Origin: Streptomyces sp. CB00455 | GTDB lineage: Bacteria; Actinomycetota; Actinomycetes; Streptomycetales; Streptomycetaceae | Assembly (NCBI RefSeq): GCF_001905445.1 | Contig: NZ_LIVQ01000012.1 | Coordinates: 1 to 64,000 of the forward strand | Direction of reading: 5' to 3' | Length of the DNA: 64,000 nucleotides | Shown: piece after piece, positions 1-64,000 of the stretch | Layout of the letters: the number at the start of each line of letters is the position of its first letter | Numbering within the stretch: position 1 is the stretch's first letter | Program-made: the position numbers and the translations under genes | Notes under the pieces: generated by a model | The model's database searches: none | What the model was told of the DNA's origin: nothing | What the model saw: only the letters and a program-made list of their open reading frames with translations

Positions 1-658
1 CCAAAACCCTCCGCTGCGCTCCGGGCACACGGCCAGCCTTCGACTCTCCCCCTCCCTTCACCAGAGAGACGACGGAAGAACACGACCTGCGGTAGGAAAC
101 AAAGAGGTAACTTCAAAACCGGACAACTACCTCAAAGCTTGTGCAGAACACGCGCTGCTCAGCAAGATCTCTACTCTGTCCCGCAGGCCTACGCAATAAA
201 GAAACCGCCCCACCACGCCCAACTACCCAAGCTGCGGGCCACGGGCCACCGGGCAGACCCTCGCCATTCGAGTCCGGCTTTCAGTCCTGGACGAGGAGAA
301 CGAGCAGCAGCTCGTCCAGGAACGGGGAGTACAACACCACGGGTGGGTCCCCGTCTCGTGATCCGGCAGCAACTGCGGAATGTGCCGCTGCCAGTACGAC
401 ACCATCCGTGGTCGGCATGGCTCAGGGCGGTCCGTTCGGCTGACCATCCGTCTGGCGGACCGCCCTGACGATCCCTCCACTGCACTCTGGCCCCCGTGAG
501 GCATGCCGCCGCGCCTTCCGTAGCGGGCCGTGCCGTGGGGGCAACGACGTGTCGTGCCCGTGCCAGAGTCCGTGCCGCGCAGGGAAAACGACCTATGCTT
601 TAATTTTTTTCGGGGATAGCTTTCTGTTTTTTGGCGTACCTCAGTGCTTACAGCGGCT
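1..658. other. Gene-free stretch at window start
   Basis: No reading frame here has a convincing start, ribosome site or recognisable product; the overlapping frames on both strands are GC-driven. The stretch holds one long inverted repeat (422-468, listed separately) and a short AT-rich patch around 598-635 that stands out against the GC-rich background. It may contain the 3' region of something outside the window. Confidence 0.5.
422..468. terminator. 13-bp inverted repeat, terminator-like
   Basis: Perfect 13-nt arms (422-434 and 456-468, TCAGGGCGGTCCG and its complement) surround a 21-nt loop. No U-tract follows, as is usual in actinomycete terminators. It could equally be an operator because no gene clearly ends here. 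Confidence 0.45.
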
Positions 659-946
659 TCACGGGCGGGTGGCCTTGCCGTCGAGCCAGAGGGTGTCGGA
701 GTCGTCGCGGTGCGAGCCGGTCGTGCCGACGTGCTTCGCATCGATTTTGGCACCGTGCTTGAAGACGTGCACCAACGCCATTCCGTGCCCGCGGCCCAGG
801 TTGTGGTCCTCCTTGAGCCACTCGAGGATCGTCCCCGCCTTCGTCGCGGGGTCGTCGAACCCGCGTTCCTGTGCGAGCGCGATGAACTGGCGCGGCGTCA
901 GCCCGGTCTTGCTCTCGATGGTGTCCAGATACGCCTGAAACGACAT
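659..946 (-). CDS. DUF4287 domain protein
   Basis: A 95-residue protein starting MSFQAYLDTIESKTG, matching the DUF4287 family as I recall it: a short helical region with a conserved TGLTPRQF-type segment, then HGMALVHVFKHG near the middle. These small cytoplasmic proteins are common in actinomycetes and have no established activity. I chose the ATG at 946 because AAAGGAG precedes it; the frame stays open 96 nt further upstream, but that part is low-complexity and lacks a ribosome site. It stands alone and has no obvious tie to the neighbouring cluster. Confidence 0.8.
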   Translation of the reverse strand: MSFQAYLDTIESKTGLTPRQFIALAQERGFDDPATKAGTILEWLKEDHNLGRGHGMALVHVFKHGAKIDAKHVGTTGSHRDDSDTLWLDGKATRP

Positions 947-1312
947 CTGCTCTTGCTCCTTTGCCCGGTATCGGAAGGCCGAGTCTCCGCGACTCGGCGC
1001 GCGGCGGCCACCCGACTTGCCAGAGTTGACGGCCGTTGCCACCGGAATTCATCGCTCGTCGCAGACACAGTTCGGTTCTGGCGTACATCACCGGCTGCCG
1101 GCCCTCGGACGGTGTGAGCTGGGAGTCCTCCCACCTCGTGATCACTGACCGGGCTCCAGGGCTGGCGCCCCGTGCTTCCCCGGGGCAGCTTTCCTGAGGG
1201 CCTGACCGCCCAGCTGTGTGTCGGCGACGAGTGTCCCGGCCGTCCCTCCGTGCCCGATGCAGGGACGGAGGTGGCCGTGCCCCCGACGGGGGCACGGTGG
1301 GGTTCGATTCCG
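947..1312. other. Intergenic region with two hairpins
   Basis: No credible gene. It holds the upstream region of the DUF4287 gene, a short hairpin (CCGAGTC at 979-985 pairing with 991-997), and the terminator of the flavoprotein gene at its right end. Confidence 0.5.
1275..1297 (-). terminator. Hairpin terminator of flavoprotein gene
   Basis: Perfect 10-bp stem (CCGTGCCCCC at 1275-1284 with 1288-1297) and a 3-nt loop, starting 16 nt past the stop codon of the minus-strand flavoprotein gene. Confidence 0.7.
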
Positions 1313-2704
1313 TTACGCGTCGGCGGGCGGAATGTTGTTGTTGATGCGGAACAGGTTGGTGGGGTCGTAGGTGCGCTTGATGGCGCGCAGTCGCGTCCAG
1401 GTGTGCTCCGGGTAGGCCTCGTGGATGCGGGCCTGGCTGTCGTCGGCGAGGAAGTTGACGTAGACGCCCGGTACGCCCTTCTGGAGGGACGCAGTCAGGT
1501 CGTCGGCCCAGCGCGTGTGCACCTCGGCCTCGGCCGGGTCGCCGTACATGGCAGCGACATTGATCATCACACCCCGGTTGCGGTGGGCGAAGGCGGTGGC
1601 GTCCTCGGCCGTGCGGGCCATCGCGCCGCCGAGCACTCGCACCTGGACGGCCGACATCATGGCCGTCGAGGCCCTGATCCGGTCCAGGACGAGCGAAGCG
1701 TCGTCGGCGCCGAAGGTGTCCACGAAGAGGCTGCGGGCGGCGGCGACCGGGTGGAAGTCGTCCTCGGGCGGGTAGACCCCGGGGAACGGCATGGGTGCGA
1801 TCATGTCGGCGATCGGCGTGGCGAGGGCCCGGAACGGTGCCAGCGCCTGCTCGGCGGCCTCACCCTCACCGGCGTAGACCAGCATGGCCATGACGACCTG
1901 GGTGCCGTGGAACTCCTCGGGGACGAAAGGCAGTACGTGCCCCGGCATCACGTTGAGGATGGTGGACAGTTCCTCCGGAGCCTGCTGCGCCAGTTGGACG
2001 AAGCCGGCGATGACCTCCGTGGTGCCGGGGAGGACCAGGAGGCCTCCGAGGACCGTGGACAGCTCGTGCAGTTGGAACTTCAGGCGGGTGACCACGCCGA
2101 AGTTGCCGCCGCCGCCGCGGATCGCCCAGAACAGGTCAGGCTCGTTGTCCGCGTCGACCCGGCGCAGCTCTCCGTCCGCGGTGACCACCTCGGCCGCCAG
2201 CAGGTTGTCGATGGTGAGCCCGTGCTTGCGGACCAGGTAGCCGACGCCGCCGCCGACGGTGATGCCGCCGAGGCCGACGCTTCCGGTGTCCCCGAAGCCG
2301 GTGACGAGGCCGTGCTCGGCGGCCGCGTCGGTGTACTCGCCGGCGGTCAGGCCGGCGTCGGCCCAGGCGGTGCGCGCCTGCGGGTCGATCTCCAGGTCGC
2401 GCAGGGAAGACAGGTCGAGCACGAGGCCGCCGTCGAGGAGGCAGAACAGGCTGTGGCCGCCGCCCTTGACCGCCAAGGGCAGCTCGTTGTCCCGGGCGAA
2501 GTTGACGACCCGCGCCACGTCGGCGGCATCGGACGGCCGGACGATCGCGGCTGGCTGCTGGTCCATGCCGCCCAGGTACACGGTGCGGGCCTTGTCGTAC
2601 CCAGGGTCGCCGGGCACCAGCACCTGACCGCTGACCACGGCGCGCAACTGCGGGACGGGCACGGCACTGCCCCGCTCGGTGAGCGTTTCGGTCTTTTCCA
2701 CCAT
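1313..2704 (-). CDS. FAD-linked oxidoreductase, berberine-bridge-like (mono-covalent type)
   Basis: 463 residues. An N-terminal PCMH-type FAD domain contains the GGGHS motif (His84, the expected flavin-attachment residue) and the glycine-rich TVGGGVGYL; a substrate domain follows, and the C-terminal YDPTNLFRINNNI is typical of the berberine-bridge/6-hydroxynicotine oxidase group. The second attachment Cys seen in bicovalent members is absent (the position reads GDTGS), so a single His linkage is expected. Likely oxidises an alcohol, sugar or heterocycle with O2. ATG at 2704 has AGGAGA upstream; a frame extending to 2854 has no ribosome site. Divergent from the CMD gene at 3012; its promoter carries a copy of the recurring 16-nt element. 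Confidence 0.85.
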   Translation of the reverse strand: MVEKTETLTERGSAVPVPQLRAVVSGQVLVPGDPGYDKARTVYLGGMDQQPAAIVRPSDAADVARVVNFARDNELPLAVKGGGHSLFCLLDGGLVLDLSSLRDLEIDPQARTAWADAGLTAGEYTDAAAEHGLVTGFGDTGSVGLGGITVGGGVGYLVRKHGLTIDNLLAAEVVTADGELRRVDADNEPDLFWAIRGGGGNFGVVTRLKFQLHELSTVLGGLLVLPGTTEVIAGFVQLAQQAPEELSTILNVMPGHVLPFVPEEFHGTQVVMAMLVYAGEGEAAEQALAPFRALATPIADMIAPMPFPGVYPPEDDFHPVAAARSLFVDTFGADDASLVLDRIRASTAMMSAVQVRVLGGAMARTAEDATAFAHRNRGVMINVAAMYGDPAEAEVHTRWADDLTASLQKGVPGVYVNFLADDSQARIHEAYPEHTWTRLRAIKRTYDPTNLFRINNNIPPADA

Positions 2705-2780
2705 GGAAGGTCTCCTCATGTCTTGCGGCAGCGGTGTCGCCAGGGGCTCGGTCCATCGTCGTACGGGTGGGGTGTGCGGG

Positions 2781-2796
2781 GCATCTTCCGGATTGC
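2781..2796 (-). promoter_or_regulatory. Recurring 16-nt element, copy 1
   Basis: Reads GCAATCCGGAAGATGC toward the flavoprotein gene, 76 nt before its start. GACGATGG follows exactly 20 nt downstream (2753-2760), the same arrangement as at 41305. The outlying copy: the other ten lie between 34.4 and 55.6 kb. Confidence 0.75.
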
Positions 2797-3011
2797 TGTG
2801 CCGGCCGGGGCCGCCGGCCTTGTTTTTCCGTCGCGGCGGGGGCGGCGAGAGCACGGCAGAAGGTGCCGGGTGCGGCCCCCGGTCGCCAGCCTGGTGTGGA
2901 TCCTTCGGCCGCCGGGCGGCCGAAGGATGCCAATCCGATCCCCGCTCGGTACACGGCGGCCGTGACGGCCACGCCGGGTTTCGGTAGCAGCCGTATCAGG
3001 AGGAGCCGATC

Positions 3012-3623
3012 ATGCACATCGACATCGACACCACAGCCGAACGGTCCGCGGTGGGGCGGCTGATCGCAGGCCGGCTTGCCATGCCGCACATCAACATTCC
3101 GGAGCCGGTGCCGGGTATTCGCGGCCTGATGGCGGCGAAGCCGGCGTCGGGACGCAGGATGAGCGAGCTCGCCGAGCAGTTGCTGAGGGGTGATTCGCCG
3201 CTCAGTGAGGGGGAGCGGGAGCTGATCGCGGCGTACGTGTCGTACCGCAACCAGACTGTGTACTGCACGGGCTCGCACAGCGCGGCGGCCGCGCACGCGC
3301 TGGGCGGTGACTACGAGGTGGTGGAAGCCGTCAAGCGGGATCCGGCCAGTGCTCCCGTCGGCGAGCGGATGCGGGCGCTGCTGCTGATCGCGGGCAAGGT
3401 GCAGGGGGATGCCCGGACGGTAACCGCCGAGGACGTAGAGGCTGCCAGGGCAGCCGGGGCGGACGACGAGGCGATCCACGACACGGTGTTGATCGCGTCG
3501 GCGTTCTGCATGTTCAACCGCTACGTGGACGGTCTGGGCGCGATCACGCCGGACGATCCGGCGGTGTACGACGAGATCGGCGCGTTCCTGGCGGCGCACG
3601 GCTATCTGCCGGTGGCTGCCTGA
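3012..3623 (+). CDS. Carboxymuconolactone decarboxylase / AhpD-fold protein (peroxidase-related)
   Basis: 203 residues. The AhpD-like fold is indicated by GERELIAAYVSYRN, the YCTGSHS motif (Cys85, His89) and the downstream IHDTVLIASAFCMFNRYVDG. In classical AhpD and peroxidase-related members the motif is CxxCxxxH; here the first Cys is replaced by Thr (TVYC), leaving a single Cys, so disulfide-reductase chemistry is doubtful. AGGAGGAG precedes the ATG. It has a 23-residue N-terminal extension compared with its paralogue at 3754, about 130 nt downstream, suggesting a tandem duplication. Probably co-regulated redox or detoxification function; substrate unknown. Confidence 0.8.
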   Translation: MHIDIDTTAERSAVGRLIAGRLAMPHINIPEPVPGIRGLMAAKPASGRRMSELAEQLLRGDSPLSEGERELIAAYVSYRNQTVYCTGSHSAAAAHALGGDYEVVEAVKRDPASAPVGERMRALLLIAGKVQGDARTVTAEDVEAARAAGADDEAIHDTVLIASAFCMFNRYVDGLGAITPDDPAVYDEIGAFLAAHGYLPVAA

Positions 3624-3626
3624 CCC

Positions 3627-3655
3627 CGCTTGTTCAAGCAGCGGTTGAACAAGCG
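3627..3655. terminator. 11-bp perfect inverted repeat between CMD paralogues
   Basis: CGCTTGTTCAA (3627-3637) and its exact complement (3645-3655) flank a 7-nt loop, 3 nt after the stop of the first CMD gene. The stem is AT-richer than the other hairpins in the window, so an operator is a fair alternative to a terminator or attenuator. Confidence 0.5.
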
Positions 3656-3753
3656 TGCGGAGGGCTGGCTACCGCACGCGAGGAGTTGGCCGGGGTCCGG
3701 GCGGGTGCCGACGATGGAGCACCGATCGGACCACCCACAAAAAGGATCTTCCG

Positions 3754-4293
3754 GTGCCGCACATAGAGATAGCCAATGACCTTCCCGGCATCAGCGGGCT
3801 CATGGTGCAGCGGCCCGACACGGCCGCGCCGCTCAACGCGATCGCCAATGCGCTGCTGCGCGGTGAGTCCCCGCTGAGCCGCGGTGAGCGGGAGCTGATC
3901 GCGGCGTACGTCTCGGAGCTGAACCGGACCCGGTTCTGCTCCGACTCGCACAGCGCGTTCGCCGCGGCGCAGTTGGAGGGCGGCCGGGATCTGGTGGCGG
4001 CCGTGCTCGCCGACCCTCAGTCGGCACCGATCAGCCCGCTGCTGCGGGCACTGCTGCGGATCGCGGCCGAGGTGCAGGAGCTGGCGCGTCCGGTCTCCGA
4101 CGAGGCGGTCGCCGCTGCGCGGGCGCAGGGCGCGGGGGACGCGGAGATCCACGACACGGTGCTGATCGCGGCCGCGTTCTGCATGTTCAACCGCTACGTG
4201 AACGGTCTGGCCACAGTTCTGCCGGACGACGCGTCGCACTACACGGCCGTCGCTGAGCGCATCGTGTCGCGCGGCTACGGCTCGGCCCGCTGA
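3754..4293 (+). CDS. Carboxymuconolactone decarboxylase / AhpD-fold protein, paralogue
   Basis: 179 residues from a GTG with AAAAGGA upstream. It starts MPHIEIANDLPGISG, aligning with residue 24 onward of the gene at 3012, and keeps GERELIAAYVSELN, FCSDSHS (Cys62, His66) and IHDTVLIAAAFCMFNRYVNG. As in its paralogue, the first Cys of the usual CxxC pair is missing (TRFC). The frame is open to 3655, but that stretch overlaps the inverted repeat and lacks a ribosome site. Followed after 26 nt by an SDR gene, so probably one transcript. Substrate unknown. Confidence 0.8.
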   Translation: MPHIEIANDLPGISGLMVQRPDTAAPLNAIANALLRGESPLSRGERELIAAYVSELNRTRFCSDSHSAFAAAQLEGGRDLVAAVLADPQSAPISPLLRALLRIAAEVQELARPVSDEAVAAARAQGAGDAEIHDTVLIAAAFCMFNRYVNGLATVLPDDASHYTAVAERIVSRGYGSAR

Positions 4294-4319
4294 CAAGGTT
4301 TCCGTTCGAAGGAGGCGAC

Positions 4320-5270
4320 ATGGTGTGGTCCACGGCAGACGTACCGGATCAGTGCGGTAGGACCGCTCTGGTCACGGGGGCTTCCGGCGGTATCGGTCTG
4401 GAGACGGCCCGGGTGCTCGCGGAGCGCGGAGCGCGGGTCCTCCTGGCCTGCCGGGACGCCGAACGGGGTCTGGCCGCCGCGGCACGGATCGGCGGCCGAA
4501 CGGAGGTGGTCCGGGTCGATCTCGCCTCGCTGGATTCGGTACGGGGCGCAGCACGGGATATACGGCGCCGGGTCGATCGGCTGGACCTGCTCGTCAACAA
4601 CGCCGGTGTGATGTTCCCAGAGTACGGGCGTACGCAGGACGGCTTCGAGCCGCATTTCGGTGTCAACCACCTGGGACACTTCGCTCTGACCGGGCTGTTG
4701 CTGGGACTCATGCGTGATGTGCCCGGCTCGCGGGTGGTGAGCGTTGCCAGTCTCGCCCACCGGGCAGCGGTGCGTGGTGTGGGGGTGGCCGAGGTACGCG
4801 GGGCGCGCGGGCACCGCTCGGTCATGGCGTATGGACGGTCCAAGCTTGCCAATCTGATGTTCGCCCGGGAGCTGCAGTGCCGGCTGACAGCTGCCGGGGC
4901 CGAAACGGTATCGGTGGCGGCGCATCCTGGCCTGTCCGCCACGGGGTTGTGGCACGACGGCGCGCCGGGCTGGCTGCGTCCGGTGAGCGCGGCCGCCTTG
5001 CGGTGGCTGGGGCAGTCGGCGGCATCGGCGGCGTTGCCGTCGCTGCGGGCTGCGACCGACCCCCTGGTGCCGGGCGGAGCCTACCTCGGTCCGGGTGGGC
5101 CGGCCGAATGTCATGGCGGTGCCGGGCCTGCGCGTTCGAGCCGGGCCTCCCGCGATGTGATCGCGCAGATCCGCCTGTGGGAGATGTCGGAAGAGCTGAC
5201 CGGCGTGCGTTATGCCCGCTGGGCCGGGCGCGGGGCCGATGCGCGGCCGGTCATGGAGGTGGCGCGATGA
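4320..5270 (+). CDS. Short-chain dehydrogenase/reductase, retinol-dehydrogenase-like
   Basis: 316 residues. TGASGGIG (NAD(P)-binding), NNAG and the catalytic YGRSK are all present, so it should be an active NAD(P)H-dependent oxidoreductase. The length and the phrases FEPHFGVNHLGHFALTGLL and SVAAHPGLSATGL place it with the retinol dehydrogenase / protochlorophyllide-reductase-like SDRs common in actinomycetes. GAAGGAG lies 6 nt before the ATG. It follows the two CMD genes and overlaps the next small frame by ATGA, giving a likely CMD-CMD-SDR operon. The last 50 or so residues are Arg/Gly-rich and less conserved. Substrate unknown. Confidence 0.85.
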   Translation: MVWSTADVPDQCGRTALVTGASGGIGLETARVLAERGARVLLACRDAERGLAAAARIGGRTEVVRVDLASLDSVRGAARDIRRRVDRLDLLVNNAGVMFPEYGRTQDGFEPHFGVNHLGHFALTGLLLGLMRDVPGSRVVSVASLAHRAAVRGVGVAEVRGARGHRSVMAYGRSKLANLMFARELQCRLTAAGAETVSVAAHPGLSATGLWHDGAPGWLRPVSAAALRWLGQSAASAALPSLRAATDPLVPGGAYLGPGGPAECHGGAGPARSSRASRDVIAQIRLWEMSEELTGVRYARWAGRGADARPVMEVAR

Positions 5271-5518
5271 GCGGGCTGGTCGATGGAACGAGCATCGCCG
5301 CCGGGGTCGGCGAGGGCATCGCCGATGACGGCGGTCGCTTCGGCGGAGTCGCCGCGTGGGCGTGGTTCTGGCGCACCTTCGACATGTCGTTGCCGGATGT
5401 CGGTGGCGCCGCGTGGCAGTCGGATCCTGCGGCGCCGACGCCGGTGGCGGTGGCCTCGGGGGTTGCCGGTCTCGCACCGCCATTTCCGGTCGGCGCCTTG
5501 GCGCGTTCGTTGCTGTGA
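5267..5518 (+). CDS. Small hypothetical protein (83 aa), translationally coupled
   Basis: A short frame whose ATG overlaps the stop of the SDR gene (ATGA), the coupling style used throughout this window. The product is Gly/Ala/Val-rich with a WAWFWRTFDM segment near the middle; I recognise no domain, signal peptide or clear membrane span. The position supports translation, the bland composition does not, so this call is tentative. The next gene begins 142 nt further on. Confidence 0.35.
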   Translation: MSGLVDGTSIAAGVGEGIADDGGRFGGVAAWAWFWRTFDMSLPDVGGAAWQSDPAAPTPVAVASGVAGLAPPFPVGALARSLL

Positions 5519-5660
5519 CGCGGGGGCGGGCGCGGGCGACCTGGCTGGGTCGGGGCAAGGGCTGCCACAAAAGGGTTCCAGGTCGCTTCGGGCCGCCTGG
5601 GGCAGTGTCCGCGGTCCTAGTCTTTCGCACCGATACCACGCCTCGGTGAAAGGCCATCCC

Positions 5661-6653
5661 ATGACTCAGGTTGCCCACAGACCTGCTCCGGCGCCGCGTG
5701 CGGCCCGAAAGGACGCTCCCGCACCCTCGCGGACGCCGTCCTTCTTCTTCAACGGTTTCGCTCCGCGGCGTCGCGCGCTGGTGCTGCTCGTCGGAGCTCT
5801 GTTCGGTTTCGCGCTGACCGTGGTGTGGTCGGCCCAGTTCGTCGACAAGACGATCGGTGACAACGTCGCCGACACGCTGCTCGGCCACGCGGCCAAGGGG
5901 ACTCCGATCGCCGGAACCTTTGCCGGTGTGGCCTTCGCTCTCGCCAGCGGCATCGCGGGCACCTTCACCGCCTGCAACATCGCCGTCTTCAGTGCTCTCG
6001 CGCCGCTGGCCGGTACGGCGGCCTCGCGGCGCGGCCGGGTGGCGGCCGCGCTGCGTCCGCTGGGCTTCCTGGCGGCCGGGGCCGTGGCGGTCTCCGCGCT
6101 CTACGGTGTGGTCGTCGCCTTGGTGGGCACCGGCATGCCACAGTTCCAGACCAGCGCCGGTACCGGCTTCGCGCCGCGCCTGGTGCAGGCGATGGTGGTG
6201 TACGGGCTCATCGGCCTCATCATGACGTATCTGGGGCTGGCCGCGGCCGGTGTCGTGCGTGATCCGCTCGCCCGGATGAGTGCGCGCTTCCCGAACGCGC
6301 CGATGGTGGTCATGGGCGCTTTGATCGGCGGCTTCCTGATCGGCCGTCCGTTCGCCCTGTTCCGCCAGCTCTTCCAGGATGCGGCCCGGAGCCACAACGT
6401 CCTGTACGGCGCCGCGGTGTTCAGCCTGCAGACCCTCGGCAACATACTCATCGTGGGCGTGCTGTTCCTGCTGGTCACCGGGATCCTGGGCGAGCGGCTG
6501 CACCGCTGGCTGGTCGCGAAGCCCAGCCGGGCCTCCGCGGTGATGGCGGCGGCCTTCATCGCCGCGGGCGTCTTCATGATCCTCTACTGGGATGTCCGGA
6601 TGCTCGCCCGGCGGGACCTGATCTGGTATCCGCTGGCTCCGTGGGCGGCCTGA
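5661..6653 (+). CDS. Polytopic membrane protein, unknown function
   Basis: 330 residues. After a Pro/Ala/Arg-rich cytoplasmic N-terminus of about 45 residues come about seven or eight hydrophobic segments (for example ALVLLVGALFGFALTVVW, MVVMGALIGGFLIG, ILIVGVLFLLVTGI). The segment IAGTFTACNIAVFSALAPL loosely recalls the first helix of CcdA/DsbD-type thiol transporters, but the usual Pro-Cys-Pro pattern is missing, so I do not assign that role. GAAAGG precedes the ATG. It is the last gene before the hairpin terminator at 6674. Transport or membrane redox function is possible but unproven. Confidence 0.7.
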   Translation: MTQVAHRPAPAPRAARKDAPAPSRTPSFFFNGFAPRRRALVLLVGALFGFALTVVWSAQFVDKTIGDNVADTLLGHAAKGTPIAGTFAGVAFALASGIAGTFTACNIAVFSALAPLAGTAASRRGRVAAALRPLGFLAAGAVAVSALYGVVVALVGTGMPQFQTSAGTGFAPRLVQAMVVYGLIGLIMTYLGLAAAGVVRDPLARMSARFPNAPMVVMGALIGGFLIGRPFALFRQLFQDAARSHNVLYGAAVFSLQTLGNILIVGVLFLLVTGILGERLHRWLVAKPSRASAVMAAAFIAAGVFMILYWDVRMLARRDLIWYPLAPWAA

Positions 6654-6673
6654 ACCGGTACGGCCCAGTGGGG

Positions 6674-6718
6674 CGAACGGCCCGGGAGAGCGCGTGGGGC
6701 GCCCTCCCGGGCCGTTCG
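6674..6718. terminator. Bidirectional hairpin terminator
   Basis: Perfect 15-nt arms (CGAACGGCCCGGGAG at 6674-6688 with 6704-6718) lie between the converging genes ending at 6653 and 6753; they can serve both. Confidence 0.8.
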
Positions 6719-6752
6719 TGTGCAGTGTCGCCGTGATGTCGTCGGCGTCCGC

Positions 6753-7106
6753 TCAGCCCTGGTCCGCGACGGCGCCGATGAGATCGACGGCCATGTCGGC
6801 CACGCCGGGGGTGCCGAGCGCCGGGGCGAGGTGACCGAGGGCGGTGGCGAAACGGCCTCCGTTCTCGCGGGTCATGGTCAGCGAGCCTTCCCACAGGGCG
6901 TTGTGGATGTGCCGGGGGCTCAGGGCGCCGTCCGCGGCGGACGCGGAGAGGGTCAGGATCCTGGCGATGCGGCGTTCGAGCGGGGTCGGCTTCCATGTGC
7001 CGTGGCGGAGGTCGAGGAGGAGGCTGCCGGCCTGGCGGCGGGCTTCGTCGGCGGCCGGCTCCGCCAGGAGGAGGGCGGGCGTGGGCTGTGTGGCGGTGAG
7101 CGTCAT
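6753..7106 (-). CDS. Hypothetical protein downstream of metK (117 aa)
   Basis: Helix-rich 117-residue protein, no Cys, no signal peptide, no family I recognise. It contains GTWKPTPLERRIARIL and RENGGRFATALGHLAPALG. The ATG at 7106 follows AAGGA and sits 35 nt past the metK stop, so the two are almost certainly co-transcribed; the hairpin at 6674-6718 ends the unit. Its link to metK suggests a role tied to this locus rather than to core metabolism, but no function can be read from the sequence. Confidence 0.65.
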   Translation of the reverse strand: MTLTATQPTPALLLAEPAADEARRQAGSLLLDLRHGTWKPTPLERRIARILTLSASAADGALSPRHIHNALWEGSLTMTRENGGRFATALGHLAPALGTPGVADMAVDLIGAVADQG

Positions 7107-7141
7107 GCGTGGTCCTTGTTCTCGGGGTGGAGTGCTGGAGT

Positions 7142-8365
<1,224 letters not shown>

Positions 8366-8520
8366 GTCTTCTCCTTGGACCTGTTCTGCATGACCTCCAC
8401 CAGACTTGGCTGAGTGTCGGCTGATCCCTGGGGATCCGGATACTTTCGGAACTCCGATGGACGGTTCCCGGCGGGCCGGGCCATGCTTACGGTGTCCTTC
8501 TGAAACCGGCACGGGCGGTC

Positions 8521-9465
8521 TCAGGACGGGCTCTTGACGTAGTTGGTGACGGCGCGGGAACGCTTCACGGACAGCAGTGAGTACAGGCCGTTGAGGTCCT
8601 GGATCCGCGAGGAGTCCAGGGCCAGCAGGGCCAAGTGACAGCCGAGCTCCCTGAGCCCTGCCAGGGCTGTCGTGACCAGGGCCAGACCGATGCCCAGACC
8701 GCGGGAGGCCGGCGACACGCCGACGTCGGCGATCCGCCCCTGGCCGTCCCCGGCATACGCCAGGACGTGGCCGACGGGCCGGCCAGCGATCTCGATGAGC
8801 AGGGCGATGCCGGCGCCCTCCTGCGTGGCGACGGCAAACTGGTCCAGCCGGGCGCGGAAGGTTTCGTAATCGAGCGTCCTGGTCCCCTTGGCCCTGGTCT
8901 GGGCGTGCAGTTGGTGCACGGCGCGCACGTCGTCGGGCGTGGTGTCGATCGGCCGCACCCGGGCCCCCTCGGGCAGGACGGCGGCGACCGGCGGCGAGGT
9001 CAGGTCGATGTCGGCCTGCGTGAAGCTGGCCTGCCGGCGGAACCCCGCCTCCTCCAGCACGCGGGGGACCACCGGATCCCCCGTCAGGACGCCCCCGATG
9101 GTGATTGCGGATTCCGAGCCGAATTCTCGGTCCAGCTCCTGCGTACGCCGCAGCAGGCGCGCCAGCAGCTCGCGCGCGGCGCTGTCGCCGTCGGCGCCGG
9201 GCAGGACGGTGAGCGCGCCGTCCAGGGTGGCGCCGCCGCGTACGGTCAGCGCGCCCCACGCCATGACGTCGCCCTGCGGGCGCGTCAGGCACCAGCTGTT
9301 GTGGAACGGGTCGTAGCCGGGGTGGCCGGTCTCCAGGAGAAGGTCCTCCCGGGTGTACGAAGCGATGCCGGTGATGCTCTCCTCGTAGGACCTGACGAAG
9401 TCGACGAGGCTTTCCAGCGGGACCTGGGCCGCGCTCTTCACGGCGAGGCCTTCGGGCAGAGGCAT
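8521..9465 (-). CDS. Tandem GNAT acetyltransferase, MshD-like
   Basis: 314 residues with two GNAT-like halves. The C-terminal half has the acetyl-CoA pyrophosphate loop [15 protein letters not shown]; the N-terminal half (about residues 10-140) is a degenerate copy. This two-domain layout resembles mycothiol synthase and related actinomycete N-acetyltransferases. Start chosen at MPLPEGL, preceded by AAAGGGGG; a 27-residue upstream extension lacks a ribosome site. The gene ends 155 nt before metK, so it may head the metK unit. It could acetylate a pathway amine or act in self-protection; the substrate cannot be told. Confidence 0.75.
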
Positions 9466-9809
9466 GGGATGCGGACCCCCTTTCTGAGGCCGGCCCGCCG
9501 AAAGGGAGCCACCCGGCGGTATTCCACGGGAAACACCGGGCGCCACTCCTTTTCATCGGACCCGTGTTCGGGTAGTCCCGGATGCTACTGGCCGTCCGGG
9601 GTGGCGGCGTTCTCCGAGAATGCTCTCCGGACAGGTGAGGACCGGGCCCGGCCGGAGTTTGCGAATGACAGTTCTATTGGCGGGGGTCGGCCCGGCTGCC
9701 GGAAATACACGGAAAAGAGAGCACGCCGCGAGATGCGGTTTCCCGCCCCGCGGGGTGACCCTCCTCGGGAGCCTGAACGTCATGGCCCATCGGCCTGGAG
9801 GGGTGTGCG
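9466..9809. other. Divergent promoter region, no gene
   Basis: 344 nt between the divergent GNAT and ALDH genes. I see no open frame with a credible start and no copy of the recurring 16-nt element. It must hold the promoter of the 9.8-15.9 kb operon; the AT-richer tract around 9655-9725 is the best place to look. Confidence 0.4.
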
Positions 9810-11030
9810 ATGCAGAGCGACGTCATCGACGCAGAGCAGTTCAGCACCACGGCGGACGGTCTGGACGGGATCATTCCGGCACTGGTCGGCGCGCTGCTGG
9901 ACCGACGGGACGAATTGATGGCCGTCCTTACCCGGGTGGCCACTAGGCAGGCGGCGGAAGACGAATTTTTCCGGTCCCTTCGGGCCCTGGCGGGCGCTCC
10001 GTGGGAAATCCAGCGCAATTCCCCGGGACGGTTGCGCAGGCTCGCGACGTTCCTCCCGTCGAACAACCTGCTCTACTCGTACGTACTCTTCGGAGTCATT
10101 CCCTCCCTGTACACCGAGGAGATACGGATACGGCCCTCTGCGCGCGTGGCCCCGTCCGCGATGGCCGTCCACGAGATCCTCGGGCCGGCCGTGCGGGCGT
10201 GCGGTGGTCTCGTGCGGATGGCGCCCGTGTCCCAGCGGGCCTTCCTCGCCGACTGCGCCTCTTCGGACGCCGTGGTCTTCACCGGGCAGCCTGAGAACGC
10301 CGGCAGTGTCGCGGCGCGGCTGCCGGACGACGCGCTGTTGCTCGCCTTCGGGTCGGGGCCCAACCCCGTCGTGGTGGGACCGGAAGCCGACCTGGCCGCA
10401 GCCTGCCGCAGTGTGCTGGCCGCCCGCCTCTACAACTCGGGCCAGGACTGTCTGTGCACTGACATCGTCTTCATCCACCGGTCGGTGGCCGGTGAGGTCG
10501 TGACCCGCCTGGCCGACGCGCTCGCGGACGTGCGCACCGGGGATCGTCGCTCGGCCTCCACGGCGGTGGCGGCGCTGGTCTATCCCGACGCTGTGGACGG
10601 GGCCGCCGCCTTTCTCTCCGTCCACCGCCAGTCCGTCGTACGGGGCGGCGAGGTGGACACGGTGCGCGGTGTGGTGGAGCCGTCGCTGTTGCACATGCCG
10701 TGGCAAGGGGCCTTCCACCCGCCGGAGTTCTTCTCCCCCGTCGTACTGACCATGGAGTACGAGCACGCGGGACAGATCCGGCAGTGGCTGCACTCCCCCG
10801 AGGAGGCGGCCCGCGGCATGTACGTGTCGGTGTTCGGGGAGCCGGGGCTGACGCAGACCCGCATCTCGACGAGCGTGGTGTGCCAGGAGCGCGTCACCTT
10901 CGACGTGGAGGACGGGAACCGCCCGTTCGGCGGCTACGGTCCGCGGGCCGGCAGCGTCCGCCGGCGGGGGAACGTCACCGGACGCCCGTTGCTGCTGTCG
11001 GCCGAGGCCGGACGCAGAGACCTCCCTTGA
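9810..11030 (+). CDS. Aldehyde dehydrogenase-fold protein
   Basis: 406 residues, somewhat shorter than typical ALDHs (about 480). The catalytic-thiol region reads LYNSGQDCLCTD (Cys214), matching the ALDH signature around the nucleophilic Cys, and FGGYGPRAG near the C-terminus matches the end of the fold. The nucleotide-binding half is diverged, and the usual conserved Glu before the catalytic Cys is not obvious (FGSGPNPVVVG occupies that region). GGAGGGG precedes the ATG. First gene of a five-gene overlapping operon with a ThDP enzyme, acyl ligase and ketosynthase, so it may oxidise or reduce an acyl/aldehyde intermediate (acyl-CoA or acyl-ACP reductase type). Confidence 0.75.
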   Translation: MQSDVIDAEQFSTTADGLDGIIPALVGALLDRRDELMAVLTRVATRQAAEDEFFRSLRALAGAPWEIQRNSPGRLRRLATFLPSNNLLYSYVLFGVIPSLYTEEIRIRPSARVAPSAMAVHEILGPAVRACGGLVRMAPVSQRAFLADCASSDAVVFTGQPENAGSVAARLPDDALLLAFGSGPNPVVVGPEADLAAACRSVLAARLYNSGQDCLCTDIVFIHRSVAGEVVTRLADALADVRTGDRRSASTAVAALVYPDAVDGAAAFLSVHRQSVVRGGEVDTVRGVVEPSLLHMPWQGAFHPPEFFSPVVLTMEYEHAGQIRQWLHSPEEAARGMYVSVFGEPGLTQTRISTSVVCQERVTFDVEDGNRPFGGYGPRAGSVRRRGNVTGRPLLLSAEAGRRDLP

Positions 11031-11656
11031 CCTGCGTACTGAGTCCGCCCGCCGTCCGGGGCCGTGAGGAGGGCGATGCCCTCCTGCCGGCCGTCGGAGC
11101 GCGCCGCCTCCTCGCGGATCCGTATGCCGCCGACGCGGTGTGCGCGGCGCTGTCGGAGTTGTCTGAGCTGCCCGGGCCGTCCGGTGTTCCTGAGCCGGGC
11201 GCCGACCGGGGCGTTCCTGTGATCCTTGCGGCCACGGACTACAGCCTGTACGCCGCCGATGAGTTCGTCGCCCGCCGGGACGACGGCGGCCGGCGGCTGC
11301 GCCCGTGCGACTCCGTCGCCCTCGAACCCTCCGGACTGCTGCAGCGCTTCACCGCCACCACGGGATGGCAGGGACCCGGCTACGTCCTGGGATCACGCCA
11401 CTCGGACGGGCGGAGCGCCCTGGAACTGGCCGGGGCGATGGCGGGTTCCGGCCGCGCCTCGTACGTCTACGTCTGCGAGGTGTTGCGCCGTGCGGACACC
11501 GGGGTGTTCTGGGCGGTGGCCACCCGGGTCTCCCCGAACGGCCCGCCCGCGCCCGTGTCCCTGCCGTTCGCCGTGCCACCGGGGGTCGGGGCGACGCTGT
11601 GGGGCCGCAGCGCGGTCGCCCGGGCCTACCTGCGCCAGATCTCCCGTACCAGCTGA
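11027..11656 (+). CDS. Hypothetical protein, possible ketosynthase-fold fragment
   Basis: 209 residues if translation starts at the TTG at 11027, which overlaps the ALDH stop (TTGA), in keeping with the coupling of the other genes in this operon. The C-terminal half, with LLQRFTATTGWQGPG and SALELAGAMAGSGRASYVYV, weakly resembles thiolase/ketosynthase-fold segments but carries no catalytic Cys-His-His set. It could be an accessory partner of the ketosynthase at 14764. No firm family. An in-frame internal GTG near 11138 would give a much shorter product. Confidence 0.55.
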   Translation: MTCVLSPPAVRGREEGDALLPAVGARRLLADPYAADAVCAALSELSELPGPSGVPEPGADRGVPVILAATDYSLYAADEFVARRDDGGRRLRPCDSVALEPSGLLQRFTATTGWQGPGYVLGSRHSDGRSALELAGAMAGSGRASYVYVCEVLRRADTGVFWAVATRVSPNGPPAPVSLPFAVPPGVGATLWGRSAVARAYLRQISRTS

Positions 11657-11681
11657 TCCTTCCCGACCTCCGAGGAGCACC

Positions 11682-13391
11682 GTGACCACCGACCACTCCC
11701 CCTGGCACGTCGTCGCCCGAGCCCTCGCGGACGCGGGGTGTGACGCCGTGTTCGGACTTCCCTCGGACGAGCCCGGCCTGATGGACGCGGCAGCCTCGTA
11801 CGCGGGCCTGCGGGTCGTCGCCGTACGCGACCAGCGGGTCGCGGCCTGCGCGGCGATCGGGCACGCGGCTGTCTCGGGGCGCCCCGCCGTCGTGGCCGTC
11901 AACTCGGGCCCCAGCTTCGCCAACGCCCTCACCGGGCTGCTGGAAGCCTCCTCGCTGGGTGCGCCGGTGGTGGTCGTCACCACCAGGGTGCCGGTGGCCG
12001 GGATAGGGCGCGGCGGTTTCCAGTACACGGACCAGGCGGCCATGGCCGCTCCGCTGGTGAAGTGGAACTTCCTGGTGGAGCGGGAGGAGCAGCTGCTCTG
12101 GGCACTGCGGCGGGCCGTGCACCTGGCCGTCAACGGCAGTCCGGGCGTGGTACTCGTGGAGATCGCCGACGAGGTCCTGCGCCTGCCGTCGGCAGCGGCC
12201 CCGGAGACGTCTCGGCGCCCGGCCGTGCGGCGGGTCCTCGGGGGGGCGGATCCGCAGGAGGTGCAGCGCGCGGCAGCCCTCCTGGCCGCGGCCAGGCTGC
12301 CGGTGGTGGTGGCCGGCGGCGGGTGCAGGCCGTCGGGCGCCGGAGCGGCGGTCCGCCGGCTCGCCGAGCTGCTGGCAGCACCCCTGTTCACGACGGCGGC
12401 CGGGCGCGGGACCGTCGACGAGGAACACCCTTTGGCATGCGGGCTGGTGGGCCTGTACACCACGCCCCCGGCCGGCGCGGTGCTCGCCGACGCCGACGTG
12501 ATCGTCGCGGTCGGCTCGCGGCTGGAGGAGACGGCCCGTATGGGCTGGGGCTCCCTGGAGACCGCGAAGCTCGTCCATGTCGACATCGATCCGACCGTCT
12601 TCCTCACCGCTCTGGAGCCGGAGGTCGCCCTGCTCGGTGATGCCCGCCTCGTCGTGGAGCAACTGTCCGCCGCGCTGGAGGAGGGGCCCCCGGCCGCCAC
12701 GGAGGGTGGGCGGGCCCGGCTCGCCCGGGTAGGCGCGGTGCGCGAGGAAATGCACGCCCGGTACCGCGCTCCGGCGATGGGGACCGGGGAGGCGTTGAGC
12801 GTGCCGGTGGCGCTGCGCGCCGTGCAGGACGCCTTCTCCCGGGACGCGACGCTGGTGCAGGAGAACGGTCTGCACGACATGTGGGGTTACCACTTCCCGG
12901 TGCTGTCCGTCAGCGATCTGGCCCACGTCATCACGCCCGGCGAGCAGACGATGGTGGGCTTCGGGCTGCCGGCGGCCGTGGGCGCGGCGCTGGCCGCTCC
13001 GGACCGGGACACCGTCCTCGTGTGCGGGGACGGCGCGCTGGAGATGAGCCTGGCTGCGGTGCCGACGGCCGTCGAGCAGGGCCTGGGGATCACCGTGCTC
13101 GTACTCGACAACGCAGGCTACGGCTGGCCGCGCTTCGTGCGCGCCGGGGAGGGCGCGCCCGACGGTCTGACCCGGTTCACGGCCCCCGGACACGTCCTGG
13201 CGGCGGTGGCTGCGGCCGGCGGTCTGACCGCACGGTGCACCACCGCCGCGGAGCTGGCTTCGGCTCTGAAGGAGGCCCGGGCCGCCAACCGGGACGGACG
13301 CACCGCAGTGATCACCGTTCCGGTCCGGGACACGGACGTCCCGGTGGGCGTGCGGGGGCTGTTCGGTGATGGGGCGGGGGAAGCGGCGTGA
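11682..13391 (+). CDS. Thiamine-diphosphate-dependent enzyme (acetolactate synthase/decarboxylase family)
   Basis: 569 residues with the three-domain layout of the family: PYR domain (about 1-170), central domain with GGGCRPSGAG (about 200-330) and PP domain with the ThDP/Mg motif GDGALEMS (GDG at 449-451) ending in DNAGYG. The conserved activating Glu of the PYR domain, normally in RHEQGAA, aligns with Gln51 in RDQRVAA, so cofactor activation must differ, as in glyoxylate carboligase where it is Val. GAGGAG precedes the GTG. Likely decarboxylates a 2-oxo acid and may ligate the resulting carbanion to an aldehyde; the ALDH and ligase next to it fit an acid-building route. Confidence 0.85.
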   Translation: MTTDHSPWHVVARALADAGCDAVFGLPSDEPGLMDAAASYAGLRVVAVRDQRVAACAAIGHAAVSGRPAVVAVNSGPSFANALTGLLEASSLGAPVVVVTTRVPVAGIGRGGFQYTDQAAMAAPLVKWNFLVEREEQLLWALRRAVHLAVNGSPGVVLVEIADEVLRLPSAAAPETSRRPAVRRVLGGADPQEVQRAAALLAAARLPVVVAGGGCRPSGAGAAVRRLAELLAAPLFTTAAGRGTVDEEHPLACGLVGLYTTPPAGAVLADADVIVAVGSRLEETARMGWGSLETAKLVHVDIDPTVFLTALEPEVALLGDARLVVEQLSAALEEGPPAATEGGRARLARVGAVREEMHARYRAPAMGTGEALSVPVALRAVQDAFSRDATLVQENGLHDMWGYHFPVLSVSDLAHVITPGEQTMVGFGLPAAVGAALAAPDRDTVLVCGDGALEMSLAAVPTAVEQGLGITVLVLDNAGYGWPRFVRAGEGAPDGLTRFTAPGHVLAAVAAAGGLTARCTTAAELASALKEARAANRDGRTAVITVPVRDTDVPVGVRGLFGDGAGEAA

Positions 13392-14767
13392 GCGGGGCCG
13401 CCGGGAGCGCCCTGCCGCCGCTGACGGTGGACGGTGAGGCCGTCGCGCCCGGGTACCTGGCTCTCCTGGTCTCCCGTACGGCCCTGGCGCTGGCTGCGGC
13501 GGGGGCGGGGCCGGGCCGGGGTGCCGCGCTGGCCTGCGACCATCCGCTGACGGCGGCGGCCTCGGCGGTGGCCGCCGAACTCGTGGGGGCGCCGTTGCTG
13601 CTGGACGGCGCGGCGTCGGTGCGCCGGATCGCGGCCGCCGCCGTGATCACCTGTGGGGCGGGTGGGGAGCCCGTGGTGGGTCCGGGTCCAGGTCCGGCCT
13701 CGGGGCGGGCGGCGACGGCCCTGCCGGAGGAGACCGCCGCGGTGTTCTGGACCTCGGGCAGTTCCGGCGACCCCAAGGCAGTGGCCCTCTCCCGCTCCGC
13801 CCTGCGCCATCAGGGCGAAGCCACCGGGCGGCGGATGGGGGTCACACCGCGCGACGGGCTGGTGCTGCCGCTGCCGCTGCGGCACGCCTACGGGTTCAGC
13901 GTGCTCCAGGTCTGGCGGGCCACCGGGGCCCACCTGTTCGCCGAGAGCGGCTTCCACCTGCGGCGGGTCCTGTCGCTGCTCCGCGGGACGGCGGCCACCT
14001 CCCTGGACGGTGTCCCCTCGATGTACCGGATGCTGGCCACCGAGGCTGTCAAGGACCGGGAGGTGGCACGGCGGCTGGGCGCCCTGCGCATCCGCGGGTG
14101 CGGCGGGGACGTGCTGACCGAGGCGCTGTACGACGAGTTCCTGAGCCTCACCGGGGGCGCGCTGCACGACGGGTACGGGCTGAGCGAGGCGGGGCCCAAC
14201 GTCGCCCTCAATGCTCCGGGTGACGTGCGCCGGGGGACGGTGGGCAGGCTCCTCGACGGTGTCCGGGTCCGCCTCGCCGGGCCTGCCGGGGAGATCCAGG
14301 TCAGCAGCCCGAGCCTGATGCTCGGGTATCTCGGCGTGGAGTCCGGCACGCTCTCCCGGGACGCCTTCACGCGGGACGGCTGGCTGCGCACCGGGGATAC
14401 CGGGCGCCTGACGGACGACGGATGGCTGACCGTCAGCGGGCGGATCAAGGAGGTGCTGGTCGTCCACGGCGAGACGGTGGCCCCCACGGTGGTGGAGGAC
14501 GCGGTGCGCAGCGCGGCCGGAGTCCAGGACGCGGCGGTGGTCGGGATCCGCGGAGGGGACCGGGGCGATGTGGTGTGGGCGTTCGTCGAAAGTGCGGACG
14601 GGGACCGCAGGGGGGTGGCGGGACGTGTCATCGAGGTCTGCCGGCGCAGTCTGCCGCCGCAGATCAGGCCGCGTACGGTACGGGTCCTGACCGCGCTGCC
14701 GCGCACGGGCAGCGGCAAGCACGACCGGGTACGGCTGCGGGCCTGGGCGGCGGGAGAGGCGGCATGA
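13388..14767 (+). CDS. AMP-dependent acyl ligase (small ANL enzyme)
   Basis: 459 residues, short for the ANL superfamily because the N-terminal subdomain is reduced. P-loop-like TSGSSGDPKAVALS, DGYGLSEAGPN, RTGDTGRLTDDGWL and a terminal Lys in RTGSGKHDRVRL are present, so adenylation should work. It would activate a carboxylic acid for loading onto CoA or a carrier protein. GTGA overlap with the ThDP gene and ATGA overlap with the ketosynthase show tight coupling. No carrier protein is encoded in this operon, so the acceptor is CoA or an ACP elsewhere. Confidence 0.85.
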   Translation: MSGAAGSALPPLTVDGEAVAPGYLALLVSRTALALAAAGAGPGRGAALACDHPLTAAASAVAAELVGAPLLLDGAASVRRIAAAAVITCGAGGEPVVGPGPGPASGRAATALPEETAAVFWTSGSSGDPKAVALSRSALRHQGEATGRRMGVTPRDGLVLPLPLRHAYGFSVLQVWRATGAHLFAESGFHLRRVLSLLRGTAATSLDGVPSMYRMLATEAVKDREVARRLGALRIRGCGGDVLTEALYDEFLSLTGGALHDGYGLSEAGPNVALNAPGDVRRGTVGRLLDGVRVRLAGPAGEIQVSSPSLMLGYLGVESGTLSRDAFTRDGWLRTGDTGRLTDDGWLTVSGRIKEVLVVHGETVAPTVVEDAVRSAAGVQDAAVVGIRGGDRGDVVWAFVESADGDRRGVAGRVIEVCRRSLPPQIRPRTVRVLTALPRTGSGKHDRVRLRAWAAGEAA

Positions 14768-15918
14768 CCGCCCTGGCGCTGGCCGGGACGGGTCTGGTGA
14801 CGGCGCTGGGCCGGGGGCCGGGGGCGTTCTGGGACGGGTTGCGGCGGGGTGCGCGGGCGTTGGGTCCGCTGACGGCCTTCGAGGGTGACTTCCGCAGCCG
14901 GACCGTGGCCGCAGTGCGGCCCGCCGACTGGCCGGCTGCTCCCGGGCTCCGCAAGGAACGCCTTGCGCTGAGCGCGGCCCGGCAGGCGTTGCGCGCTGCG
15001 GGTCTGCGGCGGCTGCCGCAGGGCGCTCTGGTGGTCATCGTGTCCCAGGCCCCGGAACCTTCCGGGAAGATGATCCGGCCGGGGGCGCCGCGGCGCGGCA
15101 GGGACTTCACGGGCCCGGACCCGGACGCGCTGCTCGCGGCGTGCGCGGGCACGCCGGGCGGGGCGGCGGTGGTCCACCTGTCGCACGCGTGCGCGTCCGC
15201 CGCGTTCGGAGCGGCCTTCGCCCGGGAGTGGCTGCTGTCCGGTCTGGGGACGACGGCACTGGTGGTGGGTGCGAGCGCCCTCAATCCCTACGAGTACGAC
15301 AGCATGGACGTGGTAAGGACGCTGAGCCCGGCGGGGGCGCGGCCGTTCGACACCGAGCGCGACGGCCTGACGGTAGGGGAGGGTGGCGGGGCGTTCGTCC
15401 TGGAGACCCGGGCGGCCGCACTCGAGCGGGGGCACCGGCCCCAGGCCCTGCTGAGCGGGGCCGCCTGCCTGGTGGACTCCACCCACGCGGTGGCGTCGGA
15501 GCCCGCGACGATCCGGGACTGCATGCTGGCGGCGCTGGAGGACGCGGGGGTGCGGCGCATCGACTACGTCCACGCCCATGCCACGGGGACGCGTCAGGGG
15601 GACGCCGCGGAGGTGGCCGCCGTCGGCGAGGTGTCCCGGGCCCTGGGGTGGGGCGCGGTGCCGGTGAGCTCCCACAAGGGTGCTGTCGGTCATCTGCTGC
15701 ATGCGTCCGCGTTTCCCGGGGTGGTGGCCGCTTCGGCCTTCCTGCGGGAGGCCTGGGTGCCAGGGACTCCGGGCCTGCGCCGTCCGCTGGAGGTCCCGGA
15801 CGGAATCGTGCCCGTCACCGCCGCCGTCTGCGCCCCCCGGGCGCAGCACGCGCTCGTCAACAGTTTCGGCTTCAACGGCAACAACGCCGCTCTCGTGGTG
15901 TCCGCCGTCGGCCCGTGA
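14764..15918 (+). CDS. Beta-ketoacyl synthase (KAS II-like)
   Basis: 384 residues. The full Cys-His-His set is visible: HACASAAFG (Cys143), HAHATGTRQGD and SSHKGAVGHLLHASAFPG; the C-terminal NSFGFNGNNAAL is standard for elongating ketosynthases. It should condense an acyl thioester with malonyl-ACP or a related extender. Overlaps the ligase gene by ATGA and ends the + operon 7 nt before a converging gene, with no hairpin in the gap. Together with ThDP enzyme, ligase and ALDH it suggests a short acyl or amino-acyl building block rather than a full polyketide, since no AT, ACP or KR is nearby. Confidence 0.87.
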   Translation: MTALALAGTGLVTALGRGPGAFWDGLRRGARALGPLTAFEGDFRSRTVAAVRPADWPAAPGLRKERLALSAARQALRAAGLRRLPQGALVVIVSQAPEPSGKMIRPGAPRRGRDFTGPDPDALLAACAGTPGGAAVVHLSHACASAAFGAAFAREWLLSGLGTTALVVGASALNPYEYDSMDVVRTLSPAGARPFDTERDGLTVGEGGGAFVLETRAAALERGHRPQALLSGAACLVDSTHAVASEPATIRDCMLAALEDAGVRRIDYVHAHATGTRQGDAAEVAAVGEVSRALGWGAVPVSSHKGAVGHLLHASAFPGVVAASAFLREAWVPGTPGLRRPLEVPDGIVPVTAAVCAPRAQHALVNSFGFNGNNAALVVSAVGP

Positions 15919-15925
15919 ACACCGC

Positions 15926-16954
15926 TCAGCGCAGGTACGCGGCCAGGGCGCTCATGCGGTCGGCCGCCCGGACGTCGAGTGCGTGGACCTGGTGGGCTCG
16001 CCGCCCGCACAGCCGCAGGGCGTCGGCGGACCAGGAGCGGCCGAGCAGGAAGACCGCCCGGGCCAGGTCCACCAGCGCGTCGGAGGAGGCCCGTGTCAGT
16101 TCGGCGCAGTCGGCGGCCAGCGCCGTCGCGCGCGGACCCTGTTCCCGCAGCCAGGTGTCCTCGGCGAGGACGCGGGCGAGGAGCAGGCGGTCGCCGGCCA
16201 CCTGGCGCTGCAGCGGCCCGGCGACACGCAGCCGGAGCAGCTGTGCACGGGCGGGGTGCGGTTCCAGATCCTCCAGTACGCCGGGCAGGGCCAGCAGGCC
16301 GGCGAGGCCCGCCTCGGGCATGCCGGGCCGGGTCATCCGGCGCACGGAGCGCTCCAGCAGGCGGTACAGCTCGTCGGCCCAGTCGGCGGCGGGCGCTGCT
16401 GCGTCCCACACCAGGACGGGCGCTCCGGCCATGCCCCGGCGCAGTTCGTCCGTGGGGACGGCGCCGCGATTGTCGGTGAAGCCGCTGCTCGCACGGGTGT
16501 TGCGGTCGGCGGCCAGGGCGGTGTGCGGGCCGAGCTCGTGTATCAGGAGGGTGTGGGGGTAGCCGGCACGGGGGATGCGGTAGTACTCGGAGTGCCGCAT
16601 ACCGCGCAGGTCGGGGGAGACGGGCACGGCGTGGCCGCGGGCGAGTTCCCGGTGGATCAGGTCGAGTGCCTGTGCCTCTCGGTCGGGGGAGGTCTCCCAG
16701 TGAGCGCTGAGACCGCGCTGGAAGCGCGGGTGGTGGTAGTCGGCGTCCAGGCCGCCGTAGAGCGTGAGCAGTTCGCCGTCCGCGGTGCGTTCGATGACGA
16801 AGTCCACCGGCTGGGCCAGTGCGCGGGCCGTCTCGCGCAGTCCGGTGGCGTACAGGGCGTCGCGCAGGCAGTGCACCCAGCAGGAGATCCGGGTGTGCGC
16901 GAGGGATTCGATAGCGTCGGGGGCCGTGCCCAGGTAGGGGAACGGGGTGGTCAT
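15926..16954 (-). CDS. BtrH-like (butirosin H / papain-fold-like) protein
   Basis: 342 residues. The N-terminal two thirds match the BtrH_N pattern: early Cys in CWVHCLRDALYATG, then ARGHAVPVSPDLRGM with YPHTLLIHELG (His) and AADRN (Asp), a plausible Cys-His-Asp set. In butirosin biosynthesis BtrH transfers an acyl group from a carrier to the aminoglycoside. The C-terminal third is Leu/Arg-rich and helical. ATG at 16954 has AGGAGG 11 nt upstream. It lies past a hairpin (16999-17029) from the 60-aa peptide gene, so it is probably expressed by read-through or its own promoter. The assignment rests on pattern similarity, so moderate confidence. Confidence 0.55.
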   Translation of the reverse strand: MTTPFPYLGTAPDAIESLAHTRISCWVHCLRDALYATGLRETARALAQPVDFVIERTADGELLTLYGGLDADYHHPRFQRGLSAHWETSPDREAQALDLIHRELARGHAVPVSPDLRGMRHSEYYRIPRAGYPHTLLIHELGPHTALAADRNTRASSGFTDNRGAVPTDELRRGMAGAPVLVWDAAAPAADWADELYRLLERSVRRMTRPGMPEAGLAGLLALPGVLEDLEPHPARAQLLRLRVAGPLQRQVAGDRLLLARVLAEDTWLREQGPRATALAADCAELTRASSDALVDLARAVFLLGRSWSADALRLCGRRAHQVHALDVRAADRMSALAAYLR

Positions 16955-16998
16955 GGCGGCGGGCGCCTCCTGCCTTGGTCCGCCGGTGCGCCGGCTCC

Positions 16999-17029
16999 GG
17001 TGCGCCCGGGACGGTGTCCCGGGCGCACC
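16999..17029 (-). terminator. 14-bp hairpin after the 60-aa peptide gene
   Basis: Perfect stem GGTGCGCCCGGGAC (16999-17012) with 17016-17029 and a 3-nt loop, 19 nt past the stop of the peptide gene and about 45 nt before the BtrH-like start. It probably ends the long minus-strand operon or attenuates it. Confidence 0.75.
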
Positions 17030-17048
17030 TCGCCGCAACGGCCTGGGG

Positions 17049-17231
17049 TCAGAAGGCCTTGGTCATGATGTGGGACTCGATCTCGGCCGCTACGCCGGCG
17101 TAGAGCTCCTCGTGGGAAACCTTGACCGCTTCGAGCCACTCCTCGAACTCGACGGCGTCATCGGTGGACGGGGCGGCGCTGCCGGTCTCTGCCGCTATCC
17201 GGTCGTTCAGGTCCCTGCTGAGTGCGGACAC
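17049..17231 (-). CDS. Small acidic peptide (60 aa), candidate carrier or scaffold peptide
   Basis: 60 residues from a GTG with AAAGGGA upstream, 16 nt after the SH3-like gene and followed by a strong hairpin. Acidic and probably helical, with VEFEEWLEAVKVSHEEL in the middle and the tail EIESHIMTKAF. It has no Cys, no leader-type GG cleavage site and no DSL phosphopantetheine motif (though Ser residues occur), so it is neither an obvious RiPP precursor nor a classical ACP. Its place between modifying enzymes and a BtrH-like acyltransferase or peptidase, in a locus with tandem ATP-grasp ligases, makes a peptide-carrier role worth considering. No homologue recognised. Confidence 0.65.
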   Translation of the reverse strand: MSALSRDLNDRIAAETGSAAPSTDDAVEFEEWLEAVKVSHEELYAGVAAEIESHIMTKAF

Positions 17232-17247
17232 GGGTCCGTATCCCTTT

Positions 17248-17571
17248 CTATCGGGGGGTGCCTTCGAGTACTTCCGACACCGTTTCCGGTTCGAAGTTGA
17301 CGGCGCTGGACCATCCGCCGTCGAGCTCGAACCAGACGGAGCTGACGATCACACCGTCCCGGTGCTGGTCCTCGACCACTTCGTCACCGAGCTGCCAACC
17401 CCGTGCCCGGTGGGTGACGGCGGTGTCGGGCAGCAGGAGTTGCACGACAGGGCTCTGCAGGGAGGGGCCTGTACGGACGTTCGCGTCGCGCCAGACCGGA
17501 CCGAGCAGGCTCGGGAGTTCGTGGTAGGTGTCCTCGGACGTGGACGCCGCGGGGGTGGGTGCTGTGGACAT
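17248..17571 (-). CDS. Small bacterial SH3-like domain protein
   Basis: 107 residues. The segment NVRTGPSLQSPVVQLL followed by beta-rich sequence (VWFELDGGWSSAVNFEPE) matches the bacterial SH3b pattern. Most SH3b proteins are exported; this one has no signal peptide, so it is cytoplasmic by prediction. It may bind the adjacent peptide or a pathway enzyme. ATG at 17571 follows GAGGAG. It sits 65 nt after the flavin monooxygenase fusion and 16 nt before the 60-aa peptide gene, all in the same operon. Confidence 0.75.
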   Translation of the reverse strand: MSTAPTPAASTSEDTYHELPSLLGPVWRDANVRTGPSLQSPVVQLLLPDTAVTHRARGWQLGDEVVEDQHRDGVIVSSVWFELDGGWSSAVNFEPETVSEVLEGTPR

Positions 17572-17636
17572 GGGTGCTGCTCCTCGTTCGTTCCGGGTGT
17601 GCGCCGCGGGCCGGGCGCGGCCCACGGCGGGAGGGT

Positions 17637-19466
17637 TCAGGCCGCGGCGCCCAGGAGGGCGGGCCGCTGGGCCACGCGGACCCGGCCCATCCACATGAGC
17701 TGCGAAACCATCTGGACGAGGCGTTCCCCGTCGGGGGTGGGCGCCGGCTCGCCGGCCGGCAGGGGCGCGGGCGCCGCGGAGACGGCCACCCCGACCGGTG
17801 TGGGCCAGGCACGCACCGCGTGCCCGATGGTGCGCAGCGTGGCCAGCGTGGAGACGGCGCCCTGTGCTCCGGCGCCGACGGCCACGCAGCCGATGGCACG
17901 GCCTTCGAGGTAGGGCGTCGGACCGTCCAGGTCGTTGATGTAGTCGACGGCGTTCTTCAGCAGGCCGGAGACGGTGCCGTGGTAGGTCGGCGAGACGAGC
18001 ACGACGCCGTCGGCCCGGCGCAGTTCGTCCAGGAAGTCCTGTACGTCTGGCCAGGCGGCGCCCAGACCGGGGCGGTAGGCGGGGAAGTCGATGTCCGCGC
18101 CGTTGAAGACGCGGGTGGTCGCTCCCTGGTCGGCACAGCGCTGGGCGCACCAGTCGGCCACCCGGTCCGATGTGGAGCCCCTGCGCAGGGATCCGCTGAT
18201 GAGGACGATGTGCGGTGTGTCCGCGGTGGTGGGTTCTTCCCGTGTCCGGTCCGGCATGTCGACCACGGCCGGCTTGGTGTGCCGTTCGCGCCGTCTGGCC
18301 AGGGGACGCCAGCCGAGTACGTCGGCCGCGTCGGTGTCCTTGCGGCCCTCGGCCTTCACCCGGGCGTTGCGCTGCTTTTCCTCGGCCTGGCCGGCCCCCT
18401 GGTCCAGGGAGCCCTGCCGGCGGGATTTGAGGACCACGGCGGCCGTACGCTCCAGGCGCTCGCGCTGGTAGGCGAGGAGGGCAGCGGGAACGTCCTCGTG
18501 CGCGGACATCGCGTCGGCGAGTACGACGGCGTCCTCCAGCGCCATGTTGGCGCCTTGCCCGAGGGCGGGGACCATCGGGTGGGCCGCGTCGCCGAGGAGG
18601 GCGACCCTGCTGTCGACCCAGCGGGGTACCGGGTCCCGGTCGTGGATGTCGGTCACCACGATGTCGTGGGGGTCCGCGTCGCGGATCAGGCGGAGCACGG
18701 GCGGGTGCCATCCGGCCAGGGCGGCGGCCAGGTCGTCCTGGGCGCGGGCCGGTCCCTTGGCGGGCCACAGTCCCGCGGGCGCGGTGATCTTGGCAGTCCA
18801 GTACAAGGTGTCCGCGCCGACGGGGGCGATGAAAATCTGGATGCCGCGGCCGTTGACGACGTACGAGCGCTGGCCGAGTGCGGAGCCCTTGGTGCGGCCG
18901 CGCACCGAGCTGTAACCGCGGTACTGCGCGGGGCCGTCCGCCAGCATGCGGCGGCGCACGGCCGAGTGGATGCCGTCCGCGGCCACCAGCGCGCCGCACT
19001 CGAGGGTCTTGCCGGCGGACAGCAGGACCGTGACGGTGTCGCCGGCCATGGCGTAGTCCTCGACGGCGGTGCCGGGCATCACGGCCGCGCCCGCGGCGAG
19101 GGCCTCGTCGAGGAGGGCCCGCTGCAGGGCGCTGCGCAGGATCGGGATCTGGGGGGCGCCCAGCTCCTCGCCCATCGCTCCGATCGGCTCCTGGGCGAGG
19201 ACGGTGCCCGCGGAGTCCGTCACCGTGCGGACCTCGTCGGGCCGGGTGACGTGGCCGAGCGAGCGGATACGCGCTCCGAGTTGGGCACCGAGGGCGTCCA
19301 CCGCCCGCACCCCGTTGGGGTACAGCATCAGGCCGGACCCCTGGGTGCCCATGCGTCCGGACCGCTCCACGACGGTGACGTCCATGGCGCGGCGGGCCAA
19401 CGCGACGGCTGTGGCGAGGCCGCCGATGCCGCCACCGGCGATCACGACCGACTTCTTCTTGACCAT
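17637..19466 (-). CDS. FAD monooxygenase fused to NADPH-dependent FMN/flavin reductase
   Basis: 609 residues with two enzymes in one chain. Residues 1 to about 375 form a group A FAD monooxygenase: dinucleotide fold VIAGGGIGGLATAVALARR and the second FAD motif RVALLGDAAHPMVPALGQGANMA. A charged, Lys/Arg/Glu-rich linker (about 375-415) leads to an NADPH-dependent FMN reductase domain with ISGSLRRGSTSD and SPTYHGTVSGLLKNAVDYIND. A self-supplied reductase partner is unusual for this monooxygenase class, which normally binds NAD(P)H itself. GGAGAG precedes the ATG. Starts 3 nt after the amidohydrolase gene. Probably hydroxylates or oxidatively opens a ring. Confidence 0.88.
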   Translation of the reverse strand: MVKKKSVVIAGGGIGGLATAVALARRAMDVTVVERSGRMGTQGSGLMLYPNGVRAVDALGAQLGARIRSLGHVTRPDEVRTVTDSAGTVLAQEPIGAMGEELGAPQIPILRSALQRALLDEALAAGAAVMPGTAVEDYAMAGDTVTVLLSAGKTLECGALVAADGIHSAVRRRMLADGPAQYRGYSSVRGRTKGSALGQRSYVVNGRGIQIFIAPVGADTLYWTAKITAPAGLWPAKGPARAQDDLAAALAGWHPPVLRLIRDADPHDIVVTDIHDRDPVPRWVDSRVALLGDAAHPMVPALGQGANMALEDAVVLADAMSAHEDVPAALLAYQRERLERTAAVVLKSRRQGSLDQGAGQAEEKQRNARVKAEGRKDTDAADVLGWRPLARRRERHTKPAVVDMPDRTREEPTTADTPHIVLISGSLRRGSTSDRVADWCAQRCADQGATTRVFNGADIDFPAYRPGLGAAWPDVQDFLDELRRADGVVLVSPTYHGTVSGLLKNAVDYINDLDGPTPYLEGRAIGCVAVGAGAQGAVSTLATLRTIGHAVRAWPTPVGVAVSAAPAPLPAGEPAPTPDGERLVQMVSQLMWMGRVRVAQRPALLGAAA

Positions 19467-19469
19467 GCT

Positions 19470-20876
19470 TCAGCTCTCCTGTCTGGTGGATGCGGGAGCA
19501 GCGGGCACGAGCCGCCCGTCGTACGTGCCGAAGGACCCGGTGGCCGCGTCCCACACCGTGCGGCCCGCGCGCACGGTCCGCTCGACGCGGCCGGTGAAGG
19601 TCCAGCCCTCGTACGCCGACCAGCCGCACTTGCTCTCCACGTCGTGGGCGGAGAACATCCAGGGCGTGTCGGGCGCGAAGAGGACGAGGTCGGCGTCGGC
19701 GCCCGCCTCCAGGCGGCCCTTGCCCGCCAGCCGGAAGATTTCGGCGGGGGCCGCGGCGAGGTGGTGCGCCAAGCGGGAGACGGCCGTGTCCGGGTCCTCG
19801 TCGGGCCGGCGCCGGCGCATGCCGGTCCACACGGCCACCGCGAGCTCCTGGACGCCGGGCAGTCCGGGCGGCGACTGGGCGGGCGTGCGCGTCTTCTCGG
19901 CGACGGTGTGCGGGGCGTGGTCGCTGCCCAGCGTGGCGACCTGGCCGGTCCACACGGCCCGCCACAGCCGCTCCTGGTCGGCCCGGCCGCGGATCGAGGG
20001 CGACAGCCGGGTGCGGGCGCCCAGGCGCCGGGTGTCCTCGTCGGTGAACGACAGGTGGTGGCCGGTGACCTCGAAGGTGACGGGATAGCCGGCGGCCTGC
20101 GCCGCACAGACCAGATCGGCCTCCTCCGTGCTGGACAGGTGCAGGATGTGGGCCCGGGTCCCGTACCGCCGCACCAGCTCGATGATCTTCGCGACGGCCA
20201 CGATGCCGCCGGTGCGCGGGCGGCGCGTCTCGTAGTCCAGATAGCTGTCGGGCTCCCCCCACCAGGCATCGAGCAGGGCGAACAGGCCGTCCTCCTCGGC
20301 GTGCAGGACGAGCTGGACGCCGCCCTCGGCGGCGGCGGCGAATGCCTTCTCCAGCTGCGCCGGGTCGCGCACCACGGTGGGCGCGGTGTGGTGGCCCGCC
20401 ATGAAGATCTTGGCGCTGGTGGCGACGGCCGGGTCGAGGTGTGCCAGGAGTTCGGGGCGGTCGGGGTCGAGGCCGATGTGGAAGCGGTAGTCCACGAGGG
20501 AATGCCCCTCCACGAGGCGCGCCTTGGCCAGCACCGCCTCGGGATCGAGCGTCGGAGGCAGCGTGTTGGGCATGTCCATCACCGTGGTGAAGCCGCCCCG
20601 GACGGCGGCGCGGCTGCCGTGCTCCCAGTCCTCCTTGTGGGTCAGGCCGGGGGTGCGGAAGTGCACGTGGGAGTCGATGAGGCCGGGCAGGACGTAGTGG
20701 TCGCCGGCGTCGATGTGCTCGGCGCAGGCGGGCACGGTGCGGGCGTCGCTGACGGCAGTGATCCGGCCGTCCCGGACGAGCAGGTGTCCGGGGCGCACGC
20801 CCTGCGGGGTCACCAGCCGGCGCCCGCTGACGACGAGGTCGGGGGCCGCGGCGGCGGCCGGTGTCAGGGAGTCCAT
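19470..20876 (-). CDS. Dihydroorotase / allantoinase-like cyclic amidohydrolase
   Basis: 468 residues. The complete binuclear metal site of the class is visible: DSHVH (68-72), the carboxylated Lys in SAKIFM (Lys156), LHAEED (His192), HILHLSS (His246) and GSDHAPH (Asp319). The N-terminal DLVVSGRRLVTP and C-terminal LEAGADADLVLF are standard. Such enzymes open or close cyclic ureides (dihydroorotate, hydantoins, allantoin). Inside a cluster it is unlikely to serve pyrimidine synthesis; with a cysteine-synthase-like enzyme and amidotransferase nearby it may form or open a ureide or imide ring. Overlaps the flavoprotein gene at 20864 by 13 nt. Confidence 0.88.
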   Translation of the reverse strand: MDSLTPAAAAAPDLVVSGRRLVTPQGVRPGHLLVRDGRITAVSDARTVPACAEHIDAGDHYVLPGLIDSHVHFRTPGLTHKEDWEHGSRAAVRGGFTTVMDMPNTLPPTLDPEAVLAKARLVEGHSLVDYRFHIGLDPDRPELLAHLDPAVATSAKIFMAGHHTAPTVVRDPAQLEKAFAAAAEGGVQLVLHAEEDGLFALLDAWWGEPDSYLDYETRRPRTGGIVAVAKIIELVRRYGTRAHILHLSSTEEADLVCAAQAAGYPVTFEVTGHHLSFTDEDTRRLGARTRLSPSIRGRADQERLWRAVWTGQVATLGSDHAPHTVAEKTRTPAQSPPGLPGVQELAVAVWTGMRRRRPDEDPDTAVSRLAHHLAAAPAEIFRLAGKGRLEAGADADLVLFAPDTPWMFSAHDVESKCGWSAYEGWTFTGRVERTVRAGRTVWDAATGSFGTYDGRLVPAAPASTRQES

Positions 20877-21967
20877 TGCAGCGCCACCAGTTCCCGGCAG
20901 AGGTCGTTGGTCGGCCCCATCAGGCCGACGCCGCGGGCATCCGCGAGGAGGCGGCCGGCCGCGCCGCCGTCGCGGTAGCCGGCCGAGCCGAGCATGCGCG
21001 CCACGTCGAGGCAGATCTCCTCGGCGGCCGCGGTCGCGTGCAGCTTGCTGTGCAGGGTGGCCAGGCCCGGATCGGCGGCGGTGCGGGCTCCGGCCCGCTC
21101 CACGACCGCGCGTACGGTCTCCAAGCGGGTGGCCAGGCCGGTGAGCCGGTGGCGCACGGTCGCCATCTCCAGCAGCCCGCGGGAGCGGGCGTGGGTGACG
21201 GCGAGGTCGAAGGCGGCCTGGGCGATGCCGGCCGAGACCGCGCCGAGGGTGGCTCCGGATTCCCGGACGCCGGCGATGATCGAGGCGGCGTGGCCTTCGG
21301 GGCCGAGCCGGTCCTCGTCGCCCACGACACAGCCGTCGAGGGCGAGCAGCCCGGTCGCGGAGCCGCGCATGCCGGCCAGGTCCAGGCCCAGGTCCGGGAC
21401 GAGGCCGGGGTTGTCCGCCCCGACGAGGAAGAAGGTCTGGCCGGCGGCGCCGTAGGCGGCTCGTACGGCGGGTCCGGGCGCGCCGGTGGTGACCAGGACC
21501 AGGTAGAGGTCGGCGACGGCGGCGCCCGTGGTGAAGGTCTTGGAGCCGCGCAGCAGCCATCTGCCGTCGGCGCGGCGGGTGCCCGTACTGGCCAGGTTCT
21601 GCTTCGCGGCCCCCGAGCCGTTCTCGCTCCAGGCCGAAGCGGCCAGCACGCTGCCGTCCGCCATCGGGGGCAGCAGGCGGTGACGCTGTTCCTCGGTGCC
21701 CCATTCGGCGATCCGGGCGCTCACCGCGAAGTGCTGGAACGCGATGATCGCAACGGACGCGTCGGCGGCGGCGATGTCGGCGACGACCCGGTTGATCTCG
21801 GCGGCATCGCCGCCCGCGCCTCCGTGAGCGCGGGGTACGGCGGTGGCCAGCAGCCCGCTGGCGCGCAGCGCCGACAGGGCTTCGCGGTCCGGCTCACCGG
21901 CCGCCGCGGCCTTCTCGGCGGACGCATGGAGCAGCGCGAGCAGCTCGGGTCCGAGCGGCGGTTTCAT
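20864..21967 (-). CDS. Acyl-CoA dehydrogenase-fold flavoprotein (possible N-/C-oxygenase or desaturase)
   Basis: 367 residues. N-terminal helical domain with VPRAHGGAGGDAAEINRV, middle beta-domain with SAWSENGSG and KTFTTGAA, and C-terminal helices typical of the acyl-CoA dehydrogenase fold. The usual tail (RDARI...EGTNEIQ with catalytic Glu) is replaced by LADARGVGLMGPTNDLCREL, as in flavin-dependent monooxygenase relatives such as DszC-type enzymes, so oxygenation or amine/acid desaturation is as likely as CoA ester chemistry. The flavin reductase domain encoded two genes downstream could supply reduced FMN. GTGA/ATGA-type overlap with the PrpF-like gene. Confidence 0.8.
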   Translation of the reverse strand: MKPPLGPELLALLHASAEKAAAAGEPDREALSALRASGLLATAVPRAHGGAGGDAAEINRVVADIAAADASVAIIAFQHFAVSARIAEWGTEEQRHRLLPPMADGSVLAASAWSENGSGAAKQNLASTGTRRADGRWLLRGSKTFTTGAAVADLYLVLVTTGAPGPAVRAAYGAAGQTFFLVGADNPGLVPDLGLDLAGMRGSATGLLALDGCVVGDEDRLGPEGHAASIIAGVRESGATLGAVSAGIAQAAFDLAVTHARSRGLLEMATVRHRLTGLATRLETVRAVVERAGARTAADPGLATLHSKLHATAAAEEICLDVARMLGSAGYRDGGAAGRLLADARGVGLMGPTNDLCRELVALQWTP

Positions 21968-23031
21968 GCGGCTCCCGACAGCGCCAGGCATTGGGCGACC
22001 TCCTCGAATTGCAGATGGCTCAGGGGTGTCAGGACGAAAGAGCCCTGGAAGGTGACGCGCTTGTGCGCGACGCTCGCCCACAGGAGCGCGCCGTCCTGGC
22101 TGCCGGCTCCTTCACCGGGCAGCGAGGTGACGGCGGTGACGGCCGTCCGGCCGCCGGGTGTGACGATGTCGACGAGGCCGTCCGCCGCGCCCCGTTCCCG
22201 GGCGATCCGCCAGGGCACGGTGTGCGGGACGCGTACGGCGGTGCCCAGGCACACGGCTCCGGTCAGCGCGATCGTCGGGTGCCAGCCGGGCACGGTGACG
22301 GCTCGGGCCGAGATGCCGCCGTCCTCGCCGGGCAGGATCGCGGCGATCTTGGGGAAGGCTCCGTCGCGGCGCCAGCCCAGGAGGTCGGCGGCGGCGCCGC
22401 GGATGCGCTCCAGGCGGCCGAGCAGTTCCCCGCCGGCGGCGAACAGCGCTGCGGTGTCCGGGATCGCGAGGTCGCGCGCGTCGATGAAGGCGTAGGTGTT
22501 GGCGCTGGCCACCAGGGACACCTCGTGGCGCTGCCCGTCGACGTCCAACAGGGTGCGGGGCAGGCCGGTGGGGAGGAGCTGGTCGAAGGGGACCGGGCGG
22601 GGCTGGACGAAGGTGACGGTGAAGCGGACCTCGTCGCGTTCGACCCGGTCGACCTCGCAGACCACCCCGTCGCCGTTGTTGAGGACGTTCACCCGGATCC
22701 GCACTCCGGGCACCAGGCGCGGGAGCATTCCGGAGCGGGCCGCGGCGACCACGGCCGACAGGATGGAGTGCCCGCAGGAGCCGCGCAGGTCGAACCGGTC
22801 GGGTGCGCTCGGCAGCGCCTGCACGAAGCGGTAGTCGAGGTCGAACATGGGATGCGCGGACGGTTCCACCAGTGCGATCTTCAGGACGTGCGCGCCGCCG
22901 GCGGAGGCGAGGTAGCGGCGGGCCTCGGCCAGGTGGAGCAGCAGCGCCTCCTCCTCGCGGGGCAGCCGGGCGGCGTCGAGGACGAAGGTGGGGCAGGGGC
23001 TGCCCGCGGCGTAGGCCAGGTGTCCGATCAC
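21964..23031 (-). CDS. PrpF-like isomerase (DapF fold)
   Basis: 355 residues from a GTG overlapping the stop of the amidotransferase gene. PrpF family features: paired DapF-like halves, SCGHSILSAVVAAARSG around the conserved Cys, and VCLGTAVRVPHTVPWRI near the C-terminus. PrpF proteins isomerise methylaconitate or related unsaturated tricarboxylates by proton shuttling. The first-half motif usually written RGGTSKG is replaced by AAGSPCPTFV, so one of the two catalytic residues may differ. In this context it may move a double bond or epimerise an unsaturated acid or amino acid intermediate. Confidence 0.8.
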   Translation of the reverse strand: MIGHLAYAAGSPCPTFVLDAARLPREEEALLLHLAEARRYLASAGGAHVLKIALVEPSAHPMFDLDYRFVQALPSAPDRFDLRGSCGHSILSAVVAAARSGMLPRLVPGVRIRVNVLNNGDGVVCEVDRVERDEVRFTVTFVQPRPVPFDQLLPTGLPRTLLDVDGQRHEVSLVASANTYAFIDARDLAIPDTAALFAAGGELLGRLERIRGAAADLLGWRRDGAFPKIAAILPGEDGGISARAVTVPGWHPTIALTGAVCLGTAVRVPHTVPWRIARERGAADGLVDIVTPGGRTAVTAVTSLPGEGAGSQDGALLWASVAHKRVTFQGSFVLTPLSHLQFEEVAQCLALSGAA

Positions 23032-24860
23032 GCGGCCACCGCCGCGAGCGCGGTGGCGGGCAGGGCCGGTGCGGTGGCGGCGGCCGGGCGGAACTGTTCG
23101 CGCCACACCTCGTGCACGAGCAGCGACCACAGGGCCAGGGCCGGGGTGTCGCCGGGCCGCTCGGCCTGCGCGGTGAACAGGGCGTCCACGGCCGCGGCGT
23201 CGAGCCGGCCGTCGGCCCGGAGCCGGTCGGGGGTGAGCAGGTCCCGTGCCTGTGCCCACAGGGGCTGGCCGGGGCGCAGCATCGCCGTGATGGGGAGGGT
23301 GAACGGCTGCTTGGGACGGGTGAGCACGCTGTCGGGCAGCAGCCCCGCGGCCGCCGCGTACAGGGTCCGCTTGACCTGGCCGTCGTACAGCCGCAGCCGG
23401 TCGGGCAGCGAGCGGCCGAGGGCGACGACGGAGCTCTGGCAGAACGGCAGCCGGACCTCGATCGAGCCGGCCATGCTCAGGTGGTCGACGCGTCTGAGGT
23501 GGTAGGCGGGCAGGCGGTGACCGAGCTCGAAGCGGGTGATGCGCTCCAGGACGGTGCCCGGGCCGTGCAGCAGGTCCTCTTGTGCCTCGGGCGGCAGCGC
23601 CGGTACCTCGCGCAGCAGGTCCCGGAAGGCGTCGGTGTAGAGCGAGCGGCGCAGGGCGGCCGGAGCGGCCGACAGCGCGTCGAGGTAGGCCGGTGCCCAG
23701 GCGGCGCCGGCCGCGGCGTTCTCGGCGGCCTGCCGCATCCGCCCGTACCCGCCGAACACCTCGTCGGCGGCGTCGCCGGTCAGCGCGACGGTGAAGCCGG
23801 CCGCGCGCACCGCCTTGAACAGGGCGTACGTGCTGAGCGCGATGGGGTCGGCGTTGGGCTGCCCCAGGTGCCAGACGGTCTCCTCCAGCAGCGCCGGGAA
23901 GTCGGCCGGGTCGATCTCCACCTGGTGGTACGCGGCTCGCGCGCGCTCGGCGGCCTGCCGGGCGAAGTGCCGTTCGTCGAAGGGCCAGGAGCCCTTGTAG
24001 GCGATGTTGAAGGAGTGCACCGGGCCGTGCTCGGCGGCCAGCGAGGTCACCAGGCTGGAGTCGAGGCCGCCGGAGGTGATGAGCGCGACGGGCACGTCGG
24101 CGACCAGCAGCCGTCCGACCTCTTCGCGCAGGGCGCGGCGGACCCGTACGGCCGTGGCGGCTCCGTCGCCGGGGCCCGGCGCGGGCAGTTCGGCGGGCGG
24201 GCGCCGCCGGCTGCGCGGGGTGCCGCCCAGAGTGCACACCATCGTCGTGGCGGGCGCCATGACCTCGACGCCCTCGAACATCGTCTCGCCGCCGAAGGGG
24301 GTGCGGGTGGCCAGGTAGGCGTCCAGGGAGGCCGCGCGCATCCGGGGCGGGGGCCCGCCGAAGCCGAAGAGGGCCGGGATCTCGGAGGAGAAGTGCAGCG
24401 AGCGCTCCGCCGGGTCCCAGCGGTAGTAGAGCGGCTTCATGCCGATCCCGTCGGTGGCCAGCAGCAGCCGCGGTTCCCGGCCGCGCAGGTCGACCAGGGC
24501 GATGGAGTACATGCCGTCGAGGTGGTCGGTGAAGTCGTCCCCGTACTCCAGGTAGAGGGCGGGGATGACGGCGCCGTCACAGCGGTCGTCGAAGGAGTGG
24601 CCGAGCCCTTCGAGGCGGTGGCGCAGCGCGCCGTGGTTGTAGATCTCGCCGTTGAAGACAGCCCGGACCGGGCCGCCGGCTCCGTAGGGCTGCTGTCCGC
24701 CGTCCAGGTCGACGACGGCGAGCCGGTTGTTGCCCAGTCCCCAGCCGGGTGCCCGGGAGATCCCGGTGGCGTCGGGGCCGCCGTGGCGCTGGAGCGCCGC
24801 GACGGTGCGCATCTCGTGCGGCGTGGCCGCCGCGTTGAAGTAGCCGTAGATCCGGCACAT
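23028..24860 (-). CDS. Glutamine-dependent amidotransferase, asparagine synthetase B type
   Basis: 610 residues. The N-terminal nucleophile Cys2 starts a class II glutaminase domain (MCRIYGYF; usual form is MCGIxG, so the Gly-Ile-Ala pocket is altered), with FNGEIYNH intact. The C-terminal synthetase domain has the ATP pyrophosphatase loop TSGGLDSS and GDAADEVFGGYGRM. It would adenylate a carboxylate and transfer glutamine-derived ammonia. A second AsnB-type gene sits at 55770, so each may amidate a different pathway acid, or one may form a lactam. Between cysteine-synthase-like (33-nt gap) and PrpF-like genes in the minus-strand operon. Confidence 0.9.
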   Translation of the reverse strand: MCRIYGYFNAAATPHEMRTVAALQRHGGPDATGISRAPGWGLGNNRLAVVDLDGGQQPYGAGGPVRAVFNGEIYNHGALRHRLEGLGHSFDDRCDGAVIPALYLEYGDDFTDHLDGMYSIALVDLRGREPRLLLATDGIGMKPLYYRWDPAERSLHFSSEIPALFGFGGPPPRMRAASLDAYLATRTPFGGETMFEGVEVMAPATTMVCTLGGTPRSRRRPPAELPAPGPGDGAATAVRVRRALREEVGRLLVADVPVALITSGGLDSSLVTSLAAEHGPVHSFNIAYKGSWPFDERHFARQAAERARAAYHQVEIDPADFPALLEETVWHLGQPNADPIALSTYALFKAVRAAGFTVALTGDAADEVFGGYGRMRQAAENAAAGAAWAPAYLDALSAAPAALRRSLYTDAFRDLLREVPALPPEAQEDLLHGPGTVLERITRFELGHRLPAYHLRRVDHLSMAGSIEVRLPFCQSSVVALGRSLPDRLRLYDGQVKRTLYAAAAGLLPDSVLTRPKQPFTLPITAMLRPGQPLWAQARDLLTPDRLRADGRLDAAAVDALFTAQAERPGDTPALALWSLLVHEVWREQFRPAAATAPALPATALAAVAA

Positions 24861-24892
24861 GTCTGCCTGTCTTTCCGTGAGGAGACGACGGG

Positions 24893-25819
24893 TCAGCCGC
24901 GTGCCGTGGACAGGTAGCGCTCCCCGCTGTCGGGGAAGACCGTGACCACCGTGGCGCCCGCCCAGCGCGGGTGCGCTGTGACGGCGCGGCTCGCCCAGGC
25001 CGCGGCTCCGGAGGAGACGCCGACCGGGAGACCGGTGGCGCGTACGATCTCGCGGGCCGTGGCGGCCGCGGCGTCGTCCGGCACGGCGACGACCTCGTCG
25101 ATGAGGGTCAGGTCGGTGATGTCGGAGAGGTAGCCGGCCCCGATGCCGGGGATGCCGTGGGGACCCGCCTCGCCGCCCGACAGGACGGCGGAGCGCGCCG
25201 GTTCGACGGCGACGACGTGGACGTCCCGGCGTTCCTTGAGGTAGCGGGCGGTGCCGCTGAGGGTGCCGCCCGTGCCGACCCCGCACACCAGCACGTCGAC
25301 GGCGCCGGCGGTGGCCTCCCAGATCTCGGGGCCGGTGGTGTCGTAGTGGGCCCGGGCGTTGGCGGGGTTGCGGTCCTGGTGCGGCACCCACGAGCCGGGG
25401 GTGTTGCGCTGCAGCTCCTCGGCGTGCGCCCAGGCGGCCATCAGCCCGTCCTGGTGCGGTACGAGGACCACCTCGGCGCCGAGCGCGGCCAGGATGAGGC
25501 GGCGCTCCTCGCTGGCGTTGTCGGGCATGACGATGACGCAGCGGTGGCCCCGGGGGGCGCACAGGGCGGCGAGGGAGATGCCGGTGCTGCCGGAGGAGCA
25601 TTCGATGACGGTGCCGCCGCTGCGGGGCAGCAGCCCCGACTCCTCGACGGCGCGCAGCATCGCGAGCGCGGCCCGGTCCTTGACGCTGGACAGGGGGTTC
25701 AGCATCTCCAGTTTGGCCAGCAGCCGGACCGTGTCCGCGAGCCCGGGCAGGGCGACTTCCAGCAGCGGTGTGCCGCCGACCAGGTCGTCCAGGGACCGGG
25801 CGGGCCGAGTCGTGGTCAC
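24893..25819 (-). CDS. Cysteine synthase family PLP enzyme (beta-substituted alanine synthase)
   Basis: 308 residues from a GTG with GGGGGAG just upstream; a start 21 nt earlier lacks a ribosome site. PLP Lys47 lies in LSSVKDRAA, the substrate loop reads SSGSTGIS, and GVGTGGTLSGTARYL is the phosphate-binding loop. The usual TSGNTG has become SSGSTG, which often marks family members using nucleophiles other than sulfide (for example 2,3-diaminopropionate, O-ureidoserine or heterocyclic-alanine synthases). In this operon it most likely builds a non-standard beta-substituted alanine. Followed by the amidotransferase after 33 nt. Confidence 0.88.
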   Translation of the reverse strand: MTTTRPARSLDDLVGGTPLLEVALPGLADTVRLLAKLEMLNPLSSVKDRAALAMLRAVEESGLLPRSGGTVIECSSGSTGISLAALCAPRGHRCVIVMPDNASEERRLILAALGAEVVLVPHQDGLMAAWAHAEELQRNTPGSWVPHQDRNPANARAHYDTTGPEIWEATAGAVDVLVCGVGTGGTLSGTARYLKERRDVHVVAVEPARSAVLSGGEAGPHGIPGIGAGYLSDITDLTLIDEVVAVPDDAAAATAREIVRATGLPVGVSSGAAAWASRAVTAHPRWAGATVVTVFPDSGERYLSTARG

Positions 25820-25849
25820 TGCTCCCCCAAGGAGTGTCATGCCGGGCGG

Positions 25850-26659
25850 TCAGACCGCGACCGCGGCGGTCGCCACCGCGAGGTGCGAGGCCGCGGCCTG
25901 CTGAAGGTGGGTGATGTCGCTGGAGACGGTGGCGAAGGTGAAGCCCTCGGTCAGGCGTTTGGCCGCGCTCTCCCCGTCCAGGCAGTGGATGCCGCAGGCG
26001 ATGCCGGCCCGGCGGGCCGTGCGGGTGATGCGCTCCAGTGCCGCTTCCAGGGCGCCGGCCGCGGACGGGTCGCCGAAGTAGCGGGCGCCGAGCGCGGCGG
26101 ACAGGTCCGCGGGGCCGACGTAGACCGCGTCGAGTCCGGGGGTGGCGCAGATGGCGTCGAGGTTCTCCAGGGCGGAGGCCGTCTCGACCATCACGATGCA
26201 GGCGACCTCGTCGTCGATCTCGGCGGGCACCGATCCCACCCGCAGTTCCGCGCGGACGGGTCCGGCGAGGCTGCGGGTGCCGGCCGGGTGGTGGCGGCAG
26301 GCCCGCACGACGGCCAGCGTCTGCTCGGGGGTGTCGACCATGGGGACGACGACGCCGCGCGCCCCGGTGTCGAGGGCGACGCCGATGGAGACGGGGTCGG
26401 CGGAGGGGACGCGGATGATGCCGGCGGAGCGCTGCCGGGAGTCGACGGCGAGCATGGCGGCCTGCCAGCCGGGCTGGTGCATGACGCCGTGCTGGCCGTC
26501 CACGCCGATGTAGTCGTAGCCCAGGCCCGCGATGCGCTCGGTGCCGACGGGGTTGTCGCAGGCGATCCAGTACCCGACGAGCCGCTCGCGGCGGCGCAGC
26601 CGGCGTGCGAAGCCGGCCGGTCCTTGGGCCCTGGTCAGGGCGGTGACGGCGGCGCTCAC
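25850..26659 (-). CDS. HpcH/HpaI family class II aldolase
   Basis: 269 residues from a GTG overlapping the TauD stop (GTGA). Family signatures: GVDGQHGVMHQPG near the start, ALDTGARGVVVPMV in the middle, VETASALENLDAI and VYVGPADLSAALG (metal-binding Glu and Asp). These enzymes make or cleave 4-hydroxy-2-oxo acids from pyruvate-type donors and an aldehyde. With a 2-oxo acid-forming ThDP enzyme and an aldehyde dehydrogenase in the facing operon, it could build the carbon skeleton of the unusual acid. Confidence 0.88.
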   Translation of the reverse strand: MSAAVTALTRAQGPAGFARRLRRRERLVGYWIACDNPVGTERIAGLGYDYIGVDGQHGVMHQPGWQAAMLAVDSRQRSAGIIRVPSADPVSIGVALDTGARGVVVPMVDTPEQTLAVVRACRHHPAGTRSLAGPVRAELRVGSVPAEIDDEVACIVMVETASALENLDAICATPGLDAVYVGPADLSAALGARYFGDPSAAGALEAALERITRTARRAGIACGIHCLDGESAAKRLTEGFTFATVSSDITHLQQAAASHLAVATAAVAV

Positions 26660-27516
26660 TCGCCCTCCTTGACGGCGTAGCTCTGCTTGCCGTCGAGGCC
26701 GACCGGCACCTCGCCGTTGATGGAAACGCGGTGCAGGACGCGCTTGTGGGTGCCGTAGTCGTTGACGGCGTAGTGCTGCGTGCTGCGGTTGTCGAAGATC
26801 AGCACGTCGCCGGGACGCCAGTTCCAGCGCGCGGTGTTCTCCGGGCGGCGGACGTACGCCTGCAGGACGTCGATGATCGGGCGGGACTCGCGGACTTCCA
26901 TGCCCACGAGCCACTGCGCGAAGCCGCCGAGGAACAGGCTCGGCTCCCCCGACTCGGGGTGCACCCGCACCACCGGGTGCGCGGTCTCGAACCGGCGGGC
27001 GAGGAACGCCGCGCGGACCTTATCGCCGCGCTCGGTGCCCAGGCGGGGCTGCTCGGCGTGGTTGGTGTGCACGGCCCACAGCCGGTCGGCGATCTCCCGC
27101 AGCTCGGCCGGCAGGTCCTTGTAGCCGGCGGCTGCGTTGGCGACCAGGGTGTCGCCGCCGTAGGGCGGCAGGACGACGCTGCGCAGCGTCGTGCCGAGGG
27201 AGGGGGTCGTGGTGAAGCTGATGTCGGTGTGCCAGTGGTCGGCGCGCTGGTCCTCACCGTCGACGGCGAGGACCTGGCCGGCGCCGTCGACGGTGCGCAT
27301 CATCGGGTGCCTGCGGCTCAGCGGGCCGAATCGGCCGGCGAATTGCAGCTGCTGTTCGTCGGTGATGTCCTGATCCCGGAAGAAAAGTACTTTGTGCTCG
27401 AGGAATGCTTCGCGGATCTGCCCGAAAACGGATTCCGAAAGAACCCCGGAGAGGTCGACTCCGGTTACCTCCGCGCCGATACGGCCGCCGATCCTTCGTA
27501 TGTCGAACGTGGACAC
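26656..27516 (-). CDS. TauD/TfdA family 2-oxoglutarate-dependent dioxygenase
   Basis: 286 residues. Fe(II) ligands HWHTD (His96, Asp98) and the distal His in RSTQHYAVND, with the 2-oxoglutarate-binding Arg in HKRVLHRVSI, are all present, so hydroxylation, desaturation or epoxidation of a pathway intermediate is expected. GGAAGGA abuts an ATG at 27522, leaving no spacing, so I prefer the in-frame GTG at 27516, 6 nt from the ribosome site; either gives nearly the same protein. It is the first gene of the long minus-strand operon that runs to the 60-aa peptide. Confidence 0.9.
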   Translation of the reverse strand: MSTFDIRRIGGRIGAEVTGVDLSGVLSESVFGQIREAFLEHKVLFFRDQDITDEQQLQFAGRFGPLSRRHPMMRTVDGAGQVLAVDGEDQRADHWHTDISFTTTPSLGTTLRSVVLPPYGGDTLVANAAAGYKDLPAELREIADRLWAVHTNHAEQPRLGTERGDKVRAAFLARRFETAHPVVRVHPESGEPSLFLGGFAQWLVGMEVRESRPIIDVLQAYVRRPENTARWNWRPGDVLIFDNRSTQHYAVNDYGTHKRVLHRVSINGEVPVGLDGKQSYAVKEGE

Positions 27517-27549
27517 CAACATTCCTTCCGGGCTCGCAGGAGTCCTGAT

Positions 27550-27589
27550 CCCTCCCATGGGGACGCGGGTGCGGCCGGGCATGGGAGGG
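27550..27589. repeat. 10-bp inverted repeat, possible operator
   Basis: CCCTCCCATG (27550-27559) and its exact complement (27580-27589) are separated by 20 nt, about three helical turns centre to centre, just upstream of the TauD start. Suits a dimeric regulator of the minus-strand operon. Confidence 0.5.
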
Positions 27590-27734
27590 TGCAGCGGCGA
27601 TCGGACGGGACCACCCGGACAGGACGCGCCGAGCCAACCACGGGCCTCGTACGGCGGCAACCGGCCATTTCGGAGCGCGACGACTTCAGCAACTCGGCCG
27701 TCGGTCGAAATCGGCCGGTCACCCGGCAGGGCCG

Positions 27735-27748
27735 GACTTGTTCAAGTC
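27735..27748. repeat. 14-nt palindrome, possible operator
   Basis: GACTTG-TT-CAAGTC, about 87 nt before the MFS start. The TTGTTCAA sequence inside it is also the inner arm of the inverted repeat at 3627-3655. Confidence 0.45.
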
Positions 27749-27834
27749 GCATTCCTGGCGAACGGCCCGCTTGTCGCCCTGTTCACGCCGTGGTCAGCTC
27801 GGGTCCGTGTCTCCAGAAAGGGACTGCTGATCCG

Positions 27835-29118
27835 ATGAGTTTCCGGCAGCTGCACCCGAACATCAGGCTGCGCATCTGCGTCGGCTTCATCCAGCGTCTG
27901 CTCGGCATCATGCTCATGCCGCTGGTGGTCATCCATCTTGCGGCCCTGTACGGGGCGGCGGTCGCCGGTGTGCTGACGCTCGCCGTGGCGGTGTCCGGAA
28001 TCGCGGCCAACTTCGTCGGGGGGCACCTCTCCGACGTCCACGGGCGCAGACCCTTGCTGATCGTGGGCGAGCTGGGAGCCACGGTCTCCTTCGCACTGCT
28101 GGCGCTCGTCAACTCCCCCTGGTGGTCTTCCGGCTGGGCGACGTTCGCGCTGTTCCTGGTCAACACCTGCTCATCGCAGCTGGCAACGCCCGCCGCCGAC
28201 GCCATGATGATCGACGTCTCCACCCCGGAGAACCGGCCGCTCGTCTACACGATCAACTACTGGTCGGTGAACCTGGCGTTCACCGCCGGCGCGCTGCTCG
28301 GCGGCTTCCTCTACGACGGCCACTTCACCCAGCTGCTCGCCGGCGCGGCCCTGCTGTGCGCGGCCACCACGGCGGTGGTGTGGCGCTGGATCGCCGAGAC
28401 GGCCCCCCGCACGGGCAAGGAGGTGGCCACCGGGATCCCCGCGATGTTGCGGGGCTACCTCGCCGTGGGCAGGGACCGGGTCTTCCTGCGGATGCTGGCC
28501 GCTGCGGTGCTGATCGCCGCCGTCGAGATGCAGATCGGGTACTACATCGCGATCCGGCTCTCAGCGGACTTCCCCGAGCAGGCCCTGTTCGTGATCGGGT
28601 CGTGGACGGCCCCGCGCGTGGACGGTGTGGCCATGCTGGGCATCCTGCGCGCGCTCAACGCCGCCCTGGTGGTGGCGCTGGTGCTGTTCGCAGGCAGCCT
28701 GCTCGGCAGGATCTCCGACCGGACCCGGCTGTACGCGGGCATCGGTGTCTTCACCGCCGGCTACATGGTCTGGGCCGTCAGCGACACGGGGTGGGTGCTG
28801 ATCGCCGCTGCCGTCGTGCTCACCCTCGGCGAGATCGCCTCCATCCCCATCCGGCAGGCGTTGCTCGCCGATCTCGTCGATCCCGCCGCGCGCACCAAGT
28901 ACATGGCGGTCTACGCCCTCAACGCACGGATCGCCCTGGTCATCGCATCCCTGTGCGTGACCGCCGGCGCCTTCGTGCCGCCGCTCGCGATGAGCCTGCT
29001 CTACGCGTGCGCCGGGGTTGCCGCCGTCCTGGTCTACCGCTCGCTGCTGCGGGTGCGCGCCGCCCGCCGGGAGCGGGACGCCCGCGGCGGGGCCCCCGCC
29101 ACCTCCCTGGCCGCCTGA
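27835..29118 (+). CDS. MFS transporter (12-TM type)
   Basis: 427 residues, about 12 hydrophobic segments. The loop between helices 2 and 3 reads GGHLSDVHGRRPLLI, the signature of major facilitator drug exporters, with a matching motif LLGRISDRTRLYAG in the second half. AAAGGGA lies 11 nt upstream of the ATG. It heads the operon with the two ATP-grasp ligases and faces the biosynthetic operon across a shared promoter, so it is the best candidate for export of, and resistance to, the product of the central pathway. Confidence 0.9.
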   Translation: MSFRQLHPNIRLRICVGFIQRLLGIMLMPLVVIHLAALYGAAVAGVLTLAVAVSGIAANFVGGHLSDVHGRRPLLIVGELGATVSFALLALVNSPWWSSGWATFALFLVNTCSSQLATPAADAMMIDVSTPENRPLVYTINYWSVNLAFTAGALLGGFLYDGHFTQLLAGAALLCAATTAVVWRWIAETAPRTGKEVATGIPAMLRGYLAVGRDRVFLRMLAAAVLIAAVEMQIGYYIAIRLSADFPEQALFVIGSWTAPRVDGVAMLGILRALNAALVVALVLFAGSLLGRISDRTRLYAGIGVFTAGYMVWAVSDTGWVLIAAAVVLTLGEIASIPIRQALLADLVDPAARTKYMAVYALNARIALVIASLCVTAGAFVPPLAMSLLYACAGVAAVLVYRSLLRVRAARRERDARGGAPATSLAA

Positions 29119-29157
29119 TCCCCCGCGAACCGCGAACCCGCGAACGGAGTTCCCTCG

Positions 29158-30393
29158 ATGACGCAGCCCGCCGCGTCCCAGCGGCTACTGATGGTGATGC
29201 CCTACAGCCAGTTCGTCCGCAAGGCGGTGGAAGCGGGGTTCGCCGTCTGGTCGATCTGGGACCCGGCACTGCGCGAGCAGGAGTACCTGGACGAGGTCGC
29301 CCTCTACTCCCGGGAACTCCTGCTCACCGATTTCGGCGACAGCCAGGGCCTTCGGGAGCTGATCGTCGAGACCGCCCGCGCCCATGCCGTCGACCACATC
29401 CTGCACCTGGGATCCGAGGACACGATGGACGTGGCGGTCGCGGCGGCCGAGGAGCTCGGCCTGTCCCCCAACGGGTCCGACGCGGTGCACCTGCTCAACG
29501 ACAAGGCGGCGATGCGCCGGCTGCTGAACGCCGCCGGCCTCTCGGTGGTGCGGGCCGAGCGTGTGGCGACCGTGGAGGCCGTCCGAGCCGCCGTCGGCGA
29601 ATTCGGCCTTCCGGCGATCGTGAAGCCGTCCGATGCGTCGGGGAGCCGCGGCGTTGCCCTCATCCGGGAGGCCGGCGACCTCGACGTGTGGGCCGACCAG
29701 GTACGCGATACCGGGCTCGGAGGCGGCCCGTTCCTCGTCGAGGAGTATCTGGAAGGATTCGAGTTCAGCGTCGAGACCCTCACCGCGGACGGTGTCCACC
29801 ACGTCGTCGGCATTACGGCGAAGCAGACCAGTGGGCCGCCCGGCTTCGTCGAGACCGGGCACATCCACCCGGCCCCGCTGTCCGTGTCGCAGGAGAGCGC
29901 TGTCCGGGAGGTGGTGACGGGCCTGCTGGACCTGGCCGGTCACCGGTTCGGCCCCGCGCACACCGAGGTGATCCTCACCGCCTGCGGTCCGCGGATCGTG
30001 GAGTCCCAGGCCCGTCTGGGCGGCGACCGCATCCCGCTCCTGGTGGAGGTGGCCCGCGGCTACGACCTCGAAGCGGCCGTCTTCCGCGCCCTGGCCGGCG
30101 AGCCGGTCGCCGTGCCGACGGTCCGCCGGAGCGCGGCCATCGGCTTCTTCCGTTTCCCGGCCGGTCCGCTGGAATCGGTCACGGGTCTCGAGCCGGTCCG
30201 CGCCCTGCCGTACGTCCACGCCCTGCACTTCCCGTACCGTCCCGGCGATCTGCTGCCGGCCACCACCGACTCGTTCACCCGCCACGGGTACGTCGTCGTC
30301 GACGGCGCGTCCCCCCAGGAGGTGACCGAGCGGATCGACTCCGTACGGGAGCGCCTGCGGGTGGTCGTCCGGGAAACCGTCCTTGCCACCTGA
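29158..30393 (+). CDS. ATP-grasp ligase 1 (L-amino acid ligase / BacD-like)
   Basis: 411 residues. N-terminal Rossmann-like domain (to about 110), then ATP-grasp with LPAIVKPSDASGSRGV (Lys for ATP), PFLVEEYLEGFEFSVET and the Mg-binding GPRIVESQARLGGDRIP. Layout and length match amino-acid ligases that join carboxylate and amine through an acyl phosphate. GGAG precedes the ATG; the gene starts 40 nt after the MFS gene. With the second ligase directly downstream it could make two successive amide bonds, giving a dipeptide- or tripeptide-type product without an NRPS. Confidence 0.87.
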   Translation: MTQPAASQRLLMVMPYSQFVRKAVEAGFAVWSIWDPALREQEYLDEVALYSRELLLTDFGDSQGLRELIVETARAHAVDHILHLGSEDTMDVAVAAAEELGLSPNGSDAVHLLNDKAAMRRLLNAAGLSVVRAERVATVEAVRAAVGEFGLPAIVKPSDASGSRGVALIREAGDLDVWADQVRDTGLGGGPFLVEEYLEGFEFSVETLTADGVHHVVGITAKQTSGPPGFVETGHIHPAPLSVSQESAVREVVTGLLDLAGHRFGPAHTEVILTACGPRIVESQARLGGDRIPLLVEVARGYDLEAAVFRALAGEPVAVPTVRRSAAIGFFRFPAGPLESVTGLEPVRALPYVHALHFPYRPGDLLPATTDSFTRHGYVVVDGASPQEVTERIDSVRERLRVVVRETVLAT

Positions 30394-30406
30394 AGGGAAC
30401 CATCCG

Positions 30407-31651
30407 TTGAGTACCCGTACCGTCCTGCTGATCGGCGGGGTCGACGTCCACCTGGAGCGCTTCAAGGCGCTCGGCGTGCGCGTCGTCCTCATCCAGCACC
30501 CCGACAAGGTCACCGCCTTCCAGACGCGGACCGCCGACGTCACCCTGGTCGTCGACTACACCGACTGGAACACCGTCCTGCCTTTCGCCGAGGCTGCGCG
30601 CACGGTGTACGGCGTCGATGCCGTGGTCTCCCTGACCGAGCCCGGGCTGAATCCCGCGGCCCGGCTGGCCGACCTGTTCGGCCTCAGCGACGGCCGGCGC
30701 TACGAGGTGAGCCGCAGGATGCGCGACAAGTGGCTGATGCGGCGCCACCTCATCTCCCGGGGGCTGCCCGCCCCGCACTGCGCGCGCGTCGAGGGCCGGG
30801 AGTCGCTGGAAGCCTTCGGGGAGCTGGCCGGCTACCCGTTCATCGTCAAGCCGGTCTCCACGACGGCCGGCTTCGGGCTGATCCGGGCCGAGAGTCCCGA
30901 GGACCTGTCCCGGGTGTGGGCGCGCGTCCAGGAACTGGACGGCGGCCGTACCGACCGGGGTTCGACGATGTTCGTGGTGGACGGCTTCCTGATGGAGTCG
31001 TACATCGACGGACCTGAGTTCAGCGTGGAGGCGCTGAGCTTCGCCGGCCGGCACGTGATCGTGGCCGTCACGGAGAAACTTGTGGACGAGACCCACTTCG
31101 CCGAGCTCGGTCACGCGCTGCCGGCCAGGCTCTCCGAGGGCGACCGCGACCGGATCACCGGGGCCGTCGAGCAGTTCCTCACCGGCATGGGCGTCACCGA
31201 TGGCCCCAGCCACACCGAGATCCGCCTCAGCAGCCGGGGTCCGGTCGTCATCGAGTCCCACAACCGGCTGGGCGGGGACCACATCGTCGAGCTCGTCGAG
31301 GCCGCGTACGGGATCGACATGGTCGCCTACGGGGCGGCCTGGGCGGTCGGTCTCACCGAGGCGCTGACGGTGGGCCCCGACCCGACGGGCGCGGCCTGCA
31401 CCCGCTTCGTGCTGCGCAGCCCCGGCACCGTGGTCGCCGTGTCCGGGGTCGGGGAAGTGGCCGACCGGCCCGACGTACTGCTCGCGCAGGTCTCTGTGGC
31501 GCCGGGCGACACCGTGCGCCCGTTGCGCGACAACTGGGACCGGCTCGGCTGTGTGGTGGTGCGCGCGGCGGACACCGACAGTGCGATCGAGCTGTGCGAG
31601 CGTCTGGCCCGCGAGGAGATCCGCATCGACATCGAGCCGGCGGCTGCCTGA
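30407..31651 (+). CDS. ATP-grasp ligase 2 (L-amino acid ligase-like)
   Basis: 414 residues from a TTG preceded by GAAGGGA, 14 nt after ligase 1; an earlier in-frame TTG at 30383 overlaps ligase 1 and is less likely. ATP-grasp features: YPFIVKPVSTTAGFG, MESYIDGPEFSVEAL and GPVVIESHNRLGGDHI. Similar in order and spacing to ligase 1, pointing to an old duplication with distinct substrates. It closes the operon before the long hairpin at 31676. Expected to act in the cytoplasm on a free amino acid or peptide and a pathway acid, or on the 60-aa peptide if that is a carrier. Confidence 0.85.
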   Translation: MSTRTVLLIGGVDVHLERFKALGVRVVLIQHPDKVTAFQTRTADVTLVVDYTDWNTVLPFAEAARTVYGVDAVVSLTEPGLNPAARLADLFGLSDGRRYEVSRRMRDKWLMRRHLISRGLPAPHCARVEGRESLEAFGELAGYPFIVKPVSTTAGFGLIRAESPEDLSRVWARVQELDGGRTDRGSTMFVVDGFLMESYIDGPEFSVEALSFAGRHVIVAVTEKLVDETHFAELGHALPARLSEGDRDRITGAVEQFLTGMGVTDGPSHTEIRLSSRGPVVIESHNRLGGDHIVELVEAAYGIDMVAYGAAWAVGLTEALTVGPDPTGAACTRFVLRSPGTVVAVSGVGEVADRPDVLLAQVSVAPGDTVRPLRDNWDRLGCVVVRAADTDSAIELCERLAREEIRIDIEPAAA

Positions 31652-31675
31652 GGCGCCTGGCCGGGCCGCCGACTG

Positions 31676-31719
31676 GACGTGTCCGGGCCGGACCCCGGGG
31701 GGTCCGGCCCGGACACGTC
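31676..31719. terminator. 21-bp perfect hairpin terminator
   Basis: Arms 31676-31696 and 31699-31719 are exact complements with only a 2-nt loop; the right arm runs into the stop codon of the converging gene at 31718. Serves both converging operons. Confidence 0.85.
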
Positions 31720-32761
31720 ACCGGTGCAGCGGGGCGGAGGTGCGGGCTCCGAGCCGGACGCCGAGGTGGACCGCGGTGGTCAGGGCGGCCCAGGAAGTGA
31801 GCTCGATGATCTTCTGGTCGTGGGCGTACTGCTCGCGGACGGCGGCGATGTCCTCCCCCGTGACCCGGTGCGCGGCGAACGCGGTCAGCAGCGCGAGGCG
31901 GCCGGCCGGCCGGTCCTGCGGCGGAAGACCGGCGAGGGCCTCGGTCAGCCAGCCGGAGCCGAGGCCCGGTGCGGCGCCGTCCCAGCCGGCCAGGCGCGCT
32001 GCCAGGAGTTCGCGCACGGCCTGCGGCACCCAGCGCGCCGCGTTCTCGACGGCGGCGGCCGAACGGCCCAGCGCCGCGGCCAGGGCCGGCGCCGCACTGG
32101 CCCACTCCAGGCCCTCGGGCAGCGGCGCGTCGGGCAGCAGGTCCAGGCCGGCGCCGGCGACCGGGGGGCCTGCGACCGGTCGCATGGCGCGGGCGACGGT
32201 ACGCAGGATCGTGCCCCGTGCCGCAGCCGGGGTCTGAGCGGGCAGGGGCGAGTCCTCCAGGAAGATCCCGACCATGCGGTTGAGGTAGTGGAAGGTGAGG
32301 GCCACGCCGAGGATCTCGGGTGCCTCGGCCGCGGTGAAGGGCGCCGGCCCGGACATCTGCCCGTCGGCTGCCTCCCGGAACCACTGCGTCACGGCGGCGG
32401 TCGCGCCGGGCTCCACCGCGTGCTCGGCCGGCAGCGCCTGCAAGGTCGCCTGGTGAACGTCCACGCAGTAGGGGCACGCGTTGGCCCGGGACACCTCGGT
32501 GGCGACGGTCTCCTTCACGGCCCGGTCGACCCGGCCTTCGACCAGGAGCGTCTCCCGCAGCAGCAGCCAGCTCGCGGCCAGCGGCTCCGGGGCGGCGGAG
32601 TGCAGGGCCAGCGGGGGCGCGAGCACACCGAAGTCGCGCTGCGCCTGCTCGTAGACCCGTGCCACCTGGCCGCGGGCACGGCCCGGGGATACGGCTTGGA
32701 CGTGGCGGATGTCGCGCAGCGAGCTGCGCAGCACCGCTCTCACGATCGTCCTCATCGTCAT
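31718..32761 (-). CDS. AhpD-like alkylhydroperoxidase / CMD family protein
   Basis: 347 residues. A complete AhpD motif is present: ANACPYCVDVH (Cys96, Cys99, His103) with Glu84 upstream in VKETVATEV, so unlike the two CMD proteins at 3-4.3 kb it should be competent for thiol-disulfide peroxidase chemistry. The C-terminal half (FAAHRVTGEDIAAVREQY) may be a degenerate second copy. Its start overlaps the stop of the multicopper oxidase gene (ATGA), so the two are co-translated; a peroxide-handling protein beside an oxidase is sensible. Confidence 0.85.
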   Translation of the reverse strand: MTMRTIVRAVLRSSLRDIRHVQAVSPGRARGQVARVYEQAQRDFGVLAPPLALHSAAPEPLAASWLLLRETLLVEGRVDRAVKETVATEVSRANACPYCVDVHQATLQALPAEHAVEPGATAAVTQWFREAADGQMSGPAPFTAAEAPEILGVALTFHYLNRMVGIFLEDSPLPAQTPAAARGTILRTVARAMRPVAGPPVAGAGLDLLPDAPLPEGLEWASAAPALAAALGRSAAAVENAARWVPQAVRELLAARLAGWDGAAPGLGSGWLTEALAGLPPQDRPAGRLALLTAFAAHRVTGEDIAAVREQYAHDQKIIELTSWAALTTAVHLGVRLGARTSAPLHR

Positions 32762-34251
32762 CGGACGATCTCCAGCTGGGCCATCATGCCGGCCACGTTG
32801 TGTTCCTGCATGTGGCAGTGGTAGACGTACTTGCCCGGCCAGCCCTGGAACGTGGCCTGGATCCGCAGCGTCTCGCCGGGCCGCACCAGCACCGTGTCCT
32901 TGAACCCGGCTTCGCCGGGCAGCGGCGGCCTGCCGTCGCGGTCGAGCACCCTGAACTGCACCATGTGCAGGTGGAAGGTGTGGTCGATGCCGCCGAACTC
33001 CGAGTCGACGGTGTCCGCGTTGTAGATCTCCCAGATCTCGGTCGTGCCGTTCTGGACGACCGTGTCGACGCGGTCCGGATCCCAGCTCAGGTCGTTGATG
33101 GCGTAAGCCATCTTCGAGGGCGCGACGGCGAGCTTCATCCGCCGGGTGCGGGCGGGGGCGGGCAGCGCCGGCATCGAGCGCAGCCGGGTCGGCACCCGGC
33201 TGTCGTCGGCGGCCTGGCGCGTGACGTCGAAGCGCAGCACTGGAGCCCCGGTGTCGGAGAGCACGAGCTTGCTGCCGATGGCGTGCCGGGAGAAGTCGAC
33301 GACTATCTCCGCCCGCTCGGCGGGGGCAAGCGTCAGCTTGCTCCGGGTCACCGGCTCGGGGAGCAAGCCGCCGTCGGAGGCTATCTGGATCATCTCCACG
33401 CCGCCGAGGTCCAGTTCGAAGATCTTGTGGATGGAGGAGTTCAGCAGCCGGAAGCGGTACTTTCGGGCGGCGACGGGGAAGAAGGGCAGCGGGCGGCCGT
33501 TCGCCAGCAGGGTGGAGCGCGCCTCGGGGTGCTCCACGTCAAGGATGAGACCGCCCGACGCGTCGAAGTGGGCGTCGCGGAGCATGATCGGCACGTCGTA
33601 CTGGCCGCTGGGCAGCCGCAGCTGCTGCTCGGATTCGCACTCGATGAGGTAGAAGCCGTGCATGCCGCGGTAGACGTGCTCGGCTTCCATGTGGTGGGTG
33701 TGGTCGTGGTACCAGAGCGTCGCGGCGTCCTGCTGGTTGGGATAGTCGAAGGTGCGCGACTGGCCCGCGGCGAAGAGGTCCATCGGGTAGCCGTCGCTCT
33801 CCGGCGGCACGTGCCCGCCGTGGAGGTGCACGTTGACGGGGAGTTCCAGCTTGTTGGTGTACTTGACCCGCACCTTGCGTCCGGACTTGGCCTTGATGGT
33901 GGGGCCGATGAAGGTACCGCCGTAGGTCAGGGCCTGGGTGGTCTTGCCCGGGAGGATCTCGACCTGGGCGGGCCGGAGGTCGAGTTCGTAGACGTCGGTG
34001 TCGCCGCGGGTGCTCACGGGCCTGGCCACCTTGGGTACGGGCATCTCCACGGTGAACGGTTCGGCGGCCTGGAGCGGGGAAGCCTTCGCGACCATTCCGA
34101 TGCGCATGATGTGCTGCTCGGCTTCGGAACGGCCGAGTTGCGCCGTGGCGGTTGCGCCGCGTCCGGACATCCACATCGCGGGCAGACCGAGCGACGCTCC
34201 GGTCGCCACCACCCCGCCGGCGGCCAGCATGACGCCACGTCTGTTGAGCAT
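32758..34251 (-). CDS. Multicopper oxidase (laccase / phenoxazinone-synthase-like), Tat-type leader
   Basis: 497 residues. All copper motifs are present: HLHGGH (142-147), WYHDHTHH (180-187), FHLHMVQ near 420 and HCHMQEHNVAGMM (478-490; type 1 Cys479 with axial Met489). The N-terminus MLNRRGVMLAAGG plus a hydrophobic stretch resembles a Tat signal peptide, so it may be exported folded with copper. It resembles CotA and phenoxazinone synthase more than two-domain laccases. GAGGGG precedes the ATG. It may couple phenolic substrates outside the cell or detoxify them. Divergent from the methyltransferase at 34509. Confidence 0.92.
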   Translation of the reverse strand: MLNRRGVMLAAGGVVATGASLGLPAMWMSGRGATATAQLGRSEAEQHIMRIGMVAKASPLQAAEPFTVEMPVPKVARPVSTRGDTDVYELDLRPAQVEILPGKTTQALTYGGTFIGPTIKAKSGRKVRVKYTNKLELPVNVHLHGGHVPPESDGYPMDLFAAGQSRTFDYPNQQDAATLWYHDHTHHMEAEHVYRGMHGFYLIECESEQQLRLPSGQYDVPIMLRDAHFDASGGLILDVEHPEARSTLLANGRPLPFFPVAARKYRFRLLNSSIHKIFELDLGGVEMIQIASDGGLLPEPVTRSKLTLAPAERAEIVVDFSRHAIGSKLVLSDTGAPVLRFDVTRQAADDSRVPTRLRSMPALPAPARTRRMKLAVAPSKMAYAINDLSWDPDRVDTVVQNGTTEIWEIYNADTVDSEFGGIDHTFHLHMVQFRVLDRDGRPPLPGEAGFKDTVLVRPGETLRIQATFQGWPGKYVYHCHMQEHNVAGMMAQLEIVR

Positions 34252-34413
34252 GTGATCCCCTCATCGTTTCGCGGGGCGCCCGCGCGACGCCTTGGGCCTC
34301 CGGGGCGCCCGGTCCCGGAACGTCGGAACGCCGTTGCGATCCTGGCACCCACGGTCCCGGCGATCCTTATCCGAACTTGCTGACTTGGTGGCAGCCCCCC
34401 GGCCGGCAGGGCA

Positions 34414-34429
34414 GCAACCGCGGAGATGC
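34414..34429 (+). promoter_or_regulatory. Recurring 16-nt element, copy 2
   Basis: GCAACCGCGGAGATGC on the + strand, 79 nt before the methyltransferase start; a GAAGGATC box follows 19 nt downstream. Differs from consensus at positions 5, 7 and 8. Confidence 0.6.
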
Positions 34430-34508
34430 GCCCCTCCCCGTGCGCCGCGAAGGATCGGCGGCGGGGCCGCTCGAATGCGGTGTGCCGTGCGATGGGAGAA
34501 GCGGGTTC

Positions 34509-35336
34509 ATGACAGAGGTACGAGACGGCCTTGCGGAAATCGGAAGACACTATGACGAGCGCACTCCCATCGGTGAGGAGTTCCGCGAGGGACAGTTGCA
34601 CATGTGGTATTGGTACGACCGGGAGGACGAGGCGACCCTTCCGCAGGCCGTGCACCGCGTCACCCGCAAGGTCACCGATACTCTCGGGCTTCGTCCGGGG
34701 GAACACGTGCTGGACGCCGGCTGCGGTCCGGGCGAGACGGCGCTGTTCCTGGCCCGGCAGCACGGGGTCAAGGTGACCGGCGTGACGGTGAGCGGATTCG
34801 AGCTGGCGCGGGCCCGTGGCCGGGCCGAGGACGCCGGCCTGTCGGACCTGGTCGACTTCCGCTACGGCGACTTCATGGACCTGCCCTTCCCGGACGGTTC
34901 TTTCGACGCCGTACTGGCGCTGGAGTCCCTGCAGAACGCTCCGGACCTCGGGCAGGTGCTGCGGGAGCTGTACCGGGTGCTGCGGCCCGGGGGCCGCATC
35001 GCGTTCTCCGACTTCAGCCTCGGGGAGCCGGGCGAACCCGAGCGGGTCGAGCAGTTCATGACGACGCTGAAGCTCCCGGTGCTCCCCACCCTCGAGGAGT
35101 GGCTGGGGCACGTGCGCGGCGCCGGCTTCGCGGTCGAGGAGTTCACCCAGTGCGGCCCTCGGGTGTTCGGCATGAAGGGGAAGTACCTCCATGCCGCGAT
35201 GGGTCAGCGGGACCAGGTCGCCGGGAAGTTCGGCGAGGAACGGCTCGCCGAGTTCTCCCGTGTGCACCGGGGGTTCTTCGTACCGCGCAAGGACCAGATC
35301 GGCTACGCGATCGTCTGCGCCCGCAAGCCGCGCTGA
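34509..35336 (+). CDS. SAM-dependent class I methyltransferase
   Basis: 275 residues. Motif I VLDAGCGPGET, DLPFPDGSFDAVLAL (motif II region) and LRPGGRIAFSDF are intact, and the layout resembles small-molecule C- or O-methyltransferases of the UbiE/sterol type (for example geranyl-diphosphate 2-methyltransferase relatives). ATG at 34509 follows GGGAGAAG; the frame extends 132 nt upstream without a ribosome site. Promoter carries a copy of the 16-nt element. Substrate unknown; the adjacent multicopper oxidase suggests an aromatic, but that is inference. Confidence 0.87.
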   Translation: MTEVRDGLAEIGRHYDERTPIGEEFREGQLHMWYWYDREDEATLPQAVHRVTRKVTDTLGLRPGEHVLDAGCGPGETALFLARQHGVKVTGVTVSGFELARARGRAEDAGLSDLVDFRYGDFMDLPFPDGSFDAVLALESLQNAPDLGQVLRELYRVLRPGGRIAFSDFSLGEPGEPERVEQFMTTLKLPVLPTLEEWLGHVRGAGFAVEEFTQCGPRVFGMKGKYLHAAMGQRDQVAGKFGEERLAEFSRVHRGFFVPRKDQIGYAIVCARKPR

Positions 35337-35364
35337 GCGCCCGGGGCGGGGACCCCCGCGCGGC

Positions 35365-35386
35365 GTCCGGGCGCGGACGCCCGGAC
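35365..35386. terminator. Hairpin between converging genes
   Basis: GTCCGGGCG (35365-35373) pairs with 35378-35386 around a 4-nt loop, 28 nt after the methyltransferase stop. Confidence 0.65.
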
Positions 35387-35474
35387 CGGGACCGCCCCGA
35401 ACGGGAACGCACGGGGTGTGGCGCGCGATGTGCGCGCGGCGATGCGGACGATGTGATCGGCACCGCTGCGTGCG

Positions 35475-36173
35475 TCAGTGCACCGGCCGGCCGGCCGTGC
35501 GGTTGAGCCACCACTGCACCGCCAGCAGGTTCGCCACCCATCCGGTCCATCGTGCGGCTTCGAGGAAGACATTGGGGTCGACCTGTACCCGCAGGGTCTG
35601 CACGACCATCAGGATCGTCGTACCCCACAGGTTGTTCATCACCATCGCGAAGGCGTAGAGCATCAGCCGGCGGTGTTCGGCGTAGCGGCGCTGGCGGATC
35701 CTGACGAAGCCCATGACGGAGAAGGCGAGCCACAGCGTCGTGGCGATGCCGACACCCAGCCGGCCCACCGGCGGGGCGAAGGGGACGATCACCAGGCCGA
35801 GCAGGCCCGCGACCACCGTGGTGAGGACATACACCCGCCCGCCCCAGCGGTGTGCGGCCGGGTGCCGCCGGCGCAGCCAGGGCCATATCTGGAGGATGGA
35901 GGTCAAAAGGGCGACGGTGGCGAACGCAATGTGCGTGATCAGTGCCGGGTAATACAGCGTGAAGCCGTCGTGCGGCATCAGCGGCGCGGTCTCGCGGTCC
36001 AGGTACGGCAGCGCGGTGAAGGCGATGTAGCCGGTGGAGACCACGAACAGCGGTGCGATCCAGGGACGCCGCCACCACCCTCGCGATCTGGCCACGGGGG
36101 CCTGGGCCGCGGCGGGCCGCAGCGTTTCTGTTCCCACCGACGTGTCGTCGGTTCTTATGAGGCTCTGGGCCAC
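35475..36173 (-). CDS. DUF2306-type membrane protein
   Basis: 232 residues with about six hydrophobic segments after a 35-residue cytoplasmic N-terminus. HRWGGRVYVLTTVVAGLLGLVIV and AEHRRLMLYAFAMVMNNLWG match the DUF2306 family, four-helix-bundle membrane proteins with conserved His residues that may bind heme. AAGGAAC precedes the ATG. A copy of the 16-nt element lies 138 nt upstream. Function unknown; a redox role in the membrane is plausible from the His residues. Confidence 0.75.
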   Translation of the reverse strand: MAQSLIRTDDTSVGTETLRPAAAQAPVARSRGWWRRPWIAPLFVVSTGYIAFTALPYLDRETAPLMPHDGFTLYYPALITHIAFATVALLTSILQIWPWLRRRHPAAHRWGGRVYVLTTVVAGLLGLVIVPFAPPVGRLGVGIATTLWLAFSVMGFVRIRQRRYAEHRRLMLYAFAMVMNNLWGTTILMVVQTLRVQVDPNVFLEAARWTGWVANLLAVQWWLNRTAGRPVH

Positions 36174-36577
36174 GGTCGTTCCTTTTTGTCAGGCGGCCCG
36201 CCGGTCTCGCCGGCGCGGATTCCGCATCCGGTTCCGGCGGGTCCACCGGGGGCCGTGGGCACACGACATCGGTGTCCCGAAGGGGAGCGTCACAGCAGCG
36301 GAATTCGGCCAGCAACTTCCAGATTGCCGTCTCGAACCGGTGCGGGCCCGGCCGGTGGTGGACGGGGCCCCATCGCGGCAAGTGAGCAATACGGAAGAGG
36401 ACACGGCCCCTTGTGCGGTGGAAGGATTGTTCACGCGGCACAAAGGCGGAATGAGATGTTCCGATTGGCCGGGAGCTCCGGGCTGCCCTCCGTCCACCAC
36501 GGGACGATCTTCCAGTTCATCTCCACGCGGGTGCCCCCACCCCCGAGCGGCAGCCCCGTGAACGAAAGGACCACATC
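36174..36577. other. Divergent promoter region DUF2306 / MFS
   Basis: 404 nt without a credible gene. It contains one clear copy of the recurring element (36312-36327) facing the DUF2306 gene. On the + strand, GCGGAATGAGATGTTC near 36447 is only a distant match and I do not count it. Confidence 0.5.
36312..36327 (-). promoter_or_regulatory. Recurring 16-nt element, copy 3
   Basis: Reads GCAATCTGGAAGTTGC toward the DUF2306 gene, 138 nt before its start; GACGCTCC follows exactly 20 nt downstream. One mismatch (A to T at position 13). Confidence 0.7.
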
Positions 36578-38197
36578 GTGACGACAGACGCTGCGCCCAA
36601 AGCAGGGCGTCGGGAGTGGCTGGGCCTCGCGGTCCTCGCCCTCCCTGCGACGCTCGTCTCCTTCGACATGTTCGTGCTGTTGCTGGCACTGCCGCAACTG
36701 AGCGCCGACCTGGGGGCCAGCAGCACCCAGCAGCTGTGGATCATGGATATGTACGGCTTCATGGTCGGCGGCTTCCTGGTCACGATGGGCACCCTCGGCG
36801 ACCGCATCGGCCGCCGCAAACTCCTCCTGATCGGCGCCGCCGTCTTCGGTGCCGCCTCCCTGCTGGCCGCCTTCTCCACCAGCCCCGAAATGCTCATCGC
36901 CGCCCGCGCCCTGCTCGGCATCTCCGGCGCCACCCTGGCCCCCTCGACCCTCGCCCTCATCAGCAACATGTTCCGCGACCCCAAGCAGATGGGCATGGCC
37001 ATCGGCATCTGGGCCGGCTGCTTCTCCATCGGCGCCATCGTCGGCCCCATCGCCGGCGGCGCCATGCTCAGCACCTTCTGGTGGGGCTCCGTCTTCCTCC
37101 TCGGCGTACCGGTGATGCTGGTCCTGCTCGTGGTCGGCGGCAAGGTGCTGCCCGAGTACAAGGCGCCCCAGGCCGGACGCCTGGACCTGCCCAGCGTCGC
37201 CCTGTCCCTCGCGGCCGTACTCCCCTTCATCTACGGCCTCAAGGAGATCGCCCGGCAGGGCTTCTCCGCGCTGCCGGTCGCGGCCGTCGTCGTGGGCCTG
37301 GCCATCGGCGTGCTCTTCGTCCGCCGCCAGCACGCCCTGAAGGACCCGCTGCTGGACCTGTCCCTGTTCAAGAACAAGAGCCTGAGCGGCGCCCTCGTCA
37401 GCCTGCTGGTCTTCAGCATGCTCGGCGGCGCCAGTCTGCTGTTCCTCGGTCAGTTCTTCCAGTTGGTCACCGATCTGACGCCGCTGCAGGCGGGGCTCGC
37501 GCTCGTCCCCGGTCTGGTCGTCTCCATCGCGGGCATGTCCTTCGCTCCGGTGCTCGCCCGCAAGATCCGCCCGGCCTACCTCATCGCGAGCGGTCTGCTG
37601 GTCTCGCTGAGCGGCTACCTGCTGTTCTTCCTCGTCGGCGCCGATTCCGGCCCGGCCGTCCTGATGACGGGCTTCGCCCTCGCGAGCCTGGGCGGCGGCC
37701 CGCTCGTCGCCCTCGGCACCGGCCTGGTGGTCGGCTCGGCCTCGCCGGAGAAGGCGGGCGCCGCGGCCTCGCTCTCGCAGACCAGCAATGAGTTCGGGGC
37801 TGGTCTGGGCATCGCGATCGTCGGCACCGTCGGCACCGCCGTCTACCGCGACCAGATCTCCGAGAACCTCCCGGCGGGCCTCCCGTCCGCTGCTGCCGAC
37901 ACGGTCCGGGAAGGACTGGCGAGCGCTCTCACCGAAGCGGCCGCGATCTCCGGACCGGTCGGCGACTCGCTGGCCTCCGCCGCTCGCGAGGCTTTCGTCA
38001 GCGGGGTCAACGCCGTCGGAGCCACCGCCATGGTGCTGATGGCCCTCGTTGCCGTCACCGTCCTCGCGCTCCTGCGCCAGGTTCCCGCTTTCGGCGCCGC
38101 TCAGGGCGGCGGTGAGGGACCGGCTTCGGCTCCCGCGGACCAGCAGGAGGCGGAGCAGCGGGAGGCCGACAGCCCGGTCACGACCGCGACCGGCTGA
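36578..38197 (+). CDS. MFS multidrug exporter, DHA2 (14-TM) type, copy 1
   Basis: 539 residues from a GTG with GAAAGGA upstream. About 14 hydrophobic segments; WIMDMYGFMVGGFLVTMGTLGDRIGRRKLL is split here only by naming: the motif A loop is GTLGDRIGRRKLL. DHA2 exporters of the EmrB/QacA kind pump drugs by proton antiport. It shares about 406 bp of perfect DNA identity with the next gene (see repeats), and further near-identical blocks at constant offset. Downstream gene begins 92 nt later. A locus with two such pumps suggests more than one product or strong self-resistance demand. Confidence 0.93.
   Translation: MTTDAAPKAGRREWLGLAVLALPATLVSFDMFVLLLALPQLSADLGASSTQQLWIMDMYGFMVGGFLVTMGTLGDRIGRRKLLLIGAAVFGAASLLAAFSTSPEMLIAARALLGISGATLAPSTLALISNMFRDPKQMGMAIGIWAGCFSIGAIVGPIAGGAMLSTFWWGSVFLLGVPVMLVLLVVGGKVLPEYKAPQAGRLDLPSVALSLAAVLPFIYGLKEIARQGFSALPVAAVVVGLAIGVLFVRRQHALKDPLLDLSLFKNKSLSGALVSLLVFSMLGGASLLFLGQFFQLVTDLTPLQAGLALVPGLVVSIAGMSFAPVLARKIRPAYLIASGLLVSLSGYLLFFLVGADSGPAVLMTGFALASLGGGPLVALGTGLVVGSASPEKAGAAASLSQTSNEFGAGLGIAIVGTVGTAVYRDQISENLPAGLPSAAADTVREGLASALTEAAAISGPVGDSLASAAREAFVSGVNAVGATAMVLMALVAVTVLALLRQVPAFGAAQGGGEGPASAPADQQEAEQREADSPVTTATG
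36705..37110 (+). repeat. 406-bp perfect direct repeat, left copy
   Basis: By eye, identical to 38420-38825 with no mismatch or gap; covers the coding region for helices 2 to about 6 of the first DHA2 exporter. Identity breaks sharply on both sides. Two further blocks (37151-37243, two mismatches; 37841-37890, perfect) match at the same 1715-nt offset. Confidence 0.9.
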
Positions 38198-38289
38198 TCC
38201 CGACCCCGGACACACCGACCCGTGGAGGCCGTGGCGACCGTCACGGCCTCCACGGCTTTCCTGCCGCCCACCACCGGAAGGACCGAAAC

Positions 38290-39915
38290 GTGAGCACGAC
38301 CGGAGCCGCCCCGCGCGCGGGGAGACGTCAGTGGATGGGCCTGGCGATCCTCGCCCTGCCCACCCTGCTCGTCTCCTTCGACGTGTTCGCCATGTTGCTG
38401 GCACTGCCGCAAATGAGCACCGACCTGGGGGCCAGCAGCACCCAGCAGCTGTGGATCATGGATATGTACGGCTTCATGGTCGGCGGCTTCCTGGTCACGA
38501 TGGGCACCCTCGGCGACCGCATCGGCCGCCGCAAACTCCTCCTGATCGGCGCCGCCGTCTTCGGTGCCGCCTCCCTGCTGGCCGCCTTCTCCACCAGCCC
38601 CGAAATGCTCATCGCCGCCCGCGCCCTGCTCGGCATCTCCGGCGCCACCCTGGCCCCCTCGACCCTCGCCCTCATCAGCAACATGTTCCGCGACCCCAAG
38701 CAGATGGGCATGGCCATCGGCATCTGGGCCGGCTGCTTCTCCATCGGCGCCATCGTCGGCCCCATCGCCGGCGGCGCCATGCTCAGCACCTTCTGGTGGG
38801 GCTCCGTCTTCCTCCTCGGCGTACCCGCCATGGCCGTGCTGCTCCTGCTGGGTCCCGCCCTGCTGCCCGAGTACAAGGCACCCCAGGCCGGACGCCTGGA
38901 CCTGCCCAGCGTCGCCCTCTCCCTCGCGGCCGTACTCCCCTTCATCTACGGCCTCAAGACGGTGGCGAAGGAGGGCTGGGAGCCGCTGCCGACCGCCGCC
39001 GCCGTCCTGGGCCTGGCTTTCGGGACCGTCTTCGTACGCCGCCAGCGCCGGCTGGAGTCCCCGCTGCTGGACCTGCGGCTCTTCGGCAACGCCCCGCTCA
39101 GCGCGGCCCTGGTGAGCATGCTCTTCTACAGCGCGCTCACCGGCACGACGATGCTGTTCGTCACGCAGTACTTCCAGTCGGTCGACGGCATGTCGCCCCT
39201 GGCGGCGGGTCTGGGGCTGTTGCCCGGGATGGCCGCGTCCATCCTCAGCATCACCGTCTCGCCCGTGCTCGCCCGCAGGATCCGCCCGGCCTACGTCATC
39301 GCCGGCGGCCTGGCCCTGGTGGTCGCCGGTTTCGTGGTGCTGCTGCAGGCAGAGGCCGGCTCGGGTACCGTCTGGCTGATCGTGGGCTGGGCGCTGAACG
39401 GGCTGGGCGGTGGGCCGCTCATGGCCCTCGGCACCAACCTCGTCGTCGGCTCCGCCCCTCCGGAGCGGGCGGGTTCGGCGGCCTCGCTCTCCCAGACCAG
39501 CAACGAGTTCGGCTACGGGCTGGGCATCGCGGTCGTCGGCACCGTCGGCACCACCGTCTACCGCGACCAGATCTCCGAGAACCTCCCGGCGGGCCTCCCG
39601 TCCGCCGCGGCCGACGCCGCGCGCGAGAGCGTGGCGGGTGCGGTGTCGGCGGCCGGCGGCCTGGCCGAACCGCTCGCTTCCAAACTGGTCGCCATGGCCG
39701 GTGAGGCGTTCACCGGCGCCATGCTGACCGTGGTCGGCGTCAGTGTGGTGCTGCTCGCCGCGGTGGCCGTCCTGGTCGCGGTCGTCCTGCGCCACGTGCC
39801 GGTCCTCGGCGCGCAGGCGGCGGCGGGTCCCGAAGCTGACGCCGGCCAGGACGCTGCCGGCCCGCAGGCAGCGGCGGAGGCCGGGCTGCCCGTGGCGGCT
39901 TCCTCGTCGGGCTGA
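38290..39915 (+). CDS. MFS multidrug exporter, DHA2 (14-TM) type, copy 2
   Basis: 541 residues from a GTG with GAAGGA upstream, immediately downstream of its paralogue and probably co-transcribed. It keeps the GTLGDRIGRRKLL loop and about 14 hydrophobic segments. Outside the shared blocks the two proteins diverge clearly in helices 7-14 and the Ala/Gly-rich C-terminal tail, the half usually important for substrate choice, so the pair may have different specificities built on a homogenised N-terminal half. Ends 20 nt before the hairpin at 39936. Confidence 0.93.
   Translation: MSTTGAAPRAGRRQWMGLAILALPTLLVSFDVFAMLLALPQMSTDLGASSTQQLWIMDMYGFMVGGFLVTMGTLGDRIGRRKLLLIGAAVFGAASLLAAFSTSPEMLIAARALLGISGATLAPSTLALISNMFRDPKQMGMAIGIWAGCFSIGAIVGPIAGGAMLSTFWWGSVFLLGVPAMAVLLLLGPALLPEYKAPQAGRLDLPSVALSLAAVLPFIYGLKTVAKEGWEPLPTAAAVLGLAFGTVFVRRQRRLESPLLDLRLFGNAPLSAALVSMLFYSALTGTTMLFVTQYFQSVDGMSPLAAGLGLLPGMAASILSITVSPVLARRIRPAYVIAGGLALVVAGFVVLLQAEAGSGTVWLIVGWALNGLGGGPLMALGTNLVVGSAPPERAGSAASLSQTSNEFGYGLGIAVVGTVGTTVYRDQISENLPAGLPSAAADAARESVAGAVSAAGGLAEPLASKLVAMAGEAFTGAMLTVVGVSVVLLAAVAVLVAVVLRHVPVLGAQAAAGPEADAGQDAAGPQAAAEAGLPVAASSSG
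38420..38825 (+). repeat. 406-bp perfect direct repeat, right copy
   Basis: Right-hand partner of 36705-37110. Perfect identity inside two otherwise diverged genes points to recent gene conversion, or to an assembly collapse across repeats. Confidence 0.9.
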
Positions 39916-39935
39916 CGCCCCGGGACCACGTGAAA

Positions 39936-39966
39936 GCGCCCGGCCCGCCGCCGCGGGGCCGGGCGC
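39936..39966. terminator. 11-bp hairpin terminator
   Basis: GCGCCCGGCCC (39936-39946) pairs exactly with 39956-39966, between the converging exporter and acyltransferase genes. Confidence 0.75.
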
Positions 39967-39982
39967 GTGGCGTCCGGATCGG

Positions 39983-41179
39983 TCAGAGCAGCGCGGGCTG
40001 GCGCTCTTCGGCCGCCGCTTCGGCCGGCGCCGCGGACGGTACGGCGATGATGTGGCCGCGCCGGCGGGAGCGGGAGAAGCGCTTCATGACCGGGCGCTCG
40101 ACCAGGGCGTACGCCAGCCACGCCAGCACCACGGTGACCGCCAGAAGCGCCCCGACGACGCCGATCGCGGGAACGGTGTCCCAGCTCCGGGTGGCGCCGA
40201 GGAACCGGTGGCCGTAGCTCTGCACGAGCTGGTGGAGCATGTAGAAGGCGAAGGAGATCTCGCCGAGCCAGACCATCGGACGCGTGGCGAACCAGCTGCC
40301 GCGGCCGGCGCTGTCGTGCGCGGCGGCCGAGGCCACGAGCAGTCCGAGCGGCACCAGCATGACCCCGACCAGGTTGTAGGGGGCCGGGAAGTACGGGGCG
40401 GCCACGTACGCCACGGCGACGAGGGCGAGCGAACCGCCGAAGCCCAGCGGCAGCCTGCGGCCGGTCATGACCACCTTGGCCAGGATGATGCCGAAGACGA
40501 AGTCGAGCAGGCGGGTACCCGGGAACATGTAGACCAGCCACATGTCCGAGGAGGTGAGGTTCACCATCGGGACCAGCGTCTGGTCGGGCAGCAGCCCGGA
40601 GACGAAGGGAACGGCCAGGACCAGGGCGACCACGACGCCGGCCGACAGCCACAGGCGCTCGGGACGGATGCGGTTGACGATGCGGATCAGGACGGGGAAG
40701 AGGGCGTAGAAGAGCACCTCACAGGAGAGCGACCAGGCCACCCCGTTGAAACCGCTGCGGACCATGATGTCCGGGGACCACGACTGGAGCAGGAAGAGGT
40801 GCGTGACGGCCTGCCAGCCGTCGATCGGCGCACCCGCGACCCAGACCATCAGGGCGGCCGCGGCGATCAGGGTGAGCAGGTGGAGGGGGTAGACCTTGAA
40901 GAAGCGGCGCCGGTAGAAGGCCGAGGTGGTGTCGCGGGCACGGGTCGACCAGGTCAGGATGAATCCGCTGAGGATGAAGAAGAAACCGACCCCGGTCCAG
41001 CCGCCCTGGATGAAGGACTTTTCGGCGACGCCCTGGGCGCCGCCGGAGGCGAAGTGCTCGAACGTGGCGTGGAAGAAGAACACCATGGCCGCTGCGACGA
41101 AGCGCATACCGGTCAGGGAAGGAAGCCGGGACTGCACGGCCGCGGTTGCGGTCGCGGATCTCGTCGGTCGCTGTGTCAT
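39983..41179 (-). CDS. Acyltransferase-3 family membrane protein (OafA/YrhL-like), copy 1
   Basis: 398 residues with about ten membrane spans. The family signature is clear: LTGMRFVAAAMVFFFHATF at the N-terminus with the conserved catalytic-region His, FFFILSGFILTWS, YRRRFFKVYPLH and SWSLSCEVLFYALFP-like AWSLSCEVLFYALFP. These enzymes O-acylate sugars, lipids or natural products at the membrane. ATG at 41179; the upstream extension has no ribosome site. Promoter carries a copy of the 16-nt element. A second member of the family lies at 46454. Confidence 0.9.
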   Translation of the reverse strand: MTQRPTRSATATAAVQSRLPSLTGMRFVAAAMVFFFHATFEHFASGGAQGVAEKSFIQGGWTGVGFFFILSGFILTWSTRARDTTSAFYRRRFFKVYPLHLLTLIAAAALMVWVAGAPIDGWQAVTHLFLLQSWSPDIMVRSGFNGVAWSLSCEVLFYALFPVLIRIVNRIRPERLWLSAGVVVALVLAVPFVSGLLPDQTLVPMVNLTSSDMWLVYMFPGTRLLDFVFGIILAKVVMTGRRLPLGFGGSLALVAVAYVAAPYFPAPYNLVGVMLVPLGLLVASAAAHDSAGRGSWFATRPMVWLGEISFAFYMLHQLVQSYGHRFLGATRSWDTVPAIGVVGALLAVTVVLAWLAYALVERPVMKRFSRSRRRGHIIAVPSAAPAEAAAEERQPALL

Positions 41180-41252
41180 CTGGGTTCGCTTTCCCGTTCT
41201 TTGGATGGCCGGATCCGGATGTCGCGACTGTGGCAAGTCGGCCACCGCACCG

Positions 41253-41268
41253 GCATCTTCGAGATTGC
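41253..41268 (-). promoter_or_regulatory. Recurring 16-nt element, copy 4
   Basis: Reads GCAATCTCGAAGATGC toward the acyltransferase gene, 73 nt before its start. No clear downstream box at the usual 18-20 nt. Paired back to back with copy 5. Confidence 0.7.
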
Positions 41269-41304
41269 GGCGCTGCCGGTGCGTTCTGCCGGGGGTCCGC
41301 CACC

Positions 41305-41320
41305 GCAAGCCAGGAGATGC
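41305..41320 (+). promoter_or_regulatory. Recurring 16-nt element, copy 5
   Basis: GCAAGCCAGGAGATGC on the + strand, 80 nt before the DUF2855 start; GACGATGG follows exactly 20 nt downstream (41341-41348), identical in sequence and spacing to the box of copy 1. Confidence 0.75.
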
Positions 41321-41400
41321 GTCCGTGCGGACCGGGCCCTGACGATGGCCCCGGCGGGCCGAACCGGGCCGCCGCACCGCAAGACGAAGGGGAGACGCAC

Positions 41401-42471
41401 GTGCCCGATCTGGACAGGTGGGATCTGCTGGTCAGGCGGGACGACCTCGCCGACGGCGAGATCCGGCAGGCGTCCCTGGAACCGCTGCGGCCAGGCGAAG
41501 TGCGCCTGGTGGCGGAGAAGTTCGCCTTGACGGCGATCACTGCCACGTACGCGCGCCTGGGCGAGTCCGAGCTGCCCTTCTTCGACGCCTTTCCCGGTCC
41601 GGACGGCCACGGCCGTGTCCCGACCTGGGGCTACGCCCGGGTCGAGGAGTCGCTGCACCCCGAGATCACCGTCGGCACCCGCTACTTCGGCTTCCTGCCG
41701 CTCTCCTCGCACGTCACGCTCGCGGCGAGCCCGACCCCGCGCGGCTTCGCCGACACCGCTCCCGGGCGGGACTACCTGCACCCCTGGTACCGCGAGTACC
41801 TGCCGGCCGGGGAACCGGATGCGCTGGACGACCATCGTCTGCTGCTGCGGCCGCTGTACCCGGCCTCGTTCAACCTCGCCGAATTCCTCAGCCGTGAGGT
41901 CGAGTCGGGCACGGTTCTGATCACCAGCGCCTCCAGCAAGACCGCCGTGGGCCTGGCGGCCCTGCTGGCCGGCCGTGAGGGCCTGCGCACCGTGGGCGTG
42001 ACCGGGGCGGCCAACCTGGACTTCACCCGCGGGCTCGGCCACTACGACGAGGTCATCACCTACGAGGACGTGCCCTCGGCCGAGGTGCCCGCATCGGCCG
42101 TGCTCGTCGACTTCACCGGCCAGGCGGAGCGGCTCTTCCTCCTCTACGACCGCTTCGGCGCCGCTCTGAAGGACGCGCTGCTGGTCGGCTACACCCATCC
42201 CGGTGCGGAGATCGAGCCGCCGCCGGAGCTGACCCATCCCGAGCCGTGGATCTTCTTCACCCCCACCGAGGAACAGCGCCTCATCGAAAAGGAGGGTGAG
42301 GAGGAGTACCGGACCCGCTACGGCCGGTCCGAGGAGAAGTTCGTCGAGGCCGCACTGTCGTGGCTCACCGTCAGCCGGGCGGCCGGTCCCCAGGCGCTGG
42401 CTGCCGCCTACCGCTCCCTGATCGACGGGGCCCTCCCCCCCGACACGGGCACCGTGGCCGTCGCCCGCTGA
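41401..42471 (+). CDS. DUF2855 family protein (MDR-like fold)
   Basis: 356 residues from a GTG with AAGGGGAG upstream. It matches the DUF2855 family: FALTAITATYA near residue 40, FGFLPLSSHVTLAASP, and a Rossmann-like half with VLITSASSKTAVGLA and TGAANLDFTRGLGHYDEVITYE. The fold resembles zinc-independent medium-chain dehydrogenases/quinone reductases, so NAD(P)H-linked reduction is likely, but no member function is established to my knowledge. Divergent from the acyltransferase; its own promoter has a copy of the 16-nt element. Confidence 0.85.
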   Translation: MPDLDRWDLLVRRDDLADGEIRQASLEPLRPGEVRLVAEKFALTAITATYARLGESELPFFDAFPGPDGHGRVPTWGYARVEESLHPEITVGTRYFGFLPLSSHVTLAASPTPRGFADTAPGRDYLHPWYREYLPAGEPDALDDHRLLLRPLYPASFNLAEFLSREVESGTVLITSASSKTAVGLAALLAGREGLRTVGVTGAANLDFTRGLGHYDEVITYEDVPSAEVPASAVLVDFTGQAERLFLLYDRFGAALKDALLVGYTHPGAEIEPPPELTHPEPWIFFTPTEEQRLIEKEGEEEYRTRYGRSEEKFVEAALSWLTVSRAAGPQALAAAYRSLIDGALPPDTGTVAVAR

Positions 42472-42490
42472 TCCACGATCCACAGCCGCA

Positions 42491-42529
42491 GAAGGCGCCG
42501 CCACCGGTGGACACGGTGGCGGCGCCTTC
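42491..42529. terminator. 15-bp perfect hairpin terminator
   Basis: GAAGGCGCCGCCACC (42491-42505) pairs exactly with 42515-42529, 20 nt past the DUF2855 stop and shared with the converging flavoprotein gene. Confidence 0.8.
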
Positions 42530-42547
42530 GCCGTCTTCGCGGGCGGA

Positions 42548-43933
42548 TCAGACCAGCAGGGAGCTGCCCGGGGCGACGTCGCCGCGGAACAACCCGTCGG
42601 GATCGATCCGCAGCCGAACCCGGTCCACGGCGAGGACGCCCTCGGCGTCCAGGTGCCCTTGGGGCTGCTCCAGGGAGGCGACGAAGGTCGGCGCGGTACG
42701 GCCGGTGTCCCAGCGGCCGAGCGCTTCGCGGACCAGCGCGCAGTGCTCGCGGATCTCCTGCTCGGTGGCGTCGCCGCCGGGAACTCCGGCGCCCGAGTAG
42801 GCGTACCGGGCGTCGAGGCGGCCGAGCGCGCCGGAGCCGGGGGGCGCCGTGGCGAGCGCGCCGCCGAGCTGGCGCAGTTCGGCGACGGTCAGGGCCGAGC
42901 CCGGCCGGTCGACGGTCACGCGCAGGAACTCGGCGATGCCCTCGTCACCGAGCTCGCCGAGCAGCATGTGGTCGCCGAGGACGGGCACCGGCTCCGGGGG
43001 GTCCATATGGGTGTCGGGTACGAGGGTGGGGCCGGCTTCCTGCCAGGTGTCCATCACCGGCTCGGCGGCGGCTCGCAGCGGGGCGAGGAGATCCTGTGCC
43101 TGCTGTCGCATCGCGTCGAGGTCGTCCTCGCCCGGGGCGAGCACCACACCGTCCAGGCACAGGATGGGGCCGGCCGTCAGGACGGCCGGGATCTCCGGAA
43201 GCCTGGGAAGGTTCATGACCCGGATGGAGGTGGTGGCCGTGGCAGGGGCCGTCTCGGTCCACCTCCGCCACAGGGGCAGCAGCCGGGCCGCGTCGGTGGC
43301 GGGCCAGAAGGCGGCGCCGGTCACCACGGCGGTGGCCGGGAAGAGCGCGACCTCGACGGCGGTGACGACGCCGAACCCTCCGCCACCCCCGCGCAGCGCC
43401 CCGAACAGCGCCGGATCGTCGGTGGCGTCCACGCGCCGCAGTTCTCCGTCGGCGGTGACGAGTTCCACGGCGCGCAGGCTGTTCACGGCGAGTCCGGTGT
43501 AGCGCGCGTACATGCTCAGGCCGCCGTTGAGGAGGTAGCCGACGACACCGACAGTGGGCGACGAGCCGTGTGGCGCGGCGAGCCCGTGCCGGGCCGCGGC
43601 CTCGACGACGGAGGCCCACCGGGTGCCCGCGGGCACCCGGGCGACGCGGCGCAGCGCGTCGATCTCGACGTCTGCGCCCAGGGCCGTGCGGATCAGCAGG
43701 TCGTCACCCATGGGGCGGGCGGTCGCGGAGGCGTGGCCGGTCGCCTGCACCCGTACGCCCAAACCCTGTCGGCGCGCGTGGCGGATCGCCGAGCGGACCT
43801 CGTCGACGGAGTGCGCGGTCACGGCGGCGGCGGGTGACACCGGAGCGAAGAGGTTGAAGACCTGGGTGGCCGCCTCGTAGGCCGGGTCTGCGCGCAGCGC
43901 CGTGTCCGCAGGGGACTCGTTGACCATGGTCAT
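42548..43933 (-). CDS. FAD-linked oxidoreductase, berberine-bridge-like, second copy
   Basis: 461 residues. PCMH-type FAD domain with QATGHASATA (His67 as expected flavin link), LNGGLSMYARYTGLAVN and LRGGGGGFGVVTAVE; the C-terminal RLRIDPDGLFRGDV is a variant of the family tail. No second attachment Cys (the region reads HGSSPTVGV). More diverged from the gene at 1313 than expected for a recent duplicate. GGAGG lies 10 nt before the ATG. Promoter carries a copy of the 16-nt element. Likely an O2-dependent oxidase of unknown substrate. Confidence 0.85.
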   Translation of the reverse strand: MTMVNESPADTALRADPAYEAATQVFNLFAPVSPAAAVTAHSVDEVRSAIRHARRQGLGVRVQATGHASATARPMGDDLLIRTALGADVEIDALRRVARVPAGTRWASVVEAAARHGLAAPHGSSPTVGVVGYLLNGGLSMYARYTGLAVNSLRAVELVTADGELRRVDATDDPALFGALRGGGGGFGVVTAVEVALFPATAVVTGAAFWPATDAARLLPLWRRWTETAPATATTSIRVMNLPRLPEIPAVLTAGPILCLDGVVLAPGEDDLDAMRQQAQDLLAPLRAAAEPVMDTWQEAGPTLVPDTHMDPPEPVPVLGDHMLLGELGDEGIAEFLRVTVDRPGSALTVAELRQLGGALATAPPGSGALGRLDARYAYSGAGVPGGDATEQEIREHCALVREALGRWDTGRTAPTFVASLEQPQGHLDAEGVLAVDRVRLRIDPDGLFRGDVAPGSSLLV

Positions 43934-44021
43934 GGGTGAGGTTCCTCCAACACGCTGATCAGTACGGGACCGCCCGGGCGCCCAGGCGCCCGACCAGCCT
44001 CGTACGCGGCCCCGTGCGGGG

Positions 44022-44037
44022 GCATCTCCTGGTGTGC
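44022..44037 (-). promoter_or_regulatory. Recurring 16-nt element, copy 6
   Basis: Reads GCACACCAGGAGATGC toward the flavoprotein gene, 88 nt before its start; GAGGCTGG follows exactly 20 nt downstream. Closest in sequence to copy 5. Confidence 0.65.
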
Positions 44038-44058
44038 GGAGCCCTTGGGCCCGGGCAG

Positions 44059-44101
44059 CCCGGGACCTCGCGCCGCGGTGTGGCCGGCGCGGGGTCCCGG
44101 G
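44059..44101 (-). terminator. 17-bp hairpin terminator
   Basis: Arms 44059-44075 and 44085-44101 pair along 17 positions with a single T-G wobble; it lies 16 nt past the methyltransferase stop on the minus strand. Confidence 0.75.
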
Positions 44102-44117
44102 CCCGCCCGGGCGCGGC

Positions 44118-45674
44118 TTACGCGGTGCGCTGCGCGGTGATGAAGACGAAGGAACCGCTGCCGGACTCCTCGACGACGGCGAGACCCGCGTCGGCGAGCC
44201 ACTTCTTGATCTCGTCCAGCTCGAACAGGAGCATGCCCGCGGGCCGGCTGGGGAAGTAGTGCGAGCCCTGGAAGTAGCGGTCGATGGGGTCGTCTGCCCA
44301 GCGGAAGGTCAGCAGGGTGAAGGTGCCGCCCGGCTTGAGGCAGCGGCCGATCTCGGCGATGGCGATGTCGGCCTGCTCCGGGAATGCCTGCAGGGCATTC
44401 CAGCAGTTGACGGCGCCGAGGGTGGCGTCGCCGTAGGGAAGGGTGAGGGCGCTGGCGATGACGGCCGGCACCTCGGGCAGCGCCCGGCGCAGCGCATTGA
44501 GCATGGGCAGGCCCAGGTCCTGGGCGATGAGCCGCTCGGTGCCGACGGCCTGGTCCACCACGGCCGTCCAGCGGCCGGCGCCGGCGCACAGGTCCAGGAC
44601 GGGTCCGTCGACGGGGCGGGTGTGCGCGGTGAGGTACGCGTCCTCGTCCTCCGGGGTGACGGCGTCGTCCCAGTTGAGCCCGGCGACGCGAAGGAACGCG
44701 GGACGCAGCACGGATTCGTAGTAGACGCCCATGCTGGGCATGGCGGCGAGCTTCTGGAGCAGGTCGGCGGTCTCGTCCTCCTCGGTCGCCTGGGAGCCGG
44801 TCGCGCCGGCGGACAGGTCGAGGAGTCCATGAGCCAGGGGGAAGGACGCCTGGCAGTCGGCGCAGCGCGCGCCGCCGTCGGTGAAGTCGAGGCGGCCGGT
44901 GCAGGCCGGGCAGCGCAGGGCGTCGGCGTGCCGGGCGAAGGCGTCGGCGCCGAGGCCGGAGGCCGGGCCGGCGCCGTCGGTGGAGGCGATGGGGTAGGCG
45001 GTCTCCAGGGCGGCGCCGTGGCGCACTGCCCAGTAGGCCTTCATGCCCGAGTACGCGAGCACCGTGCGGGTGTCGTTGTCCCAGTTGGAGGTGGCCTGTT
45101 CGGGGGTGAGAGCGCGGATCCACTCCTTGTCGAACCCGCGCTCGTCCTCGTTGAGCTGCCAGGCCGCCGGCGAGGGCCAGCAGCGGCCGAGGTCCGGGTC
45201 GTCGAGGTCGAGCTCCCGCAGCGTACGCTCCAGGCGGGTGAGGTCGTTGGAGTCGAGGGCCAGCTCCTCCGTAGCTGCCACGGCCAGGATCGCCTCGCGG
45301 TGCTGGGGGAAGTGCGAGAGCAGGTAGAGCAGCGCGGTCGTCAGGGGGGTGCCCGCGCCGCTGCCGGCCAGGAGTTCCAGGTAGCGGCCGATGCCCGCGG
45401 CCACGGCGGTGAGCACCGGGCCGTCGGTGGCCGGGTGCTCCGCCTCGGCGAGCAGTCCGAGCAGGACCGCCACGTATCCCTTGCGCTCGTCGTCCACCGT
45501 GTCGAGCAGGGACACCAGCTCCGGCACCGCGGTGGCGGCGCTGCTCGCCGCGCCGTCCTGGCCCCAGACCTCACCGGCCAGGCGGAGGAATTGCGCCTCC
45601 AGGCGGTCGGCCGGCGCGTTCGCGAAGGCGTCCAGGTGGTCGGTGACGGCCGGGGGGGTCGTCTGGTCGGTCAT
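44118..45674 (-). CDS. Three-part methyltransferase with zinc ribbon
   Basis: 518 residues in three parts: an all-helical N-terminal domain (about 1-245) rich in Leu and Ala, a zinc ribbon with paired Cys (255, 258, 271, 274: CPAC and CADC), and a class I methyltransferase domain (about 320-518) with VLDLCAGAGRW, YGDATLGAVNCWN and LKPGGTFTLLTF. The ribbon-methyltransferase unit resembles Trm112-ribbon-like fusions and several antibiotic methyltransferases; the helical part is unfamiliar. AAGGACG precedes the ATG, 12 nt after the thioesterase gene, so it ends the acyltransferase-thioesterase-methyltransferase operon. Confidence 0.85.
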   Translation of the reverse strand: MTDQTTPPAVTDHLDAFANAPADRLEAQFLRLAGEVWGQDGAASSAATAVPELVSLLDTVDDERKGYVAVLLGLLAEAEHPATDGPVLTAVAAGIGRYLELLAGSGAGTPLTTALLYLLSHFPQHREAILAVAATEELALDSNDLTRLERTLRELDLDDPDLGRCWPSPAAWQLNEDERGFDKEWIRALTPEQATSNWDNDTRTVLAYSGMKAYWAVRHGAALETAYPIASTDGAGPASGLGADAFARHADALRCPACTGRLDFTDGGARCADCQASFPLAHGLLDLSAGATGSQATEEDETADLLQKLAAMPSMGVYYESVLRPAFLRVAGLNWDDAVTPEDEDAYLTAHTRPVDGPVLDLCAGAGRWTAVVDQAVGTERLIAQDLGLPMLNALRRALPEVPAVIASALTLPYGDATLGAVNCWNALQAFPEQADIAIAEIGRCLKPGGTFTLLTFRWADDPIDRYFQGSHYFPSRPAGMLLFELDEIKKWLADAGLAVVEESGSGSFVFITAQRTA

Positions 45675-45686
45675 GTGCGCGTCCTT

Positions 45687-46457
45687 TCAGGAGGAATGGG
45701 CGGACACCGGGTGCCGGGACGGCCGCGTGGCGCCCGTCGGCTGTCCGGAGAGCTCGCGCGCGATCTCCGCCGTGTTCCCGGGATCAGTCAGGTAGAAGTG
45801 GCCACCCGGAAGCAGCCGCAGTGCGAACGGTCCGGTGGTGTGACCGGCCCAGGCACGGGCCTCGTCGACGGTCACCAGCGGGTCGGCGTCCCCGAGGAAC
45901 GCGGTGACCGGGCAGGAGAGCCGGTGCCCCGGATCGGTGTAGGTCTCGAAGGCCCGGTAGTCGCTGCGGACGGCCGGCAGGAGCAGGCGCAGGAACATCT
46001 CCTCCGCCACGGAGACGGTTTGCGTGCCGCCCAGCCGTGCGATTTCCGCAAGGATCTGTTCGTCGTCCCGCAGGTGGACGCCGTCGTGGTGGTGGCGCGA
46101 CGGGGCGAGCATGGCGGACACGAAGAGATGCGCGGGCCCGCTTCCGACCGCCTCCAGCCGCGCGGCCACCTCATAACCGAGCAGGCCGCCCAGGCTGTGG
46201 CCGAAAAGTGCCAGGGGCGCGTCCCGCAGAGGACCGAGCGCCGCCGCGATGTGACCGGCCATCATCTTCAGGTCGCCGATCAGCGGATCGGCCATGCGGT
46301 CGTAGCGGCCGGGGTACTGCACGCCCAGCACTTCCACTCCGGGGCCGAGTGCCTCGGCGAGCTGGAGGTAGGAGTGGGCCGCTCCTCCTGCGTGGGGAAG
46401 GCACACCAGACGGAGCGCTCCGGGGGGAGCGGGCCTCAGCGTGCGCAGCCAGGTCAC
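45687..46457 (-). CDS. Type II thioesterase (NRPS/PKS editing type)
   Basis: 256 residues from a GTG overlapping the acyltransferase stop (GTGA). Alpha/beta hydrolase of the type II thioesterase family: LVCLPHAGGAAHSY, nucleophile GHSLGG (Ser88), Asp in FLGDADPLV and His in LLPGGHFYL. These enzymes clear mis-loaded carrier domains. The only carrier domain I see in the window is on the A-T didomain at 57647, so this is a likely partner, although it sits in an operon with membrane acyltransferase and methyltransferase 11 kb away. Confidence 0.92.
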   Translation of the reverse strand: MTWLRTLRPAPPGALRLVCLPHAGGAAHSYLQLAEALGPGVEVLGVQYPGRYDRMADPLIGDLKMMAGHIAAALGPLRDAPLALFGHSLGGLLGYEVAARLEAVGSGPAHLFVSAMLAPSRHHHDGVHLRDDEQILAEIARLGGTQTVSVAEEMFLRLLLPAVRSDYRAFETYTDPGHRLSCPVTAFLGDADPLVTVDEARAWAGHTTGPFALRLLPGGHFYLTDPGNTAEIARELSGQPTGATRPSRHPVSAHSS

Positions 46458-47704
46458 GAATGGATCGTCTCGACGCTGGGTCCCGCCGAGGCCTTGCCCA
46501 GCCGCTCGCGCAGCTTCATGGCGGGGCTCTCGATGAGGTAGAAGCTGGCCGTGGCGAGCACGATCGTGCCGCCGAGGGTGATGCCGAAGAGCTTCCAGAA
46601 GCCGCCGGGCCCGAAGATCCCGCCCTGCCAGAAGTAGATGACGGCGATGTGCCACAGGTACAAGCCGTAGGAGATGCGGCCCAAGAAGCGCATCACCGGG
46701 TTGCTCATGGCGGCGATGACGAACTTGCTCCGGTCGTGGGGCACGGTCACCGGGGCAACGATGAACAGGCCGAAGAGCATGTAGAGCAGCATCTCGGTGA
46801 GGCCGCCGGCCATGTCCGGGTAGTCCGCGTAGCCGGGCTTGCCGATGGGACGCACGCAGGCGACGACATAGATGGCGAACGCGGCGGCCCAGCACCACAG
46901 CGGGTGCTTCATCATCCAGCGGTAGATGGCCGGGATGGTGGCCGGGGAGAGGTCGGCGGCGGCGGACAGGGCGGCGAGGCCCATGCCGACGGCGATGAAT
47001 CCGAACCATTTCGGCGGCCATTCGTTCTGCATCGGGTACTGGCCCATCGAGGGCAGTTCGGTCCACACGCAGAACACGAACCCGAGGACCACCAGGGAGC
47101 TGAGGGCCCACAGGATGCGGCGGACGCGGACGCCCGGGTCCGGGGACCGCCCAGCGATCTTGTCCAGGGCGCGGGCCATGAGCGGAAGGAGGGCGTAGAA
47201 GGCCACCTCGGTCGCCAGTGTCCAGGTCTGCTCCAGGCCCTGGGCGACGGTGCGCGAGTCCAGCTGGTAGACCTGCAGGAGCAGCACGGCCCGGATGACC
47301 TGCCAGGCGCCGTGGATGTTCTCGCGGTTCAGGAAGGTCATCGCGACGGCGACCAGTGCCCAGTAGGCGGGCAGGGTGCGCAGCACGCGGCGCCACAGGT
47401 ACGGCTTGACGGCGGGCTTGCGGGTGCCGGCGAGGGTGGCGAGTGCGAACGGCCGGTAGAGCAGCATGCCCGACAGGATGAAGAAGATGGGCAGGGACAC
47501 CTGCAGCTGTTGGAGCAGGACGCCGTAGAAGCCCTTGGGCTCCTGGTCCATGAGCCCGATGATGCCGGCGCTGAGTCCGACATGCGTGGTGAGCACCCCC
47601 ATGGCTGCGAGACCGCGCATGCCCTCAAGCTCCGGGAAGAACCGGCGCTCGGTGGTACGGGGGCGGCTTGCGTCCACGGAGGGTCTGATCGTGGTCGTGG
47701 CCAC
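46454..47704 (-). CDS. Acyltransferase-3 family membrane protein, copy 2
   Basis: 416 residues from a GTG, with about ten membrane spans. Family features: LEGMRGLAAMGVLTTHVGL, PIFFILSGMLLYRPFA, YLWRRVLRTLPAYW and WTLATEVAFYALLPLMA. It differs strongly from the copy at 39983, with a longer charged loop (EWPPKWF) in the middle. Likely transfers an acyl group to a sugar or to the pathway product at the membrane. First gene of a three-gene operon (with thioesterase and methyltransferase), driven by a promoter with the 16-nt element 59 nt upstream. Confidence 0.9.
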   Translation of the reverse strand: MATTTIRPSVDASRPRTTERRFFPELEGMRGLAAMGVLTTHVGLSAGIIGLMDQEPKGFYGVLLQQLQVSLPIFFILSGMLLYRPFALATLAGTRKPAVKPYLWRRVLRTLPAYWALVAVAMTFLNRENIHGAWQVIRAVLLLQVYQLDSRTVAQGLEQTWTLATEVAFYALLPLMARALDKIAGRSPDPGVRVRRILWALSSLVVLGFVFCVWTELPSMGQYPMQNEWPPKWFGFIAVGMGLAALSAAADLSPATIPAIYRWMMKHPLWCWAAAFAIYVVACVRPIGKPGYADYPDMAGGLTEMLLYMLFGLFIVAPVTVPHDRSKFVIAAMSNPVMRFLGRISYGLYLWHIAVIYFWQGGIFGPGGFWKLFGITLGGTIVLATASFYLIESPAMKLRERLGKASAGPSVETIHS

Positions 47705-47763
47705 AGTCCAACCCCCTGGTTGTTGAAGAGACTCGACCAGCTTCAGGGCGGTCGTTCACGGCG

Positions 47764-47779
47764 GCATCTCTCGGATTGC
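47764..47779 (-). promoter_or_regulatory. Recurring 16-nt element, copy 7
   Basis: Reads GCAATCCGAGAGATGC toward the acyltransferase operon, 59 nt before its start; GAAGCTGG follows 19 nt downstream. Confidence 0.75.
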
Positions 47780-47862
47780 GGTGTTGACCGGGGTGTGCGG
47801 GGGCTGCCGGCCGGGGCACGGCGAGGTGCGGCGGTGTGCCGCCGGCCCGGGAGCGGACATGC

Positions 47863-47909
47863 CGACGGGGGCGGTAAGGGCTCTCCCCAGGCCCTTTCCG
47901 CCCCCGTCG
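47863..47909 (-). terminator. Long hairpin terminator
   Basis: CGACGGGGGCGG plus flanking bases (47863-47881) pairs, with one or two imperfections, with 47891-47909, just past the stop of the SRPBCC gene. Confidence 0.75.
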
Positions 47910-47922
47910 TACCGGCTTGCCC

Positions 47923-48399
47923 TCAGGCGTTTGCCAGGTACGCGCCGAGCGAGTCGAAGAAGCTGTTCCAGCCCCCCTTGACCTCCTCGGCCTTCTCGTC
48001 GTCGAACTGGCCCGCCTGGTGGAACGTCAGCTCCGTGCCGCCGTCGCGGTCGGCGAAGGTGACGGTGGTCAGCTCCTCCGCCTCACCGCGTGCCGCGCGC
48101 TCGGCGATGTTCTCGTCCTTCGGGTCGACCAGGGTGAAGACCAGCCGCTCGTTCTCCACCACCTCGCGGTAGACGCCGGTGAACGGGAACTCGCCGATAC
48201 CTTCGGCGGCCATGGTGGCGCTCCAGGCGCCGCCGACGCGCACGTCCAGGTTCACGGTCGACGGGTCGGTGCTGAAGCCGACCGGGCCCCACCACTGAGC
48301 GAAGCGCTCCGGGTCGGTCCACGCCCGGTAGACCGATGCGCGCGGGGCGTCGAGGGTGCGGGTGACGGTGAGCTCGTTGAGCTGCGTCGTGTCAGTCAA
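47923..48399 (-). CDS. SRPBCC (AHSA1-like) domain protein
   Basis: 158 residues from a TTG with GAAAGG upstream. RTLDAPRASVYRAWTDPERFAQWWGP, the GGAWSATM turn and the C-terminal HQAGQFDDEKAEEVKGGWNSFFDSL are typical of the AHSA1/SRPBCC fold (single-chain, lipid- or ligand-binding helix-grip). Such proteins are often encoded with YCII-type proteins, as here: the YCII gene ends 44 nt upstream and both share one promoter. Could bind or cyclise a small hydrophobic ligand, or act in stress response. No catalytic residues identified. Confidence 0.88.
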   Translation of the reverse strand: MTDTTQLNELTVTRTLDAPRASVYRAWTDPERFAQWWGPVGFSTDPSTVNLDVRVGGAWSATMAAEGIGEFPFTGVYREVVENERLVFTLVDPKDENIAERAARGEAEELTTVTFADRDGGTELTFHQAGQFDDEKAEEVKGGWNSFFDSLGAYLANA

Positions 48400-48443
48400 G
48401 GTGCTGGTGCCTTTCGGGCGGTGCGCGGAGAGGGAGGGCGGGA

Positions 48444-48785
48444 TCAGCCCGCGGGGGCGTCGAACAGCGGGCGGATCTCGACGCCGCCGTCGTGCACCGG
48501 GACGACCTTGGCGACCTCGAGGGCGTGCTCGATGTCACGGGCCTCGAGCACGAAGGTGCCCCCGAGGGACTGCTTGGCCTCGGCGAACGGGCCGTCGAAG
48601 ACCTCTCCGCCGCGGATCGCCTTGGCGGTGCCGGCCGGCTGCAGGGCGAGACCGTTGAGGATCTTGCCGCCCAGCTCCTCGACCTTGCCCGGGAAAGCCT
48701 CGTGGGCGGCGAGCAGCTCCTTGGGGGCGTTCTCCCAGCCGCCGGGGATCTCGGCCTCGTAGATGAAGACCGCGTACTGAGCCAT
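48444..48785 (-). CDS. YCII-related (DGPF) protein
   Basis: 113 residues. The conserved EVFDGPFAEAKQSLGGTFVLEA is the DGPF signature of the YCII superfamily, small dimeric ferredoxin-like proteins with a His/Asp pocket. Many are genetically linked to ECF sigma factors (ECF42 type); no sigma factor is present here. AAGGAGA precedes the ATG. It starts the YCII-SRPBCC pair and faces an SDR gene across a promoter with two back-to-back copies of the 16-nt element. Confidence 0.9.
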   Translation of the reverse strand: MAQYAVFIYEAEIPGGWENAPKELLAAHEAFPGKVEELGGKILNGLALQPAGTAKAIRGGEVFDGPFAEAKQSLGGTFVLEARDIEHALEVAKVVPVHDGGVEIRPLFDAPAG

Positions 48786-48874
48786 GGTGGTTCTCCTTCT
48801 GGTGTCCTGTCACCGCAGTGCGTGCGGCAGCACTCTTCGTCCGCCACCAGTTTTTCGCTTCGCGCCCCTGAACC

Positions 48875-48890
48875 ACATCTTCCAGATTGC
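48875..48890 (-). promoter_or_regulatory. Recurring 16-nt element, copy 8
   Basis: Reads GCAATCTGGAAGATGT toward the YCII gene, 89 nt before its start; one mismatch at the last base. A GAAAAACTGG tract lies about 18 nt downstream. Confidence 0.75.
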
Positions 48891-48953
48891 TGCTCTGGGG
48901 GCTGATACCAGCCATGTGTTCCGCACCCGGCGCTGATCTTCCCGGCCCACATC

Positions 48954-48969
48954 GCAATCCGGGAGATGC
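48954..48969 (+). promoter_or_regulatory. Recurring 16-nt element, copy 9 (perfect consensus)
   Basis: GCAATCCGGGAGATGC on the + strand, only 32 nt before the SDR start; GACTCTGA follows exactly 20 nt downstream. If that box is the -10, transcription would begin at or next to the start codon, matching the lack of a ribosome site there. Confidence 0.78.
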
Positions 48970-49001
48970 GCCCGGCCGACGCCAGCCACGACTCTGACCG
49001 C

Positions 49002-49754
49002 ATGACTGACTTCGAGAACAAGACCGTCCTGGTCACCGGTGGTGGCAGCGGCATCGGGCTGGCCACCGCCCGGCGCCTCCTGGAAGAGGGCGCCAACGTC
49101 GTCCTCGTGGGCCGTGACCCCGAGCGCCTCGCCACCGCGGCGAAGGATCTCGACGCCGGGGAGCGGGTCCTGACCGTGGCCGCCGATGTCGCGCGCCCCG
49201 GCGACCTCGACACCGTCGTCGACCAGGTGCGCGAGCGCTTCGGCAGCCTGCACGGCGTCTTCGCCAACGCCGGCATCGGTCTGAACGCCCGTACCGCGGA
49301 CGTCACGGAGGCCGACTTCGACCAGGTCGTCGGCACCAACTTCAAGGGCTCGTTCTTCACCGTCCAAAAGGCATTGCCGCTGCTGGAGGAGGGCTCCTCG
49401 ATCGTCCTGAACGCATCCTGGCTGGTCCACCGCGGCATGGGCGCGGGCTCGGTGTACGCGGCGAGCAAGGCCGCCGTGCTCAACCTGCCCCGCACGCTGG
49501 CCCCGGACCTCGCCGAGTTCGGCATCCGGGTCAACGCCGTCACACCGGGTCACATCCGCACCGAGATGTTCGACATGGTCGCTCCGGTGGAGCCGGTGCG
49601 CGAGTTCTTCCGCGGCCAGGTGGCCCTCGGCACGCTCGGTACGCCGAAGGACATTGCCGAGACCGTCCTGTTCCTGCTGTCGCCGAAGGCGGCCTACATC
49701 ACGGGCCAGGAGTTCGTCGTCGACGGCGGCCTGACCGGCTCCGTCCCGGCCTGA
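49002..49754 (+). CDS. SDR family oxidoreductase, probably leaderless
   Basis: 250 residues. Classical SDR: TGGGSGIGLATA, ANAGIG, catalytic Ser in LNASWLVH and YAASK, and the C-terminal GQEFVVDGGLTG. NAD(P)H-dependent; substrate unknown. The ATG at 49002 lacks any Shine-Dalgarno sequence, and the predicted promoter box sits immediately upstream, so a leaderless transcript is likely. An in-frame ATG at 48966 lies inside the regulatory element and is rejected. Followed 60 nt later by the acyl-CoA dehydrogenase gene, probably one operon. Confidence 0.9.
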   Translation: MTDFENKTVLVTGGGSGIGLATARRLLEEGANVVLVGRDPERLATAAKDLDAGERVLTVAADVARPGDLDTVVDQVRERFGSLHGVFANAGIGLNARTADVTEADFDQVVGTNFKGSFFTVQKALPLLEEGSSIVLNASWLVHRGMGAGSVYAASKAAVLNLPRTLAPDLAEFGIRVNAVTPGHIRTEMFDMVAPVEPVREFFRGQVALGTLGTPKDIAETVLFLLSPKAAYITGQEFVVDGGLTGSVPA

Positions 49755-49814
49755 CGGGCCGGCGTACAGACGACGTACCGGCCTACAGACGTACCGACGT
49801 TCCAAGGAGAACCA

Positions 49815-50978
49815 GTGATCGACTTCCGGCTCGGCGAAGAGCACGAGGTCCTGCGCAAGAGCGTCGAGGAATTCGCACGCACCGAGGTCGCGCCGGTCAT
49901 CGGCGAGCTCTACAAGCGGGACGAGTTCCCGTACGCACTGGTGGCCGAGATGGGCCGGATGGGCCTGTTCGGCCTGCCCTTCGACCAGGAGTTCGGCGGC
50001 TCGGGAGGGGACTTCCTCGGGCTGTGCCTGGCGCTGGAGGAGCTCGGGCGGGTCGACACGTCAGTCGCGATCACCCTGTCCGCAGGTGTGTCACTGGGCG
50101 CCATGCCGATCCACCGCTTCGGGACGCGGGAGCAGAAGGAGCGCTGGATGCCTCAGCTGTGTGCCGGTGAGGCACTCAGCGCGTTCGGGCTGACAGAGCC
50201 GGGCGGGGGCACCGACGTCTCGGGGCTCACCACCACGGCGGTGCTCGACGGGGACGAGTGGGTGATCAACGGCGCCAAGTCGTTCATCACCAATTCCGGC
50301 ACCGACATCACCCGGCTGGTCACCGTGACCGCGGTGACGGGCGTCCGCGCGGACGGCCGCCAGGAGACCTCGACCATCGTGGTGCCGTCCGGGACGCCCG
50401 GCTTCGAGGTGGCGCCGAAATACTCCAAGGCGGGCTGGAACGCGTCGGACACCCGCGGCCTCACCTTCACCGACTGCCGGGTGCCGGCCGGAAACCTGCT
50501 CGGCGAACGGGGCCGGGGCATCGCGCAGTTCCTCTCGGTCCTGGACGAGAGCCGGATCGCCATCTCCGCGGTGGGTACCGGTGTGGCCCAGGGCTGTGTG
50601 GACGAGAGCGTGCGATACGCACGGGAGCGGACGGCCTTCGGCCGCAACCTCGGCGCGAACCAGGTGATCCAGTTCAAGATCGCCGACATGGAGGTACGGG
50701 CCCAGTCGGCCCGTCTCGCCTATTACCAGGCGGCGTCGAAGATGCTCCGGGGGGAGCCCTTCGCCAAGGAGGCTTCGGTCGCCAAGCTCGTCTCCTCCGC
50801 CGCCGCCATGGACAACGCCCGCGACGCCACACAGATCTTCGGAGGCTACGGCGCGCTGAACGACTATCCGGTGACCCGCTTCTACCGTGACGCCAAGGTA
50901 CTGGAGATCGGTGAGGGCACGAGCGAGGTCCAGCGGATGCTGATCGCGCGCAGCCTGGGGGTCCGGGCGGCCGCCTGA
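49815..50978 (+). CDS. Acyl-CoA dehydrogenase (canonical)
   Basis: 387 residues from a GTG with AAGGAGA upstream. Canonical throughout: LTEPGGGTDVSG, WVINGAKSFITNSG, DESRIAISAVGTGVAQG, FGGYGALNDYPVTRFYRDAK and the tail EIGEGTSEVQRMLIAR that holds the catalytic Glu of the short-chain type. It should oxidise an acyl-CoA to the enoyl-CoA with FAD and ETF. Contrast with the diverged relative at 20864. Operon with the SDR; the acyl-CoA ligase converging from 52768 could supply its substrate, suggesting a small acyl-CoA module. Confidence 0.95.
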   Translation: MIDFRLGEEHEVLRKSVEEFARTEVAPVIGELYKRDEFPYALVAEMGRMGLFGLPFDQEFGGSGGDFLGLCLALEELGRVDTSVAITLSAGVSLGAMPIHRFGTREQKERWMPQLCAGEALSAFGLTEPGGGTDVSGLTTTAVLDGDEWVINGAKSFITNSGTDITRLVTVTAVTGVRADGRQETSTIVVPSGTPGFEVAPKYSKAGWNASDTRGLTFTDCRVPAGNLLGERGRGIAQFLSVLDESRIAISAVGTGVAQGCVDESVRYARERTAFGRNLGANQVIQFKIADMEVRAQSARLAYYQAASKMLRGEPFAKEASVAKLVSSAAAMDNARDATQIFGGYGALNDYPVTRFYRDAKVLEIGEGTSEVQRMLIARSLGVRAAA

Positions 50979-50990
50979 GTCCTCGGGGCC

Positions 50991-51029
50991 GGGGTGTGGC
51001 CCGTACGCCTGGCGTACGGGCCACACCCC
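50991..51029. terminator. 19-bp perfect hairpin terminator
   Basis: GGGGTGTGGCCCGTACGCC (50991-51009) and its exact complement (51011-51029) leave a single central base; shared by the converging dehydrogenase and ligase genes. Confidence 0.85.
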
Positions 51030-51088
51030 CGTCCGGGATCCTTGCGGTCCGGGCCGGGCCGGGGCCCCCGACCGGACCCGGCGGCGGA

Positions 51089-52768
51089 TCAGCGCGTCAG
51101 GGCCGGTTCCAGACTGCCGAGCTCCAGCATGGCCTCAGCCTGCTCGCGCAGTTCGACCTTGCGGACCTTGCCGCTCGCCGTCATCGGGAACGTCTCGACG
51201 GTGCGCACGTAGCGCGGAATCTTGTAGTGGGCGAGCCTGCCGGTGCAAAAGGCGCGCAGCGACTGGGGGGTGAGCTCCTCGGCCCCCTCCCGCATCCGCA
51301 CCCAGGCCATCAGCTCCTCGCCGTAGTACTCGTCCGGGACGCCGATGACCTGCGCGTCCAGGATGTCCGGGTGGGTGTGGAGGAACTCCTCGATCTCACG
51401 GGGGTAGAGGTTCTCGCCGCCCCGGATGACCATGTCCTTGATCCGCCCGGTGATGCTCACGTAGCCATCGTCGTCCATGACGGCCAGGTCCCCGGTGTGC
51501 ATCCAGCCCGCACGGTCGATGGCCTCCGCGGTCTTCTCGGGCTGTTCCCAGTACCCGCTCATCACGGAGTAGCCGCGCGTGCAGAACTCGCCCTGCCGGC
51601 CGCGCGGCACGGTCAGTCCGGTGTCCGGGTCCACGATCTTGATCTCCAGGTGGGGGCCCACCCTGCCGACGGTGGAGACGCGGCGTTCCAGCGAGTCGTC
51701 TCGGCGTGTCTGGCAGGCGACCGGCGACGTCTCGGTCATGCCGTAGCAGATGGTCACCTGCGCCATGTTCATCTTTTCGACGACCTGGGTCATCACCTCG
51801 ACCGGACAAGGGGAGCCGGACATGATGCCGGTGCGCAGCGAGGACAGGTCGAACGAGGCGAAGTCCGGGTGGTTCAGTTCGGCGATGAACATCGTCGGCA
51901 CGCCGTACAGCGACGTGCACCGCTCCGCCTCCACCGCCTCCAAGGCGGCCCGGGCGTCGAAGACGGGGGACGGGATCACCACGCACGCGCCGTGGCTGGT
52001 CGCCGCGATGGTGCCCATCGCCATGCCGAAGCAGTGGTAGAAGGGCACCGGGAGGCAGACCCGGTCGGCCTCGGTGTAGTCGAGCAGCTCGCCGGTGAAG
52101 AAGCCGTTGTTGAGGATGTTGTGGTGCGAGAGCACCGCGCCCTTGGGGAACCCGGTCGTGCCGGAGGTGTACTGGATGTTGATCGGGTCGTCGGGCCCGA
52201 GGACGGCCGCGGCTTCGGCCAGGCGCCGGGCGGCGTCCGCGTCCTTGGGGGCCCGCAAGGCCAGCCAGCTCTCTCCGCCGATCAGGACGGTGTGCTCCAA
52301 GGCGGCGCAGCGGGGCGCGACCTCAGCGATCATGCTCGCGTAGTCGGAGCTGCGGAACCGGTGCGCGGCCACCAGGACGCGGACCCCGGCCTGGTTCAGG
52401 ACGTACTCCAGCTCGTGCGTGCGGTAGGCCGGGTTGACGTTGACCAGGATCGCCCCGATCTTCGCAGCGGCGTACTGGGTCAGCACCCATTCGGCGCAGT
52501 TGGGGGACCACAGGCCGACCCGGTCCCCCTTGGTGATGCCGAGGTCCAGCAGCCCGACGGCCAGGGCGTCGACCTCGGCGCCGAGCTCCGCATAGGTCCA
52601 ACGGCGGTCCGTGGGCCGGTCGACGAGCGCGTCCCGGTCAGCGTGGGCGGCGGCGGAGCGGTCGAAGTTCGCGCCGATCGTCTCGCCGAGCAGCGGGACG
52701 CAGTGGCCTCCCGATGCGTAGCTGGGCTTCCTGTGCGCCGGGGATCCGCCAGGTCCGCGTGTCACCAT
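51089..52768 (-). CDS. Acyl-CoA synthetase (AMP-binding, FadD-like)
   Basis: 559 residues, full ANL length. YTSGTTGFPKGAVLSH, YGMTETSPVA, HTGDLAVMDDDGYVSITGRIKDM and the terminal MTASGKVRKVEL (catalytic Lys) are intact. Matches actinomycete medium/short-chain acyl-CoA ligases used in fatty or aromatic acid catabolism. GGAGG precedes the ATG. Promoter has a copy of the 16-nt element. With the acyl-CoA dehydrogenase and SDR across the terminator it could form a degradation or precursor-supply module. Confidence 0.93.
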   Translation of the reverse strand: MVTRGPGGSPAHRKPSYASGGHCVPLLGETIGANFDRSAAAHADRDALVDRPTDRRWTYAELGAEVDALAVGLLDLGITKGDRVGLWSPNCAEWVLTQYAAAKIGAILVNVNPAYRTHELEYVLNQAGVRVLVAAHRFRSSDYASMIAEVAPRCAALEHTVLIGGESWLALRAPKDADAARRLAEAAAVLGPDDPINIQYTSGTTGFPKGAVLSHHNILNNGFFTGELLDYTEADRVCLPVPFYHCFGMAMGTIAATSHGACVVIPSPVFDARAALEAVEAERCTSLYGVPTMFIAELNHPDFASFDLSSLRTGIMSGSPCPVEVMTQVVEKMNMAQVTICYGMTETSPVACQTRRDDSLERRVSTVGRVGPHLEIKIVDPDTGLTVPRGRQGEFCTRGYSVMSGYWEQPEKTAEAIDRAGWMHTGDLAVMDDDGYVSITGRIKDMVIRGGENLYPREIEEFLHTHPDILDAQVIGVPDEYYGEELMAWVRMREGAEELTPQSLRAFCTGRLAHYKIPRYVRTVETFPMTASGKVRKVELREQAEAMLELGSLEPALTR

Positions 52769-52827
52769 TGCCGGTCCTCCACTTGTGATGGTCTACCCGA
52801 ACAGCTTTCGGGGCGCAATTGCGCACC

Positions 52828-52843
52828 GCATCTCATGGATTGC
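52828..52843 (-). promoter_or_regulatory. Recurring 16-nt element, copy 10
   Basis: Reads GCAATCCATGAGATGC toward the acyl-CoA synthetase gene, 59 nt before its start; GAAAGCTG follows 18 nt downstream. Flanked by GCGCAATTGCGC, a perfect 12-nt palindrome at 52813-52824. Confidence 0.72.
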
Positions 52844-52990
52844 CGTCATTGCGCACCCGTTTCGGGCGATCCGGTCCCCGGAATCGGGCACGATCGAAGA
52901 AAGGTGCGGCGCACGGTCTGGCCTATTCTTCGGATGCGCATTCGGCGCGTGCCAAGACCATGTCAGCGAGCAGCTGTTGGGAGACCTGCC

Positions 52991-53863
52991 ATGAAAATCG
53001 GCCTGGCCGTAGCGGATTTCGCCTGGGAAGGCGGAGCGCCGCGCATGGCGGACACCCTCGCCTCGATATCCCGGTCCGCCGACGACGCCGGTTTCGACGT
53101 CATCGGTGTCGCCGACCACGTCTGGCAGGGCCCGCACATGGGCGGCCCCGAGCAGCCCATGCTGGAGTGCTTCACGACGCTGGCCACCATCGCCGCCCAT
53201 ACCCGGCGCATCCGGGTGATGCCGATGGTCGCCGGCGTCCACTTCCGCTCCCCCGGCATGCTCGCCAAGTCGGTGACCACCCTCAACGTGCTCTCCGGCG
53301 GGCGTGCCGACCTCGGTATCGGCGCGGGCTGGTATGAGGAGGAGGCGCTCGGTCTGGGCATCCCGTTCCCGCCGCTGGCGGAGCGTTTCGAGAGGCTGGA
53401 GGAGACCGTCCGGATCTGCCGGAGCATGTGGGACGGGGAGCGCGGCGACGAGAAGCCCTTCGACGGAGTCCACCACCGCCTGGAACGGGCGCTGAACGTG
53501 CCGCAGAACCTCACCGTGCCGAAGATCATGATCGGCGGGGGCGGCGAGAAGAAGACCCTGCGCCTGGTGGCCCGGCACGCGGATGCCTGCAACCTGTACC
53601 CGGGCCCCGACCTAGGCGACAAGCTCGACGTCCTGCGCGGCCACTGCGAGAGCGAGGGCACGGATTACGACGCCATCGAGAAGACGTGCATCATGCCGTT
53701 CACCGCGGGCGACGCGGCTTCCGCTGACGAGCTGGCCGGGGTCCTGCGCGGACTCGGCGGGCTCGGCGTCCAGCGGGTGATCGGCATCCTGGAGGGCGCC
53801 GACCAGCAGCGCCAGGTCGAGGTGATCGGCGAGCGGGTGTTGTCCGCCGTGGCGGACGCGTAA
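52991..53863 (+). CDS. Luciferase-like (LLM) F420-dependent oxidoreductase
   Basis: 290 residues. TIM-barrel luciferase-like family: IGVADHVWQGPHMGG near residue 40, RIRVMPMVAGVHFRSPGMLAK, GGRADLGIGAGWYEEE and PKIMIGGGGEKKTLRLVARHAD, matching the F420-dependent LLM subgroup typical of actinomycetes. Expected to transfer hydride to or from F420 on an unknown substrate. It starts about 220 nt from the divergent acyl-CoA synthetase. No copy of the recurring element points at it. The stop codon abuts a long hairpin. Confidence 0.9.
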   Translation: MKIGLAVADFAWEGGAPRMADTLASISRSADDAGFDVIGVADHVWQGPHMGGPEQPMLECFTTLATIAAHTRRIRVMPMVAGVHFRSPGMLAKSVTTLNVLSGGRADLGIGAGWYEEEALGLGIPFPPLAERFERLEETVRICRSMWDGERGDEKPFDGVHHRLERALNVPQNLTVPKIMIGGGGEKKTLRLVARHADACNLYPGPDLGDKLDVLRGHCESEGTDYDAIEKTCIMPFTAGDAASADELAGVLRGLGGLGVQRVIGILEGADQQRQVEVIGERVLSAVADA

Positions 53864-53929
53864 GCCCCGCACGCGAAGAGTGCCCGTCCCCGCCCTCACG
53901 GCGGGCCGGGCACTTTTCGTGTGCGGGGC
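53864..53929. terminator. Long bidirectional hairpin terminator
   Basis: An interrupted stem of more than 20 bp (outer arm GCCCCGCAC at 53864-53872 with its complement ending at 53929; inner AGTGCCCG with CGGGCACT) fills the whole gap between the converging genes. Confidence 0.82.
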
Positions 53930-53932
53930 GGC

Positions 53933-55453
53933 TCAGCCGGGCAGCCGGACCGACAGCTTGTGGCGGAACACGTCGCGCGGGTCGTAGGCCTTCTTGACCT
54001 GCTGCAGGCGCGGGTAGTTGTCCTTGTAGTAGAGCGTGTGCCACGGCACGCCCGATGTGTTCCACTCGGGATCGGCCAGGTCGCTGTCCGCGTAGTTGAC
54101 GTACGAGCCGTCGTTGGCATCGTTCGGCACGGGCACGCCGCCGGTGGCCGCGTAGACGTCGCGGTACATCTCCCTCAGCAGGCGGATGTTGGTCTCGTCG
54201 GCGCCCTCGTCGCCCCACACCGACATGTAGGCGGCCTTGAGGACCGAGTCGCGCTGGGCGACGGCGGTGGCATCCGGGGCGGTGGTGTTCACCCGGCCGC
54301 CGTAGCCGATGAGGATCAGCTGTGTCGGGGCGGCCTCACCGGTGGTCAGGTGCCGGTACAGGGTCGCCGTCTGCTCCGGCGAATAGCCCTTGCGCAGATA
54401 GGCCGCCTTGATCTTGATCCGGCGTGTGAACGGGTCGCCCGGGTCGCCCCAGTTCGGGTACGACGAGAAGTAGAGCCAGGGATTGACCTGCTGTTGCTGG
54501 AACAGTGGCGGAACCTCGACACCGGCCGACACCTCCTCGAAGAACGTGGTCATCAGCTTCTCGGCGCCGGGCACGTCGTCGTCGATGTGCGCGCCCACCG
54601 TCAGGCCGAAGCCGGAGCGGTGCGTCCCGTGGAAGTAGCCGGCCAGCGGCGCGTACGGCGAGTCGGCGCCGCTGTTGCGCTCGAACCAGGCTCCGAAGTT
54701 GCTCTGGAGCCGGGTGAAAGCCGCTTCGGTCATGTGCTCCCAGGACCAGACGACCATGCCGCTGCGCCAGCGGGACGGTGCTTTGGGCAGCAGTGCGGCC
54801 GGGTCGCCCGCTCCCGGGTCGGCGTCGGGGGCGCGCATCCAGTAGCGCGTCACCACCCCGAAGGTGCCGCCGCCACCACCGGTGTGCGCCCACCACAGGT
54901 CGTGGTGCGGGTCGTCGGGCTCGCGGGTGGCCACGACGGCCCGCGCGACACCGTCCTCGCCGACGACCACGACCTCCACGGCGTACAGGTAGTCCACGAC
55001 GGCGCCGAGACTGCGGGAGAGGGGACCGTATCCGCCACCCACGATGTGGCCGCCGGCGCCCACCTCCGGGCACTCGCCGCCGGGAATGGTGACGCCCCAG
55101 CCCTTGAACAGGGTCCGGTAGACGTGGCCGAGCGTGGCTCCGGCCTCGATGGAGAAGGCCCCCCGCTCCTTGTCGTAGCCCACGGCGGTCATCTCGGACA
55201 TGTCGAGCAGGACTTCGATGCCATGGGCCGTGAAGTCCTCGAAGCCGTGGCCGCCGCTGCGCACGGAGATCCGCTTGCCGGCCGCCACGGCCTCGGTCAC
55301 CGCGGCCGCCACCTGGTCCGTCGTGGTGACGACGCGGACGTAGTCGGGGCTCGCCGGGAAGCGGTGGTTGGTGCCGCGCAGCATGCTGGGGTAGCGCGGG
55401 TCATCGGCGGTGATAGTGGCAGGTCCAAATGCCGGGGTGCCCGTATCGGTCAC
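53933..55453 (-). CDS. FAD-linked oxidase with bicovalent flavin motif
   Basis: 506 residues. Unlike the two other family members in the window it has both flavin-attachment residues: RSGGHGFEDF (His69) and GGECPEVGAGGH (Cys128), the bicovalent 8-alpha-histidyl, 6-S-cysteinyl type found in hexose oxidases and glycopeptide oxidase Dbv29. The C-terminal YDPRDVFRHKLSVR is the family tail. High-potential bicovalent flavins usually act on bulky alcohols or sugars with O2. GGAGGAAC precedes the GTG. Divergent from the asparagine synthetase operon; promoter with a weak copy of the 16-nt element. Confidence 0.9.
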   Translation of the reverse strand: MTDTGTPAFGPATITADDPRYPSMLRGTNHRFPASPDYVRVVTTTDQVAAAVTEAVAAGKRISVRSGGHGFEDFTAHGIEVLLDMSEMTAVGYDKERGAFSIEAGATLGHVYRTLFKGWGVTIPGGECPEVGAGGHIVGGGYGPLSRSLGAVVDYLYAVEVVVVGEDGVARAVVATREPDDPHHDLWWAHTGGGGGTFGVVTRYWMRAPDADPGAGDPAALLPKAPSRWRSGMVVWSWEHMTEAAFTRLQSNFGAWFERNSGADSPYAPLAGYFHGTHRSGFGLTVGAHIDDDVPGAEKLMTTFFEEVSAGVEVPPLFQQQQVNPWLYFSSYPNWGDPGDPFTRRIKIKAAYLRKGYSPEQTATLYRHLTTGEAAPTQLILIGYGGRVNTTAPDATAVAQRDSVLKAAYMSVWGDEGADETNIRLLREMYRDVYAATGGVPVPNDANDGSYVNYADSDLADPEWNTSGVPWHTLYYKDNYPRLQQVKKAYDPRDVFRHKLSVRLPG

Positions 55454-55769
55454 GTCGTTCCTCCATCGGGGCAGGCGGGCCCGGCCCCGCGGGCGTGCCC
55501 GGCCCGTGTCGGTGCTGGGGGGGCCGGGATCAGCCTGGACGAGCGGTGGCGCCGATGTCTTCTCCGGCCGTGCTGTTCACGTGACCGATGGTTTTTCTCC
55601 CAGATTGCTGAGGCTGCGGTGGCGCCCCCGATTCCCTTGTGAGTGCGGGGATGCCTCCGGTAGTTGTTGTCGGGATCCCCTGTTTCGCCGGACAGCCCGG
55701 CCGGGTGTCAGTCCACTCTCCCGTCCCCGTCCGATTCGTTCGGCGTATCTGTTGGAGGAGGATCCGGCA
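55454..55769. other. Divergent promoter region oxidase / AsnB operon
   Basis: 316 nt without a gene. Holds copy 11 of the recurring element facing the oxidase and the GGAGGAGG ribosome site of the asparagine synthetase gene at its right edge. I see no copy facing the AsnB operon. Confidence 0.5.
55593..55608 (-). promoter_or_regulatory. Recurring 16-nt element, copy 11 (weak)
   Basis: Reads GCAATCTGGGAGAAAA toward the oxidase gene, 139 nt before its start. The first 13 positions fit consensus; the last three do not. Of all copies it has the least convincing downstream box. Confidence 0.5.
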
Positions 55770-57632
55770 ATGTGCGGGATCGCTGGATCCATGGCGCTCC
55801 GAAAGGGCGTGACCGTCGACCCGTCGGTCCTCACCCGAATGACCGGGACCCTTTACCACCGCGGTCCGGATTCGGACGGCGCTTTCCTCGCTGACGGTCT
55901 CGGGCTCGGATTTCGCCGCCTGAGCATCAATGACCTCGGCGGCGGAAGCCAGCCGATGTCGAACGAGGACGGCAACGTCGTCATGGTGTGCAACGGGGAG
56001 ATCTTCAACCACCGTGAGCTGCGCGCCGAGCTGACGGCCAAAGGGCACCGCTTCCGCACCGAGTGCGACGTCGAGGTCCTGGTCCACCTCTACGAGGAGG
56101 AGGGCACCGGTCTGCTCCGGCGCCTCAACGGCCAGTTCGCCTTCGCGATCTACGACAAGGCGCTGCGGCGGCTGTTCCTCGCCCGCGACCACGTCGGGAT
56201 CCTGCCGCTGCACTACGCGCTGACCGCCGACCACTTCGTCTTCGGGTCGGAGGCCAAGGCGGTGCTGGAGCACCCGGGGGTCGGCCGCGAGGTGGACCTG
56301 ACCGGGCTCGACCAGGTGCTGACCTTCCCCGGGCTGGTGAGCCCCCGGACCATGTTCCGGGGCATCAGCGCCTTGCGCGGGGGTCATTACCTGCTCGTCC
56401 AGGACGGCTCCGTGCAGGAGTTCCCGTACTGGGACCTCACCTACCCGCGCGCCGGCGAGCTGGAGGTCAAGCCCGACCGGTACTACGTCGAGACCCTGCG
56501 CGAGCTGCTCACCGAGGCGGTGCGGCGCCGGCTGCGGGCGGACGTGCCCGTGGGTTTCTACCTCAGCGGCGGACTGGACTCCTCGCTGATCGCAGGGATC
56601 GCGGCCGAGCTCGCACCGCCCACCGACTCGTTCTCGATCACGTTTCCGCAAGCCGCCATCGACGAGTCCCGCCACCAGCGCCTGATGGCGCAGAAGGTGT
56701 CCTCCCGTCACCACGAGAGAGAGTTCTCCACCGCGGACATCACCGAGGGCCTCCAGCGGATGGTGCTGCACGCCGAAACCCCGGTGAAGGAGACCTACAA
56801 CACCTGCTCCATGGTGCTGGCCCAGCTGGCGCGCGAGAGCGGGACGACCGTGATCCTCACGGGCGAGGGCGCGGACGAGCTGTTCGGCGGCTACGTCGGC
56901 TACCGCTTCGACCGGCTGGGCCGCGGCGGCGGCCGGGGTGGCGGCGACCTCGGCGAAGCCCTGGAGGACGACGTCCGCAGGCAGCTGTGGGGCGACTCCG
57001 GGGTCTTCTACGAACGCCGCTACCACGCATGGCGCGAGGCCAAGCTCGGGCTCTACTCCGCCGGTGTCCGCGAGGCCTTCCACGAGAGCGACTGCCTGCG
57101 CTTCCCGCCGGTCGACCCGGCGAGCCTGACCGGGCGGGACCCGCTGGACCAGCGCTCCTACCTCGACTTCCGGATGCGGTTGTCGGACCACCTGCTGTCC
57201 GACCACGGCGACCGGATGGCGATGTCCCATTCCGTGGAGGCCCGCTACCCGTTCCTGGACCGTGAGGTCGTGGAGTTCGCGACCCGGGTCCCCGCGCACC
57301 TGAAGGTGAACCCTCTCGGGGAGAAGTACGTGGTGCGCCAGGCAGCACAGGGCCTGGTGCCTCCGGAGATCATCGACCGTGAGAAGTTCGGCTTCCGGGC
57401 GCCGGGCAGCCCCGCGCTGCTGCGCGCGGGCATCGAGTGGATCAACGACATGCTCTCCCCGGCGCGGATCCGGCGCCAGGGGTACTTCGATCCCGGCGCC
57501 GTGGAGCGACTGCGGGCCCGGTACACGAGCGACGGGTTCGAGATCCACCCGCACTACGGCGACGACCTGCTGCTCGTCGTCCTGACTTTCGGCATCCTCC
57601 TGGACACCTTCTCCCTGGCGGACCACGGATGA
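55770..57632 (+). CDS. Asparagine synthetase (glutamine-hydrolysing), cluster copy
   Basis: 620 residues. Glutaminase domain begins MCGIAGS (Cys2) with YHRGPDSDG and CNGEIFNH; the synthetase domain has LSGGLDSSLI, GEGADELFGGYVGYR and SVEARYPFLDREVVEFA. All expected residues for glutamine-dependent amidation are intact, and it is closer to canonical AsnB than the copy at 23028. GGAGGAGG precedes the ATG. First gene of the operon with the A-T didomain, the PP-loop fusion and the racemase, so it may feed asparagine (or an amidated analogue) to the adenylation domain. Confidence 0.94.
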   Translation: MCGIAGSMALRKGVTVDPSVLTRMTGTLYHRGPDSDGAFLADGLGLGFRRLSINDLGGGSQPMSNEDGNVVMVCNGEIFNHRELRAELTAKGHRFRTECDVEVLVHLYEEEGTGLLRRLNGQFAFAIYDKALRRLFLARDHVGILPLHYALTADHFVFGSEAKAVLEHPGVGREVDLTGLDQVLTFPGLVSPRTMFRGISALRGGHYLLVQDGSVQEFPYWDLTYPRAGELEVKPDRYYVETLRELLTEAVRRRLRADVPVGFYLSGGLDSSLIAGIAAELAPPTDSFSITFPQAAIDESRHQRLMAQKVSSRHHEREFSTADITEGLQRMVLHAETPVKETYNTCSMVLAQLARESGTTVILTGEGADELFGGYVGYRFDRLGRGGGRGGGDLGEALEDDVRRQLWGDSGVFYERRYHAWREAKLGLYSAGVREAFHESDCLRFPPVDPASLTGRDPLDQRSYLDFRMRLSDHLLSDHGDRMAMSHSVEARYPFLDREVVEFATRVPAHLKVNPLGEKYVVRQAAQGLVPPEIIDREKFGFRAPGSPALLRAGIEWINDMLSPARIRRQGYFDPGAVERLRARYTSDGFEIHPHYGDDLLLVVLTFGILLDTFSLADHG

Positions 57633-57646
57633 GACAAGGAAGCAAG

Positions 57647-59488
57647 ATGACCTTCGAACCGATCCACGAGCTGGTGGGGAAGGCGATCGAGCGGTTCCCG
57701 GACCGCGTGGCCGTCGAGTCCCCGCAGGGCCGCCTCACCTACGCCGAGCTGGACGAGCGGGCCCAGCGCATCGCCGGCGCCCTGCGGGCCGCGGGTGCGG
57801 GCGCCGGGTCCTTCGTCCCCGTACTGGCACGGGACTGCCGCGAGCTGGTCGCCTCCGTGCTCGGGATCTTGCGTATCGGCGGAGTCGTGGTACCCCTGGA
57901 CCTGTCCGCGTCGCCCGCCCGGCTGCGGTTGATCGTCGCCGACGTCGCCCCTGGGTGGGCCGTCCTCGGCTCCGCTCCGGACGCGGTGGCGGCGCAGGTG
58001 CTCGCGGATGCCGCTCCGGACGCGCGCACGGTCACTGCGGACCCCCGGGCGTCAAGCACCGCGACCCCCGTGACCCCGCACCGGGCCACCCCCGACGATC
58101 CCTGCTACGTCTTCTACACCTCCGGTACCACAGGCCGTCCCAAGGGCATCGTGGGCCGGCTGGGATCCGTCACGCACTACATCCAGTGGGAGACCGGGCT
58201 GCTCGGCGTCACCGCGGACTGGCGGATCGGCAACCTCGTCTCGCCCGCCTTCGACGCCGTGATGCGGGACGTGTTCGTGCCGCTGAGCACCGGCGGCACC
58301 TTCGTCGTGCCGCCGCCCGACACCCTGCTCGACCCGGCGGCGCTGGCCCGCTGGATCGACGACGCCCGCATCGACCTGGTGCACTGCGTCCCGTCCCTGT
58401 TCCGCGGGCTGGTGGACGCGGCGCTCGCGGCCGACCTCACGCTGTCGTCCCTGCGGTGCGTCGCGCTGTCCGGCGAGCGGCTCGCGCCCGCCGACGCCGG
58501 GCGCTGGTTCGGCAGGCACGGCGACCGGGTCCGGCTCCTCAACTTGTACGGGCCGTCGGAGACGACGATGACCAAGACCTTCCACTTCCTGACCCGGCGG
58601 GACGCCGAACGGGCCTCCGTGCCCGTCGGACGACCGATGCCGGACACCGAGGTGCTGCTGCTGGACGAGCGGGGAGCAGCCGTCGAGCCGGGGACGGTCG
58701 GCGAGATCCACCTGCGGACGCCCCACCGCTCGCTGGGGTACCTGGGCCTGCCCGAGGAGACCGCCCGGGTCTTCGTACCGAACCCGCTCACCGGTGATGC
58801 GGACGACATCGTGTACCGCACCGGTGACTTCGGTCGCCTGCTGGAGGACGGCACGCTGGAGTTCCTCGGCCGCAAGGACCACCAGGTCAAGATCGGCGGC
58901 GTCCGGGTCGAGCTCACCGCGGTCGAAAGCCTCCTGCGCGCCCACCCGGCCGTCGCCGAGGCGGCCGTCAGCCTGGTGGAAGACGCCGGCGCGACGTACC
59001 TGGGCGCCCACCTCGAACTGTCCCGGGACGCCGCGGACTCCGATCCCGAGGTGCTGCACACCGCCCTGCGCGAGCACCTGCGCGAGCACCTGCCCGACAG
59101 CGCGGTACCGGCGGTTTTCGTCCCGGTGGCCGGGCTCCCCCGCACCCTCAGCGGAAAGATCGACCGTGGCGCGCTGCCCGCGCCGGTGCGGCGCACCGTC
59201 TCCGACGTCCGCGGCGGCGAGCCGCGGACGCCGGTGGAGCGGACCGTGGCCGACCTGTGGCTCGGCCTCCTGCCTGTGGGCCGGGTGGGCCTGGAGGACG
59301 CCTTCTTCGATTCGGGCGGCACCTCGCTCCTCGTGGTCGAACTGCTCTCCCGGGTCAACCGCGCCTTCGGTGTGTCGGTACCGCTGCGCGACTTCCTCCG
59401 GTCGCCCACGATCTCGACGCTCGCCGAGGCAGTCGAACGCGAACTGCTGGCCGCCGACGCACCGCTCGACGACCTCCTCGCCATCTAG
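57647..59488 (+). CDS. Free-standing NRPS adenylation-thiolation didomain
   Basis: 613 residues. Adenylation motifs A3 YTSGTTGRPKG, A5 NLYGPSETT, A7 YRTGDFGRLLEDG, A8 GRKDHQVKIGGVRVEL and A10 LSGKIDRGALP, then a carrier domain with FFDSGGTSLLVVEL (Ser560 for phosphopantetheine). There is no condensation or thioesterase domain. In the A4 region (PAFDAVMRDVF) the Asp expected to bind the amino group is present, but the usual Trp position is Arg, which may favour an acidic or amide side chain. Start at 57647 follows AAGGAAG; an earlier ATG at 57629 overlaps the AsnB stop. Confidence 0.92.
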   Translation: MTFEPIHELVGKAIERFPDRVAVESPQGRLTYAELDERAQRIAGALRAAGAGAGSFVPVLARDCRELVASVLGILRIGGVVVPLDLSASPARLRLIVADVAPGWAVLGSAPDAVAAQVLADAAPDARTVTADPRASSTATPVTPHRATPDDPCYVFYTSGTTGRPKGIVGRLGSVTHYIQWETGLLGVTADWRIGNLVSPAFDAVMRDVFVPLSTGGTFVVPPPDTLLDPAALARWIDDARIDLVHCVPSLFRGLVDAALAADLTLSSLRCVALSGERLAPADAGRWFGRHGDRVRLLNLYGPSETTMTKTFHFLTRRDAERASVPVGRPMPDTEVLLLDERGAAVEPGTVGEIHLRTPHRSLGYLGLPEETARVFVPNPLTGDADDIVYRTGDFGRLLEDGTLEFLGRKDHQVKIGGVRVELTAVESLLRAHPAVAEAAVSLVEDAGATYLGAHLELSRDAADSDPEVLHTALREHLREHLPDSAVPAVFVPVAGLPRTLSGKIDRGALPAPVRRTVSDVRGGEPRTPVERTVADLWLGLLPVGRVGLEDAFFDSGGTSLLVVELLSRVNRAFGVSVPLRDFLRSPTISTLAEAVERELLAADAPLDDLLAI

Positions 59489-59496
59489 GGGCCCAC

Positions 59497-61692
59497 ATGA
59501 CCACCCAACTCGCTCCGCAGCCTGTCGCCACCTCCGCCGTCACCCAGGCGCGGGCCTGTGACCGCTGCGGCATCAGCGGCCGCTACCCCGGTATCACCTT
59601 CGATGCGTCGGGCGTATGCGACCTGTGCGCGATGTACGGGGCGAAGGAGCGGGACATCCTGTCGTACTTCGGCGACGTGGACGCCTTCGTGCGTCTGGTG
59701 CGCGCCCGCGCCGAGGAGCGCGGGTCGCACTACGACTGCCTGCTGCTCTACAGCGGCGGCAAGGACAGCTCGTACGTCCTGTACCGGCTGATCGAACTCG
59801 GTCTGCGCGTGAGGACCTTCACCTTCGACAACGGATTCATCTCCAAGACGGCCCTGCGCAACGTCGAGACGATCACCTCCGAGCTCGGCATCGAGCACGT
59901 CACCGCCACGCACGCCGACCAGAACAAGGTCTTCCTGCAGAGCCTCCAGCAGCACAAGAGCGTGTGCAACGGGTGTTTCCGCTCGCTGCTGGACCTCAGC
60001 ACCCAGCACGCCCACGACCTGGGCATCCCGACCATCGTCACGGGTCTCTCGCGCGGGCAGATCATGGACGAGCGGCTGAGTTGGTTCCACAACCAGGGGA
60101 TCTTCGACCCGGCGGAGATCGAGCCCCGGCTCAAGGCCGGCCGCAGCGTGTACCACCAGTCCGGCGGTGCCATCGGCGCCGAGGCGGTCGACTCCGTCGA
60201 GGTGGTGGATTACTACCGGTACTCCGACGTCACCAAGGACGGCATCCGCGCACTGCTGAAGTCGCGGTCGGACCTGTGGTCCCAGCCCGGGGACACCGGG
60301 TTCTGCAGCTCGAACTGCATGATCAACGATGCCGGCGTCCTCGTGCACACCCGGGAGCGCGGTTTCCACAACTACGAGGCGCCCACCCGCTGGGAGGTCC
60401 GCCTGGGGCACCTGGAGCGCAGCGAGGCGGACGAGGAGCTGCGCGAGCCTGCCGCGACCCCGCGCGTGCAGAAGATGCTGCTCCAGATCGGTTACCCGCT
60501 GCCCGAGGCGGGCAGCCCCGTCACCCACGCCGAAGCATCCGGGGCGGAGCGCACCTCGGTGGCCCCGCCCGCTCCGGCGGTGCGGGAGGCCGCGCTGACG
60601 CCCGCTCAGCACGAGGTGCTCCTGCGGGGCGCCTCCGCGCCGGCCCTGCAGGGCCGGACGTTGCTGCTGGAGGCCTCGGACGGCGCCGACTCCGGCAGGG
60701 TCCGGCGGGCCGCGCTCCAGCTGCTGCTGCACCACGAGGCACTGCGGCTGCGGTTCACGCACGAGGGCGGCACATGGCGCCAGTACGACGCCGGTGTCGC
60801 CGGCGCCTTGCCCGTGCTGCGCCTGGACCTCTCGGCGCGGCAGCCATCGCAGGAGGCGGAGGCGCTGCGCACCGCTGTGGAGCGGCTGCGCTCCCGGCTG
60901 AACCTCACCGACGGCCCGCTGCTCCAGATCGCGCTCGTCGACCGCGGGTCCCGGCCCGCCCGGCTCCTGCTGGTGGTCCACGAGCTGTTGGCGGACACCG
61001 CCTCCTGGCGGGTACTGCTGCGTGACCTGTGCACGTTGTGGACGGCGCCGCAGGGCAGGGCTCAGCTCCCGCCGGCAGGCGGGTTCCTGGAGCGTGCCGT
61101 GGCCCTGGCCGGTGAGCCGGTTACAGGCGGGGCAGGCTACGGGCGGTCCGGGCCTCCGGCCGGCTCCGCCGGCGACGGGGCTCCGGTACGGATCCGATGG
61201 GGCTGCGGGGCCCCGGTGCCTGCGGCCGTGGTGGCCCGGGCGCTGTCGCAGTCGCTCGCCTCTCTCGGTGACGCGCCGGAGATCGAAGTGGTCGACCACA
61301 CCGCTGGAGACGGGCAGGGCAGTATCGGCCGCTGGTCGCGGGCCGGGGTCGCGACGCCGGATGCGGAGGGTGACACGGATGTCTATGCGGATGGCGAGGG
61401 GTACGGAGCTTCGGATGCCGAGGCCCTGATCCGCTACGAGCACTTCGGCGACCTCGCCGGCCTGCTGCCCCCGGACGCGCCCCTGGCCGTCGTGGCGGCG
61501 GACGAGGTCGACTTCACCGTGCTGCCGGGCACCGGCCGGGACACCGTGACCGTCAACGGCGTCGTACGGGAGGGAACCTTGTACCTGGACTGGTGGTGCA
61601 GCCCCTCGCGGCGGAGCCGCCTGCTGGCGGCCGCGCTGCCGGAGCGCGTGGCGCGACGGCTGGCGGGATCCGCGGAGCCCGGGCCGCGATGA
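59497..61692 (+). CDS. PP-loop amidotransferase fused to degenerate condensation-like domain
   Basis: 731 residues. Residues 1 to about 355 resemble N-acetyl sugar amidotransferases (WbpG-like): zinc Cys pairs (21/24, 41/44), ATP loop YSGGKDSSY (86-92) and VCNGCF (157-160). Residues about 365-731 look like an NRPS condensation domain: LTPAQHEVLL start, LHHEALRLRF and the region of the HHxxxDG motif, which here reads HELLADT (His495 to Thr501), so the catalytic second His is Glu and Gly is Thr. That half is unlikely to condense; it may dock the neighbouring carrier domain. Starts 9 nt after the A-T gene. I recognise no family with this fusion. Confidence 0.8.
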   Translation: MTTQLAPQPVATSAVTQARACDRCGISGRYPGITFDASGVCDLCAMYGAKERDILSYFGDVDAFVRLVRARAEERGSHYDCLLLYSGGKDSSYVLYRLIELGLRVRTFTFDNGFISKTALRNVETITSELGIEHVTATHADQNKVFLQSLQQHKSVCNGCFRSLLDLSTQHAHDLGIPTIVTGLSRGQIMDERLSWFHNQGIFDPAEIEPRLKAGRSVYHQSGGAIGAEAVDSVEVVDYYRYSDVTKDGIRALLKSRSDLWSQPGDTGFCSSNCMINDAGVLVHTRERGFHNYEAPTRWEVRLGHLERSEADEELREPAATPRVQKMLLQIGYPLPEAGSPVTHAEASGAERTSVAPPAPAVREAALTPAQHEVLLRGASAPALQGRTLLLEASDGADSGRVRRAALQLLLHHEALRLRFTHEGGTWRQYDAGVAGALPVLRLDLSARQPSQEAEALRTAVERLRSRLNLTDGPLLQIALVDRGSRPARLLLVVHELLADTASWRVLLRDLCTLWTAPQGRAQLPPAGGFLERAVALAGEPVTGGAGYGRSGPPAGSAGDGAPVRIRWGCGAPVPAAVVARALSQSLASLGDAPEIEVVDHTAGDGQGSIGRWSRAGVATPDAEGDTDVYADGEGYGASDAEALIRYEHFGDLAGLLPPDAPLAVVAADEVDFTVLPGTGRDTVTVNGVVREGTLYLDWWCSPSRRSRLLAAALPERVARRLAGSAEPGPR

Positions 61693-62429
61693 CCGCCCCG
61701 GCAGGAACCCTCGGCGTGCTCGGCGGCATGGGTCCCGCTGCGACGGCGGAGTTCTTGCGGCTGCTCGCGGCGCTCGTCCCCGCGACGACCGACCAGGAGC
61801 ACCCGCGGATCATGATGCTCTCCGAGCCGTCGATCCCCGACCGCAGCGACTCCCTGCTCGACGGCAGCGACGCGCCCCTCGCGGGCATCCTGGACGGGCT
61901 CACGACGCTGACGGGCTGGGGGGCGGACCTGCTGGCCGTGCCGTGCAACACCGCGCACGTCTACATCGACCGGATCCGGGACGAGCTGCCGGTCCCGCTC
62001 GTCCACATCGTGGATGCGACCCTGCAGGCGGCCAGGCTGCTGAGCCCGACGGGCGGCTGGCTGACGGCCACCTCCGGGACCGTGGCCGCCGGCCTGTACC
62101 AGCGGCGGGCGGCGGAGCTCGGCTACCGGCTGCTCGTTCCGGCGCCCGGGATGCAGGAGCTGATCCAGGAGGCGGCCGTCCTGGTGAAGGCCGGCCACAC
62201 GGAGCATGCCGGGCGGGTGTTCGCCTCGGCGGTGCGCAGTCTGTGGCGGCGCGAGCGATTGCCGGTGGTCACGGCCTGCACCGAGCTGCCGCTGGCCTAC
62301 GACAGCGCGGGCCTGCCGGAGGGGATGACCGTCTCCAGCCTCGGCGCGCTGGCCTCGGCCTGCGCGCACGAGCTCTACGTGACGCCGCTCCTGCGCGCCG
62401 GAGCGCCCCTGACCCTCGCCCGCGCCTGA
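61689..62429 (+). CDS. Aspartate/glutamate racemase family protein
   Basis: 246 residues, overlapping the upstream gene by ATGA. LGVLGGMGPAAT at the start, the two catalytic Cys in AVPCNTAHV and TACTELPLA, and IPDRSDSLLDG match aspartate racemase (PLP-independent). It should interconvert L- and D-Asp, or act on a related 1,3-dicarboxylate (the family includes maleate isomerase and hydantoin racemase). Downstream of AsnB and an A-T didomain it probably supplies a D-configured acidic residue. It ends the operon before the hairpin at 62485. Confidence 0.93.
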   Translation: MTAPAGTLGVLGGMGPAATAEFLRLLAALVPATTDQEHPRIMMLSEPSIPDRSDSLLDGSDAPLAGILDGLTTLTGWGADLLAVPCNTAHVYIDRIRDELPVPLVHIVDATLQAARLLSPTGGWLTATSGTVAAGLYQRRAAELGYRLLVPAPGMQELIQEAAVLVKAGHTEHAGRVFASAVRSLWRRERLPVVTACTELPLAYDSAGLPEGMTVSSLGALASACAHELYVTPLLRAGAPLTLARA

Positions 62430-62484
62430 CCAAGGGGACAGCACGGGACAGCACGGCAGCCCGGTGACCGCCGTGCGGGTTTGT

Positions 62485-62526
62485 GACGGCCCGGCCGGGA
62501 CCCCCTGCGTCTCCGACCGGGCCGTC
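62485..62526. terminator. 10-bp hairpin terminator
   Basis: GACGGCCCGG (62485-62494) pairs exactly with 62517-62526 around a 22-nt loop, between the converging racemase and solute-binding genes. Confidence 0.7.
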
Positions 62527-62558
62527 TGTTCAGGAACGCCCGAGCCACCCGCCCCGCG

Positions 62559-63902
62559 TCAGATGCGCACCGTGAGGCAGTCGGGCGTCAGCGGGCCGGT
62601 GCCCTGCGCGTAGGCGTTGTAGTCGTCCAGCAGCGTCTGGGCCCGCTCCCCCGCCCGTGCGAACCGCTCGCGCGGCTCGACGCCGTCCAGGACGTCCTGC
62701 ATGGCCTCCATCATCGCGATCTGGATGGCGTGGAAGCCGCCCAGCACCGCGCCGTGCGCCTCCGGCGGCCCGCTGCGCAGTTCGAGCTGTTCGGCGGTCG
62801 CCCGGTGGTGGGGGTGCAGGTCGAACCAGCCCTCCTCCTCGAGTAGTGCGATCACGCCGTACGTCGCCGGGGCCGAGCCGCTGGCCTTGTGCCAGGCGGC
62901 GGCGGCGCGCGGGCTGTTCAGGTACTGCATGAACGCGAGCGCACCGTCGCGGACCGCGTCGTCGAGGCCGTCGGTGAGCCAGAGGGAGTCGCCGCCGATC
63001 CAGTTGCCCGCGCAGGGCATGGCGCCGTTGCGGGGCAGTACGCCGACCTCCAGGTCGAAGCCGGCCTCCGCCGCGGCCCGCACCATGTAATTGGCGTCGA
63101 AGGAGGAACTGAAGCGCAGCGCAACCTCCTGGTCGACGAGTGCCTTGAAGGTGCCCGCCCAGTCCTCGGCCACGCCGGTGTGCAGGTAGTGCCCGTCGCG
63201 GTGCAGGTCCCGCCACCAGTCCACATAGTCGGCGAGCGCCGCGGAGCCCAGGTCGAGCTCGGTGGCCCGTCCGTAGCGCCCGTTGCCCGCGTCGGCGAGG
63301 AGGGCGCCCTGCTGTGCGAGGGCGTGCTGGATGAACTTGCCGTCCACGGGCCAGGCGATGCCGTGCCCGGGACCGTTCTCCAGGCGGGCCACTGCCTCGC
63401 ACGCGGCCGTGGTCTCCTGCCAGGTGCGGGGCAGGGCGTCGATGCCGGCCTGCCGCAGGACGGTGGTGTTGGCGTACAGCAGCATCGTCGAGAGGGTCAG
63501 CGGCACCGTCGCGAAGTCGCCGTCGACCGTGTAGTACTCGCGCACGCCCGGCAGGAAGTCGTCGAGGACCACTCGCTCGCCGAGGATCTCGGTGCGGCCG
63601 GCGACGGCTTTCTCCACGGAGACGAACAGCGGGGACCCGTCCTGGGCTCGGGCGTCCCGGGCCAGCTGCGAGGCGCCGGCGTAGTACGTGGCGATGGCCG
63701 GGGCGGCGCCCCGGGCGGCCGCTTCGGCGACCGCCTCGGGGAGCTTCTCGTAGGAGTAGCCGCGGATGTCGATCCGGTACCCGGGGTGGGCCTTCTCGAA
63801 CTCCCGGGCGCGTTCCCGGATCGGCTCCAGGAAGTCGGGGAACGGGAACTCGGAGAGCCAGGCCTCGATGACGACGACTTCGTCCGGGGCGCCGGGGTTC
63901 AT
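62559..63902 (-). CDS. Solute-binding protein (UgpB/MalE type) without signal peptide
   Basis: 447 residues. The body matches ABC sugar-binding proteins: YRIDIRGYSYEKLPEAV, a variable centre with LSTMLLYANTTVLRQAGIDALPRTW and GDSLWLTDGLDDAVRDGALAFMQYLNS. The N-terminus MNPGAPDEVVVIEAWLSEF is not a signal peptide and has no lipobox Cys, so the protein should stay in the cytoplasm unless the true start differs; a good upstream start is not visible in frame. GGAGGACC precedes the ATG. Possibly recruited to bind a pathway intermediate. A partial frame follows upstream. Confidence 0.87.
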   Translation of the reverse strand: MNPGAPDEVVVIEAWLSEFPFPDFLEPIRERAREFEKAHPGYRIDIRGYSYEKLPEAVAEAAARGAAPAIATYYAGASQLARDARAQDGSPLFVSVEKAVAGRTEILGERVVLDDFLPGVREYYTVDGDFATVPLTLSTMLLYANTTVLRQAGIDALPRTWQETTAACEAVARLENGPGHGIAWPVDGKFIQHALAQQGALLADAGNGRYGRATELDLGSAALADYVDWWRDLHRDGHYLHTGVAEDWAGTFKALVDQEVALRFSSSFDANYMVRAAAEAGFDLEVGVLPRNGAMPCAGNWIGGDSLWLTDGLDDAVRDGALAFMQYLNSPRAAAAWHKASGSAPATYGVIALLEEEGWFDLHPHHRATAEQLELRSGPPEAHGAVLGGFHAIQIAMMEAMQDVLDGVEPRERFARAGERAQTLLDDYNAYAQGTGPLTPDCLTVRI

Positions 63903-63954
63903 GGGTCCTCCAGTAGGGGGCGGTGGTGGTGCGGCGCTGCTTCGCAGGCGTCGC

Positions 63955-64000
63955 TCAGGCGGCGAAGACCGGCAGCAGGACCGGCTCGTGGACCGGGGGG
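63955..64000 (-). CDS. 3' end of an upstream gene (partial)
   Basis: The last 46 nt can be read on the minus strand as PPVHEPVLLPVFAA and a TGA stop, 52 nt before the solute-binding gene. Too short to identify; offered because the spacing fits an operon and the codon pattern is GC-biased at third positions. Confidence 0.3.
   Translation of the reverse strand, partial: PPVHEPVLLPVFAA

What the first reader, a model, noticed from the sequence alone, without database searches (positions are those of the whole stretch)
59497..61692. PP-loop amidotransferase fused to a dead condensation-like domain
The N-terminal half has the zinc Cys pairs and SGGKDSS loop of sugar amidotransferases; the C-terminal half looks like an NRPS condensation domain in which HHxxxDG has become HELLADT. 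No glutaminase domain is attached. Placed after a free-standing A-T didomain and AsnB, this suggests the dead domain docks the carrier so that the PP-loop enzyme adenylates and amidates (or thiolates) the tethered residue in trans. I know of no described enzyme with this layout.
Basis: partly seen in the sequence, partly recalled or inferred. Interest (0 to 1): 0.78.

Follow-up and report, generated by a model that had tools for sequence, protein, structure and literature searches.

The report
Trans-acting asparagine-amide modifier fused to relic epimerase
A Streptomyces antibiotic gene cluster carries an enzyme that appears to be an asparagine-modifying domain which escaped from inside a peptide-synthetase module and now works as a separate protein with a decayed epimerization domain attached, which suggests a nitrile or rearranged asparagine in an enediyne-type product.

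Summary
The ORF at 59497-61692 is real and intact; 11 of 11 proteins compared (window's included) have the fusion. The PP-loop half is not a sugar amidotransferase. Its next relatives (38-44% identity) are nested inside asparagine-type adenylation domains, the architecture of the AMDH domain of cystobactamid CysH and albicidin AlbIV, which turns carrier-bound Asn into beta-cyanoalanine or iso-Asn. Four fused relatives still carry both halves of that host subdomain around the PP-loop, so the family descends from an A(PP-loop)-T-E-like module. It travels with asnB, a free A-T and an Asp-type racemase. In the window's genome and on one plasmid this cassette lies in a syntenic block with an enediyne PKS; in one other genome it lies beside a FAAL-like/NRPS cluster. 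Best reading: the PP-loop domain, perhaps with a [4Fe-4S] cluster, activates the side-chain amide of a carrier-bound Asn-type residue in trans, giving a nitrile or iso-Asn, with E* as docking partner. Thioamidation is the main rival. New variant of a known kind.

The parts
59497..61692 (+). PP-loop-E* fusion protein, 731 aa (including stop)
   Evidence: intact ORF; fused in 11 of 11 proteins read, window's included
59551..60495 (+). AMDH-like PP-loop (alpha-ANH) domain, residues 19-333, with C21/C24/C41/C44, SGGKDSS 86-92, C157/C160, C270/C274
   Evidence: WbuX/QueC/ThiI-type matches; 38-44% to seven nested NRPS domains; tree
59965..60318 (+). span of the putative TtcA/TtuA/CtaC-type iron-sulfur triad C157, C160, C274
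   Evidence: invariant in 11 of 11 fused proteins; CxGC and STNC in 9 of 9 nested loci and in the Roseovarius one; absent in the one WbuX aligned
60589..61692 (+). degenerate epimerization (E) domain, residues 365-731; HHxxxDG is HELLADT (E496, D500 invariant); the EGHGR Glu position aligns with D600, followed by H601
   Evidence: hhalign 7e-32 over 340 columns, 30 shuffles far lower; invariant columns
57647..59488 (+). free-standing A-T didomain (an in-frame ATG at 57629, overlapping the asnB stop, is a possible earlier start); pocket letters DARHASLMT
   Evidence: Pfam AMP-binding, AMP-binding_C, PP-binding; code by alignment; sequence
55770..57632 (+). AsnB-type glutamine-dependent amidotransferase, begins MCGIAG
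   Evidence: TIGR01536 450.8 bits against cut-off 267.1, scanned from 55785, i.e. without its first 5 residues; nearest PDB sequence 7ylz hydroxyamidotransferase; start
61689..62429 (+). Asp/Glu-racemase family protein; its ATG overlaps the stop of the fusion gene (ATGA); PCNTAH and TACTE present (catalytic Cys by recall)
   Evidence: Pfam Asp_Glu_race 2.9e-37; NF052483 cysteate racemase 184.2 bits against cut-off 190; nearest PDB 1jfl aspartate racemase; overlap

Best explanation
The protein is a trans-acting AMDH-type enzyme. SHOWN by sequence: its PP-loop half groups with domains nested in Asn-type A domains; four relatives keep the split relic of that A subdomain; the C half is a changed E domain; it co-occurs with AsnB, a free A-T and a racemase. 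INFERRED: AsnB makes (or completes on the carrier) an asparagine-type side-chain amide, the racemase sets or supplies the D or L form of the acidic precursor, and A-T holds the residue as a thioester. The E* domain, by ancestry a carrier-binding fold, helps bring the loaded T domain to the PP-loop site. There ATP adenylates the side-chain amide oxygen, and loss of AMP gives beta-cyanoalanyl-S-T; alternatively the activated amide rearranges to iso-asparagine. The three-cysteine site may hold a [4Fe-4S] cluster that takes part.
For: Nested homologues lie in A domains with Asn-type code DLTK[VIM]GEV[GA] in 10 of 10. PMC12283262 (passages) gives DLTKIGEVGK as compatible with cyanoalanine, which it finds only in albicidin. 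AMDH in CysH dehydrates or isomerizes T-bound Asn, and the AMDH homologues its authors found by BLAST were all inserted in A domains predicted Asn-specific (PMC7966384, passages); the 342-aa alpha-ANH insert of AlbIV is in PMC8949500 (passages). Fused plus nested domains are split from two outgroup rows with support 100/99. Relic A-sub flanks: profile score 96.0 against at most 15.4 in 30 shuffles. asnB, A-T, PP-loop-E* and racemase are together in 10 of 11 loci, window included; the G377 contig begins inside its A-T gene, so asnB cannot be seen there. CysH is dark brown, which fits a metal at C157/C160/C274.
Against: The cassette's A-T does not carry the Asn code of the nested A domains: its letters are DARHASLMT, at best 6 of 10 (Lys assumed) like DPRHVSLLAK, reported for Asn-activating domains. 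The Cys triad is equally that of CtaC thioamide synthetase. No usable structure was obtained (pLDDT 35.7). When a WbuX and the L014 protein were in the tree, the deep forks, including that between fused and nested, were not resolved. The enediyne tie is not uniform: in G418 the cassette lies 2.4 Mb from the enediyne PKS; in G053 the two are on different contigs; G043 and G241 gave no match to the enediyne PKS.
Confidence: 0.58

Rival explanations
1. It is a CtaC-like thioamide (or thioacid) synthetase: the [4Fe-4S] cluster presents sulfide and replaces the oxygen of a carrier-bound amide or carboxylate.
For: CtaC works on a carrier-bound peptide and needs C154, C157, C284 and the PP-loop (PMC6772006, parts 1-2 of 3 read); C157, C160, C274 here have a similar layout.
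Against: The nearest relatives are in Asn modules like AMDH and share the same triad, so the triad does not favour thioamidation. No desulfurase or rhodanese was seen in the (incomplete) annotation of the NBC_01216 plasmid; a bacilliredoxin gene there has no match in the window, in the window contig's next 33 kb or in L007-L010.
Confidence: 0.17
2. One reading: the PP-loop adenylates a carrier-bound acid or amide and adds ammonia released by AsnB, giving an amide or amidine.
For: Weak WbuX match and a neighbouring glutamine-dependent AsnB.
Against: AsnB has its own synthetase domain; WbuX identity is 22% against 38-44% for nested domains; the triad is absent in the WbuX aligned.
Confidence: 0.12
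3. The E-like domain is not dead but re-tooled: invariant E496 replaces the catalytic His and D600-H601 stand at the catalytic Glu, so it still does acid-base work (racemization, hydration or lactam chemistry) on the carrier-bound residue.
For: E496, D500, D600 and H601 are invariant in 11 of 11, in a half where only 42 of 328 ungapped columns are invariant.
Against: The half is poorly conserved (34-63% identity to the window's, against 66-87% for the PP-loop half), the middle has shrunk, and the conserved positions may be structural. Not exclusive of the best explanation.
Confidence: 0.15
4. A vestigial protein with no current function, kept by operon hitch-hiking.
For: Relic A-sub halves and a changed E domain show loss of parts.
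Against: 165 of 309 ungapped columns of the PP-loop half are invariant over loci in at least two kinds of cluster, SGGKDS and the Cys triad among them.
Confidence: 0.03

Closest known systems
AMDH domain of cystobactamid CysH and albicidin AlbIV (alpha-ANH-like insert in an Asn-specific A-T module)
   Same: PP-loop domain with SGGKD; near relatives of about 335 aa nested in the C-terminal subdomain of Asn-type A domains; stand-alone A-T carrier in the pathway
   Different: Here the domain has left its A domain, is a separate protein, carries a relic E domain instead of A and T, and comes with asnB and a racemase; the partner A-T has another code. The CysH paper says all homologues its authors found were inserted in A domains
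CtaC, thioamide synthetase of closthioamide
   Same: AANH/PP-loop superfamily, three-cysteine [4Fe-4S] motif, thiotemplated action
   Different: In the parts read, CtaC is not reported as derived from an A domain or fused to an E domain; it acts on a peptidyl chain
NRPS epimerization (E) domains (such as that of tyrocidine synthetase A, PDB 2xhg)
   Same: Whole-length profile match; Asp of HHxxxDG in 11 of 11, first His in 10 of 11
   Different: Catalytic second His is Glu in 11 of 11, EGHGR lost (D-H at that place), middle region shortened
WbuX/WbpG-type N-acetyl sugar amidotransferases (TIGR03573)
   Same: N-terminal Cys pairs and SGGKDS region
   Different: Score below cut-off; the WbuX aligned lacks the C157/C160/C274 triad; different neighbourhood
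QueC/ToyM and ArtA ATP-dependent nitrile synthetases
   Same: ATP activation of an amide as proposed here (PMC13060819, passages)
   Different: Other substrates, not shown to be carrier-bound; only weak profile matches (QueC 0.016, 'nitrile synthetase' 9leh 0.077)

Membership tests
AMDH (CysH/AlbIV type) | PP-loop alpha-ANH domain with SGGKD motif | tested here: met
   SGGKDSS 86-92; S-G-G-K-D-S invariant in alignments A1 and A2
AMDH (CysH/AlbIV type) | Nested in, or derived from nesting in, an A-domain C-terminal subdomain | tested here: met
   By descent only: the window protein shows no relic itself; relic A-sub halves flank the PP-loop in 4 of 4 group-2 relatives, and the next relatives are nested in A domains
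AMDH (CysH/AlbIV type) | Sits in, and acts on Asn loaded by, its own Asn-specific A domain | tested here: not met
   No A domain in cis; partner A-T code DARHASLMT is not the Asn code of the nested family. Hence a works-like claim, not strict membership
AMDH (CysH/AlbIV type) | Sequence homology to CysH or AlbIV themselves | not tested
   their sequences were not in hand; no direct alignment was made
AMDH (CysH/AlbIV type) | Dehydratase or aminomutase activity | not testable with these tools
   needs enzyme assay
CtaC thioamide synthetase | TtcA/TtuA-type three-cysteine motif | tested here: met
   C157, C160, C274 invariant in 11 of 11; spacing compared with numbers given in PMC6772006, not by alignment
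CtaC thioamide synthetase | Sulfur insertion on a carrier-bound amide | not testable with these tools
   needs assay; CtaC sequence not in hand
N-acetyl sugar amidotransferase WbuX | TIGR03573 score over curated cut-off | tested here: not met
   89.6 against 203.2 bits
NRPS condensation domain | Whole-domain similarity to C domains, with HHxxxDG | tested here: not met
   only the first half aligns; HELLADT. Pfam PF00668, which also covers E domains by recall, does match
NRPS epimerization domain | Whole-domain profile similarity | tested here: met
   hhalign 7e-32, 340 columns; the 7 E domains were taken from hits of this protein, so the choice favours them
NRPS epimerization domain | Catalytic HHxxxDG second His and EGHGR Glu | tested here: not met
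   His is Glu in 11 of 11; Glu position aligns with Asp in 11 of 11

The most novel reading that the evidence does not exclude
A tailoring domain that evolved inside an adenylation domain has escaped and become a portable trans-acting enzyme. Intermediates still carry the two halves of its host subdomain, and its former E domain has been re-tooled (Glu and Asp-His in place of His and Glu) into a carrier-docking or catalytic partner. The cassette adds an ATP- and [4Fe-4S]-dependent nitrile (or iso-Asn) unit to an enediyne and, independently, to a reductase-terminated lipopeptide.
Probability: 0.4. Interest if true: 0.78.

Novelty: new variant of a known kind. Interest (0 to 1): 0.62.

Why it matters
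It gives a stepwise fossil series (domain nested in A, then split A relic plus E*, then free PP-loop-E*) for how a domain inserted in an assembly-line enzyme can become a trans-acting tool. It predicts an Asn-derived nitrile or iso-Asn building block for an enediyne-type gene cluster whose product I could not name. It points to a conserved three-cysteine site in AMDH-like domains, which would offer a testable reason for the unexplained brown colour of CysH and a handle on the unknown AMDH mechanism. The four-gene cassette is small enough to test in vitro.

Tried and rejected
Sugar-amidotransferase reading: rejected on score, identity and missing triad. Condensation-domain reading of the C half: rejected by profile comparison with 7 E domains (7 of 7 with HHxxxDxxSW, 6 of 7 with EGHGR) and 9 C domains (8 of 9 with HHxxxD). 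The E domains were chosen among hits of this very protein, the C domains were not, so the contrast is tilted; the PDB search, not so chosen, also ranks entries such as tyrocidine synthetase A 2xhg (3.8e-15) above 4znm, named C-domain (4.6e-7). Structure prediction with 5 sequences gave pLDDT 35.7 and was not used or searched further. A first tree with a WbuX and the L014 PP-loop as outgroups was spoilt by very long branches; the tree cited leaves these two out. Paper searches that could have shown this chemistry in an enediyne, or this layout, showed none in the listings seen, which are capped. In one search the part after the PP-loop could be read for only 3 of 9 nested loci, because my anchor missed it in the other 6; the part before it was read in 9 of 9. 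One search repeated the genomes and adds nothing. G398 looks like L010 and was not counted in the 11.

Full report
OBSERVATION. The frame 59497-61692 is open for 731 codons. Eight bases separate it from the stop of the A-T gene, and its stop overlaps the ATG of the racemase gene. The N half has C21/C24/C41/C44, SGGKDSS and, further on, C157-N-G-C160 and C270-S-S-N-C274. NCBIfam WbuX matches residues 19-185 at 89.6 bits, well under its cut-off of 203.2. Pfam Condensation matches 387-517. HELLADT is at 495-501.

RELATIVES. The search for related loci gave 4 fused relatives (L007-L010) and a plasmid search a fifth (Streptomyces sp. NBC_01216). Whole-genome searches found matches in 5 of 100 relatives (own genome included; one of the five, G066, a 30% match to the PP-loop half alone), 8 of 392 genomes of the genus (own included) and 4 of 396 of the phylum (own included; G581, G600, G801). 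I compared 11 distinct fused proteins: the window's, L007-L011, G418 (82-87% identical to the window's in the PP-loop half, 57-63% in the C half) and a second group G043, G053, G241, G377 (66-70% and 34-41%). All 11 are single frames.

WHAT THE C HALF IS. A profile of the 11 C halves aligned to 7 epimerization domains over 340 columns (E 7e-32), against 165 columns (3e-12) with 9 condensation domains. The E domains came from hits of this protein, which tilts the contrast. Column-shuffled controls reached at most a score of 23.1 against 240 (30 shuffles). The tail beyond residue 525 alone still matched E (44.1, 2e-5) rather than C (20.1) domains. The catalytic second His is Glu in 11 of 11, and the Glu of EGHGR aligns with Asp, followed by His, in 11 of 11; these are among only 42 invariant columns of 328. 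So it is a decayed or re-tooled E domain.

WHERE THE PP-LOOP HALF COMES FROM. On a Roseovarius plasmid, and in actinobacterial genomes G581 and G600, the same domain (40-41% identical) is nested inside an A domain, within its C-terminal subdomain. In the class of G581, 8 of 296 genomes have it, at 9 places; 9 of 9 show an A domain before the insert, and the continuation after it was read in 3 of 9. Counting Roseovarius, 10 of 10 have an Asn-type code DLTK[VIM]GEV[GA] (the tenth residue was not checked). The fused group-2 proteins keep the split remains of this subdomain on both sides of the PP-loop in 4 of 4. The joined flanks match a profile of A subdomains with score 96.0, 30 shuffles reaching at most 15.4, and the A10 lysine is gone. 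The window's own protein no longer shows the remains. In the tree without the longest branches, fused plus nested domains are set off from two long outgroup rows (100/99), fused ones form a group (99/99) and nested ones a weaker one (80/65). With a WbuX and the L014 protein included, the deep forks were not resolved.

KNOWN PRECEDENT. CysH of cystobactamid carries such a domain (AMDH); it dehydrates carrier-bound L-Asn to beta-cyano-L-Ala, or isomerizes it to iso-Asn. Its mechanism is stated to be unknown, and the protein is dark brown; the authors say the homologues they found by BLAST were all inserted into A domains predicted Asn-specific (PMC7966384, passages). AlbIV has a 342-residue insert with SGGKD (PMC8949500, passages). 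PMC12283262 (passages) gives DLTKIGEVGK as compatible with cyanoalanine; four of the nested A domains here show its first nine letters. I did not align CysH or AlbIV themselves. Against that statement, the fused proteins here are AMDH-like domains outside any A domain.

THE CYSTEINES. C157, C160 and C274 are invariant in the fused proteins and present in 9 of 9 nested loci, in Roseovarius, and in three more distant PP-loop proteins, but not in the one WbuX aligned. CtaC, a carrier-dependent thioamide synthetase, uses C154, C157 and C284 for a [4Fe-4S] cluster (PMC6772006, parts 1-2 of 3). I infer that AMDH-like domains hold such a cluster. This fits the brown CysH but leaves thioamidation open.

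CONTEXT. asnB, A-T, PP-loop-E* and racemase occur together in 10 of 11 loci, window included; the contig of G377 begins inside its A-T gene, so asnB cannot be seen. In the window's contig the genes continue into beta-tyrosine genes (named after the annotation of the plasmid) and an enediyne PKS with 82% identity to that of the NBC_01216 plasmid, in a syntenic block. In G053 the cassette lies beside C-A-T-reductase, FAAL-like, C-A-T and C genes ('FAAL-like' is my reading of the Pfam matches), and that genome's enediyne PKS is on another contig; G043 and G241 gave no match to the enediyne PKS; G377 has pieces of one on other contigs. In G418 the cassette is 2.4 Mb from the PKS, and only residues 452-740 of the neighbouring molybdopterin oxidoreductase are found beside it, which I read as a rearrangement breakpoint. 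The tie to the enediyne product is therefore likely for the window's genome but not proven.

MECHANISM. Shown by sequence: origin, domain identity, partners. Inferred: the carrier of A-T presents an Asn-type residue; the PP-loop adenylates its amide; loss of AMP gives a nitrile, or rearrangement gives iso-Asn; E* assists docking. The A-T code (DARHASLMT in the window) has its Arg and His in 11 of 11 by eye and shares 6 of 10 letters (Lys assumed) with DPRHVSLLAK, reported for Asn-activating domains. An acidic residue such as Asp, later amidated by AsnB on the carrier, is also possible. AsnB is nearest in the PDB to 7ylz, labelled hydroxyamidotransferase, and the racemase to aspartate racemase 1jfl.

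VERDICT. New variant of a known kind. The capped listings of paper searches showed no paper on this fused layout or on AMDH chemistry in an enediyne; the library holds only open-licence papers.

Noticed in passing
L012 17415-25463 and L013 (end of record): Roseovarius pelagicus and Pseudohalocynthiibacter plasmids share a region of polysaccharide genes (several with the same protein accessions) beside a PP-loop match nested, in Roseovarius, in an Asn-type A domain of an NRPS, next to a carrier protein, an acyl-CoA dehydrogenase and a HupE/UreJ-like gene.
   Followed up: partly
L014 11743-13431: On a Streptomyces NBC_00470 plasmid an orphan PP-loop protein with CxxC and STNC cysteines sits near an acyl carrier protein and a ketosynthase; a possible further carrier-dependent PP-loop enzyme.
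   Followed up: no
23031-25840 (- strand): A second AsnB-like gene; its long open frame begins inside a PLP-dependent (PALP) enzyme gene at 24896-25840, so its true start is probably further in.
   Followed up: no
29158-31648: Two tandem ATP-grasp proteins with the L-amino-acid-ligase C-terminal domain.
   Followed up: no
42548-43933 and 53933-55453 (- strand): Two FAD-linked oxidases (BagK/FevA-like; the second with a berberine-bridge domain) conserved on the NBC_01216 plasmid.
   Followed up: no
G418:C1 4738055-4755727 and 7125003-7161898: In this genome the cluster is split: the cassette part lies 2.4 Mb from the enediyne PKS part, and only the last 289 residues of the neighbouring oxidoreductase remain beside the cassette part, suggesting a large rearrangement.
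   Followed up: partly
L008 1455-2323 and 13730-15912: In the draft genome of Streptomyces sp. I6 two cluster genes (LLM oxidoreductase, molybdopterin oxidoreductase) match in two pieces, probably frameshifts in the sequence.
   Followed up: no
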